Shown here piece by piece: positions 1-43,846 of a DNA stretch of 43,846 nt. Position 1 is the stretch's first letter. The number at the start of each line of letters is the position of its first letter. This DNA comes from Rickettsiales bacterium (GTDB lineage: Bacteria; Pseudomonadota; Alphaproteobacteria; Rickettsiales; JALZUV01), in the NCBI GenBank assembly GCA_029252805.1, contig JAQXAR010000013.1, forward strand, positions 1 to 43,846. The letters are read 5' to 3'. The notes under the pieces are model-generated. The model was not told the DNA's origin and ran no database searches. It worked only from the letters and a program-made list of their open reading frames with translations. Both the position numbers and the translations under genes were made by a program.

Positions 1-117
1 GAGCATTTTAATCTGTTCTTGAAAGAATGTGAGTGGAGGTTTAATATGGGCACACCAAGTGACTTACTGGCAGACCTGAAAAAGTTGCTCAAAGAATATT
101 ATTAGGTGTCAGCCCCT
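1..117 (+). mobile_element. 3' end of an IS1595-family transposase gene and likely right terminal repeat
   Basis: Positions 1-105 are an open frame ending in TAG that encodes the last 34 residues of a protein. The segment HFNLFLKECEWRFN followed by a short basic tail is the typical C-terminus of ISXO2-like (IS1595-family) DDE transposases. Only this end lies in the window. Immediately after the stop, positions 106-117 read inward from the right as AGGGGCTGACAC, which has the look of an IS terminal inverted repeat. The left end is not visible, so intactness and the repeat cannot be confirmed. The element would end directly against the chpT stop codon. Confidence 0.7.
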
Positions 118-120
118 AAC

Positions 121-786
121 TTAAGCACTCGCTTCTACGGCAACTTCTTCCTTCACAGCGAGTAGCTCGAAACTATCTTCTGTAGCGCTAGCCGTAATAT
201 CTGAGCCAATTTCTTGCGCTAATTTCATGGTATAATAAAGCTGCACAGTTGCAGGCTGCACATCGTCAATCCCCACACTACCGCTCATCACTTGCTGATG
301 CTCTTGATCCCATTTTACTGCTAAACCACTTGCAGAGACCGCAACAATCTTGCGTGCGCCCTCTTGCTGAATACGAATGGAAACAATCCCACCTCGGATC
401 AGAGTAGATGAGGCTATCATCGACATATTTTGCAAGAGACGCGCCATCTTACGGCTTACTGATACATCCAGCGCATCGGTCAAATTATCCGGCCAATCCA
501 GCGAAACCTTACTGCCCGCAAAGAATCGTGCAATCAGATGCTTCGTCTCTGAGAGCACTGCCTCGCCCGGGTGGTTCACACGACCATAGGCCGAACGATA
601 AAACTGCAATCGATTCACCGCCTGCTCAGCGCTTTGCGAAATAAGCTCTACCGCTTGATCCTGCATACTAAAATCTTCATCTGCAAGAAACTCCGCTCCG
701 TTAGAAAGCGCGCCAATTGGCCCTGTTAGATCGTGGCATAAACGTGTGCATAACATTTCAGCTAAGCGAGAATCGTGATTAGTCAT
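121..786 (-). CDS. chpT: ChpT-like histidine phosphotransferase
   Basis: The 221-residue protein matches the ChpT family, which in alphaproteobacteria passes phosphate from the hybrid kinase CckA to the regulators CtrA and CpdR in the cytoplasm. The N-terminal DHp helix carries LCTRLCHDLTGPIGAL at about residues 12-27, with the phospho-accepting His in the CHD motif. The second helix contains the typical pattern ending LQFYRSAYG. The C-terminal half resembles a degenerate kinase ATPase domain without clear ATP-binding boxes, as in ChpT. Length fits the family (about 220-250 aa). It starts at an ATG after an AG-rich stretch and appears monocistronic. The stop abuts the end of an insertion sequence. 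The family call is confident; the link to CtrA control here is inferred. Confidence 0.85.
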   Translation of the reverse strand: MTNHDSRLAEMLCTRLCHDLTGPIGALSNGAEFLADEDFSMQDQAVELISQSAEQAVNRLQFYRSAYGRVNHPGEAVLSETKHLIARFFAGSKVSLDWPDNLTDALDVSVSRKMARLLQNMSMIASSTLIRGGIVSIRIQQEGARKIVAVSASGLAVKWDQEHQQVMSGSVGIDDVQPATVQLYYTMKLAQEIGSDITASATEDSFELLAVKEEVAVEASA

Positions 787-891
787 AAATTTTCTTTCTC
801 TATACCCACACCTTACCGTGAGATGGTTACTGAATTCTTAACAGGCGCTGATTTATTTATTTTTTGAGCTTATTATCTTAAAAATATGAAC

Positions 892-921
892 TTTCTTATA
901 GTTATATGAAAAAATAAGAAA
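892..921. promoter_or_regulatory. Inverted repeat, candidate operator of the S24 repressor
   Basis: TTTCTTAT at 892-899 is mirrored by ATAAGAAA at 914-921. The arms are perfect 8-mers whose centres are 22 bp apart, about two helical turns, in an AT-rich stretch just ahead of the repressor gene. This geometry suits binding of a dimeric HTH repressor that controls its own gene. The operator role is an inference. Confidence 0.4.
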
Positions 922-964
922 AATTATGTATATTTATAAGATATATCCTATTATCATTCTCTAT

Positions 965-1618
965 ATGGTACAGACACTCCTAAAAGATCGGCTCAAAGAG
1001 AGCATCCGCAGAAAAGGGATGAACACGGCAACGCTCGCAAAAAACTCCAGAGTTCGCGCCTCATTTATCTACGATATCTTAAATGGGAAATCGACCAACC
1101 CTAATACGGCAAAAATGGCGCGTATCAGCTCAGCACTAGGTGTGAGCCTCTCCGCACTGCTTGGACTGGATAGTGAAATGACCCAAAAAAGTGACAAATC
1201 TGAATATGTGATGGTCACGCGCATGTTGACCACTTCGACTGATAAAGGCGGCGCCATGATCATCGAAGAAAAGGAAGGCGAGCCTTACTATTTTCGCAAA
1301 AGCTGGGTTCAAGAGCGCTTGAATGCCCAACCTGAAAATCTACGTATGATTTTCGTCGAGGGCGATAGTATGGAGCCCAGCCTGTGCAACGGCGATATGA
1401 TCTTGATAGATATCACCAAGAAGAATCCGTCCCCCTCTGGTATTTTCGTCTTGTTTGATGGCATGGGCCTGATTGCCAAGCGCTTAGAGTTTCTACCTCA
1501 CTCTACCCCACCCTCGATACGCATTTTATCAGACAACTCGCAATACCACCCCTATGAGCGGAGCTTGGAAGAAACTGATATTATCGGCCGCGTCGTTTGG
1601 TTCGCCCGCGAGATTTAG
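965..1618 (+). CDS. XRE-type repressor with S24 (LexA/CI-like) peptidase domain
   Basis: An N-terminal helix-turn-helix (about residues 5-60 of the 217-aa form) is followed by an S24 peptidase-like domain. The serine sits in VEGDSMEPSL and the partner lysine in LIAKRLEF, so the Ser-Lys dyad is present. I do not see a clear Ala-Gly cleavage site in the linker, which reads GGAMIIEEKEGE, so classical RecA-stimulated self-cleavage is uncertain. The start at 965 gives a normal HTH N-terminus; an in-frame ATG at 926 would add 13 hydrophobic, Tyr/Ile-rich residues that do not look like part of the domain. Neither start has a strong ribosome site. The gene converges on the sigma-54-like regulator with a 5-bp gap. 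It probably represses itself through the inverted repeat upstream. It could be a prophage-derived or stress regulator; targets are unknown. Confidence 0.8.
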   Translation: MVQTLLKDRLKESIRRKGMNTATLAKNSRVRASFIYDILNGKSTNPNTAKMARISSALGVSLSALLGLDSEMTQKSDKSEYVMVTRMLTTSTDKGGAMIIEEKEGEPYYFRKSWVQERLNAQPENLRMIFVEGDSMEPSLCNGDMILIDITKKNPSPSGIFVLFDGMGLIAKRLEFLPHSTPPSIRILSDNSQYHPYERSLEETDIIGRVVWFAREI

Positions 1619-1623
1619 CGCAC

Positions 1624-3030
1624 TTAAGCCACTTTAATATCTAAATCATGTAATTTCCGGTAAAGGGTGGAACGACCTATGCCAAGCTTACGTGCCACTT
1701 CCGAAATACGCCCTCCATAGAACTTAAGCGCGAAATTAATCATATCCGCCTCCAAATCTCGTAAACGCCGCACTTCACCGCTTTGGTTTGTCAGTGGCAT
1801 ACACCGCGAACGCATCATCGCATCTTGCAGCTCAATGGCGCTATATTCGGGTGTAAAAGAGGACGGCATGTAAGGCACTAGATGTTCAATATCGATCATT
1901 GAATCTTCGGATGAAATCACCGCGCGGAAAATCATACGCTCTAGCTCCAATAAATTACCCGGCCAATCATAGGATTGCAACAGCTCTACCGCTTGATCCG
2001 TAATCTGACGTACGGCTGGATTTTCCTGTAACGCAAAACGCTCCGTAAAGTAATGTGCCAAAGCGGCAATATCCTCCTTAGAGTCGCGCAACGGCGGCAA
2101 GGTTACCACTTCATCCGATAGATGCTGCACCAATTGCGGCACTAAAATACCCGAACTCCGCAATTCCGTTAGACTCAAGCAACTCCCCACCATCAAACGG
2201 ACGCCTTTTTTGCCTCTATTGTCACCTGCAGACCCAATCTCTGCCAATTGCTGTAGCACTTCTATTAAATGATTTTGCACCGCAGCCGATAATCTATGCA
2301 CTTCTTCTAAAAATAACGTGCCGCCTAAAGCACTCGCAACCGTTCCCACAAGCGAGATAGAAGGAAATTCCCCATCTTTCGCTCCAAACAGCATTGAACA
2401 CATTTGTCTTTCCGTCCAGAAAGCACAATTAACGGATATAAATGGCCGCTCCTTACGCATCGTTTCAAGATGGATCGCACGCGCCAGTGCTTCCTTACCT
2501 ACCCCAGGCTCACCCACTAAAAACAGCGCCTTATCAGAATTGGGATTCTGGCACATAAGGTTTTTCAAGTGTATACTATCCGCCGGAAGATAGTTCAAAT
2601 CACCCCTCCCGACTTGCTCACGATTCAAACGTGACACCTCTAAAGCGAGTCGATACTGCTTAATGGCATTATCAATCCCCACTTGCAGCCGCTGATGGGA
2701 AACTGGACGCGACATATAGTCTACCGCGCCAGCTTCCAACGCAGTTGCGGCTTGCTTCATATCTCCATAATTCGTCATTGCAATGACAGGCAGGTGCGGG
2801 AAACGCACCCTTAATTGACTCAGTAAATGTGCGACATCGGCCGGGTCCGACGCGACATCCATCAACACGACCTCCGGCACAGAATCGTGCCTTTCATATA
2901 AAGACTCCATTACCTGCAATCCATTTGAGACCGGTATTACCTGGTACCCTAGTCGATTTTCTAAAACATCTGCTAACAGCGTGCGTGACTCGATTTCAGT
3001 ATCTGAAACCACGATTTTTGCATTTAGCAA
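1624..3030 (-). CDS. NtrC-family response regulator lacking the GAFTGA loop
   Basis: This 468-residue protein has three parts: a receiver domain (about 1-120), an AAA+ domain (about 145-375) and a Fis-type helix-turn-helix at the C-terminus (SEVARKLGIGRSTLYRKL). The receiver has the phospho-acceptor Asp58 in VLMDVAS, but the conserved Lys before Pro is Arg (MSRPVS). Walker A is GEPGVGKEAL and Walker B is GGTLFLEEV, with Glu where Asp is usual. The loop that contacts sigma-54, normally GAFTGA after ELFG, reads GEFPSISLVG, so the motif is absent. By family knowledge such proteins cannot open sigma-54 promoters in the usual way and often act with sigma-70. The gene appears monocistronic, and no partner kinase is adjacent. 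Exact identity among NtrC, NtrX and FlbD types is not resolved. Confidence 0.85.
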   Translation of the reverse strand: MLNAKIVVSDTEIESRTLLADVLENRLGYQVIPVSNGLQVMESLYERHDSVPEVVLMDVASDPADVAHLLSQLRVRFPHLPVIAMTNYGDMKQAATALEAGAVDYMSRPVSHQRLQVGIDNAIKQYRLALEVSRLNREQVGRGDLNYLPADSIHLKNLMCQNPNSDKALFLVGEPGVGKEALARAIHLETMRKERPFISVNCAFWTERQMCSMLFGAKDGEFPSISLVGTVASALGGTLFLEEVHRLSAAVQNHLIEVLQQLAEIGSAGDNRGKKGVRLMVGSCLSLTELRSSGILVPQLVQHLSDEVVTLPPLRDSKEDIAALAHYFTERFALQENPAVRQITDQAVELLQSYDWPGNLLELERMIFRAVISSEDSMIDIEHLVPYMPSSFTPEYSAIELQDAMMRSRCMPLTNQSGEVRRLRDLEADMINFALKFYGGRISEVARKLGIGRSTLYRKLHDLDIKVA

Positions 3031-3194
3031 TTCCGCCTCCCCTAAGTTGTTATTAAACTAAATATACATCTTTAGGTTTAGTTGGGCAAGATTTTTCTTA
3101 TTAAACGAGTATAAAATACCAATTTTCGCATAATATAGATTTGATCGAAATTGTTAAAAATCAGCAATACTCAGTAAATAGTGCAATCCAACCA

Positions 3195-3222
3195 TTGACA
3201 GCGGCACCGTTGTGTATATATT
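3195..3222 (+). promoter_or_regulatory. Sigma-70-type promoter of rplU-rpmA
   Basis: TTGACA at 3195-3200 and TATATT at 3217-3222 are separated by 16 bp, 29 bp ahead of the rplU start. The -35 box is a perfect consensus match and the -10 box is close. This suits a highly expressed ribosomal protein operon. Confidence 0.65.
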
Positions 3223-3251
3223 GCCCGCCTGAGATTTATTGGAGACGACGT

Positions 3252-3764
3252 ATGTTCGCAGTGTTTAAAACAGGTGGAAAACAGTATCGCGCTAAAGCGG
3301 GCGACACCGTAAAAGTAGAAAAGCTAGATGGCGAAGCCGGTAGCAAAATTAGTTTTGACGATATTATCGCCGCTGGCGGTAAAATTGTTGGCCTAGATAA
3401 AGCTAAAGTAGAAGCTGAAATTCTGGAGCAAGCCAAAGATAAGAAGGTGATCGTTTTCAAAAAGAAACGTCGCCAGAACTATCGTCGTAAAATTGGCCAT
3501 CGCCAATTCTTCACAAAATTGCGTATCCTTTCGGTAACGGATGCTGATGGCAAAACAGATAAAGTTGAGCCTGCAAAGCGCCCCGAAGCGAAGACAGCTG
3601 CCGCGCCTGCAAAAGCGAAGACAGAAGCGAAAAAGCCCGCAGCGAAAAAAGCAGCTCCTGCTAAAACCGCTGAAAAGAAAACTGCAGCGAAACCTGCAGC
3701 AGCTAAACCCGCAGCGAAAAAGCCTGCAGCTAAGAAGCCTGCAGCGAAAAAAGAGGAGAAGTAA
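3252..3764 (+). CDS. rplU: 50S ribosomal protein L21 with Ala/Lys/Pro-rich C-terminal tail
   Basis: Residues 1-102 form a normal L21 (MFAVFKTGGKQYRAKAGD start; KKKRRQNYRRKIGHRQ rRNA-binding stretch), a 50S subunit component that contacts 23S rRNA. Residues about 103-170 add a low-complexity tail of AAAPAKA, KKPAAKK and similar units resembling histone H1 tails. Such extensions are seen in several alphaproteobacterial L21 proteins. The start at 3252 is chosen because a GGAG ribosome site lies 7 bp upstream and the family begins exactly there; an upstream in-frame ATG at 3141 would lie before the promoter. The stop overlaps the ribosome site of rpmA, so the two genes are translated from one transcript. 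The tail is encoded by a degenerate repeat rich in CCTGCAGCGAAAAAG-like units. Confidence 0.97.
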   Translation: MFAVFKTGGKQYRAKAGDTVKVEKLDGEAGSKISFDDIIAAGGKIVGLDKAKVEAEILEQAKDKKVIVFKKKRRQNYRRKIGHRQFFTKLRILSVTDADGKTDKVEPAKRPEAKTAAAPAKAKTEAKKPAAKKAAPAKTAEKKTAAKPAAAKPAAKKPAAKKPAAKKEEK

Positions 3765-3767
3765 CTC

Positions 3768-4031
3768 ATGGCTCACAAAAAAGCAGGTGGTAGTTCCAAT
3801 AACGGTCGCGACTCAGAAGGTCGCCGCCTTGGTGTAAAAAAATACGGTGGGGAGCATGTTATCCCTGGTAACATCATTATCCGTCAACGTGGTACAAAGG
3901 TTTATCCTGGTGCTAATGTTGGTATGGGTAAAGATCACACACTCTTCGCATTGACCACAGGTCAAATCAAATTCGCGAAGAAAGCCAAAGGCCGCATGTA
4001 TGTGTCGGTTGAAAACGCCGAAGCTGCTTAA
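3768..4031 (+). CDS. rpmA: 50S ribosomal protein L27
   Basis: The 87-residue protein is a complete L27 ([28 protein letters not shown]...). In the ribosome its N-terminal tail reaches toward the peptidyl transferase centre. The N-terminus begins directly with the mature AHKKAGG form, without the cleaved extension found in Firmicutes. It lies 3 bp after rplU, with the ribosome site GAGGAG inside the end of rplU. A Rho-independent terminator follows within about 30 bp. The usual downstream partner obgE is not adjacent; instead nadB converges from the other side. Confidence 0.98.
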
Positions 4032-4057
4032 TAAAGCACGCGATTTTACAAAATACA

Positions 4058-4086
4058 AACCCCTGCCTAACGGCGGGGTTTTTTTT
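4058..4086 (+). terminator. Rho-independent terminator of rplU-rpmA
   Basis: AACCCC-T-GCC pairs with GGC-GGGGTT across a TAAC loop, giving a GC-rich 9-bp stem with one bulge, followed by a run of eight Ts (4079-4086). It overlaps the last bases of the convergent nadB gene. The hairpin may also serve nadB, since T-rich sequence follows it on the minus strand. Confidence 0.85.
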
Positions 4087-5635
4087 ATGATTGAATGATA
4101 GTCGGCACTTCAAAAGCCGTCGATAGCTCTGGGTAATCTTTCACCGAATGCAAGCCGCGACTCTCTTTACGCATCAAAGCCGAATCCACAACCATAACGG
4201 CCACTTGCACGAGATTCTGCAATTCACATAGAGCCACTTCGCAAGCATGTGCTTGCACGAGCCCTTCGACCTTGGCAGATAAGTCGGCTAGCTGCTTCGC
4301 CGTGCCTTCTAGCACTTCGACGCGACGGACAATCCCTACTTGCTTCCACATGAGCGCACGCAAAGCCTGACGCAACGCTTCTACCTGTTTAGCATCTACC
4401 TTCTCACGCCTTGCACGGATCACTGCAGCTGGTTCAACAGGCTTAGCTGCTCGATTAAACTCTTCTAGCGAAGCATCCACCGCATGCGTACTGAAGACCA
4501 ACGCCTCCAACAGCGAGTTACTCGCCAAACGATTCGCGCCATGCAGGCCCGTATACGTCACCTCGCCACACGCCAGTAGCGCCGTTACGCTCGTACGTGC
4601 TTCTTGGCCTGTCATCACACCACCACATTGATAATGCGCGGCGGGCACAACAGGAATCGGCTCTTGCATCATATCAATGCCATATTTCAGGCACATTTTC
4701 GCAATCGTAGGAAAATGAGATTTAATCTCTGTTTTCGCCAGATACGTCGCATCCAGATAGACGCACTCATCACCGCGGCTCTTTAGCTGCTCGTCAATTC
4801 CGCGCGCAACAATATCGCGCGGTGCCAAATCACCCAACGGATGATAGCCCTGCATAAAGCGCTCGCCATCCTTATTGATCAAGAATGCCCCAGCCCCGCG
4901 CACCGCTTCGGAAATAAGAAATACACTCTTGCCCTCATGATAAAGGCTGGTCGGATGGAACTGCACAAACTCCATATTCGCCAGCCTCGCGCCGGCCCGC
5001 CATGCCATCGCCGCACCATCGCCTGTCGCCACGGCTGGGTTGGTCGTATGCTGAAACAAGCGACCCGAGCCGCCGGAAGCAAGCAGCGTCGTCACCGCCG
5101 TTAAATTAAATAGCTCATCGGCTTTGGTATCTAGCACGAGAGCGCCGTTACAGCGCCCGTCTTCTACCAACAGATCGACACAATAATGATGCTCTAGGAG
5201 CGTGATATTCTCGCTGGCGGCCATTTGCTTAAGCAACACACGCTCAATTTCGCGGCCTGTCATATCAGCGTGATGGATAATACGATGCGCCGAATGACCG
5301 CCCTCGCGCCCCAGATGCATTTCGCCATCTTGGCTGCTGAAGCGTGCGCCCATCTCAATCAACTCACGGATACAATCGGGCCCTTCACGCACCACTTGAT
5401 TCACCACTTCCGCATCGCAAATCCCTGCGCCGGCACTCAGCGTATCTTGCACGTGACTCTCAAAACTATCGAGCGGCGACATCACCGCCGCGATCCCGCC
5501 TTGCGCATAGTTCGTATTCGATTCGGCTTTATTCTTCTTGGTGATCACCGTTACCCGGCCATGCTCAGCCATCCGCAGCGCATACCACAAGCCCGCAATG
5601 CCAGAGCCAATCACAAGAAAGTCTGTTTTCATCAA
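4085..5635 (-). CDS. nadB: L-aspartate oxidase
   Basis: NadB oxidises L-aspartate to iminoaspartate with FAD, the first step of de novo NAD synthesis. The 516-residue protein opens with the FAD dinucleotide motif FLVIGSGIAGLWYAL. It then has the NYAQGGIAA flavin loop (about 42-50), the HSAHRIIHHADMTGREI active-site region (about 113-130) and the ANRLASNSLLEALVF motif (about 360-375). Order and length match L-aspartate oxidase rather than succinate dehydrogenase or fumarate reductase. Two ATG codons lie in tandem at the start (5633 and 5630). nadA and nadC, often neighbours, are not in this window. The stop overlaps the rpmA terminator. Confidence 0.93.
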   Translation of the reverse strand: MMKTDFLVIGSGIAGLWYALRMAEHGRVTVITKKNKAESNTNYAQGGIAAVMSPLDSFESHVQDTLSAGAGICDAEVVNQVVREGPDCIRELIEMGARFSSQDGEMHLGREGGHSAHRIIHHADMTGREIERVLLKQMAASENITLLEHHYCVDLLVEDGRCNGALVLDTKADELFNLTAVTTLLASGGSGRLFQHTTNPAVATGDGAAMAWRAGARLANMEFVQFHPTSLYHEGKSVFLISEAVRGAGAFLINKDGERFMQGYHPLGDLAPRDIVARGIDEQLKSRGDECVYLDATYLAKTEIKSHFPTIAKMCLKYGIDMMQEPIPVVPAAHYQCGGVMTGQEARTSVTALLACGEVTYTGLHGANRLASNSLLEALVFSTHAVDASLEEFNRAAKPVEPAAVIRARREKVDAKQVEALRQALRALMWKQVGIVRRVEVLEGTAKQLADLSAKVEGLVQAHACEVALCELQNLVQVAVMVVDSALMRKESRGLHSVKDYPELSTAFEVPTIIQS

Positions 5636-5938
5636 ACTGGTTTATAGGAAAAAATTGATGGCGTCATTTGAATAGCTAACCCCTTTTGTTCGGCCCTTAC
5701 GTCATACCCCGCTCCATGCGAGTCATCCATATCCGCCTCAAATGGATTACCCAGACAAGCCGGGCTATGACGATTAAAGGCAGGCGGATGCCATTTTCCC
5801 ACTTCCGGTAAAGCGTAAACAGCATTATTCTCTAATTATAGACTCAGAAAACTGTCACTACACCGCCAAATGCAATTGGAAAAGGCTTATGAGAAGTTGA
5901 AAAGAATCGCAGATAAAGGGCTGTCTCCTCTTCTTTGT
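5636..5938. other. Intergenic region between nadB and aceB
   Basis: This 303-bp stretch has no convincing gene on either strand. It contains the nested palindrome listed separately at 5700-5772, and an AT-rich stretch near 5820-5845. The upstream part must hold the nadB promoter and the downstream part the 3' end of the aceB transcript. No clear terminator was seen. Confidence 0.6.
5700..5772. repeat. Nested imperfect palindrome, REP/MITE-like
   Basis: CGTCATACCCCG at 5700-5711 pairs with CGGGCTATGACG at 5761-5772, with one mismatch. A second pair, ATCCAT (5725-5730) and ATGGAT (5742-5747), lies inside. The inner text next to the right arm, TGGATTACCCAGACAAGCC, resembles extragenic palindromes scattered in many alphaproteobacterial genomes (GTCAT...CGGG...TGGAT). 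Copy number cannot be judged from one window; I saw no second copy here. Confidence 0.6.
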
Positions 5939-7564
5939 TTAATCCAACAACTCGTAACCTGACAAGGTCAGGAATTCTTCGAAACGTTCATTATTAACCA
6001 AATCATCCAATAGCGTCGCTGCGCGGCGGTAGCGTCCATGTTCGAACTGATCGGCGGGGATGGATTCCTGCAATTTCTCCATCTCTTCTTGCAGTAGCAA
6101 GTTAAACAGATCGAGCGTTACCACACGACCATCGGCCAACTCTGCCGTATGATGCACGCATTGCCAAAGCTGCGCGCGCGAGATTTCCGCGGTTGCCGCA
6201 TCTTCCATCAGATTATTAATCGGCACCGCACCGCGCCCCGTTAACCACGCCGCGATATATTGAATCGCCACCGAAATATTTAAACGCAGGCCCTTTTCCG
6301 TCACCTCGCCCGAATCTGGCACCCGCAATAAATCCGCCGCCGTTACGCTAACATCTTCGCGCAGGTTATCCATTTGATTGGCTTGTGGCATCAGACGATC
6401 AAACACCTCTAACGCCACCGGCACCAACGCCGGATGTGCGACCCAAGTACCATCATGACCGTCACTTGCTTCGCGCTCTTTATCCGCTTTGACCGCTTTG
6501 ACCGCTCTATCATTCGTCGCTTTGTCATTCTTGACCGGAATCGCCGCGGCCATACCGCCCATCGCCATCGCCCCACGCGCATGGCAAGTCTTAATCACCA
6601 GCTGCGAATAGCTGCGCATAAAGTGCGTCGCCATCGTCACCTGCGCACGATCGGGCAACAAGAAATTCGGGTTCTTATGGAACATTTTAATGTAGCTAAA
6701 AATATAATCCCAACGCCCGCAATTGAGCGCAACAATATAATCTTTCAAGCTATGCAAAATCTCGTGCAGTTGGAAACTAGCCGTAATCGTTTCCACCAAT
6801 ACCGTTACTTTGATCGAGCCATGCTTGATACCAAGTCGCTCTTCTGACCATGCAAAAACATCATTCCAAAGCGCCGTTTCTTGATAACTCTCCGTCTTGG
6901 GAAGATAGAAATAACAACTCGAATCACGCGACTGAGCGTGGCGGATATTATGGAAAAAATAGAGACCAAAATCCATAAATCCACCCGGAATCGGCGCGCC
7001 ATCAACCAGTAAATGCTTCTCGTCTAAATGCCAGCCACGCGGGCGCACAAACAACACCGCCGGATCTTCATTGAGCTGATAGTCTTTGCCCTTATCATTC
7101 GTGAAAGCAATCGTGCGATGAATCGCATCGCGCATATTCACTTGGCCTTCCGTCATATTCGCCCATGTTGGAGAGCTGGCATCTTCGAAATCTGCCATAA
7201 AGACTTTCGCACCAGAGTTCAGCGCGTTAATAACCATTTTACGATCCACCGGACCCGTAATCTCCACCCGACGATCTTGCAACTCGGCCGGAATAGCACT
7301 CACTTTCCAGTCGCCCTCGCGGATTGCCTTGGTATCCGCATCAAAATCCAATGCCGCGCCATTTTGGATGGCTTGCCACTTTTGCGCACGTAACTCTAAC
7401 AACTGCTTGCGACGTGCGCGAAATTCACGCGTCATAGCCGCCAAAAACTCCAATGCTGGATAAGAGAGAATCTCCGTCGTATCCGCTGACAAGTGACCTT
7501 TAATCTCCACCCCATCCGGCGCCGTCAACGCATGTCCGTTTAGCGGTTTCACCGAATCACTCAT
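5939..7564 (-). CDS. aceB: Malate synthase A
   Basis: Malate synthase condenses glyoxylate with acetyl-CoA to malate, completing the glyoxylate shunt. The 541-residue protein is a typical A-type enzyme. It has VFMADFEDASSPTW (about 120-133), RPRGWHLDEKH, GGFMDFGLYFFHN (about 195-207) and VLVETITASFQLHEI (about 255-270, with the Mg-binding Glu). KADKEREASDGHDGTWVAHP (about 368-387) is another family signature. An AGGA ribosome site precedes the ATG. The gene starts 18 bp after the qmcA-like stop on the same strand, so nfeD, the SPFH gene and aceB may share a transcript. Isocitrate lyase, the other shunt enzyme, is not in the window. Confidence 0.95.
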   Translation of the reverse strand: MSDSVKPLNGHALTAPDGVEIKGHLSADTTEILSYPALEFLAAMTREFRARRKQLLELRAQKWQAIQNGAALDFDADTKAIREGDWKVSAIPAELQDRRVEITGPVDRKMVINALNSGAKVFMADFEDASSPTWANMTEGQVNMRDAIHRTIAFTNDKGKDYQLNEDPAVLFVRPRGWHLDEKHLLVDGAPIPGGFMDFGLYFFHNIRHAQSRDSSCYFYLPKTESYQETALWNDVFAWSEERLGIKHGSIKVTVLVETITASFQLHEILHSLKDYIVALNCGRWDYIFSYIKMFHKNPNFLLPDRAQVTMATHFMRSYSQLVIKTCHARGAMAMGGMAAAIPVKNDKATNDRAVKAVKADKEREASDGHDGTWVAHPALVPVALEVFDRLMPQANQMDNLREDVSVTAADLLRVPDSGEVTEKGLRLNISVAIQYIAAWLTGRGAVPINNLMEDAATAEISRAQLWQCVHHTAELADGRVVTLDLFNLLLQEEMEKLQESIPADQFEHGRYRRAATLLDDLVNNERFEEFLTLSGYELLD

Positions 7565-7582
7565 ATTATTTTCCTGCTTAAG

Positions 7583-8551
7583 TTACTTCTTCCAAGGGCT
7601 TTTGCTAGTCGACGCCGCGTCTGCTGTTTCCATCCGCACTTGATTAAACACCGACATTGCCTGTGCCACCATTGATCCTGCATCATTCGCATTGGCTGGC
7701 ATCAGAATCGTATTAGACTCTTTCGCCAAATTACCAAAGGCGGCGACATATTGCTCTGCTACTTTCAGTGCGACTGCGTCCGTTCCGCCCTTTTCGATAA
7801 TCGAACCGGCTACGACGCGGATACCTTCAGCCGTTGCAATCGCGACTTCTCTAATCGCTTCCGCCTCCCCTTGCGCACGGTTAATTTGGTCAATCTTTGA
7901 CGCTTCAGACTCTAGCACCACTTCCTGCTTTTGCGCTTCGGCGATATTGATTTGCGATTGTTGCTGGCCTTCTGAATCCAGAATCTCCGCACGTTTCTTA
8001 CGCTCTGCAGCCACTTGTAATTCCATCGCCTGCAAGACACTATGCGGCGGCGTAATATTACGAATCTCATAGCGCATACATTGGATGCCCCACGTTTGCG
8101 CCGCCTCGTTAATCGCATTGACGATATTCGCATTCAGCACTTCGCGCTCTTCAAAACATTGATCCAACGTCAGCTTACCAATTTCCGAACGCATGGTGGT
8201 TTGCGCCAACTGCGTCACCGCATAGATCGGGTTTGAAACGCCGTAACTCGCCTGTTTCGCATCGGTAATACGCGTATAGATCACGCCATCCATAATGAGC
8301 GTCACGTTATCACGCGTAATCGCCGTTTGTTCCTGCACATCATTGGCATACTCTTTTAACGAATGCTTGTAAGATACCCGATCCACAAACGGGATGAGTA
8401 TGTTCAAGCCCGCTATCAGATTCCGGTCGAATTTCCCTAAGCGCTCAACAATCCATGATTCTTGCTGTGGAACGATCTTGACGCCTTTCCAAACGATCAA
8501 TACCACACCAAAGGCGAGGGTTAAGCTTAGTACACTTGAGAAATCTAACAT
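7583..8551 (-). CDS. qmcA: SPFH/band 7 membrane protease-associated protein, QmcA-like
   Basis: The 322-residue protein has one N-terminal membrane segment (about 5-22) and an SPFH/band 7 domain starting with VPQQESWIVERLGKFDR. An Ala/Glu-rich coiled coil (about 180-245) follows, then a C-terminal region with AVALKVAEQYVAAFGNLA. This is the paraslipin/QmcA (YbbK) type, which forms large ring oligomers on the membrane and is linked to protein quality control. Its start codon overlaps the stop of the upstream nfeD gene by one base, the classic NfeD-SPFH pairing. The family call is firm; the physiological role in this organism is unknown. Confidence 0.88.
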   Translation of the reverse strand: MLDFSSVLSLTLAFGVVLIVWKGVKIVPQQESWIVERLGKFDRNLIAGLNILIPFVDRVSYKHSLKEYANDVQEQTAITRDNVTLIMDGVIYTRITDAKQASYGVSNPIYAVTQLAQTTMRSEIGKLTLDQCFEEREVLNANIVNAINEAAQTWGIQCMRYEIRNITPPHSVLQAMELQVAAERKKRAEILDSEGQQQSQINIAEAQKQEVVLESEASKIDQINRAQGEAEAIREVAIATAEGIRVVAGSIIEKGGTDAVALKVAEQYVAAFGNLAKESNTILMPANANDAGSMVAQAMSVFNQVRMETADAASTSKSPWKK

Positions 8552-9039
8552 TATTTTTCTTCCTTATTTGCGGGTGCAACGAGGAGCACCGTTCCTTTTA
8601 CATCTTGAATCAATACGGTCGCACCTTCGACTTGCTCCGATACTCCGTCAACTAACTTGGCTTTCATGGTCGTACCTGACCAACGCACTTGGCCCGTCTT
8701 ATCTGCCTGCAATCCACCTTCTAATACGATCACTTCATCGCCGACCATATTATTGAAACCATCCAGACCAGCATCCTTTTGTGCTTTCGAGCGCTGCATT
8801 GGCACCCAAAGCAAAATAGCCCACCCAACGGTCGCCGCAAAAAACCATGTCGTTTGTGTCCAGACCGTTTCAGCCCAGCCTAAATGTGCTAAAATAGCGG
8901 TTACAATCGCCGCTAAACCGGCAAATAAAAATCCAATACCCGAAGCTCCAAACGCCTCTAGCGCCAAAAGCATTGCCCCCAATGCCAACCAGAGATAAGG
9001 CGCATTGGCTAAAGTCATAATCATGTCCATGTCACGCAT
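8551..9039 (-). CDS. NfeD-like membrane protein
   Basis: The 162-residue protein has three hydrophobic segments (about 13-28, 34-52 and 63-80). A soluble C-terminal OB-fold domain follows, with the characteristic GDEVIVLEGGL and TGQVRWSGTTMKAK stretch. This is the short NfeD (YbbJ-like) form without a protease domain, which acts with a cognate SPFH protein at the inner membrane. The SPFH gene follows with a one-base overlap. Several Met codons occur in the first ten residues, so the exact start could be a few codons later. Confidence 0.85.
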   Translation of the reverse strand: MRDMDMIMTLANAPYLWLALGAMLLALEAFGASGIGFLFAGLAAIVTAILAHLGWAETVWTQTTWFFAATVGWAILLWVPMQRSKAQKDAGLDGFNNMVGDEVIVLEGGLQADKTGQVRWSGTTMKAKLVDGVSEQVEGATVLIQDVKGTVLLVAPANKEEK

Positions 9040-9128
9040 TATGCGAGCCCTGACCTATTTAGCAACCGAATATGGAGAACTGAACAGTTAAGGATGACAA
9101 ACTTTAGCTGATTGCGTAAATTTAAATC

Positions 9129-10001
9129 ATGCTAACCCGGATCCCCAAAGCCCTCGCGAAAGCGACCGAGCATACGGTCATTACCCATGATGGTATTGAG
9201 CATGCCGGCTATCTCTCTTTTATGGGGCTTCTTTCACTTTTTCCGTTTTTGGTATTTTTAGTGGCACTCGCCGGTGTGTTTGGCGATGGCGCATTGGGCC
9301 GCGATTTTATCCTACTCATTCGCGATACCTTACCTGCCGACGCCGTAGCCGCCCTACTTCCGCGTATTGATGAAATCGTCGATGGCCCACCGCGCGGCCT
9401 GCTCACCATCTCGATGCTCGCGGCGCTCTGGACCGCTTCCAGCGCTGTCGAAGGCTACCGCACTGTGCTGAATCGCGCTTACCGTGTAGGAACGCCGCCT
9501 GCCTATGTTTGGCGCCGCCTATGGTCAATTGGCCAACTGCTCATCTTCACGGCATTGATTATGCTGGGCATGGGGGCGATGTTTGTGGCTCCAAGCGTGA
9601 TTGGTTGGGCAGAAGGAATGACCGGTGTTGGCATCTATGAAAATCTCGGCCACAATCTCCAATTCTATTCTGGTGTGATGATGCTCTTTTTGGTTATGCT
9701 CGCTTATCATTCACTGCCCAACATTAAGCAGAATCTCGCGGCCGTATTGCCCGGTGCACTGCTGACCATTTTACTTTGGACACTTGCCGTTAAAGGTTTA
9801 CGCCTCTACTTAAGCAGCTTTGATCAAGTCACGCTTATCTATGGTTCTCTGGGCGGTGTGATCGCGGCCCTGCTCTTCTTTTACATCATCAATGTCATCT
9901 TCATCTTCGGCGCTGAATTTAACTACCAGCTCCTCAAAGCTGCCGGCAGCCACGTAGAAAAAAAAAGAAGCAACTCCAGAAGGCGTGGAACCAGATTCTG
10001 A
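9129..10001 (+). CDS. YihY/BrkB family inner membrane protein
   Basis: The 290-residue protein has about six membrane segments and the family signatures. These are the AGYLSFMGLLSLFPFLVFLVA start of the first helix, LWTASSAVEGYRTVLNRAY in the middle, and YGSLGGVIAALLFFYIINVIFIFGAEFNY near the end. The tail is short and basic. Family members (once mis-annotated as RNase BN) are integral membrane proteins of uncertain function, possibly transporters. The gene is divergent from nfeD with 89 bp between them and is followed by ndk. Confidence 0.88.
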   Translation: MLTRIPKALAKATEHTVITHDGIEHAGYLSFMGLLSLFPFLVFLVALAGVFGDGALGRDFILLIRDTLPADAVAALLPRIDEIVDGPPRGLLTISMLAALWTASSAVEGYRTVLNRAYRVGTPPAYVWRRLWSIGQLLIFTALIMLGMGAMFVAPSVIGWAEGMTGVGIYENLGHNLQFYSGVMMLFLVMLAYHSLPNIKQNLAAVLPGALLTILLWTLAVKGLRLYLSSFDQVTLIYGSLGGVIAALLFFYIINVIFIFGAEFNYQLLKAAGSHVEKKRSNSRRRGTRF

Positions 10002-10018
10002 AGATCGTTAAGAGTCGC

Positions 10019-10046
10019 TTGCAATCATTGTTTGCCATGCTATAAG
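10019..10046 (+). promoter_or_regulatory. Probable promoter of ndk
   Basis: TTGCAA (10019-10024) and TATAAG (10041-10046) are 16 bp apart, 34 bp ahead of the ndk start. The -10 box matches the consensus at five of six positions. Confidence 0.5.
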
Positions 10047-10080
10047 CCCCGCAAGAAACAACCCAAATTAGGAGCTTCAC

Positions 10081-10503
10081 ATGTCTATTCAACGTACTTT
10101 CTCAATCATCAAACCTGATGCAACTCGCCGTAACTTAACCGGTGCTATCACTCAACGTTTTGAAGAAAACGGTCTCCGCATTGTTGCTTCAAAGCGCATT
10201 CACATGACTGACGTCCAAGCCGGCGGCTTCTACGAAGTGCACAAAGAACGTCCATTCTACAACGACCTTGTTGCATTCATGACCTCTGGCCCCGTTGTCG
10301 TTCAAGTTCTTGAAGGCGAAAATGCAGTTCTTAAAAACCGCGAAATCATGGGCGCAACTAACCCTGAAGATGCTGATGCTGGCACGATCCGTAAAGACTT
10401 CGCTGAAAGCATCGAAGCAAACAGCGTGCACGGTTCTGATTCAGAAGAAAATGCTGGAATCGAAATTAAATATTTCTTCAACGACAATGAACTCGTTGGT
10501 TAA
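10081..10503 (+). CDS. ndk: Nucleoside diphosphate kinase
   Basis: Ndk transfers the gamma phosphate from ATP to other NDPs through a phosphohistidine. The 140-residue protein is full length and begins [18 protein letters not shown]. The active-site His is in [12 protein letters not shown] (His at about 117), followed by the Ser/Asp pair typical of the family. GAGGAGCTTC-like sequence (AGGAG) lies upstream of the ATG. It has its own promoter and a strong terminator, so it is probably a single-gene unit. Confidence 0.97.
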
Positions 10504-10529
10504 TTCAAGCCCAACCAAATTTGATCCGA

Positions 10530-10567
10530 AACAACCCCGCCTGTACAAACAAGTGGGGTTGTTTTTT
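10530..10567 (+). terminator. Rho-independent terminator of ndk
   Basis: AACAACCCC (10530-10538) pairs perfectly with GGGGTTGTT (10555-10563) across a 16-base loop, and the run of T continues to 10567. It lies 27 bp after the ndk stop. Confidence 0.88.
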
Positions 10568-10720
10568 AGGCCTCGCTTTCTAGAGTCGAATCCAAAGAAA
10601 GAGAGCGGTATTGGCAACGCCATTATTAGCCTTGAAGATAATAGCCGCCTCAAAGGCTTTGCAAAAATAGCCGAAGGAAGTTTCATTTTTGATGACCTAG
10701 GGGGGGGGCTGATCTAAGCA

Positions 10721-10748
10721 TTGACCTTTTTAAACCCATGCGTATAGT
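10721..10748 (+). promoter_or_regulatory. Promoter of tRNA-Leu
   Basis: TTGACC (10721-10726) and TATAGT (10743-10748), 16 bp apart, sit 22 bp before the tRNA 5' end. A run of nine G (10700-10708) lies just upstream. Spacing and box quality suit a stable RNA gene. Confidence 0.6.
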
Positions 10749-10769
10749 GCGGATCTATCTTATTGGTGT

Positions 10770-10854
10770 GCCTCAGTGGCGGAATTGGTAGACGCGCCGG
10801 ATTCAAAATCCGGTTCTTCACGGAGTGTGGGTTCGATTCCCTCCTGAGGCACCA
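10770..10854 (+). tRNA. tRNA-Leu (anticodon CAA)
   Basis: The 85-base gene folds as a class II tRNA. The acceptor stem pairs GCCTCAG with CTGAGGC, followed by discriminator A and an encoded CCA. The D-arm region is TGGCGGAATTGGTAGACGC. The anticodon stem CCGGA/TCCGG encloses TTCAAAA, giving anticodon CAA. A variable arm follows, then the T arm with GTTCGATTCC. Its 3' end is the integration target of the adjacent integrase. Confidence 0.96.
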
Positions 10855-10857
10855 TTA
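10837..10857 (+). repeat. attL-like core in the tRNA-Leu 3' end
   Basis: TTCCCTCCTGAGGCACCATTA covers the T arm, acceptor end and CCA. It recurs at 12695-12714 with one G missing. This is the expected crossover region of a P4-type integrase that restores the tRNA on insertion. Confidence 0.7.
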
Positions 10858-11009
10858 GACTTTCCCAGCAGTTCCGTAAAATCCTTTTAAAGCGCTGCAG
10901 TTATAAGCCGTAGCTCATTTCTTAGTCCACCAAGATACGACAGTTTCCACTAGAAGCCAGAATAAAAGTGGGGTACATATATGGGGTACAAAAGGAAAGT
11001 ACCCCTGTA

Positions 11010-12197
11010 ATGCTGACTGCCAAACAAATTGAAAATGCTGAAATCAAAGATAAGCCCTACAAATTGTTTGATAGCGATGGGCTATATGTTCTCATCAGGT
11101 CTAAGAAATCTAAATATTTGCGTTATAAGTATCGCTTTCAAAATAAGGAAAAGCTCTACGCGCTAGGAGTTTGGGGTGAGTTAAGCCTTAGTGATGCTCG
11201 TAAAAAGCGGGATGAGGTCAAAGTATTATTGAAGCAGGGAATTGATCCTAATCAGCATAAAAAACAAAGTGAATTAGCCGCCACAATTGCCGCAGATAAT
11301 ACTTTTGAGGCAATTGCACGTGAATGGCATAAGCTTAATACGAAAAGATGGACAGAAGGCCACGCCAGTAAAATATTGCGTAGATTGGAGCTCCATTTAT
11401 TTCCTGCCATAGGCCAGCGCCCTATCACTGAGATAAAAACACCTGAAGTTTTGCACCTCATACGTCAAGTTGAAAAGAGGGGCACTACAGAAGTAACCAA
11501 AAGAATCTCTCAGCTTGCTAACTCTACCTTCACATATGCTATTCAAACAGGCCGCGCAGAATATAACCCTGCTCAGGCTTTGCGAGGGGCATTAGAGCCC
11601 CATGAAGTAGAGCATTATCCAACTATCCATGCTGATGAGTTACCTAAATTTTTTAGAGACTTAAAATCTTCATCTTCTAGCAACCTCACAAAGCTGGCAA
11701 TGAAGATCACGATGCATACCCTTTTACGCCCCGCTGAGTTGAGAAAATCTCAGTGGGATTACATAGACTACGAAAACAAGCAGTGGTGCATCCCTGCTGA
11801 ATTGATGAAAATGAAACGCCCCCATACTGTGCCATTATCAAGTCAGGTACTGGAGTTGTTAGACCAAGCTAAAGCACAATCGGATGGCGGCCCGTATATC
11901 TTTCCTTCTCAAGCACGAACTAAAAATCCAATGATGAGCGAAGCTGCTGTTACTAATATGCTAAAAACCATGGATTACCATGGAATAATGTCATGGCATG
12001 GCTGCCGTGCATTAGGCTCTACCACCTTACGCGAAATAGGGAATTTTGATGATCTAGTCGTAGAGAAGCAGTTGGCGCATAAAGACCAAAACCAATCGCG
12101 CAGCCCTTACAACAGAGCTGAGTATATAAACCAGCGCGCAGCAATGATGCAGTGGTGGAGTAACTTTTTAGAGAAAGCAGAAAGACAAACTGCTTAA
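11010..12197 (+). CDS. P4-type tyrosine integrase
   Basis: The 395-residue protein has the N-terminal DUF4102 arm-binding domain (LTAKQIENAEIKDKPYKLFDSDGLYV, with ALGVWGELSLSDARKK at about 65). A SAM-like core-binding domain (about 100-200) and a tyrosine recombinase catalytic domain follow. Catalytic residues visible are Arg in LLRPAELRKSQW, HGCRAL (the His-x-x-Arg box) and LAHKDQN. The usual nucleophile Tyr is probably in RSPYNRAEY. The ATG at 11010 is chosen because the family starts there and AAGGAAAG lies about 10 bp upstream; an in-frame GTG at 10968 is less likely. It starts 156 bp after the tRNA-Leu gene, the arrangement typical of islands that insert at tRNA 3' ends. Confidence 0.92.
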   Translation: MLTAKQIENAEIKDKPYKLFDSDGLYVLIRSKKSKYLRYKYRFQNKEKLYALGVWGELSLSDARKKRDEVKVLLKQGIDPNQHKKQSELAATIAADNTFEAIAREWHKLNTKRWTEGHASKILRRLELHLFPAIGQRPITEIKTPEVLHLIRQVEKRGTTEVTKRISQLANSTFTYAIQTGRAEYNPAQALRGALEPHEVEHYPTIHADELPKFFRDLKSSSSSNLTKLAMKITMHTLLRPAELRKSQWDYIDYENKQWCIPAELMKMKRPHTVPLSSQVLELLDQAKAQSDGGPYIFPSQARTKNPMMSEAAVTNMLKTMDYHGIMSWHGCRALGSTTLREIGNFDDLVVEKQLAHKDQNQSRSPYNRAEYINQRAAMMQWWSNFLEKAERQTA

Positions 12198-12694
12198 CAT
12201 GAAAGAAAATACCGATAGGCGTTTGGTACACACTGGAATTTAGCAATCGTGAGAAATCTACGGTGCTAGGGTTCACTGCTTGGCTTTTGGCATATTCTTC
12301 ACATTTGAGAATCGCTTGCCCCTTAACTGCCTAGTGTGCGCCGTATATCATGCACTCTAAGATTTCCGCCTTAATATACACTTCCATGCACTTAAAAAAA
12401 GCCAACCACTATTAGGGCTCAGGCAAAATGTGTTAATTTAAATTATTACTTATACTGTTTGCAGGCAAAGAGCAGGCGGAATATTCGTTAATTATTGACA
12501 ATGAAAAACCAATTATCAGGGCAAGAGCAGGGTGAAATTCTGAGTTTGTTAATTTTTTGTGCGAAGATTCTAATTTAGCTTTCAGACTATATTATAGTCT
12601 AGCAAAATGCTAAGTGGGGTACATTGCTGGGGTATATTATCTATAATTGATATTAATAGATATTTATTATCAATATCTTATTGCTTTTATATTG
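12198..12694. other. Non-coding interior of the mini-island
   Basis: Between the integrase and the right att copy I see no intact gene. On the minus strand at about 12215-12390 there are short open stretches (for example one containing KCEEYAKSQAVNPSTV) broken by a stop, which may be a relic of a small regulator, but this is weak. Two similar segments, GGCAAAGAGCAGGCGGAATATTC (from 12464) and GGGCAAGAGCAGGGTGAAATTC (from 12519), are possible integrase or excisionase arm sites. A GTGGGGTACA stretch near 12613 echoes the one at 10968 upstream of the integrase. Confidence 0.5.
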
Positions 12695-12714
12695 TTCCCT
12701 CCTGAGCACCATTA
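12695..12714 (+). repeat. attR-like partial copy of the tRNA-Leu 3' end
   Basis: TTCCCTCCTGAGCACCATTA repeats the end of the tRNA gene but lacks one G of the acceptor stem. The similarity extends weakly beyond (ACTTTTCCAG compared with GACTTTCCCAG). It closes a 1.86-kb segment holding only the integrase and lies 153 bp ahead of a relic of a second integrase. Confidence 0.65.
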
Positions 12715-12867
12715 ACTTTTCCAGAATACTCCGCATTCATCCAGACCCCCAAGAAAATAGGCGGCTTACAGCCTAGGATCGTTTCCCAATACTTCCTCAT
12801 ATCTCCAGTGGAATCCGACACATTTTTGGGATATAAATCGAGAGTATAAAACAAATACACCCCAGAT

Positions 12868-12960
12868 ATGCTGACACCTCTCGAAATCAAGAATGCCTAA
12901 ATCAAAAAGTAAGCCTTACAAAATGTATGATGGTGAGGGGCCATCCCTAGAACGGTGGCA
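12868..12960 (+). pseudogene. Decayed 5' end of a second P4-type integrase
   Basis: The text ATGCTGACACCTCTCGAAATCAAGAATGCC encodes MLTPLEIKNA, parallel to the intact integrase start MLTAKQIENA. A stop follows at once. After a one-base frameshift the reading continues as SKPYKMYDGEGPSL, parallel to DKPYKLFDSDGLYV in the intact gene. Similarity then fades. The ATG lies 154 bp after the end of the degraded tRNA copy, nearly the same as the 156-bp gap between the real tRNA and the intact integrase, so this is the relic of an earlier, related insertion in tandem. Confidence 0.75.
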
Positions 12961-12985
12961 TTAGATTTGCATACAGGAACGTGGT

Positions 12986-13279
12986 TTAACCTGACGATTT
13001 GTGACAATCGCCTTGTTCAAGAGTTGATTTCTTGCGTCTTATCGTATCGTTTTCTTTAACTTTAAGGGGCGCTTCACCCGCTCCTAGTTTTTTAACGCTT
13101 ATGACGGTGAATTCAAGAAAACCTTCTATCCCGATCAACTGCGCGATAATTTCCTGTTCGCCAATTTTATCAGGCTTGCCGCGCGGCTTATTGGGAGAGG
13201 CCCATATAGGTTCATTCCATCGCAAGGTGTCGCCAATTTCTGGCTGAGGACATAGAACCCATTCTTGCGTTTCGACCAC
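12986..13279 (-). CDS. Small hypothetical protein (97 aa)
   Basis: A GTG start at 13279 gives 97 residues beginning VVETQEWVLCPQPEIGDTLRWNEPIWA. The middle (IGEQEIIAQLIGIEGFLEFTVISVKKL) looks like a compact beta-rich fold; the tail is charged. No signal peptide or membrane segment is seen. I do not recognise the family. Its start lies 2 bp after the stop of the 33-residue gene upstream, with AAGG before it, so the two are probably translated together. An in-frame ATG at 13354 would overlap that gene almost completely and give an Arg-rich start, which I consider the wrong choice. Confidence 0.5.
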   Translation of the reverse strand: MVETQEWVLCPQPEIGDTLRWNEPIWASPNKPRGKPDKIGEQEIIAQLIGIEGFLEFTVISVKKLGAGEAPLKVKENDTIRRKKSTLEQGDCHKSSG

Positions 13280-13280
13280 C

Positions 13281-13382
13281 CTACTTACCTTGTTTCTTTT
13301 CTCGCTTGAGAGCCTTCTTCTCCGCAGCAGTACGGGTAGGTTCCTTTTTAACATTCTTCTTTGAATCTTGTGATTTAGCCAT
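13281..13382 (-). CDS. Lys-rich mini-protein (33 aa)
   Basis: ATG at 13382 with a strong GGAGAT ribosome site 8 bp upstream opens a 33-codon frame. It encodes MAKSQDSKKNVKKEP followed by TRTAAEKKALKREKKQGK. It is highly basic (about 13 Lys/Arg) and likely helical. Very short MAKSQ...KKEP...EKKAAKK-type proteins recur as unnamed genes in proteobacteria, as far as I recall. It may bind nucleic acid, but this is a guess from composition. It appears to be the first gene of a two-gene unit with the 97-residue protein. Confidence 0.6.
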   Translation of the reverse strand: MAKSQDSKKNVKKEPTRTAAEKKALKREKKQGK

Positions 13383-13464
13383 AATATTTATCTCCTAATA
13401 AAATAAGAATTGCATAGACATAATATACTAACAAGCTCCACCCTCCTATGTCACTCTATTTCAC

Positions 13465-13640
13465 CTATCAGCATCATTGATTGCCGTATGAATCACAGCT
13501 TGTGGTGAAAAGGCATTAAAGGCAAAAGCGAAGGGGACGCCAACTTTGACTGTCGCCGGTATCACCGCCTACGCGTGCATAGGCAGAAAATGCACCCAGC
13601 ACTTTGCGCGCTATCGCTTCACTATCAATGCTTGAGTGAT
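13465..13640 (-). pseudogene. Possible frameshifted gene relic, family unknown
   Basis: On the minus strand a stretch reads SIDSEAIARKVLGAFSAYARVG. After a shift of frame near 13560 it continues as VIPATVKVGVPFAFAFNAFSPQAV and ends in TGA. Both halves have protein-like composition, while no intact frame spans them. I do not recognise the family. The remaining sequence up to the ydbH start holds no gene. Confidence 0.3.
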
Positions 13641-13675
13641 TTCCCTTTGATGCTCAAAGCTGTATAAAGGTGATG

Positions 13676-15625
13676 ATGAAATTTCTGAAATATATCGGCA
13701 TGATCGCCCTGTTACTGGGAATCGGCGGGGCCCTTTGCTTTATGTTTTTGCCTTGGCAAAATTGGGCACAAGAGTGGATCAGTCAACGCCTGCGCGCGCA
13801 GGGAATTCCTATCACTCAGTTACACCTTAAAGATATCACGCTCACACATGCCGATTTCTCTGACATCCGCTTAGAAATGGGTACGCCATTGGTTATCCCC
13901 ACCTTACGCATTGAATATACCAAAGATAATCTGTTCGAGCAGAAGCTAGACCATGTAGAGTTGCGAGGCATTGACTATCAGTTTGATCTTCCCGCACCCT
14001 CGGAGGGAAAGGAGCACGCGATTATGCTTCCTGCTCCCGCTTTATTACGACAGTTGCCAGTTGAACATATTACCGTGGCAGATAGCCGCATTCGGGTCAT
14101 CAATGATTCGCTCAATATCAGCCTTCCCTTTGACGCCGAGATATCACGTAGCGGCAAGGTTATGTTGAGCGTAAAAGGCAAAGAAGCTAAGGCAACCTTA
14201 GGCAAACAAGACAAGGTAGCAGCACATAACTGGCAGCTTAATGTCAGCGCAAAAGAGGAGGAGTGGCATGTTGCGATGGACGTCGGATCTCTTGATCTTA
14301 AACTTGCCACTCCTGTCGCAAAGCAAGCCCCTGCGCAGGGCAAAGACCCCTCTATCTTACGGTTACCAGAAGTCCGTAATGTCGAAATGACTGCCTTGAA
14401 TTTCTCTCATGTGAACCTAGATTATACTACCCCTGAGTATCATGTCATAACCGTTCTGGCGGCGAATCTAGCACCTGACGGAAAAAGTCTAAGCATCAAA
14501 GGAAAAACGTCTTCTATTACCTCACCAACAGAAGCGATTACATTGCCGGATTGGCACGCTAAAGTGATCTGGCCAAAACAAGAGATTAGAGTGCAAAAAA
14601 TAGTTGTGAATGGCGCCTCTATCGCCTTGCAGAGTGAAAATACGAAACCAAGCACGCTCGCCTATCCATTGCCAAAACAACTGACCAGACTTCCCCTCGA
14701 CAGTTTACGCTTTCGCAATAGCACCCTCATGGCCGGTTTTTCAGATGGAAACTTCACGACTACATTTGATGGGGAATTGTACACTTCCCCTACCCCCTCT
14801 ATAAAAATAGAGGCCAAGCAGGGTGCATTGACACTTGCCAAGGCACATTATCAGCTAGTAGGACTGAGCACGCAACTGAAGGCAGTAAAGAACCACTGGA
14901 AAATCACAGCAGATATACAGACGATTTCCAGCAACCCTAAAGAAGAGAAACTCTGGCTCCCCTTGTCCATTAAGGCAAATGGGAAGATATTTGCGGATAA
15001 GATTACGGTTAGCGCAAAAGCCAAACATCCAGAATTTAGCGTGAACAGCGATGCCTCTTACAATGGCTTAAAAACGGAATTACTGGCACCAACACTGACT
15101 CTTGCTGGAGGAAAAATATTTACCTCTCATATTGACCTGAGCGAAGAAGACATTTCGTCAAAAATAACATTCAACAATGTTTCACTTGAAGCGCTGCTTC
15201 AGCTCGTCCTTAAAGATGAGAAATCGGTTCACGCAACGGGGCGTTTATCGGGCATCGTGCCAGTGCGCTACCATAAAGGGAAGCTGGAACTTGGTAGCGG
15301 AAAATTAGAGAGCACGACATCTGGATTACTGTCACTGGGCGAAGAGCATTTAGGGATATTGCCTCAAAATATTGAGCAGACAAGGCAGGTTGCGCAATTG
15401 CTCAAGCATTTTGAATATAATAGCCTTGAACTAACAACCGACCAAGAACACGAAAAACTCGCCCTGAAAGTGGCCCTGAAAGGACGAAACCCACAGGTTT
15501 ATGACGGCGCAGAAGTGCATTTAAATATCAATTTACGCGGAGATGTGCTAGAAACACTCTCCTCAGCTTTAGGTTTATATGATTTGCCAGAGCGCTATTT
15601 GAAAGGGACTGCTAATGCTCGTTAA
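13676..15625 (+). CDS. ydbH: YdbH family AsmA-like protein
   Basis: The protein of about 649 residues has an N-terminal membrane anchor (about 5-24) followed by a long beta-rich periplasmic region. Family cues are SQRLRAQGIPITQLHLKDITLTHADFSDI and LELGSGKLESTTSGLLSLG near residue 545. In E. coli YdbH is one of three AsmA-like bridges (with TamB and YhdP) thought to move phospholipids to the outer membrane. It is shorter than the E. coli protein (879 aa), so the bridge may have fewer repeats. ATG at 13676 has AAAGG 5 bp upstream; GTG at 13670 and ATG at 13673 are in-frame alternatives. The end overlaps ynbE by 11 bp. The ydbH-ynbE-ydbL gene order strongly supports the call. Confidence 0.85.
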   Translation: MKFLKYIGMIALLLGIGGALCFMFLPWQNWAQEWISQRLRAQGIPITQLHLKDITLTHADFSDIRLEMGTPLVIPTLRIEYTKDNLFEQKLDHVELRGIDYQFDLPAPSEGKEHAIMLPAPALLRQLPVEHITVADSRIRVINDSLNISLPFDAEISRSGKVMLSVKGKEAKATLGKQDKVAAHNWQLNVSAKEEEWHVAMDVGSLDLKLATPVAKQAPAQGKDPSILRLPEVRNVEMTALNFSHVNLDYTTPEYHVITVLAANLAPDGKSLSIKGKTSSITSPTEAITLPDWHAKVIWPKQEIRVQKIVVNGASIALQSENTKPSTLAYPLPKQLTRLPLDSLRFRNSTLMAGFSDGNFTTTFDGELYTSPTPSIKIEAKQGALTLAKAHYQLVGLSTQLKAVKNHWKITADIQTISSNPKEEKLWLPLSIKANGKIFADKITVSAKAKHPEFSVNSDASYNGLKTELLAPTLTLAGGKIFTSHIDLSEEDISSKITFNNVSLEALLQLVLKDEKSVHATGRLSGIVPVRYHKGKLELGSGKLESTTSGLLSLGEEHLGILPQNIEQTRQVAQLLKHFEYNSLELTTDQEHEKLALKVALKGRNPQVYDGAEVHLNINLRGDVLETLSSALGLYDLPERYLKGTANAR

Positions 15626-15803
15626 AATTTCCAGTATGATGTTACTTTTTGCTCTGACGACGGCCTGCACCCAGCATGAAGTCAAGATACAGGCACCTGA
15701 TAAGCCCATTGAAATTAATCTAAACATCAACATAGATCATCGCGTAAAAGTCGAAATCGAAAAAGACCTCGATAAAGCGATGGGTAATTCCAGTATTTTC
15801 TAA
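15615..15803 (+). CDS. ynbE: YnbE family outer-membrane lipoprotein
   Basis: The 62-residue protein has a short signal peptide with lipobox LTTAC (Cys at about 18). A mature part of about 44 residues follows, with the family motif PDKPIEINLNINIDHRVKVEIEKD. YnbE lipoproteins are reported to join the C-terminal end of YdbH to complete the bridge to the outer membrane. The start lies inside the end of ydbH, and ydbL follows 18 bp later. Confidence 0.9.
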   Translation: MLVKISSMMLLFALTTACTQHEVKIQAPDKPIEINLNINIDHRVKVEIEKDLDKAMGNSSIF

Positions 15804-15821
15804 GAATCTCAGGAGAGCAAC

Positions 15822-16148
15822 ATGCAAAAAATGAAATTTACACTTATCGCTTTCGTCACCCTATTTCTGGCAACATCGGCCTTTGCGCTTGATCTTAACG
15901 CGGCAAAGCAACAGGGACTGGTGGGCGAACAACCTAATGGCTATATTGGTGCGGTCGTTGGCTCAACAAACGTTTCCACACTGGTTAATTCAATCAATTT
16001 ACAGCGCAAACAGGCCTACCTAAGCATTTCCCGTGCGAATCAACAGCCCCTAAAAGTAGTCGAAACTCTGGCAGCTCAAAAACTGTATGGCAAACTTGCT
16101 TCAGGTCAATATTATCGAGCTCCTAACGGAAGCTGGAAACGCAAATAG
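15822..16148 (+). CDS. ydbL: YdbL family periplasmic protein (DUF1318)
   Basis: The 108-residue protein has a cleavable signal peptide (about 1-22, ATSAFA). The DUF1318 core includes LNAAKQQGLVGEQPNGYIGAV and ends GQYYRAPNGSWKRK. YdbL is the third member of the ydbH operon and is thought to assist assembly or regulation of the YdbH-YnbE complex. AGGAG lies upstream of the ATG. Confidence 0.9.
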   Translation: MQKMKFTLIAFVTLFLATSAFALDLNAAKQQGLVGEQPNGYIGAVVGSTNVSTLVNSINLQRKQAYLSISRANQQPLKVVETLAAQKLYGKLASGQYYRAPNGSWKRK

Positions 16149-16176
16149 AGCGCTATATTCTACAGTGCTGTTTAAG

Positions 16177-16199
16177 GACTTCACTTGCCAAGTGAATCC
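16177..16199 (+). terminator. Hairpin after the ydbH operon, possible terminator
   Basis: GGA-C-TTCACTT pairs with AAGTGAA-TCC across a GCC triloop, a 10-bp stem with one extra base. No T run follows, so it may stabilise the mRNA end or work with Rho rather than act as a classical terminator. Confidence 0.4.
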
Positions 16200-16292
16200 G
16201 CCTTACTGACATAAAAAAACATGAATGCTTTTACACTAAGCAAATAAATATTATATTCAGGGTCAACTTATCAACTAAAGAGTATTGCTAAT

Positions 16293-17555
16293 ATGGGCCG
16301 TTTATATCGAAGTTTATCCTTCCGTTTACAACTAGTCGCTGTCTTCCTTTCATTCGTTGGCGTCGGATTTGGCCTCAAAAGCTATTTGCATATTAAGGAA
16401 GTCTTTGGCACGGAAGCCAGCCTCGAGTTCTGGACTGATTTTCAACTGCAAATTTTGATTGCCATATTAGCCAATATACTTGTGACCTATATTATTTATC
16501 GCATCGCAACGAAACCAATCGCATCGCTCGGAGAAGTAATGCGTGACATAGCAGATGGCAAACTCGACACCAAAGTTCCCTATACCACTGAGGCCACAGA
16601 AATTGGAAGCATGGCGAGAAAAGTGGAGATGTTCAAACAAAGCGGTATTGAAAAAATAAAACTCCAAGAAGAACAAAAAGATGCTGAAATAAAAGCGGAA
16701 GAAGTAAAACAAAAAACGATGGATGATCTCGCTAATTCCTTTGAGGAAAAAGTTCAAATTATCATCGACAAAGTCACCCTCTCTTCGAAAACTCTTCATG
16801 GCACAGCAGAATCTTTGGTCTTATTGGTGAGAAATATGATGGAGAGCTCGCATGAAGTGGAAACGGCTTCGAATAGCGCCATGGAAAATATTGAGAACGT
16901 CGCCTCTTCCACCAAAGAGTTATCCGTCTCTGCGGCCGAAATATCGACTCAAATCAATAAATCCACCTCTGTGGTAAATCAGACGGTTCAAAAGACCATT
17001 TCTTCAGACACCTCAACCCAACGACTGGTTGAGGTTTCTGAAGAAATTGGAAACGTCATGAGCATGATTCATGACATTACAGGCCAAATCAACCTATTAG
17101 CGCTCAATGCCACGATCGAATCTGCGCGTGCTGGAGAAGCGGGCAAAGGCTTTGCTGTGGTCGCTTCCGAGGTGAAAAACTTGGCGAGTCAAACAGGGAA
17201 TGCCACCGAAGAAATCAACAATAAAGTCATCAACTCGCAAGAAGTATCAAGAGATGTCGCGACGGCCTTGTCTGAAATCAAAGCACTCGTTTCAGCCATC
17301 AATGAATATGCAGCAAGCATTGCTAGCGCAGTTGAAGAGCAGCATGCAACGACTTCCAACATTGCACATAACATGCAAGTCGCAACCGACGCTTCTCGCA
17401 AAATCACGGCAAATGCTCATGACGTTTCACACGATGCGGGTAAAGCTTCTGAAGGCGCCAACCAAGTACTCGAAGCCGCCCAGAACCTTACCGAACAAGG
17501 AGTCGATCTTCAAGACCAAGTCTCGAAATTCTTGAAAGAAGTTCGTAAAACATAA
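16293..17555 (+). CDS. Methyl-accepting chemotaxis protein with minimal periplasmic domain
   Basis: The 420-residue protein has two membrane segments (about 10-28 and 47-67) with only about 18 residues between them. A HAMP domain (about 67-120), a helical linker and the MCP signalling domain follow. The hairpin tip reads [36 protein letters not shown], the CheA/CheW contact region. The lack of a sensory domain suggests sensing through the membrane or HAMP, or via a partner. No CheR-binding pentapeptide is at the C-terminus (ends FLKEVRKT). No other chemotaxis genes are near, so it is an orphan receptor. Confidence 0.93.
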
Positions 17556-17575
17556 GGCTCTTTTAATAAGGATAT

Positions 17576-17820
17576 AATGGATTTGGTGACAGCTTTGCAC
17601 TCGCCCCAAACATCATCCTGATTGCCGCTGGCGTGTCATTGCCCTCACCACTCCACGCATCAATCTATATCTGGCATGCCTGTACCCTTACTCACAGCAT
17701 CTAGCACCGTCGGTCCGCCATTCGGATCCGCGCCGGCATTCATGCAGATCAAATTACCGACACTGAAATTACCCCTGCTGATATTATATAAAATCGCAAC
17801 ACCTTCCCATTACCAAGATT
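17576..17820 (-). pseudogene. Relic of an ankyrin-repeat gene
   Basis: The minus strand reads AILYNISRGNFSVG, then NLICMNAGADPNGGPTVLDAV, then stops after GMPDID. In the adjacent frame it continues DAWSGEGNDTPAAIRMMFGA and ends in TAA at about 17579. NAGADPN...TVLDAV is a clear ankyrin-like repeat signature. At least one frameshift or stop interrupts it, and no start is visible. The rest of the gap, up to about 17990, is AT-rich and probably carries the tad promoter. Confidence 0.55.
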
Positions 17821-18020
17821 TACGTAGACCACAGACAGCGCTTCTTTTGCTCACAAGGATAACTCTCTCGGCTGCACTCAAAACTCTATAAAAATCAAAA
17901 CAAATTTTACGCAAAATTGTAAAATAGTTGATATAAATCAATATATTATTCTGTTAACCTTTAAGACTTTATAAACATTGAGGGCATATAGTGAAGGTAG
18001 AAGTAACAAGGAGTTGCCTT

Positions 18021-18872
18021 ATGACCTCACGCTCAACAATCTTACTCGCAGTAGCTGGAACGATCGCCCTTGGCACTGCCTTCATGGTGCGCAACCATAT
18101 CTTATCCAGCAGCGCGGAGGCCTCGACTCCTACCGATATTACACGTGTGTTAGTCGCCTCAACCAATATTTCTCCCGGAAGCTTTATTCGTGGTGACAGT
18201 CATCTTGAATGGATGGAATGGCCTAGTAACAACATTAATGAGGCTTACCTTCTAGAAGGTAAAGCAGATCGCGAACAATTTTCAGGATCAGTCGTTAGAC
18301 GCCCCGTGGTAAAAGGAGAGCCCGTAACAGAAAGCCTTTTGGTTAATCCAGATGAAGGCGGCTTTATGGCAGCGGTGTTAGGTGCTGGAAAACGAGCCAT
18401 CTCTATCGCCGTCGATTCAACAACGGGTAACGCTGGTTTTATCTTTCCCGGCGATAAAGTGGATTTAATTTTAACACATAGCATTCCTGTTGATACGCCT
18501 ACTAGCGGCAATCAAGGTGACGTGCTCGCCAGCGAAACCTTTATTGAGGATGCTCGCGTATTGGCCGTTGACCAACAATTAGATAACCCTGAAAATCGGG
18601 CTATCATGGCAAAAACCGTGACACTTGAAGTGAGCAGGGAACAAGCAGAAAAGATTAATGTCGCCAAGGATCTGGGTAAAATCTCTCTTAGCTTGCGTAG
18701 CCTCGTTAATGGGAATGGTTCGCGCGATATAGCCTCAAACATTCAATATGTTCAAAAAGCAACCCGCGACAGCGATGTTAGCTCAGTGCTTAGCCCACGC
18801 ATTAGCACGAACACACGTACTGTCACCGTCATTCGCGGAGCCACTCGCGAACAACTACAATTCGGACAATAA
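18021..18872 (+). CDS. cpaB: Flp pilus assembly protein CpaB/RcpC
   Basis: The 283-residue protein has an N-terminal membrane anchor (about 5-22), then a SAF domain (VLVASTNISPGSFIRGDSHLEWMEWP, about 42-70). A RcpC/CpaB domain with GKRAISIAVDSTTGNAGFIFPGDKVDLILT follows at about 115-145. CpaB sits in the periplasm and helps anchor or gate the Flp pilus secretin. ATG at 18021 has AAGGAG 7 bp upstream; the GTG at 17991 is in frame but lacks that support. It opens the tad locus; cpaC follows 39 bp later. Confidence 0.92.
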   Translation: MTSRSTILLAVAGTIALGTAFMVRNHILSSSAEASTPTDITRVLVASTNISPGSFIRGDSHLEWMEWPSNNINEAYLLEGKADREQFSGSVVRRPVVKGEPVTESLLVNPDEGGFMAAVLGAGKRAISIAVDSTTGNAGFIFPGDKVDLILTHSIPVDTPTSGNQGDVLASETFIEDARVLAVDQQLDNPENRAIMAKTVTLEVSREQAEKINVAKDLGKISLSLRSLVNGNGSRDIASNIQYVQKATRDSDVSSVLSPRISTNTRTVTVIRGATREQLQFGQ

Positions 18873-18911
18873 TTCTAACAAATGCAACCCCGGTTCTCGG
18901 AGGACAACACC

Positions 18912-20333
18912 ATGAAACACACATTAACATTTTCGACTACGGCTTTTATATTGGCTACCTTTATGGGCTTCACCACTCTACTTTGGCCAATCATGAGCGC
19001 GGCCTTTACGAAGGATTATAATATAGAGATTAATAAGGGTCAGGTGATTCGCTTGGCCACTCCAATCGCTTCCGTAGCGATGGCCAACCCTAACGTGGCC
19101 GATGTGCAGGTTGTCTCGCCAACCTTGCTTTATGTGAATGGTCGCAGTGTGGGGGAAACTAGTCTGCTCGCCGTAAGTGATGCGGATGGCGTGATTTTGC
19201 AGGCCAACATCCGCGTGACGCATAATTTAAGCAAATTACGCGAAACACTCAAAGAGGCATTAAAAGGAACCGATGTCATCATTGATTCTACCGATAAAGC
19301 CATCGTCATTAAAGGTAATGTAGAGTCCCCTTATATGTCTGAGCGCATTCAGCGTGTTGCTTCCAGCTTTTTAGGAGGTGATGACCAGAGCGTTATTAAC
19401 ATGCTTGAAACCAGCCAAGGTGACCAAGTGATGCTGAAAATTAAAATCGCTGAAGTCTCTCGTACTGAACTTAAGCGCTTTGGCATCAATCTAGAATCTT
19501 TGCTTAATACGGGTAATTTTGTCTTTGGCCTAGCCAGCGGGCGCGACGTATTGGGTAGTGCCGCTTCTGGGATTTTACGCAGTGGAACTGATAATTCTCT
19601 CTATACTGGATATAGTAGCGGTAATGTTAGCATCAATGGCATTATAGATGCGCTAGAAGATGATGGTCTAATGACGGTTTTAGCGGAGCCTAACCTGACC
19701 ACTAAATCAGGTGTAAATGCTAGTTTCCTTGCTGGGGGTGAATTTCCTATTCCCGTTTCGGGGGAGGAAGGAACCGTCACCATTGAATATCGCCCCTTCG
19801 GTGTGAGCCTTAACTTTACTCCCGTTGTACTTAACGAGCGTAAAATCAGTTTAACCGTCAGCCCTGAGGTGAGCTCTATTTCGAACCTTAACGGAGTGAG
19901 TGCAAATGGCTTCCAGATCCCTTCTATCACCACACGTCGCACTTCAACCACCGTGGAAGTGGGAAGTGGCGAGAGTTTCGCCATTGCAGGCTTGTTAAAT
20001 CGTCGCGATACGAACGATATTTCGAAAGTTCCGGGTCTTGGTGATCTACCTGTTTTAGGCGCTCTATTCCGTTCGACAGAATACCGTCAGGAACAAACCG
20101 AACTGGTTATCATCGCAACACCGTATATCGTCCGTCCCGTTTCTGCTGATGTGCAAATGGCCACTCCACTAGATGGCTATAAACCCGCGACCGATATTGA
20201 ACGTATTCTTTACGGTAAAATGTATCACGAAGAACCGTTTGACGGCGACCAGGATGGCATTGTGGAAGATGTTTCTCAGTTTACTAACCATCGCCCGCGC
20301 CTAAACGGCCCGGCAGGATTTATCCTTAGATAA
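18912..20333 (+). CDS. cpaC: Secretin CpaC/RcpA of the Flp pilus
   Basis: The 473-residue protein has a signal peptide, an N-terminal pilus/secretin domain (KGQVIRLATPIASVAMANPNVADV) and a BON-like segment. The C-terminal secretin domain includes the signatures LAEPNLTTKSGVNASFLAGGEFPIPV and VPGLGDLPVLGALFRSTEYRQEQTELVIIATPYIVRP. It forms the outer-membrane channel for the pilus. ATG at 18912 lies just after CGGAGG, so it is preferred over the in-frame ATG at 18882. Confidence 0.95.
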   Translation: MKHTLTFSTTAFILATFMGFTTLLWPIMSAAFTKDYNIEINKGQVIRLATPIASVAMANPNVADVQVVSPTLLYVNGRSVGETSLLAVSDADGVILQANIRVTHNLSKLRETLKEALKGTDVIIDSTDKAIVIKGNVESPYMSERIQRVASSFLGGDDQSVINMLETSQGDQVMLKIKIAEVSRTELKRFGINLESLLNTGNFVFGLASGRDVLGSAASGILRSGTDNSLYTGYSSGNVSINGIIDALEDDGLMTVLAEPNLTTKSGVNASFLAGGEFPIPVSGEEGTVTIEYRPFGVSLNFTPVVLNERKISLTVSPEVSSISNLNGVSANGFQIPSITTRRTSTTVEVGSGESFAIAGLLNRRDTNDISKVPGLGDLPVLGALFRSTEYRQEQTELVIIATPYIVRPVSADVQMATPLDGYKPATDIERILYGKMYHEEPFDGDQDGIVEDVSQFTNHRPRLNGPAGFILR

Positions 20334-20349
20334 GGAAGAGGAGTTACTT

Positions 20350-20970
20350 ATGATTAAACAACTTATTATTTCAGGCTGCCTTCTAACGATGGTTACTGCC
20401 TGCGCAGATTACACCCCAACTGAAAAGTCTATGGTTTCGACGCAAGAGAAAGTTTTTCATTACGGTTTAGTTGAAGAGACCTTTGAGATTGAACCTTATG
20501 CGTGGGAAGAACTGGAGAATGCCTTAAAGCCCATGCCGCTGAAATACATGGAAGAGGTAGAGATTATTACCAATCGTCCAGAATTTATTCATACGGATGG
20601 CTATGAAAAAGTTCAGCTCGCTATCTGGCGCAAAGGATTAGAATCCAATCAAGTATTATATACGGCTTTCAAGGGTAAAAACCCTGCCAGTGTGAAAGTA
20701 GCAGTACGGTATCGCGGCATTTCTTACCCTAAACGCTGTTCAGATTGGCGACATAGCCCGATTATCAATCACGATAATAGCGCAATGAGCAATTTCGGAT
20801 GCGCCTCTACAATCAATCTCGGACATATGCTGTCCAATCAGAATGATTTACTGGAAAGCCGTGGCCAACATCATGGTCAGATGGAATCATCGGTTGCCGC
20901 TATTGAGAAGTTTTATCAAGGCGGACTTACGCAAACAACGCCTAACTCTAGCATTTCAACTACGGAATAA
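20350..20970 (+). CDS. cpaD: Pilus assembly lipoprotein CpaD
   Basis: The 206-residue protein has a lipoprotein signal ending MVTAC (Cys at about 18). A CpaD domain follows, with VAVRYRGISYPKRCSDW and FGCASTINLGHMLSNQNDLLESRG typical of the family. The protein is thought to be an outer-membrane or periplasmic partner of the secretin. It lies between cpaC and cpaE with a good AGGAAGAGGAG ribosome site. Confidence 0.88.
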   Translation: MIKQLIISGCLLTMVTACADYTPTEKSMVSTQEKVFHYGLVEETFEIEPYAWEELENALKPMPLKYMEEVEIITNRPEFIHTDGYEKVQLAIWRKGLESNQVLYTAFKGKNPASVKVAVRYRGISYPKRCSDWRHSPIINHDNSAMSNFGCASTINLGHMLSNQNDLLESRGQHHGQMESSVAAIEKFYQGGLTQTTPNSSISTTE

Positions 20971-20972
20971 TT

Positions 20973-22181
20973 ATGCAAAAAGAACCCGTACTTAGACCTA
21001 AAAAAACGCCGCAATTTGTAGCCTTCATCAAAGACCCTTCAAGCACGGATGCGGCACAATCCGTAGCCAGCAACCACGGCTGGTCAGAAAGCTGCGTGCA
21101 TTATGGGGATGTTAGGCAAGCGATCGTTTATTTAAAAGAACAAGTCGCGCCCAAAACACTCTTGATTGAAATTCCTTCGGCAAAAGATGCCCCGGAATTA
21201 CTTGATCGATTGGCTGATGTTTGCACGCCTAGTATGCGAATCATTATCGCGGGGGATATTGATGAGTTTAGCTTCTACTCTTGGCTTAAATCAATTGGCA
21301 TTGAGCATTATTTACTCCAGCCGTTTGACGCTAAAAAACTAGATGAAACCATTAGCATGCGTGCAGAGGGTGAAGAGGAGCAAAAGGATACCGAAGCAAA
21401 AGTTATTGCGGTGATTGGTGCACGAGGAGGAGTTGGCACCACTACTATTGCCACCAATTTAGCCTATTTATTAGCCGAAACTTATCATCATAAAACTGCA
21501 TTTCTGGATATTGATCCTTACTTTGGCACGGCGGCAACCGCCTATGATATTACGCCTAATCACGGCTTGCGTGATGCGCTTGATAAGCCTGATCGTATTG
21601 ACAATTTATTCTTAGAACGTGTCATGATTCAACATACTGACAATTTATCTGTTTTAAGTGCGGAAGAATCCTTTACTGAGATGGTCTCTAGTAGCGCCTC
21701 TGCCGCTGAAGCATTGATCGGCGGGTTAGCAGAGAATTTTGCTTACACCGTCGTCGACTTGCCGTGCAGCTTAACATCGTTGACTCGAAGCGTTTTAGCA
21801 CAGGCCGACCATATTGTTATTGTTGGAGAGCTAAGCCTTTTAAGTTTACGCGATATATTGCGCTTACGCGATTATTTCAAAAGTGGATTAAGCCAATCAG
21901 AACCGCTTATTGTCATTAACCGTAAAGGCCTCGCGGGAGAACACGAATTAACCATCAAAGAGTTCGAAAAAAATTACGGTCAAACAATAAACACTCTACT
22001 GCCCTTCACTCGCGAAGCTTTTTCCGCCACTAGCTCAGGAGAAATGCTGGTTGATGTCTCTAAAAATACCAAGCTGGTAGGTGCTATGCATGCACTCGCC
22101 GAGCAATTCACCGACTCTGAAATAAACGATAAACCAGTTCATAAAGTTAACCTACTCGATAAGCTATTGGGGAGAGAATAA
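20973..22181 (+). CDS. cpaE: CpaE/TadZ pilus localisation ATPase
   Basis: The 402-residue protein has an N-terminal atypical receiver-like domain (about 10-125) and a MinD/ParA-like ATPase domain. The ATPase starts VIAVIGARGGVGTTTIATNLA at about 145, a deviant Walker A without the signature Lys, as is usual in CpaE. DIDPYFGTAATAYD and YTVVDLPCSL follow. TadZ/CpaE places the pilus machine at its site in the cell, often a pole. The stop overlaps the cpaF start by one base. Confidence 0.93.
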   Translation: MQKEPVLRPKKTPQFVAFIKDPSSTDAAQSVASNHGWSESCVHYGDVRQAIVYLKEQVAPKTLLIEIPSAKDAPELLDRLADVCTPSMRIIIAGDIDEFSFYSWLKSIGIEHYLLQPFDAKKLDETISMRAEGEEEQKDTEAKVIAVIGARGGVGTTTIATNLAYLLAETYHHKTAFLDIDPYFGTAATAYDITPNHGLRDALDKPDRIDNLFLERVMIQHTDNLSVLSAEESFTEMVSSSASAAEALIGGLAENFAYTVVDLPCSLTSLTRSVLAQADHIVIVGELSLLSLRDILRLRDYFKSGLSQSEPLIVINRKGLAGEHELTIKEFEKNYGQTINTLLPFTREAFSATSSGEMLVDVSKNTKLVGAMHALAEQFTDSEINDKPVHKVNLLDKLLGRE

Positions 22182-23647
22182 TGTTTGGAAGAAAATCAGA
22201 AGACGAAAATGAAATTGAGGCAGCAGAGCCTGCGTTAGATACAATTGAGGAGCAAGAGGAAGAGGGTGATCCTGCACCAAAGTTTGAAAACTCTGCTGAA
22301 GATGCATTACGAAAATTAGACATAATGGCGGCCTCTGACGATGCAGAAGAGGAAACGGAAGCTTTAGAAAGCTCTGCCCAAAAAGAAGCAGATTCTGAAT
22401 CCCAGAAAATTAAACACGGCATCTATACGACATTGATGGAAAAAATTGATCTCAAAGCGGCTAACCTTTTAGACAAAGAAACGCTTGAGAAACAAATCAT
22501 CACGTTAATCAGCGAAATCACAGTTGAGAAGAATTTAGTGCTTAACCAGCAAGAACTCACCTCGCTCGCTCAAGAAATTGCCGATGATATGCTAGGCCAT
22601 GGGCCATTAGAACCTCTCCTAGATGACGATAGCATTACCGATATTATGGTAAATGGAGCCGATCAGGTTTATGTTGAACGCCACGGAAAGTTAGAACTAT
22701 CTGGGGTTAAGTTTCGTGATAACGCGCATGTTATGAATATAGCTCAGCGTATCGTAACCGCAATTGGCAGACGTGTTGATGAATCTACTCCCGTATGTGA
22801 TGCGCGCCTTGCAGATGGTAGCCGTGTTAATGTGATCGCCCCGCCCCTGGCATTGCGCGGATGCACTATTTCTATTCGTAAATTTGCCAAAAAGAAAATC
22901 ACGCTCGATATCATGGCCGAGCAGAATAATATCTCGGAAGATTTATGTAAGTTGCTCAAAATTGCAACGGCTAGCCGTTTAAATATTATTATTTCTGGCG
23001 GTACAGGATCTGGTAAAACGACATTATTAAATGCACTTTCACGGATGATTGATCACGGAGAAAGAATTGTCACTATTGAGGATGCTGCCGAACTCCAATT
23101 ACAACAACCCCATGTCGTCCCTTTAGAAACACGCCCCGCTAATCTTGAAAAAGAGGGCGAGATTACCATGCAAGATTTGGTGAAAAATGCACTCCGTATG
23201 CGCCCAGATCGCGTTATCTTAGGTGAGGTGCGTGGAGGTGAAGCCATGGACATGTTGCAAGCAATGAATACCGGCCATGACGGGTCTCTTGGCACCTTAC
23301 ACGCTAACAACCCACGTGAGGCTCTGACACGTTTAGAAAATATGGTTAATATGGCGGGCTATAGATTGCCCAGCCATGTGGTGCGTCATCAAATTTCAAG
23401 TGCGGTACAATTAATTGTTCAAATCCAGCGGATGCGCGATGGTATGCGCCGCGTGACTCATGTAACCGAAGTCATTGGCATGGAAGGCGATGTTATCGTC
23501 ACTCAAGATCTCTACACTTATAATTTTGAAGGCGTCGATGGGGAGGGTAACTTAATTGGCGAGTTTAAAGCCAGCGGCTTACGCCCTAATTTTATCACCA
23601 AAGCAGAGTATTTCGGATTGGATAAGGCCTTACTGGCCTTAATGTAG
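22181..23647 (+). CDS. cpaF: Flp pilus secretion ATPase CpaF/TadA
   Basis: The 488-residue protein has an acidic, probably disordered N-terminus (about 1-75). A helical domain and a type II/IV secretion ATPase core follow. Walker A is ISGGTGSGKTTLLNALS (about 270-286), the Asp/Glu box is IVTIEDAAELQL, Walker B is RPDRVILGEVRGGEAMDML, and the His box is HDGSLGTLHANNPREAL. This is the cytoplasmic motor that powers Flp pilus extension. TadB and TadC follow directly. Confidence 0.97.
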   Translation: MFGRKSEDENEIEAAEPALDTIEEQEEEGDPAPKFENSAEDALRKLDIMAASDDAEEETEALESSAQKEADSESQKIKHGIYTTLMEKIDLKAANLLDKETLEKQIITLISEITVEKNLVLNQQELTSLAQEIADDMLGHGPLEPLLDDDSITDIMVNGADQVYVERHGKLELSGVKFRDNAHVMNIAQRIVTAIGRRVDESTPVCDARLADGSRVNVIAPPLALRGCTISIRKFAKKKITLDIMAEQNNISEDLCKLLKIATASRLNIIISGGTGSGKTTLLNALSRMIDHGERIVTIEDAAELQLQQPHVVPLETRPANLEKEGEITMQDLVKNALRMRPDRVILGEVRGGEAMDMLQAMNTGHDGSLGTLHANNPREALTRLENMVNMAGYRLPSHVVRHQISSAVQLIVQIQRMRDGMRRVTHVTEVIGMEGDVIVTQDLYTYNFEGVDGEGNLIGEFKASGLRPNFITKAEYFGLDKALLALM

Positions 23648-23656
23648 GCACCCGCT

Positions 23657-24622
23657 ATGGAAAACTTATCCCTTGATATCATCATCTTTGGCGGCGTGGC
23701 TTTATTCATGGGTGTTGTCTTTCTTTTCATTCGTGAGAAAGGTGATGATAATAAGGTCAAAAATCGAATTAAAAGAGTCCACGGGCAAACGCTAGAAGAA
23801 AAAATTGAAGAAAAAGCACTAAGCCTTCGTCGTGAAACCGACACATCACTCAATCAGTATGGACTGGAAGATATTGGGAACCGCTTAAGCAGCCGTTTAC
23901 AAACGGCTGGGCTAGAGCTGACTGTCCGTAATTATATGCTTTTATGCATCGGCATCGCCTTCTTCTTATTTTTGGCAATTAGTATCTTCCTGCAAAAATC
24001 GTTACTGCTAGGGCTACTTGTTGGGTTTGTTCTAGGTTTTGGGATTCCTCACTTTTACGTCAACAGGCGTATTAGTCAAAGTAAGAAGAGCTTTCTAAAA
24101 CTCTTTCCGGATGCCATTGAATTAATTGTACGTGGCCTGCGCGCTGGCCTACCTGTAACGGAATCCATGCTAGCCGTTGCAGAAGAAGTCGCCGAACCTG
24201 TCTCAACCGTTTATAGAGAAATTGGCGATCAAGTGAAGCTAGGGGTCCCTATCGAAAAAGCGATGAGCGATATGGCCAATAACCTTAAAATGACAGAATT
24301 TGATTTCTTCGTTATCAGCGTGACCCTACAACGCGAAACAGGGGGGAATCTAGGCGAAATTCTCAGCAACCTAGCGGACGTACTGCGTCAGCGTCATATG
24401 TTGAAATTGAAAATCAGAGCGATGTCTTCCGAGGCACGAGCTTCGGCCATGATTGTCGGCGCACTTCCGTTTCTAGTACTGACCGCATTGATGTTTGTAT
24501 CACCTGAATATTTAACCCCTTTAGTTGACGATTATCGGGGGAATATGGCCTCTATCGGTGCTCTTTGTAGCATGGGAACTGGAATTTTCATTATGTCACG
24601 CATGGCACAGTTTAAGATTTAA
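23657..24622 (+). CDS. tadB: Flp pilus inner-membrane platform protein TadB
   Basis: The 321-residue protein has an N-terminal membrane segment, two central ones (about 95-135), and a T2SSF domain. The domain includes LFPDAIELIVRGLRAGLPVTESMLAVAEEV and LQRETGGNLGEILSNLADVLRQRH. Two C-terminal membrane segments end the protein. It forms the inner-membrane platform with TadC. It lies 9 bp after cpaF. Confidence 0.93.
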   Translation: MENLSLDIIIFGGVALFMGVVFLFIREKGDDNKVKNRIKRVHGQTLEEKIEEKALSLRRETDTSLNQYGLEDIGNRLSSRLQTAGLELTVRNYMLLCIGIAFFLFLAISIFLQKSLLLGLLVGFVLGFGIPHFYVNRRISQSKKSFLKLFPDAIELIVRGLRAGLPVTESMLAVAEEVAEPVSTVYREIGDQVKLGVPIEKAMSDMANNLKMTEFDFFVISVTLQRETGGNLGEILSNLADVLRQRHMLKLKIRAMSSEARASAMIVGALPFLVLTALMFVSPEYLTPLVDDYRGNMASIGALCSMGTGIFIMSRMAQFKI

Positions 24623-24634
24623 GGGGAAGAAATC

Positions 24635-25636
24635 ATGACTCCAGGAAAATCACTTACCCTCTCTAATATCTTGCCTAATGGCATTACAGTCGATGATTTT
24701 TATATAACGCTTACGGCAGTGGCGGCCTTTATCATCGTCTGGTCTTTAGGCGTGACTATAGGTAAACGTGACAAAGTACAGCCCCGCTTAAAAGCCATTC
24801 ACTCGCGACGTGAAGAACTCAAAGCCGCCTATCTTGCTCCCAAAGAAGATTCGAAAGCAACAGATCAACATAAAACTCCACCCAACTGGATGAAGCAAAT
24901 GGTGGATAAATTAGCCAATCTAAAAGGCGATCAAATTGCTAAACTCAATCAGCGACTCATTCAGGCAGGTAATCACTCCAAAGGGGCCGCAACAGTCTTC
25001 ATGTTTACGAAACTCGTCACTCCCTTCATCGGCCTAGCCATCGGCTTTCTTGTCGCCAAAATTGATTGGAGCAATGCCTTTTCCATAGATCAAGCGGCGA
25101 ATTGGCTCGGAGTTATCATCTGTGGTTACCTAGGTGCAGTCCTGCCTGACCTCCTGCTTTATAATAAACGCCAGAAACGTTATGGCGAGATTCGCATTGC
25201 ACTGCCCGACACGCTCGACCTTATGTTGATTTGTGCCGAGGCAGGCCTGAGCCTTTCTGCGGCGCTCGACAGAGTGACAAGAGAATTAGGAAATGCCTAT
25301 CCTGAAATGGCCGATGAATTAGGATATACTTCCGTTGAAATTGGTTTTTTACCCGAGCGCAGCTTAGCGCTAACCCATTTAGCTCATCGAGTCGATATCC
25401 AAGAGATCAGAGGGATTGTGAATGTACTACAACAGACGGAAAAATACGGCACACCCATCGGACAGGCATTGCGAGTGCTTTCCAAAGAATTTAGAACGGA
25501 ACGGATGTTGCGTGCTGAGCAGAAAGCCGCTCAACTCCCTGCAATCATGACCATTCCCCTCATCTTGTTCATTTTACCAACCCTTTTTGTTATTGTGCTG
25601 ACACCCGCCATCATTGGCATCCTGAATTCCCAGTAA
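24635..25636 (+). CDS. tadC: Flp pilus inner-membrane platform protein TadC
   Basis: The 333-residue protein has an N-terminal membrane segment (about 22-42), a central pair, and a T2SSF domain with LPDTLDLMLICAEAGLSLSAALDRVTRELG and LQQTEKYGTPIGQALRVLSKEFRTERM. A final membrane helix follows. It is the paralogue and partner of TadB. It ends the forward cpaB-tadC run; the next gene converges. Confidence 0.93.
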   Translation: MTPGKSLTLSNILPNGITVDDFYITLTAVAAFIIVWSLGVTIGKRDKVQPRLKAIHSRREELKAAYLAPKEDSKATDQHKTPPNWMKQMVDKLANLKGDQIAKLNQRLIQAGNHSKGAATVFMFTKLVTPFIGLAIGFLVAKIDWSNAFSIDQAANWLGVIICGYLGAVLPDLLLYNKRQKRYGEIRIALPDTLDLMLICAEAGLSLSAALDRVTRELGNAYPEMADELGYTSVEIGFLPERSLALTHLAHRVDIQEIRGIVNVLQQTEKYGTPIGQALRVLSKEFRTERMLRAEQKAAQLPAIMTIPLILFILPTLFVIVLTPAIIGILNSQ

Positions 25637-25649
25637 TCGCTGGAGTCTT

Positions 25650-26405
25650 TTATTTATTGTGGGCACGCATTTCTTTTGTATAATTTTTGTAGAATTTAAT
25701 ATTCTGTTCAAACTCTTTCTTACTGAGATCTTTCAAACCCCATTTACGTGCCTTTTTCATCTGACCTTTTAAGCCATAGGCCAATGCTAAATTTTGTCGC
25801 ATCACGGCAGACTTTTCCATCGTATCAATGGCAGTTAACTGGGCAATCGCTTCATCATATTGACCATTCATAATGTAAGACATCGCTAAATTACTTTGTA
25901 CAAATTCAGCCGATTCACTCGTCGTATCTAAAGCCTTAAAGTAAAGTGCCTGAGCCGCATCATGCTGGCCTTCCATATCGAGAGAAACCGCTTTACCGCT
26001 TAATAAATCCAGATGATTGGGCGTTCCTTCCAATCCATCATTAAAGTAGCCGATTGCCTCTTGTGTTTCGCCGCGATTAACTGCCAATTTAGCCAAACCT
26101 AGATTTACGAGTGCGGCTTTCGGTTGGCGCTTTTTAGCGGTGAGAAGAACTTCTTGCGCATCGCTATTTCTTTCAAGCTGAAGATACAAATCGGCAAGCG
26201 CCAGATGTGCTTCTACCTGATGCTTCGACTTAGCCATTGCGCGTTTATATAAATCAATCGCCGAATCCACATCACCCCCCGAACGCATGGTATCAGCGAG
26301 ATGAATTAAGCTGCGCTCACGATCTGACAAGGGGCCTTCCGACGCCGCTTGCGGGCCACACCCTGCTAATAAAATTAATCCTAATAATGCTACGGTCTTT
26401 TTCAT
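25650..26405 (-). CDS. TPR-repeat lipoprotein, TadD-like
   Basis: The 251-residue protein has a lipoprotein signal with lipobox LLAGC (Cys16), then about five to six tetratricopeptide repeats (for example DSAIDLYKRAMAKSKHQVEAHLALADLYLQ). TadD proteins of tad loci are TPR lipoproteins needed for pilus assembly, and the location between tadC and the tadE-like genes supports that role. It is unusual in being on the opposite strand to all other tad genes here, so it must have its own promoter. A general TPR lipoprotein cannot be excluded. Confidence 0.75.
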   Translation of the reverse strand: MKKTVALLGLILLAGCGPQAASEGPLSDRERSLIHLADTMRSGGDVDSAIDLYKRAMAKSKHQVEAHLALADLYLQLERNSDAQEVLLTAKKRQPKAALVNLGLAKLAVNRGETQEAIGYFNDGLEGTPNHLDLLSGKAVSLDMEGQHDAAQALYFKALDTTSESAEFVQSNLAMSYIMNGQYDEAIAQLTAIDTMEKSAVMRQNLALAYGLKGQMKKARKWGLKDLSKKEFEQNIKFYKNYTKEMRAHNK

Positions 26406-26524
26406 TTTACCACTTTCATCTGATTTATCGAAAACTTGATAGAAATTTAGATTAAATCCACTAAGTTATTCTTTTATAAAGATAAATTGTTGTTTATATC
26501 TTGAAATTATGGTATCGTAATTAG

Positions 26525-27106
26525 ATGGGATATACAAAGAAAAAACACTCTATCTTATCACGCTTTGTGCATTGCCAGCGAGGTGTCACCGCGATTGAGT
26601 TCGCCTTTGTTGCACCTGCCCTATTACTTCTCGTCACCGCCATTTTGGAGGTTTCCCTCATCCTCTTTGCACTAAGTACGCTGGAAGGTGCTGCCTTTAT
26701 GGCTTCGCGCACCGGAAAAACCGGGTACATTGCCACCGAATCAACGCGTGAAGAAACGATCCGCACGATACTAGATCAAAAGATGGAAGCTCTCTTCGAC
26801 ACACAAAAAATTACGATCCAATCACTCACTTACAACCAATTTGATCAAATTGGCGAAGTAGAACCATTTGTGGATGTAAATAATAATGGTGTCAGAGATG
26901 AAAATGAAAACTACACCGATGTGAATGGTAACGGTCAGTATGACTTGGACATGGGGATGGCTGGTGTAGGCAATACCAGCCAGATTGTGGTTTATACAAT
27001 TAATTACCCTTGGCCTGTTACCACTCCCATGATGAACCAATGGATCGGTGAAAATGGGATTATTAACCTGACGGCTCGGGCAATCACCCAGAACGAACCC
27101 TTTTGA
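26525..27106 (+). CDS. TadE-like pseudopilin with predicted calcium-binding loops
   Basis: The 193-residue protein has a TadE-type N-terminus: a short basic leader ending QRGVTAIEFAFVAPALLLL, where the hydrophobic helix follows the Gly and Glu of the prepilin processing site. Unusually, residues about 117-146 contain two Asp/Asn-rich loops, DVNNNGVRDENE and DVNGNGQYDLDM. They match the DxNxNGxxD pattern of EF-hand-like or dockerin-like calcium loops. The start is 119 bp after the divergent TPR gene. It is followed one base later by a second pseudopilin gene. Confidence 0.85.
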   Translation: MGYTKKKHSILSRFVHCQRGVTAIEFAFVAPALLLLVTAILEVSLILFALSTLEGAAFMASRTGKTGYIATESTREETIRTILDQKMEALFDTQKITIQSLTYNQFDQIGEVEPFVDVNNNGVRDENENYTDVNGNGQYDLDMGMAGVGNTSQIVVYTINYPWPVTTPMMNQWIGENGIINLTARAITQNEPF

Positions 27107-27107
27107 C

Positions 27108-27659
27108 ATGAAAATTCTTAGCAACATTCTGGAGTGTAACCGCGGTGTCGCCGCAGTCGAGTTTGCCTTGGTGCTGCCTTTACTACTACTACTCGGCCTC
27201 GGCGGATTTGAAGTTAGCCGATTTCTTTTGCTGCATCAAAAAACCGATAGAATAGCCTATACGGTGACAGATGTCGTCACGCAATCCACTTCACTCAGCA
27301 GCAACCAACTCGATCAAATTCTGACCGTAGCGTCTCAAATCATGCTCCCTTTCTCCTTTGAAAATGAAGGCGTCATCGTGCTCTCTTCAATCTATAAAAG
27401 CGGCAACAATGCGCCAACGGTTCGTTGGCAGTATAAAGGGGGTGGCACTTTAGTTCGTGATAGTAAAATTGGCTCAACCAATCATGAGGCAACCTTGCCT
27501 CTTCTTCTGACACTGAACGATAAGGACAATGTCATTATTTCGGAAGTGTATTACACCTACAAGCCTTTCTTTGGTCTGGGTGTTTTTGCACCAGTAGATC
27601 TTTATAAAACCGTCTTCTTCAAACCACGCTTGGGCGCATTAACCACGCCTCCGGTGTGA
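27108..27659 (+). CDS. TadE/TadF-like pseudopilin
   Basis: The 183-residue protein starts CNRGVAAVEFALVLPLLLLLGLGGFEVSRF after a short leader, the same prepilin-like processing and helix pattern as the gene before it. By position it is the TadF-type minor pseudopilin. The soluble part has no recognised domain. The reading frame starts one base after the upstream stop and ends 15 bp before the tadG start, consistent with one operon. Confidence 0.82.
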   Translation: MKILSNILECNRGVAAVEFALVLPLLLLLGLGGFEVSRFLLLHQKTDRIAYTVTDVVTQSTSLSSNQLDQILTVASQIMLPFSFENEGVIVLSSIYKSGNNAPTVRWQYKGGGTLVRDSKIGSTNHEATLPLLLTLNDKDNVIISEVYYTYKPFFGLGVFAPVDLYKTVFFKPRLGALTTPPV

Positions 27660-27673
27660 GAAAAGAGAGCATT

Positions 27674-29065
27674 ATGAACTTTCACCATACTCTTATTACT
27701 AAACTCCTTCAGTGCCGCCGAGGTGGAGTGATGCCACTGCTTGGTATCTCCATCACACTACTGATTGGCATGACCGGAGCAGCGGTTGACATGGGGCGCG
27801 CCCAGCAGGCACAAACCAAACTTTCCAGCTCACTGGACGCAGCAGGGTTGGCCGCAGGCGCAACCATCAGCACAACTGATCTAAACGCGGAAGCAAATAA
27901 ATACCTAGAGGTCAATTTCCAGGACTACCTGGGAGCCACCATCACCGACTTCACCACGACCGTAAATGCAGATAATTCAACCATTACTTTATCTGCTACC
28001 GCTACTGTTCCCACTACACTTATGCAAGTGATGGGAATTCATTCTAACACCGTTCATGCTTCTTCAGAAATTATCCGTTCTAGCAAAGGACTGGAACTAG
28101 CGATGGTACTTGATAATACCGGATCCATGAGCGGATCCAAACTCACCTCTCTCAAATTGGCAGCGACTGATCTGGTCAATATCCTCTATGGCGCAAACGA
28201 TACGGTTGATGATCTTTACATTGGGCTCATACCATTCTCACAGGCAGTAAATATTGGCACTTCGCGCGCCAGCTGGACGGCAACCAATGGCTTCAACTGG
28301 GGCTCAACAAACTGGAGCAGTTGCGTCGATGCACGCTACAACGATAACCGCGATGTAACAGATGACCCGCCCAGCGTCTCCCTTTTTACGCAATATTACT
28401 GGCCATGTCACAGCAGCAAGAACGCTTGGTATGGCACTAATTATAACCGTAGCAACTGCTCCACTTCAGGCACCATTAGATACAAATCAAATTTGGGAAC
28501 CTCCAGTGGACCTAATAAATATTGCCCACAACCCGTCACCGCATTAACATCCAGTAAGCCCAATATACTCAGCGCCATCGGCGGCATGCAAGCCGTCGGC
28601 TATACTCATATTAACCTGGGAGCAGCATGGGGATGGCGCATGTTATCACCCCGGTGGCGCGGGTTATGGGGTGGCGAAATGAATACCCAAAACCTACCAT
28701 TAGACTACAATACACAGAACATGAACAAGGCCGTCATCATCATGACCGATGGAGACAATACGATGAGTAATAACAGCCATACGGCCTATGGTTATTTGTT
28801 TGAAGGCATTCTGGGGACTACCAGTTCCAGCAGCGCCAAGGTGGAACTCGACAACCGATTATTGCAAGTATGTTCAGCAATGAAACAAAATAATATCATC
28901 GTTTATACTGTATCCTTCGGATCGGTCAGTGGTTCCAGCCAAACCATGATGCGTAACTGCGCCTCACAGCCGGATTATTATTTTAATTCTCCCAGCAGCG
29001 GTGACCTGCAACAGGCCTTTCGTGCCATTGGTGATTCTTTAGCAAGCCTGAGAGTAAGCCGATAG
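27674..29065 (+). CDS. tadG: TadG-like von Willebrand factor A protein
   Basis: The 463-residue protein has a TadE/G-type N-terminal helix (CRRGGVMPLLGISITLLIGMTGAAVDMGRAQ) and a vWA domain starting about residue 138 (LELAMVLDNTGSMSGSKL). The DxGSM metal-site motif and a later IIMTDGDNT motif are both present. A long Cys/Trp/Asn-rich insert (about 215-300, several Cys) sits inside the vWA domain. TadG proteins are envelope components of Flp pilus loci. ATG at 27674 follows AAAGAGAG; the GTG at 27656 overlaps the upstream stop and is less likely. Confidence 0.87.
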   Translation: MNFHHTLITKLLQCRRGGVMPLLGISITLLIGMTGAAVDMGRAQQAQTKLSSSLDAAGLAAGATISTTDLNAEANKYLEVNFQDYLGATITDFTTTVNADNSTITLSATATVPTTLMQVMGIHSNTVHASSEIIRSSKGLELAMVLDNTGSMSGSKLTSLKLAATDLVNILYGANDTVDDLYIGLIPFSQAVNIGTSRASWTATNGFNWGSTNWSSCVDARYNDNRDVTDDPPSVSLFTQYYWPCHSSKNAWYGTNYNRSNCSTSGTIRYKSNLGTSSGPNKYCPQPVTALTSSKPNILSAIGGMQAVGYTHINLGAAWGWRMLSPRWRGLWGGEMNTQNLPLDYNTQNMNKAVIIMTDGDNTMSNNSHTAYGYLFEGILGTTSSSSAKVELDNRLLQVCSAMKQNNIIVYTVSFGSVSGSSQTMMRNCASQPDYYFNSPSSGDLQQAFRAIGDSLASLRVSR

Positions 29066-29389
29066 TTTGAAAGTGGCACCTACCGCTCCAGCGGTGTGGG
29101 TAGTGCAGCGACCTTTGGTGCCACCCTGCCCTTCGGTGACAGTCAGTGTAACGAGCTGCCGCTACCTTTTCTGTCCGCCTGTAGTGGACGTTAAACTGTA
29201 AGAGCAATTGACTATTAGCAATGTTTAACATATAGTGTCGGCACAAATTCTTGTGATGGCGCGAGATGGTGGTCACGAAAAGCCGCCCTCTAAAATCCTC
29301 AGAAATTATCAACATTACTCTGCCTCCTTCGCGCGGTTTGCGGCGCAACGCCTGACCTTGTTTTACAATGGCTGGCAAAAGGAAATATT
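29066..29389. other. Gap between tadG and rhlE
   Basis: No convincing gene. A plus-strand open stretch after the tadG stop (ESGTYRSSGVGSAATFGATL...) ends at 29192 and lacks a start. GTTAAAC (29190-29196) and GTTTAAC (29223-29229) form a 7-bp inverted repeat that might be a regulatory site. The rhlE ribosome site AAAGGAAA is at the right end. Confidence 0.4.
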
Positions 29390-30676
29390 ATGACGACAGC
29401 TAATTTTCACGACCTTGGTCTTATAGAGCCACTCACACGTGCTTTGGACGCAAATAGTTATGTAACACCCACCCCAATCCAACTTAATGCCATTCCCTCA
29501 TTACTTGAAAGTCAAGATTTACTGGGTATCGCGCAAACAGGAACCGGAAAAACGGCAGCATTTGCTTTACCCATTTTACAGCATTTATTTAAAACACAGC
29601 GTAACCCTACATCGCGCACAACACGTGCGTTAGTACTTGCCCCGACCAGAGAACTAGCCATCCAGATTGCAGATAATTTCCAAATATACGGTAAACATCT
29701 CTCACTACGTCAAACCACCATTTACGGTGGAGTAAATCAAAAACCACAAGTTAAAATGATGTCTAAAGGCGTCGACATACTTATCGCAACGCCGGGCCGG
29801 TTACTTGACTTGATGCAACAAGGCCATGTCGACCTTGGGTCGGTTACGCATTTGATTTTAGATGAAGCAGATCGCATGTTAGATATGGGGTTCATCAATG
29901 ACATCAGAAAGATTATCGCCAAAATTCCAAGAAAAAGACAAACACTACTCTTTTCCGCCACGATGCCCGGCTCTATTAGTAAGCTGGCAAACAGCCTATT
30001 GAATAATCCTAAAACCGTTGAGGTCACACCAGAGGTTATTACCGTCGAGAAGATCGATCAAAGTCTCTATAAAGTGGCTAAAAAAGATAAGCGAGCATTG
30101 TTAGTCACTTTACTTCAAAACGAAAATATCACTAAAGCCATTATCTTTAGCAGAACTAAACATGGTGCCAACCGCATTGTACAAGAGCTTGACCACGCAC
30201 GTATTTCGAGCGCGGCTATTCACGGTAATAAGTCGCAAAGCGCCCGTCAAAAAGCGCTGGCAGCATTTAAAAACGGTGAGATTAGAACGCTCGTTGCGAC
30301 TGACATTGCAGCACGCGGTATTGATGTAGACAATATTAGCCATGTGATAAATTATGACCTGCCGTCCGAACCCGAAAGTTATGTCCACCGTATTGGCCGC
30401 ACTGCACGCGCTGGCACCCAAGGGATTGCTCTTTCATTCTGTGACGAAACAGAAGGCAAAACTTTACGTGATATCGAAAAAGTCATTAAGTTCAAAATTG
30501 CGGTAGCAAAAACTCCTGAACTTGAAAAGTTGTCGCCTCTTCCAGCAGTATCCAAAGAGCGTCAAGGCACAGGTAAAAAGCAAAATAGCAATAGATCCAG
30601 AAATAATAAGCCAAAACCCGCGAGTGACAATAATAAACCAAAAAAGAACCGAAGCCGTCACACAAGAAGAAAATAA
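29390..30676 (+). CDS. rhlE: DEAD-box RNA helicase RhlE
   Basis: The 428-residue protein has the full DEAD-box set: Q motif (YVTPTPIQLNAIP), motif I AQTGTGKT (about 48-55), APTRELA, TPGRLLDL, DEAD in LILDEADRMLDMGF, SAT in LLFSATMP, then the second RecA domain with VATDIAARGIDVD and YVHRIGRTARAG. The C-terminus (from about 375) is a basic, Asn/Lys/Arg-rich tail. The sequence is closest to the RhlE type, linked to RNA turnover and cold or ribosome-related RNA remodelling. It has a good ribosome site and appears monocistronic. Confidence 0.93.
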   Translation: MTTANFHDLGLIEPLTRALDANSYVTPTPIQLNAIPSLLESQDLLGIAQTGTGKTAAFALPILQHLFKTQRNPTSRTTRALVLAPTRELAIQIADNFQIYGKHLSLRQTTIYGGVNQKPQVKMMSKGVDILIATPGRLLDLMQQGHVDLGSVTHLILDEADRMLDMGFINDIRKIIAKIPRKRQTLLFSATMPGSISKLANSLLNNPKTVEVTPEVITVEKIDQSLYKVAKKDKRALLVTLLQNENITKAIIFSRTKHGANRIVQELDHARISSAAIHGNKSQSARQKALAAFKNGEIRTLVATDIAARGIDVDNISHVINYDLPSEPESYVHRIGRTARAGTQGIALSFCDETEGKTLRDIEKVIKFKIAVAKTPELEKLSPLPAVSKERQGTGKKQNSNRSRNNKPKPASDNNKPKKNRSRHTRRK

Positions 30677-31056
30677 GAATAATATTTCTCACCTCTTCCC
30701 AACTCTATTGGAAATATTGAAGGATCAATGAAGCTAGCAAAAACTCTATACCCGTACATAGTTTGGGTGTGAGTGCACATTTCTGGATTTACCAGAAAAG
30801 CCATTCTAGATTCTCCAAATTTAACATGAAAGCAGGACGTGCCTTGACTGTGCTTAGTAGCTTATACTGCTCAAGGGGTCAGCGTACGATGGCCAACATC
30901 TTCAAAACGGGAGAAAATGCACTGGAAACTAATAATATCAGCCTTCTCAAGAACAACAAGAATTTCGGTGTCATAACAAGAAAATTCGTAACACATTATT
31001 AATCTAATTGGCTCATAATGCTGACTCACTGTTAACTTTATGATAGAGCTTACTTT
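30677..31056. other. Gap between rhlE and the PEPC-like gene
   Basis: About 380 bp with no supported gene. A 37-codon frame at 30889-31002 (MANIFKTGENALETNN...) exists but has only a weak GGGG upstream and no recognisable features. No strong terminator was seen after rhlE, and the promoter of the downstream gene is not obvious. Confidence 0.5.
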
Positions 31057-34000
31057 ATGCCATTTTCGAATACCCAAACGATAAAATTTACCGATAAAAT
31101 AAGCTATAAAGCACCTGTAAATGGCGAAGACATCTATAATAAAATTCTGAAATTAATAGACAGTGATGAATCACTCCGTACAGCGATACTTACAGATGAA
31201 GAGGGTGAGAAAAAGAATAAATTCTTCAACCATTTCTTACATGAAATATCCCATGAACTTGCAGCAGCTACCTACACAAGCGGTGTAAGCGACCACGCAA
31301 CGATTGACCGACTCAGCTTTGACGATCTGGCTTCCGCCTTTCTGCAGAAAAAAGGGTACACAGATAAATCAGCCATCAACGACCTGCCAAATGAGGTCAA
31401 GTTCAACCTTTACAAAGAGTTCACTGCTAAAATCAAAACCATCCACCCCCGTATTTTAGAGCAAACTCCTCATCCGACCGAACCGCTCTCCACACAAGCG
31501 ATTAACAGCTATACTGCCTTGCGTAATTTTGCGCGTAACGAAGCCCGGCCTTTATTTGAGCACCCAGATTTCACATTAGATAAAACGAACATAGACGTGC
31601 AAACACTCAAGGATAAGATTCGGAACTTTTACGACAACCTGGAACCGCCGCCCACTAGCCTAAGCGCCGAAAATGAGCAAGCACGTAGCGCAGTCTTATC
31701 TAAAAATATTTATGACTCGGTTCCCATACTCGCCAGCAACCTCATTAAAACACGAGATATGTTCGGGCTGAAAGCGGTTAAAAACGAGTCGGAAAGAGAC
31801 ACACTCAAAGAACAAATGCGCGATGAGGCCCTCAAAGCCGGCGCCTATATGATACGCAACTACACGTGGTCTCCTATGGATATGGATGGCAAGTTGCAGA
31901 TGGACCGTCGCAAGGCAGAAGAAGGCTTACAAGGCAAAAAGCTCGCCATCAACCAGCAATATATTGAAGACCTATCCAACCTCGCGCTGAATTTGCAAAA
32001 AGGAAGCGGTAATAAACTAGCAGTCGAACGCATCCAAGCCCTCATCTGGAATTTATTTGGCAATATTGAAAAAATCTATCCCACCATAACCAATGATAAA
32101 GATGGCTTACCTTTAGAGGAGCAAGTCTATTTCGATAAAATCAAAGATTTCATTAAAAACGTTGATTCGCGTAATAATGAAGGAGTCAGAGACTTTATTC
32201 AGGACATTTGGGACAAACGCGACCAAGAAAAAACTCGTAATGACATTAATTTATTGAAATACGCTAAAAGAACAATCCATTATCTAAAGAAAGCGGATCC
32301 TCCAAGGGAACAATCCATTATCAGGCAAGAAGCAATTATCGCTGAAGCAGAAGAAGCCATCGCCCACTCGCACAAAGAAACCTTTGTCGATAATTACGTA
32401 AGTAATCCTGAAGGCATCATCCCCGCTGATAAAATTCTATCAGAGCTAAAAGAGATTGCTGAAATACCGAAGGTGCGCGATGTGAAATATAAAACCACGG
32501 TTCGTTCATCTTATGAGTTAAGTGAAATTGATGCCGTGGCCTTAAAAGTCGCAACCTATCAAAACAGTGCTCAAAAAATCACGTGGCGCCAATCGGCGGG
32601 TGTTCACGAAGAAGTCATGACGGAGGTTTTAAACTTTATTCAAGATAGGGATTCCGTACTCAACCCGAGTAGAAAGCTGAAACCTGCTCCCAACTTCATG
32701 AAAAAAATTAACGAATTAATTTCCTCCCACGCCTTACCCGAAATTAAAAAGACGCATGGTGAGCTTCTTGATGTGCGTGATCTCATTCACATTATGCAAA
32801 GCAAAGATAATAAAGTCATCAAGCTGGCAAATGAAATTCGTACCGCCATTCGTGGGCAAGTCCGAGCCAACAGAGATAGCGCGTATGAGAAAAAAGACGC
32901 ACTCGCGCACATGGACTCAACGGCTGAGCAAGAAGCGCATTTTAAGAAGCATCAAAAAGAAATTTACACTTATGAAACGCTCGATGTTGTTGATTTTGTC
33001 AATCAGAAGGGGGAAGATTTCGGACATATCCTAACCGCTGAAACGGATGGACCAGAGGCACTATGGAGCGTATTTGCAGAACAATTGGTAATGCAAAATC
33101 CGAAAAAACTTCCTACAAAAAAGGAAATTAGTAAACAGCCGCAAATTATCGCCCTCACTGAATATTTAGACGATATCGTCAATCTCCCCCAAAATATTGC
33201 AAAAGCGATGGCATTTAAACCCTTTCGCAACGAAATGAAAGCGCGTGCTGAAGAGTCCCCTCCTTGGCTTCAAGTCTGGAATGAAGAGAAAAAAGGCCTA
33301 GCACCCATGACCGTCAACGATCTCTTAGATCAAATTGAAAATGGTCAACCTGATAAGGATATCGCGGCACAAACTAAACACGAAATGCTCGATATCATTA
33401 AACGTCGTATCGTTCTAAAATTACACGATGATAAGGCTGATTTAAGCCCGAAAGCACTGAAAAATGTTTCTAATGAGGATGTCGAGAAAGTAAGCGAAAA
33501 ACAACTAAACGAAGCCTTGGGGCAGAATGTACTCAGCTATGTCGCGATGGTCGCGGGCAGTGACTCTTTCAAATCTGCCGGTGCAGCCATTGAATATACC
33601 ATCGACCGCCGCTTTGCAGATTCGCAAAAACAACTCATGGCCTATGATACACTCTTAAACTTCTATATGGGTAACGGCTCTGCCACGCATCGTGTCGGTA
33701 TCACTAACGCACTGATACGCACCCACCAAGGGCGCCAGATGAAAGAAGGCTCTGAAACACTCGCCGCTGAAAGCATGAATGTTATCAGCAAAGTTTTCGC
33801 CAATAAATTTGATCACTCCTTAGTGATTGGGAGTCCTAAGACCCCTGTCGAAAAATTTATCGTCGGAATTCATAATATTGGCAACCGCTGTAATATGGAA
33901 ACCGAGATGACGGCGGCAGATCACAAACTTTACGACGACCTCTGTTACGAATCCGAAGCCTTTTACAGCTCTATCTATAAAGATTACGGTAACGGTGAGC

Positions 34001-35088
34001 ACCGTCCAGCCGTCATTACCGAAGCGGAAAAACGTATTAAACATAAGCTCCCCAAAGGGATTACACCTAAAGATTTCGGCAATTACATGAAGGATGTCAC
34101 CTTAAGCAAACTGGATGCCGTGAGCAAAAATGGGGCCCGCTTTGACTTCCGCCCCGGCGGCACTCCCGATGCGCACGTGGATTCCATGCGCGCAATTGGT
34201 TATGGCGCCGCCCATGGCTATACCGGCTTTGGCCAGCCGCATCTCACCTTCGCCCTTGCGCATATGCTAGGCGCAGATGAGGAGGGAAAAATAAATGCTA
34301 AAGAGACGTTTACGAGCTTTATTAACAACCCCTATTTACAAGGCCGTTTAAACCGTGCCGTTAAAGATCTAGTCGTTGAATTCGCGCCCGAAACAGGCTG
34401 GAAAAACGTTGCCTCAGGCTGTGGCGTAGAAAACCTTTCCTACGAATATGATACTGATTCAGACAAGCTTGCTGCCATTATCATCGGAAAAGAAAACTTC
34501 ACCATTGACGAGTTACTCAAAGGCGATGATCGCACACTCGAACGCCTCTCACTTGCCATTCAGCAGAACCGGGACTCTCAATCGAAACACTTCATCAATG
34601 AAGATGAAGATAAAATAATCTCAACAGAACGAGTCGTTAAAAATATCCGCATGGCCGCGGTGATGGAATCAGAAGCACGTCAAGCGATTAGCGCCACCAC
34701 ACAACTTTTTGAGGAGTTCAAACGCCAAGCTGAAGTGAGAAGTTCGGAAACGACAGGGCGCACGGATAACCCGGAAACCTTACTTAAACATTTCCAAGAT
34801 ATCACGCCAACCAAAGGGGCAGAGATGGCCTTTCTACGCAAGCAATATCAAGGGAGCTTGGTCCATGCGAGTCATAGCTTCAAAACCTATAATAACCTCC
34901 AAGGTGAGCTCCCTAAAAAGACAGGCGACAAGGGTGATACGGAAGCCTATAAAGCTTACCGCGATTCCTATTACGATATCGCTTTGATGAAAACAATTTT
35001 GGAAACACCGCTAACGAGTGATAAATCACCAGCCTATGCCATCGATATTGCGAGTAACGCATTACCAAAAGGTATTTCAAAAGAGTAA
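31057..35088 (+). CDS. Giant divergent phosphoenolpyruvate carboxylase-like protein
   Basis: The 1343-residue protein follows the motif order of PEP carboxylase (PEPC), which carboxylates PEP to oxaloacetate, but is about 450 residues longer than normal. Matches in order, with E. coli Ppc equivalents: His139 in TPHPTE (His138); TWSPMDMDG at 270-278 (the WxGGDRDGNP box, altered); Arg511 in TWRQSAGVHEE (Arg396 of RQES); Glu662 in ILTAETDGPEAL (metal Glu506); TEYLDDIVNLPQ (FETIDDL box); Asp836 and Lys839 in GSDSFKSAG (metal Asp543, Lys546); Arg879 in GNGSATHRVG (Arg587); Arg1032 and Arg1045 in RPGGTP...MRAI (Arg699, Arg713). Deviations: the first Arg of the GRGG loop is Asn873, the TEQGE box is GSETLAAES, WTQxR is lost, and the C-terminus ends KGISKE rather than in NTG. 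No signal peptide or membrane segment. The homology is my alignment by eye; whether it still carboxylates is unknown. The ribosome site is weak. Confidence 0.75.
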   Translation: MPFSNTQTIKFTDKISYKAPVNGEDIYNKILKLIDSDESLRTAILTDEEGEKKNKFFNHFLHEISHELAAATYTSGVSDHATIDRLSFDDLASAFLQKKGYTDKSAINDLPNEVKFNLYKEFTAKIKTIHPRILEQTPHPTEPLSTQAINSYTALRNFARNEARPLFEHPDFTLDKTNIDVQTLKDKIRNFYDNLEPPPTSLSAENEQARSAVLSKNIYDSVPILASNLIKTRDMFGLKAVKNESERDTLKEQMRDEALKAGAYMIRNYTWSPMDMDGKLQMDRRKAEEGLQGKKLAINQQYIEDLSNLALNLQKGSGNKLAVERIQALIWNLFGNIEKIYPTITNDKDGLPLEEQVYFDKIKDFIKNVDSRNNEGVRDFIQDIWDKRDQEKTRNDINLLKYAKRTIHYLKKADPPREQSIIRQEAIIAEAEEAIAHSHKETFVDNYVSNPEGIIPADKILSELKEIAEIPKVRDVKYKTTVRSSYELSEIDAVALKVATYQNSAQKITWRQSAGVHEEVMTEVLNFIQDRDSVLNPSRKLKPAPNFMKKINELISSHALPEIKKTHGELLDVRDLIHIMQSKDNKVIKLANEIRTAIRGQVRANRDSAYEKKDALAHMDSTAEQEAHFKKHQKEIYTYETLDVVDFVNQKGEDFGHILTAETDGPEALWSVFAEQLVMQNPKKLPTKKEISKQPQIIALTEYLDDIVNLPQNIAKAMAFKPFRNEMKARAEESPPWLQVWNEEKKGLAPMTVNDLLDQIENGQPDKDIAAQTKHEMLDIIKRRIVLKLHDDKADLSPKALKNVSNEDVEKVSEKQLNEALGQNVLSYVAMVAGSDSFKSAGAAIEYTIDRRFADSQKQLMAYDTLLNFYMGNGSATHRVGITNALIRTHQGRQMKEGSETLAAESMNVISKVFANKFDHSLVIGSPKTPVEKFIVGIHNIGNRCNMETEMTAADHKLYDDLCYESEAFYSSIYKDYGNGEHRPAVITEAEKRIKHKLPKGITPKDFGNYMKDVTLSKLDAVSKNGARFDFRPGGTPDAHVDSMRAIGYGAAHGYTGFGQPHLTFALAHMLGADEEGKINAKETFTSFINNPYLQGRLNRAVKDLVVEFAPETGWKNVASGCGVENLSYEYDTDSDKLAAIIIGKENFTIDELLKGDDRTLERLSLAIQQNRDSQSKHFINEDEDKIISTERVVKNIRMAAVMESEARQAISATTQLFEEFKRQAEVRSSETTGRTDNPETLLKHFQDITPTKGAEMAFLRKQYQGSLVHASHSFKTYNNLQGELPKKTGDKGDTEAYKAYRDSYYDIALMKTILETPLTSDKSPAYAIDIASNALPKGISKE

Positions 35089-35140
35089 TCCCCCCCCTAA
35101 CTCCCATTTCGGAAAATTGAAATTCGCGAATAGTTTTAAA

Positions 35141-37651
35141 CTAACGATCTAGATTTTGCTGACCATCATTTCGTCGCTTCATTTCTGCCGCTGCCCAACT
35201 AAAGATTCCTGCCTTATGCGCGACGAGAGCTGTGAGGCCAAGCACGGCCGCACCTGCCAATATTTTAAGCGCCTTTGGCTTCTCCCGTTTTTGTGTTTTA
35301 GGGTCTTTCTTGCCAATAAAAATTTCTTTGACCGTAATAGGAATAGCAAGAAGGCTGCCCACCGCTACAGCAGCGGAAGTTATACTGAGTTTGTTCTCGC
35401 TAGCAGGAACACCTGCATCACTTTTCCGACCACCTTGCGGTTCGCCTGCCTCTGATGCAGAAGGTATATCGTTATTTACCTGAGACGAAGCAGGTGAAGT
35501 GACTGACTCAGCAACTTCCCCTACTTCTTCCTCTTCTTCCCCTACTTCCCCTACTTCCTCTACTTCCTCTACTTCCCCTACTTCTTCCTCTACTGTTTCC
35601 TGAGAGAGCACGGGCGCTTCTACCAGAAGGGGTATTTCTACCGGAGAGTTATCTTTGATTATTTCTCCAGGTGACTCCTCTATGTCTGTGGCAGTATCAC
35701 CCGGAAGAGTTCCTACTGGTGCGTCAGCGGGTAGTTCTCCTAATGCTGAGATCAACACAGGCAGCACTTCTTCCTCTTCAGCGCTGTGTGATGAGGGGCC
35801 GCTAGCTTGTAAAAGAGCGAGTGGGGCAGTTATTTCCAGATCATCAGGTGGATTGCTGCCGCCTGAAGCCACACCACCTTCGCTAACAGCAATGTCCGGA
35901 ATTTCCGCATAAGGGTTGCGAATAACGGGGCGAATGCGTTTAGGCATTTCCTTACTCGGGTGCGGCTGCTCTAAAGGAACCTGAGGGTAAGGTATATTAT
36001 GCTTCTTCATTAGTTCGTCAACTCGGCTGGTTAATACCTCACGTTCTTCGGCACTCTTCGTATTGCGACCTTGATCAACCAAATTGATGGTTTTCTCATA
36101 ATCACGACGAAACGTTTCGTCTAATTTTGCCTGCCCCTCTACACTCACTTTGATAAGTTTTGGGTTAAGGCCATTGCCTAAAAGAGAATCATTTTTCAAA
36201 CAAAATTTTTCTGGAATAACTTGATAGGGATAACCTTTTGACGCTTTGTAATAGGCACGCCCAGGAGTCCCATTATCATCTGTGTTAGTATCATAATTTT
36301 CGTATTGCGCGACTTTTGGACCCAGTAAATGCGCCACCGCTGCAACGCCCGCAGGATGATAACCCGCTCGTTTAATCTTACTGTAATCTTGCTGGGTGTA
36401 ATAAAGGGCATAAATTTGTGCCATCGGTGAGTTGAGAAAATCTTCTGCATTGGAAATGGTATCCCCTGCCACCTCAAAATTATTCCATTCCCCTGTTTCT
36501 CGATTCACAAAAGGAGTACCAGCAATGGCTGTTTTAATTGGTTTTTTAAGATTAAATTGTCCTATCCCGCCATACGAACCGGTTTTATACGATAACCTCC
36601 CCAACCCATCTTTAGTTCTATGCCGCTTTAAGTTACCTAAAAAACTATAAATATGAGGATCCGGACCGATTTGTAACGCAGGTCTGCTTTCTAAAAGAGC
36701 AAGCTGAGCCAGCCGCTGATTATTACTTAACTCATAGTCAACTCCCTTAGGCATTTCGGGCTGGAAGCGTAATATATTCAATAGCAATTTACGCGAGTCT
36801 TGTTGACGGGTAAAATTAGAAATGTCGCGGAGGTCTTCATTTGCTTGAGGGAAGTTTGAGAGATCCCATATTCGCTGCCCTGCCGGTGGAATCGCATGAT
36901 TCTCAATTAAATATGCCATGGTTGCTTCATTATCGCGGAAGTTACTTTGATTCATGTAATCCGTTTTGACGGCGCGACGGCTTAACGGAACATGCGTGTC
37001 GTGGCGCAACTCACCATCTACCGTAGGCATTCCATATATTTTGGGCCCCTTGCTGCCAGAAGTACGCCATTTCAACACCTTTACGCCATCTACCGCAATA
37101 AATCTTGCTAGATTATCAACAATAATATCTTGATGGGCTTCATGCACATCGCCTGCATACCAAGTGTATTCTAGCGGAACCCCGGCTTTATTTAGTTTTT
37201 TGACATCTTCACGGCTAAGCGTAACCGTTTCACCATTTCCCGCCATTTCGCTCAAATTAAAAACGCGGCTTTGCCCAGCGACGAGGCTATCAATATTATG
37301 TGCCTGCGACTCCCCTGTCAGCTTGCTTTTTAGAATACGTGCGTTTAACTCTTGTTTATAATCAGTATTATAATCAATATAGGCAAAACCGCCAGGACTC
37401 GTTTTTTCTAATGATAGCCCTTCTTCTTCCTCCAAAAAGGGCGATACAGTTGCTATGCTATCAACGCTTGGCACTTCGTCTATGACAGTAATAGGGTCAG
37501 GAAAAACTTCCTTTTCTACTGAGTTACTATTGGGCGCTTTAGGGTTGATTAGCGCCAATTGCAGTGGAATCTGCAGCATAGCCATCGCTCTTCCGGTAGA
37601 GTACCTAAAACGCTCCAGAATGCTTTTGTTGGATTTTTCTTTCTCTTCCAC
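35141..37651 (-). CDS. Large protein with muramidase-like core, acidic repeat and C-terminal membrane helices
   Basis: The 836-residue protein starts at GTG. There is no classical signal peptide, only a short hydrophobic stretch (about 22-36). Residues about 310-470 resemble phage-type lysozyme/transglycosylase domains: ALLESRPAL (candidate catalytic Glu321), GSYGGIGQFNL at 358-368, a segment FLNSPMAQIYALYYTQQDY, and GVAAVAHLLGPKVA (His441) followed by NTDDNGTPGRAYY. A Pro/Glu/Ser-rich stretch (about 560-735) contains a Glu/Val repeat (about 684-714). Two membrane segments lie at about 755-778 and 797-824, separated by a Lys-rich loop. A tail-anchored, cell-wall-facing or host-directed enzyme is possible. 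It converges on the PEPC-like gene with 52 bp between. The muramidase call is an inference from motif pattern. Confidence 0.6.
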   Translation of the reverse strand: MEEKEKSNKSILERFRYSTGRAMAMLQIPLQLALINPKAPNSNSVEKEVFPDPITVIDEVPSVDSIATVSPFLEEEEGLSLEKTSPGGFAYIDYNTDYKQELNARILKSKLTGESQAHNIDSLVAGQSRVFNLSEMAGNGETVTLSREDVKKLNKAGVPLEYTWYAGDVHEAHQDIIVDNLARFIAVDGVKVLKWRTSGSKGPKIYGMPTVDGELRHDTHVPLSRRAVKTDYMNQSNFRDNEATMAYLIENHAIPPAGQRIWDLSNFPQANEDLRDISNFTRQQDSRKLLLNILRFQPEMPKGVDYELSNNQRLAQLALLESRPALQIGPDPHIYSFLGNLKRHRTKDGLGRLSYKTGSYGGIGQFNLKKPIKTAIAGTPFVNRETGEWNNFEVAGDTISNAEDFLNSPMAQIYALYYTQQDYSKIKRAGYHPAGVAAVAHLLGPKVAQYENYDTNTDDNGTPGRAYYKASKGYPYQVIPEKFCLKNDSLLGNGLNPKLIKVSVEGQAKLDETFRRDYEKTINLVDQGRNTKSAEEREVLTSRVDELMKKHNIPYPQVPLEQPHPSKEMPKRIRPVIRNPYAEIPDIAVSEGGVASGGSNPPDDLEITAPLALLQASGPSSHSAEEEEVLPVLISALGELPADAPVGTLPGDTATDIEESPGEIIKDNSPVEIPLLVEAPVLSQETVEEEVGEVEEVEEVGEVGEEEEEVGEVAESVTSPASSQVNNDIPSASEAGEPQGGRKSDAGVPASENKLSITSAAVAVGSLLAIPITVKEIFIGKKDPKTQKREKPKALKILAGAAVLGLTALVAHKAGIFSWAAAEMKRRNDGQQNLDR
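35512..35595 (-). repeat. Glu/Val-coding microsatellite-like repeat
   Basis: About nine near-identical units built from CTTCCCCTA, CTTCCTCTA and CTTCTTCCT (9-bp period, plus-strand reading) encode EEVGEVEEVEEVGEV-type sequence within the 836-residue protein. All units keep the reading frame, so copy number could vary between strains without breaking the gene. Confidence 0.8.
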
Positions 37652-37799
37652 GCTCTAATAGTAGCTTTTTCATGTTACGGTTTGATGAAGCTGAGCTGCA
37701 AAATTAAAGGCTCAAATTCTTCGCAAACTGAGTGTGGCGTTACCTTTGAATGTACGTCTTTACGAAGAACCTCATTCAACGGCCTGAAATACTGTTGCT

Positions 37800-38258
37800 C
37801 TGCCGTTTCGTTCTCAGATATTGGCACTTTTTATCAGTATTCTATTGGTCGCCATCACCACTTTGCTGTTTTATGAAATTATGCGGCTAGTATGGGGGTG
37901 GTTGCCGCGGTTGACTTTTGCCCCACGCACTCGAATACTTGTGGTGATGATGGCCATTTTTACGGGGCACACTATCGCTGTTTGGCTTTACGGTATTGCT
38001 TTCTAGCTGATGGTTGAAGTGGGGCATATTGGTTCGCTTTCCGGTGAATTCGAGCGTGGCTTCTTGAGCTATATCTATTTCTCCGCAGCCACCTATTCCT
38101 CTTTAGGGATTGGTGATATCTTTCCCAAAGGGCCTCTGCGCTTTGTCACGGGTGTTGAGGTGCTAAACGGGCTGGTACTTATTGCCTGGAGTGCCTCCTT
38201 CACTTACCTAACCATGGAGAAATTCTGGAATCTACACCTTCCAAAATGCAAGAAATAG
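37800..38258 (+). pseudogene. Two-TM potassium channel gene split by an in-frame TAG
   Basis: One frame runs from about 37800 to 38258, broken only by TAG at 38004-38006. The first part (from TTG at 37821) encodes ALFISILLVAITTLLFYEIM and a second hydrophobic stretch ending YGIAF. The second part encodes FLSYIYFSAATYSSLGIGDIFP, a pore helix and selectivity filter (SLGIGD, compare TxGYGD). A last membrane helix, TGVEVLNGLVLIAWSASFTYLTM, follows. Together they form a small channel of the Ion_trans_2 type. The upstream frame has a TGA at 37785 and no ATG, so the 5' end may also be damaged. The second part has its own ATG at 38010 but would lack the first helices. Read-through or sequencing error cannot be excluded. 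Confidence 0.7.
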
Positions 38259-38335
38259 GAAGAGTTGACTAAAGTCAAAGCAAGTGTAGCATCCTCCTAT
38301 AACATCCAAAATGAGAAATTCTCACAGGAGGTAGT

Positions 38336-39052
38336 ATGACTTCACCATCTAACAATACCAAATGGGTTTGGCCTTTGGCTCTTGCGGCGGTTTTTGCCGT
38401 TTGCTATTGGTCAGTTATTTCAAATGGAACATCTGAAAGTGCTTATAAGGCAAAGTTATTTGAGAAGTTCGAAACCGCGACATTCGAGGAAGTTCTGAAT
38501 GATACAGCATTGCATGGATTTGCGATTGCAGAAGGCAAGGCGGCCTTTAAAGAAAATTGTGCCACGTGCCATGGCACCGATGGCAAGGGGGCGGAAGGCT
38601 ATCCCAAACTTAATGATGGTGATTGGATCTGGGGCGGTGCGCCGGAAGATATTTATAAAACGCTTAAGCTAGGCATTCGCGATCAGCATGCCAGCCCGCG
38701 TAACACCCTCATGCCACCCTTTGAAGATGCGTTGGAATCCGATGAAATTGGCAAGATTGCTGATTACGTGCTCGCTTTACCCAAAAGTGTCGATGTAATG
38801 CATCCAGGCTATACGTTATTTCAAACGAATTGTGCTGCCTGTCATGGCTCAGATGGCGCCGGAAACCGCGATCTTGGCACTCCGCATTTGGCCGATGGCA
38901 TCTGGCTAAAGGGCACAGGCGATAGGGCCAGCATTGTCAACCAAATCAAGAACCCACAGCATGACATGATGCCAGCTTGGGAAGATATTTTGGATGAAGA
39001 GACGCTACGCCAACTCACGCTTTATGTGCATAGTCTAGGCGGCGGGGAGTAA
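38336..39052 (+). CDS. Dihaem cytochrome c, CcoP-like (cbb3 oxidase subunit III)
   Basis: The 238-residue protein has one N-terminal membrane helix (about 11-28), a linker resembling CcoP, and two cytochrome c domains. The haem sites are CATCH (about 75-79) and CAACH (about 167-171), with likely Met ligands in LMPPF and MMPAW. In cbb3 oxidase, CcoP feeds electrons to the catalytic subunit. Here no ccoN, ccoO, ccoQ or ccoG genes are adjacent, so it is an orphan in this window. It has a very strong AGGAGGTA ribosome site. The C-terminus overlaps the convergent permease gene by 18 bp. Confidence 0.85.
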   Translation: MTSPSNNTKWVWPLALAAVFAVCYWSVISNGTSESAYKAKLFEKFETATFEEVLNDTALHGFAIAEGKAAFKENCATCHGTDGKGAEGYPKLNDGDWIWGGAPEDIYKTLKLGIRDQHASPRNTLMPPFEDALESDEIGKIADYVLALPKSVDVMHPGYTLFQTNCAACHGSDGAGNRDLGTPHLADGIWLKGTGDRASIVNQIKNPQHDMMPAWEDILDEETLRQLTLYVHSLGGGE

Positions 39053-40276
39053 CGCCGAGAGTTCTTTGCCAATGCCAAAAGCAAGCATCGCACAACAGGT
39101 CATAAAACCCAAAAGGCATACCCACCACGGGGTCGTAAAACCAGTTGTGTGAACGGTTCGTTCAGACCATTTTAGTTTCAGTAATGCCGCATTTACGGTC
39201 GCAAATACGAATAAAATAATGGCACTCGTGACACGTGCCAGACTCTCCAGATCCATAAATAAAGCAAAACTCATCACCAGCGCTACTGCGACTAGACTCG
39301 CATTAAGCGGCGTATGTGTGCGTGCAGAAACTTTTCCCAACCACTGCTGCGCCTTATTGCTTTGTGCCATGCCATATAAAACGCGCGAAGCCATAATCAC
39401 CTGCACCAGTGCGCCGTTAATGATCGCCAACAGGCTAATGCCGCCCATTAGCGAGGGCGGTAGCGACGTACCCGTTCGCGCGGCAATCAGCGCTAGCGGG
39501 GTGTTGCTGGCGGCTAACTCTTGCGGCGGCACCACCAATACCGCCACCGTCATCACCAAAATATAAATGCCCAAGGTGGTAACGATACAGGTGAGTATCG
39601 CCACCAGCATTACCCGACGTACGTCCTTTACTTCTTCCGCTATATTGACCATATCCTCAAAGCCAATAAAAGCATAAAAAGCCAGAAAGGCACCGCTTAA
39701 AATGCTACCCCAGAGTATAGCATCTACAGTAGGTATCATCTCGGGCCAGCGTGTTGGTAAGGTCATTAGTTCATCCCATCCCATCGCCACAATCAAACAT
39801 AAGCCGCCAATCTCAATGATCGTAATTACCGCGACCAGCCATACCGATTCCGCAATTCCCCAAATAGCGATTAAGCCGAGTAATATCACTAATGCTGCCG
39901 TTAAAGACAGCGAAGGCAGGGCAATAAAGTCCTGTATGAATCCCGCCGTCGCCGTCGCCAATGCAGCGGCAGAAATTACCCCCATAAAAACGACCAGCCA
40001 GCCGATCAGAATCGAGAATGACCGCTTGGAGAATGCCGCACTCACATATTTCACCTCGCCCGCACTGAATGGGTACCGTGCCGACAGTTCCGCATAGGAG
40101 AACGCCGTGAGTAACGCTAATAAAGCCGATAGGATAAAGGAGAGTGGCGCCTGCATACCCGCCTGCCCTGCCACCTTACCGGTCAGCGCATAAATACCCC
40201 CACCCACCATGGTGCCTAATCCATAAAAAATTACCAAAGGCAGCGACAAACTTCGCTTCAACTTAACGGGTGTCAT
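39035..40276 (-). CDS. APC family amino acid permease
   Basis: The 413-residue protein has about 12 membrane segments and begins with the APC signature LPLVIFYGLGTMVGGGIYALTGKVAGQAG. AFSYAELSARYPFSAGEVKYV follows, and AFLAFYAFIGFEDMVNIAEEVKD in the sixth-to-seventh helix region. It resembles YhdG/CAT-type amino acid permeases; the substrate is not deducible. The start lies inside the end of the upstream RND gene (14-bp overlap), so the two are probably translated from one mRNA. Confidence 0.88.
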   Translation of the reverse strand: MTPVKLKRSLSLPLVIFYGLGTMVGGGIYALTGKVAGQAGMQAPLSFILSALLALLTAFSYAELSARYPFSAGEVKYVSAAFSKRSFSILIGWLVVFMGVISAAALATATAGFIQDFIALPSLSLTAALVILLGLIAIWGIAESVWLVAVITIIEIGGLCLIVAMGWDELMTLPTRWPEMIPTVDAILWGSILSGAFLAFYAFIGFEDMVNIAEEVKDVRRVMLVAILTCIVTTLGIYILVMTVAVLVVPPQELAASNTPLALIAARTGTSLPPSLMGGISLLAIINGALVQVIMASRVLYGMAQSNKAQQWLGKVSARTHTPLNASLVAVALVMSFALFMDLESLARVTSAIILFVFATVNAALLKLKWSERTVHTTGFTTPWWVCLLGFMTCCAMLAFGIGKELSALLPAA

Positions 40277-42809
40277 GTTTACCCAGAGGCTTGAAGAAAA
40301 TGAGGATCAACGGCAATAATGCTAAATTAGCGAGCAACGCGACCAATGCTGAAAATCCGGTCAGCAATCCAAAATAAATCGTCGGCATGAAATTGGAAAA
40401 TGCTAAAATAGAGAACCCAAACATGACAGTAATAGAGGTATAATACATCGCACGCCCAATGGTATTGTGAGACTCCCGCGCGGCTCTCCAGTAATCACCA
40501 TGCTTGGCATATTCTTGTCGAAAACGGTGAATATAGTGGATGGTATTATCATCGGCCATACCGAAACAAATGGCCGCAATGGTAATGGTCATAATATCAA
40601 GCGGGATGCCCAACCAACCAATAAGCCCCAGCACCAGAGCGACAATCGTGATGTTCGGCACAATCGCCACGGCCGCCACTTTGAAACTTCTAAACAGTAA
40701 TAGGAAGATGAGGAACATGGTAACAAACACCACACCAATCGTTAGAATTTGTGACTCAAATAAAGTTTGCAGCACATTATTATACAGCACCATCATACCC
40801 GTCAGATGTACCTGATTTGCTTCCAACTCCAAATCTTGAGTCAGGTAATCGCGAATCTTTTGTACCAGCGCTTCGCGATCTTGCCCTTGTTTCGATTCAT
40901 AAACGCGCAAGCTAAAGCGTAGCTGATTGCCATCTTCTGAGAGATAAGGATCAAACAAAATATTCCGCACCGAATCGGGCAGCTTTTGATACAACACGCC
41001 CAAATATTGACGGTTGAGAGATCTCTCCTCATCCAAATCTTTCAGTAACTGCGCGGTACTATGAAACGACAAAACCTTGCCACTCTCTTCCAGCCCATCC
41101 AGATAATCGTGAATGGCCGCCACTTGCTTTTGCGATGCTTCGCCCACCCAATAACCTTCGACTATTTTCGGCCCGCTATCCTCTATCCAGAAGCCTTCTT
41201 CCTCCAGATAAGCCCGTTCTTGCGCTTGCCCTTGAATGAATCCGGCAGGCGCGTCGATGATCACATCGAGCGGAGTCGTGCCGCCCAGCTTGCGGTCAAT
41301 CATCTCCATACCCTGATATATTTCAGTATCTTGCTTATAGTAATCGATAAAGCGGTTCTGCACGTAAAGCTGATTAATGCCCCAAATACTTAAGCCCATC
41401 AACACCGCAAAAATAATGAGGATGGGCTTACCATGGCTCTTAATTATCCGCACGAAGAAGCGGGTAATGCTCCCCGTAAAATCATATTGCACGGGTGGAT
41501 GTGAGGGTTTCAGAAACATCAATGCAGCGGGAAAAATGATAAAACTAATGAAGAAGGAAAAACCGATACCGATCGTCATCATCCAGCCAAAATCGATAAC
41601 CGGGCGGATGTCACTCACGGCAAGCGAAGCAAAGCCAATCGCCGTCGTAAAAGCCATGTAAAAGCAGGGCACGCTAATATCGAGTATCGTATCACGTACC
41701 AATTCACGCTGAGTCGCCTCGGGTTTTTCCTCATGAAACTCGCGGTAGCGTACAATTTGGTGCACGCAGAATGACAGCGTAAAAATCAGCAAAAGGGAAA
41801 CAAAATTAGCCGAAACAATCGTTGCTGGCCAATCCATTAACCCCATGAAGCCAATCATACTTAGGCCAACACAGAAGCAGCTCAACATCGACAAAAACAC
41901 CCAGCGGGCCACGCGGGAAATAACGGTGAGTAACACCACTAGAAAGCATAAAATCGCGATACCAAAAATGCGTAAATCCTTACTAATATAATCAATCGAA
42001 TCGGCCACAATCATCGGCACCCCACCCAGGTGAATTTTCGCTTTATCGCGGTAATGATCAAGGATGACGCGGACTGAGGCGATATCTTGCTGCTGTTGAA
42101 GCTGCGCCAAGGCATTATGACGGCTATATTCTTTTTCCGTGAGTTTGAGTAACCGCGCTTCATTACCCGATAAAGCCGAACCCCATGACTTTTCTCGTAG
42201 CTGATCACGCTTTTGGATCAACTTCAAGAGCTCTCCATTTTCCTTAAAACTCACCAATAGGGCGGTGGTTCCAACATCTTGACTGATGAGTAAATCAGCA
42301 TAGATAGGGCTGGCCAGAAGTTCCTTACGCGCCATGGTTAGATCCGTCTGGGGACTCAAAAGATTAGGAATGCCGTGACTAAGCTCATCCAACGTCAAAG
42401 GCGGACTGTTAATCAGCGGCACATCGACAATACTGATAATCGATTCCACCCGTTCCAGTTCATCCAAATCAGTGCGAAGATCGTATAACTCTTTCAAAAT
42501 CTCCGCGCTGAATAAATCGGATTCGGGCGTATAGGTAATCAGCAAATAATCATTTGAGCCATAACGCGCGGCGATGGAACGATAATATTTCAACGCCTGG
42601 TCATTCTCCAATGACAGTGATTCCGACGATGCATCCAGCCGAAACTGTGGCGCGTGATAGCCAAAAAAACCAACAACGGTAAAGATCAGCAATAGCGCAA
42701 TCGCCGGATAATCCAATACCAGCTTCGCATAATATTTTTGAAAGAACTCTCTCACCACAGCATCGTAGCCAATACACTCAAAATAGATTTGATATTGGTC
42801 AACTTTCAC
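40263..42809 (-). CDS. RND superfamily (MMPL-type) exporter
   Basis: The 848-residue protein has about 12 membrane segments in the RND layout. TM1 (about 35-52) is followed by a large periplasmic loop, then five helices (about 285-420). TM7 (about 450-470) is followed by a second loop, then five helices to the C-terminus. Family cues are ICFGMADDNTIHYIHRFRQE and GRAMYYTSITVMFGFSILAFS. This is the COG1033/MMPL group that moves lipids or other hydrophobic molecules, with a hopanoid exporter (HpnN-like) as one possibility. The start is a GTG with AGG close upstream. No outer-membrane or adaptor partner is adjacent; the APC permease overlaps its end. Confidence 0.85.
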   Translation of the reverse strand: MKVDQYQIYFECIGYDAVVREFFQKYYAKLVLDYPAIALLLIFTVVGFFGYHAPQFRLDASSESLSLENDQALKYYRSIAARYGSNDYLLITYTPESDLFSAEILKELYDLRTDLDELERVESIISIVDVPLINSPPLTLDELSHGIPNLLSPQTDLTMARKELLASPIYADLLISQDVGTTALLVSFKENGELLKLIQKRDQLREKSWGSALSGNEARLLKLTEKEYSRHNALAQLQQQQDIASVRVILDHYRDKAKIHLGGVPMIVADSIDYISKDLRIFGIAILCFLVVLLTVISRVARWVFLSMLSCFCVGLSMIGFMGLMDWPATIVSANFVSLLLIFTLSFCVHQIVRYREFHEEKPEATQRELVRDTILDISVPCFYMAFTTAIGFASLAVSDIRPVIDFGWMMTIGIGFSFFISFIIFPAALMFLKPSHPPVQYDFTGSITRFFVRIIKSHGKPILIIFAVLMGLSIWGINQLYVQNRFIDYYKQDTEIYQGMEMIDRKLGGTTPLDVIIDAPAGFIQGQAQERAYLEEEGFWIEDSGPKIVEGYWVGEASQKQVAAIHDYLDGLEESGKVLSFHSTAQLLKDLDEERSLNRQYLGVLYQKLPDSVRNILFDPYLSEDGNQLRFSLRVYESKQGQDREALVQKIRDYLTQDLELEANQVHLTGMMVLYNNVLQTLFESQILTIGVVFVTMFLIFLLLFRSFKVAAVAIVPNITIVALVLGLIGWLGIPLDIMTITIAAICFGMADDNTIHYIHRFRQEYAKHGDYWRAARESHNTIGRAMYYTSITVMFGFSILAFSNFMPTIYFGLLTGFSALVALLANLALLPLILIFFKPLGKHDTR

Positions 42810-42859
42810 CTAAGGCTTTTATGCTAAAAGAGGGATATGATTTAGTCTACCTCATAACA

Positions 42860-43075
42860 CTAAAAGAAACCAACCCGACGCAATAAGCGGTGATCAACAT
42901 CATGGAAAAGAGTGGGTGATGCTAACACTAGCAACGATGATATCGTTGACATAACCGCCGATAAAACCGCAGCGATATAAATACCAACCATGACTGTATG
43001 GCATGGTGTATTCTACAAGCAGCGGTAACACATCTTGTCCACCATTACCTAAAACGCTGTGTGCACCTGCCCCTT
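42860..43075 (-). pseudogene. Relic of a sodium:solute symporter gene
   Basis: On the minus strand one frame reads SVLGNGGQDVLPLLVEYTMP. After a frameshift near 42995 the next reads GIYIAAVLSAVMSTISSLLV, then LASPTLFHDV, and stops at TAG (42860-42862). AAVLSAVMSTISSLL followed by a LFHDV-like turn is the signature of SSF (PutP/SglT-type) symporters. Only about 70 codons of a gene that is normally about 500 codons remain, with at least one frameshift. The rest of the 42810-43170 gap holds the promoter region of the FecR-domain gene. Confidence 0.65.
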
Positions 43076-43109
43076 ATTAAATGCAATCCACTCTCAATTT
43101 AAATGTATA

Positions 43110-43117
43110 TTAACCAT
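43110..43117 (+). promoter_or_regulatory. Possible CtrA half-site
   Basis: TTAACCAT matches the CtrA half-site known from Caulobacter and lies 54 bp before the FecR-domain gene. A single 8-mer is weak evidence. It is noted because the window also carries chpT, which acts on CtrA. Confidence 0.25.
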
Positions 43118-43170
43118 TTCAAGGTATAGTTAATAATACTAATAGATTTAATGAACTGGTGATAACGCTT

Positions 43171-43846
43171 ATGCCTGATTCAAATATTTTCGAAACGCTC
43201 GAAACTGCTTCTAATAAGCCGTCCGAACAGACTGCCGTAGATTGCACAACGATACACGGCCTGTGTGAAATGCCGCTGGGTAATGAGCTGCTCGATGCTC
43301 AGTTTACCCGTGAAGGGCATGACCTATTAGTGACTGCACAAAATACATTAGTGATCGCCGAGAACTATTTCATCCATGATGATGCCCCTACCCTGATTTC
43401 TGAAACAGGCAAGAAGATTGCTGGCAGCTCTGTCAATGTTTTGGCTAACTCAGAAGCGCCGAAAGAATATGCCGGTCCCACTCATACCGAAGCAGCAATC
43501 GGCGCGGTTGAAAAATTAGAAGGTTCAGTGACGGTAAAACGCGGTGGCGTAGATATTGAGCTCAAGCAAGGCGATGCTGTTTTCCAAAATGATGTAGTCT
43601 TAACAGCCGATAACAGTAAAATCGGCATTACCTTTGAAGATGGCTCGGTTTTCACCTTAGGTTCTGACGCCCGTATGACGCTCGATAGCTTCGTTTATGA
43701 TGCTGAAACCGGTGACGGCTCTTCATCCATCAATGTACTCAAAGGTATGTTCAAATTCGTGAGTGGTGAAATCGCCGCGAATAACCCAGGCGAAATGCAA
43801 GTTGAAACTCCAGTCGCAACAATCGGTATTCGTGGCACCACAGGCG
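43171..43846 (+). CDS. FecR-domain protein, N-terminal part of a probable large surface protein (runs off the window)
   Basis: The frame is open from ATG 43171 to the window end (225 codons). The first 110 residues are acidic and not recognised. From about residue 113 there is a FecR domain: LEGSVTVKRGGVDIELKQGDAVFQNDVV, then IGITFEDGSVFTLGSDARM, and the end motif VETPVATIGIRGTTG. No signal peptide or membrane helix is present, unlike FecR sigma regulators. By family knowledge this cytoplasm-style N-terminus with a FecR domain often heads very long repeat proteins exported by type I secretion (RTX or cadherin-like adhesins). That continuation is an inference. Confidence 0.75.
   Translation, partial: MPDSNIFETLETASNKPSEQTAVDCTTIHGLCEMPLGNELLDAQFTREGHDLLVTAQNTLVIAENYFIHDDAPTLISETGKKIAGSSVNVLANSEAPKEYAGPTHTEAAIGAVEKLEGSVTVKRGGVDIELKQGDAVFQNDVVLTADNSKIGITFEDGSVFTLGSDARMTLDSFVYDAETGDGSSSINVLKGMFKFVSGEIAANNPGEMQVETPVATIGIRGTTG

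Follow-up and report, generated by a model that had tools for sequence, protein, structure and literature searches.

The locus raises one question: does a 1343-aa reading frame that carries phosphoenolpyruvate carboxylase (PEPC) motifs, but that standard PEPC models fail to detect, encode a working PEPC? The window, which is the whole 43,846-nt stretch of DNA analysed, belongs to the Rickettsiales genome G000. The ORF (31057–35088, + strand) is intact and begins with ATG, and profile alignment bore out the claim of the first-pass annotation that PEPC motifs run through it in order. A 380-base gap separates it from an upstream DEAD-box helicase gene (29390–30676, + strand), which has an orthologue (81%) in G001, a genome of the same genus; on the 3′ side lies a convergent ORF of 836 aa without a Pfam match. 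No PEPC gene was found beside the helicase orthologue in G001, whose neighbours there are Mrp/Mnh-antiporter-like membrane genes; with such neighbours and an assembly that is 86% complete, this locus does not allow a reading as an empty site.

Searched alone, the window protein matched no Pfam or NCBIfam model and retrieved no PEPC among PDB sequences, because it is too diverged. For the same reason the Pfam PEPcase model (PF00311) finds no PEPC in G000, and the "no PEPC" result was set aside. The family became visible only by way of relatives. Homologues of the window protein were found in other Rickettsiales, and two of these relatives do match PF00311 (E 1.2e-12 and 3.1e-9), the model that the first-pass annotation had proposed as a check. 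A profile of the other Rickettsiales members, built without the window protein, scored it at 139.6 bits over residues 116–1205; the profiles of canonical PEPC and of a second diverged class (class II, see below) gave 2.2 and 5.9 bits. In a profile–profile comparison, the profile of its own clade (six sequences) matched canonical PEPC with a probability of 99.7% (E 1.1e-25). The relationship to the bacterial/plant-type PEPC superfamily (PF00311) is therefore significant through relatives and profile–profile comparison, not for the single sequence.

Structure prediction gave the same answer. An AlphaFold2 model spanning residues 101–1300 (pLDDT 71, pTM 0.77) was compared with known structures: the best 50 Foldseek matches were all PEPCs (top E 3.5e-14), as were the top 23 entries by VIA-align (Z 15.7–17.8). 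By VIA-align, the model scored Z 17.1 to E. coli Ppc (1jqn) and Z 11.2 to the archaeal-type enzyme 3odm, and the next unrelated fold, a barrel, reached Z 6.9. The protein thus has the fold of the PF00311 superfamily, with Z 17.8 versus at most 6.9 for unrelated folds. The first-pass reading depended on a profile or structural match to PEPC, and both were obtained; we conclude that the window protein is a PEPC homologue. Compared with canonical PEPC, it carries about 450–460 extra residues, in line with the roughly 450 counted earlier. They lie mainly near residues 318–419 (32008–32313, + strand), near residues 734–820 (33256–33516, + strand) and at the C-terminus; both internal regions coincide with gaps in the family profile, and the first is largely of low confidence in the model (low pLDDT).

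Residue equivalents (E. coli PEPC numbering) were taken from the profile alignment or a joint alignment, and all the motifs given here lie on the + strand. The PEPC core set of His138, Arg396, Glu506, Asp543, Arg587, Arg699 and Arg713 is complete in the window protein. The catalytic His138 corresponds to H139 in an HPT motif (H139–T141, 31471–31479), and Trp248 and Asp254 to W271 and D277 in WSPMDMDG (W271–G278, 31867–31890), which also holds the Asp252 equivalent. Arg396 is matched by R511 (32587–32589), through the alignment and column counts, and the metal ligand Glu506 by E702 (33160–33162), where ALTE pairs with PLFE in the profile–profile alignment. Asp543 and Lys546 are found as D836 and K839 in SDSFKSAG (S835–G842, 33559–33582), Arg587 as R879 at the end of an altered glycine-rich loop, GNGSATHR (G872–R879, 33670–33693), and Gln613 as Q891 in THQG (T889–G892, 33721–33732), the counterpart of the TEQG box. 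Further on, RFDFR (R1028–R1032, 34138–34152) provides the equivalents of Arg699 (R1028) and Arg703 by profile–profile alignment, and RAI (R1045–I1047, 34189–34197) that of Arg713 (R1045).

Six of the eight assignments made by eye in the first-pass annotation (His139, Arg511, Asp836, Lys839, Arg879 and Arg1045) agree with these alignments, and two had to be moved. Glu662, which had been equated with Glu506, lies in another block (AETDGPEAL; IAECxxxxD in relatives), and Arg1032, proposed as Arg699, aligns with E. coli Arg703. The changes noted in two motifs were real: the canonical HGRGG loop reads MGNGS, with His579 replaced by M871 and Arg581 by N873, and the TEQGE box reads THQGR. V1107 aligns with Lys773, the aspartate-inhibition residue, in the C-terminal part where the alignment is weak.

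We then considered how these positions behave across the Rickettsiales group, in which mean pairwise identity is 20%, versus 37% among the canonical PEPCs sampled. Eleven positions (Trp248, Asp252, Leu504, Glu506, Ser542, Asp543, Gly580, Arg587, Gln613, Arg699 and Arg713) are invariant in the 40 aligned members, while His138 is kept in 39/40 and Arg396 in 36/40. Eight members that were found later, and left out of this count, retain the expected residue in all 80 cells compared, at His138 (8/8), Trp248, Asp254, Arg396, Glu506, Asp543, Arg587, Gln613, Arg699 and Arg713; none of the eight has His579 or Arg581, which vary freely across the group. The 24 columns that are at least 90% conserved in the group and identical to E. 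coli include seven of ten named PEPC active-site residues (hypergeometric P ~6e-9). Published work cited in PMC11832675 identifies His138, His579 and Arg587 as important for E. coli PEPC activity, and the group retains two of the three. Selection on group members is purifying in the three related pairs tested (dN/dS 0.13, 0.11 and 0.29, with dS near saturation in two); these values cover pairs of relatives, and the window protein has no relative close enough for such a comparison. Intact ORFs of 730–1300 aa are present in most member genomes. The reading frame of one member, in G157, is split near the HPT motif.

How does this group relate to PEPCs already known? Canonical PEPC (PF00311, NF000584; E. 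coli Ppc, 1FIY/1JQN) has in common with the window protein its fold, the order of its motifs and, beyond the core set, Lys546 and Gln613. Identity over aligned columns is however only about 17%, the HGRGG loop is changed and Lys773 of the aspartate site is probably lost, as far as the weak C-terminal alignment shows. The canonical equivalog model NF000584 (curated cut-off 815 bits) does not match the window protein and gives its relatives 54–155 bits. Archaeal-type PEPC (PepcA; 3ODM, TIGR02751) has a related barrel but is about 500 aa long, whereas the window protein shows the long architecture of the bacterial type and is not recognized by TIGR02751 in NCBIfam. A second, more coherent diverged class was seen elsewhere in Alphaproteobacteria; copies on Phyllobacterium and Burkholderia plasmids are annotated simply as "phosphoenolpyruvate carboxylase". 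Like the window protein, this class is far from canonical PEPC (pieces of 40–95 bits versus 700–1100) and has lost His579 and Arg581 while keeping the same catalytic core; unlike it, the class has about 29% mutual identity, a THGES loop and Arg at position 546.

In the tree, the window protein groups with proteins of G022, G037a and G110 (SH-aLRT 96–98 in two alignments) on a branch of 1.75–2.06 changes per site, and its deep placement is unsure because the branches are long. Profile, fold and tree together support its position in a PEPC group apart from canonical PEPC, and with it the new subfamily that had been suggested. An excerpt of a review of the PEP–pyruvate–oxaloacetate node recognizes four types (archaeal-type, bacterial, plant bacterial-type and plant-type) and describes neither the Rickettsiales group nor the second class (PMC8100219). 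The evidence thus supports the Rickettsiales group as an undescribed, very divergent PEPC group.

Of 263 Rickettsiales genomes, 56 contain a protein found by the family profile, as a rule in single copy; G000 has one. A PF00311 match in G163 was dropped, as it reads as a site-specific recombinase, and so was a G164 candidate without PEPC motifs. A normal ppc elsewhere in the genome, a point raised by the first-pass annotation, was not found in G000 or in any of the 263 sampled Rickettsiales genomes, in which the best PF00311 piece scores 157 bits; most full-length canonical PEPCs elsewhere in the class reach 700–1100 bits with this model. Pyruvate carboxylase and ATP-PEPCK were likewise found in none of the 263. 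The window also encodes a malate synthase, and the glyoxylate shunt that this first suggested was rejected, isocitrate lyase not being found in G000. Among genomes at least 90% complete, the PEPC-group gene is present in 23/39 of those of at least 1.6 Mb versus 1/25 smaller ones (P 4e-6, a guide only since the genomes are related). Several genomes are metagenome assemblies, in which single absences are weak evidence. The gene neighbourhood looks metabolic: two genomes share a conserved gene order that also includes an acetyl-CoA synthetase-like gene, and elsewhere the PEPC gene is flanked by ppk and ppx-like genes.

Judging from sequence and model, the window protein is likely to be a highly diverged, catalytically competent, anaplerotic PEPC. 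The roles of residues other than His138, His579 and Arg587 are those generally known from PEPC structures. E702 and D836 would most likely bind Mg2+, and R511, R1045 and neighbouring residues would bind PEP. PEP and bicarbonate would then yield carboxyphosphate and enolpyruvate, R879 and H139 would act on these intermediates, and oxaloacetate would be released as the product, so that the protein would supply the anaplerotic C3-to-C4 step of the organism, in whose genome no further oxaloacetate-forming carboxylase was recognized. The conserved metal ligands, the arginines for the PEP phosphate, Arg587 and His138 are what both PEPC partial reactions need, which makes a working PEPC the best reading; we infer its substrate and activity as a PEPC. 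The missing His579 and Arg581, together with the probable loss of Lys773, point to altered kinetics and to an enzyme that aspartate does not inhibit. Some observations count against a working PEPC: His579 and Arg581 of the canonical loop are lost and not conserved in the group, Lys773 is probably lost as well, and neither this gene nor isocitrate lyase occurs in 9/39 of the order's large, nearly complete genomes, so that the step is not universally needed.

As the first-pass annotation proposed, the protein may instead act on another phospho-substrate or serve as an effector. In the first case, the PEPC fold and its metal–enolate chemistry would have been recruited to carry out carboxyphosphate- or enolate-type reactions on some other phosphorylated acid. 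The diverged mouth of the active site and the replacement of the substrate-loop residues Arg581 and His579, free to vary in the group, are in keeping with this, but every other catalytic or Mg-binding residue tested is retained, including the two PEP arginines, Arg587 and His138. The PEPC reaction is favoured because every other tested C3-to-C4 route is missing from G000; the order is without the other C3 carboxylases tested, and a single copy per genome fits a core metabolic step. We therefore regard a different substrate as unlikely.

Elsewhere in the order, the gene has an unusual history. In G110 and G129 (genus g78), nine flanking genes are in the same order at 59–87% identity, and the PEPC genes, both between yaaA-like and tadE-like genes, lie on opposite strands and are 14% identical (BLAST E 0.79). 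A third type occupies this site in G142 of the same genus, and G055, of another genus in family f23, carries a relative of the G142 type there. Three further pairs behave similarly: G076 and G084, of one genus (flanks 73–95%, PEPC 16%, opposite strand), G037 and G052 at the ppk/ppx-like site (flanks 77%, PEPC 16%, opposite strand), and G006 and G011, of different families (flanks 45–71%, PEPC 18%, same strand). PEPC types cross families: that of G110 (f23) is 32% identical to that of G037a (f17), and that of G055 (f23) is 48% identical to that of G052 (f17), versus 15–16% to those of G110 and G129. In the tree, the PEPCs of G110, G129 and G142 belong to three different clades, and the versions found between the same flanking genes have their nearest kin in other families; drift in place alone is insufficient to explain this. 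Synteny and tree at these loci, which are those of other genomes and not the window's, suggest repeated in-place replacement by distant group members. We infer that xenologous displacement in place explains the pattern, the alternative being differential loss of ancient tandem paralogues. Such displacement is known for variable families, and biological conflict is one proposed cause (PMC9425974). More tentatively, and with doubt prevailing, the PEPC gene of environmental Rickettsiales could be a hypervariable exchange cassette, with a frozen active site, a rapidly turned-over scaffold and recurrent replacement, at chromosomal positions that stay the same, by members whose identity can be as low as 14%; the driving force would be diversifying selection that acts on the scaffold (through regulation, a partner or conflict) and not on catalysis.

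Fast change and exchange would also be explained if the protein were exported or host-directed, an effector or other conflict protein with PEPC activity outside the cell. Besides the in-place replacement and the family-crossing types, the closest pair of relatives points this way, its PEPC being less constrained than the neighbouring genes (dN/dS 0.13 vs 0.02–0.11). No signal peptide is obvious by eye, however, PADLOC and PHROGs return no match to the window protein, and most members are single copy in a metabolic-looking context, which makes this role improbable. No relative was found on viral contigs or plasmids. A regulatory pseudoenzyme or decaying gene, to which the lost His579 and Arg581 and the split frame of G157 might point, is the least credible reading of all, since the catalytic set is near-invariant over about 50 sequences at ~20% identity, dN/dS is purifying (0.11–0.29 in three pairs) and the ORFs are intact in most genomes.

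Collectively, these results favour a working PEPC in a group that reveals which PEPC residues stay fixed when nearly everything else changes; His579 and Arg581 are not among them. At several chromosomal sites in the order, a core metabolic gene appears to be swapped in situ, much as variable surface loci are. The main texts of two recent Rickettsiales genome studies do not mention PEPC (PMC9352585, PMC10847448). In part of the order this probable anaplerotic enzyme has drifted past the standard models, and metabolic reconstructions of Rickettsiales can therefore miss PEPC.

The site between a yaaA-like and a tadE-like gene is occupied by differing types of phosphoenolpyruvate carboxylase (PEPC) in four genomes of one family, f23: three from a single genus (G110, locus L020; G129, L078; G142, L186) and G055 (L188). 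The mutual identity of these four proteins is only about 14-25%, and one of the four genes is inverted relative to the other three. Mismatched types were also found elsewhere. In two genomes that share a genus, the flanks of loci L066 (G076) and L187 (G084) are 73-95% identical, whereas their PEPCs, encoded in opposite orientations, share just 16% identity. In family f17, PEPC-like genes at L007:6247-9657 (G037) and L192:5825-9598 (G052), each flanked by polyphosphate-kinase-like and ppx/gppA-like genes, encode very different types on opposite strands.

In G157 (L067:6541-6920), a frameshift beside an A-rich run splits the PEPC frame shortly upstream of the HPT motif, which contains the catalytic histidine; it may reflect sequencing error, decay or programmed frameshifting. 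In G065, the PEPC-like region of a 1969-aa ORF (L089:2896-8805) is confined to its C-terminal part.

In the window, an 836-aa ORF (35141-37651, minus strand) had no match in Pfam, PADLOC, PHROGs or PDB and was not found in G001, a genome of the same genus; its product has a hydrophobic segment at the C-terminus and an acidic stretch of low complexity. Malate synthase is encoded at 5939-7564 (minus strand), yet a search of the same genome found no isocitrate lyase. A Tad/Flp pilus gene cluster (17991-29065, plus strand) lies close to the PEPC gene; tadE-like genes adjoin PEPC in family f23 too.

Alphaproteobacterial loci L125-L160 form a second coherent PEPC class in which a THGES loop replaces the glycine-rich HGRGG; no genome of the class-level sample has this class together with canonical PEPC.
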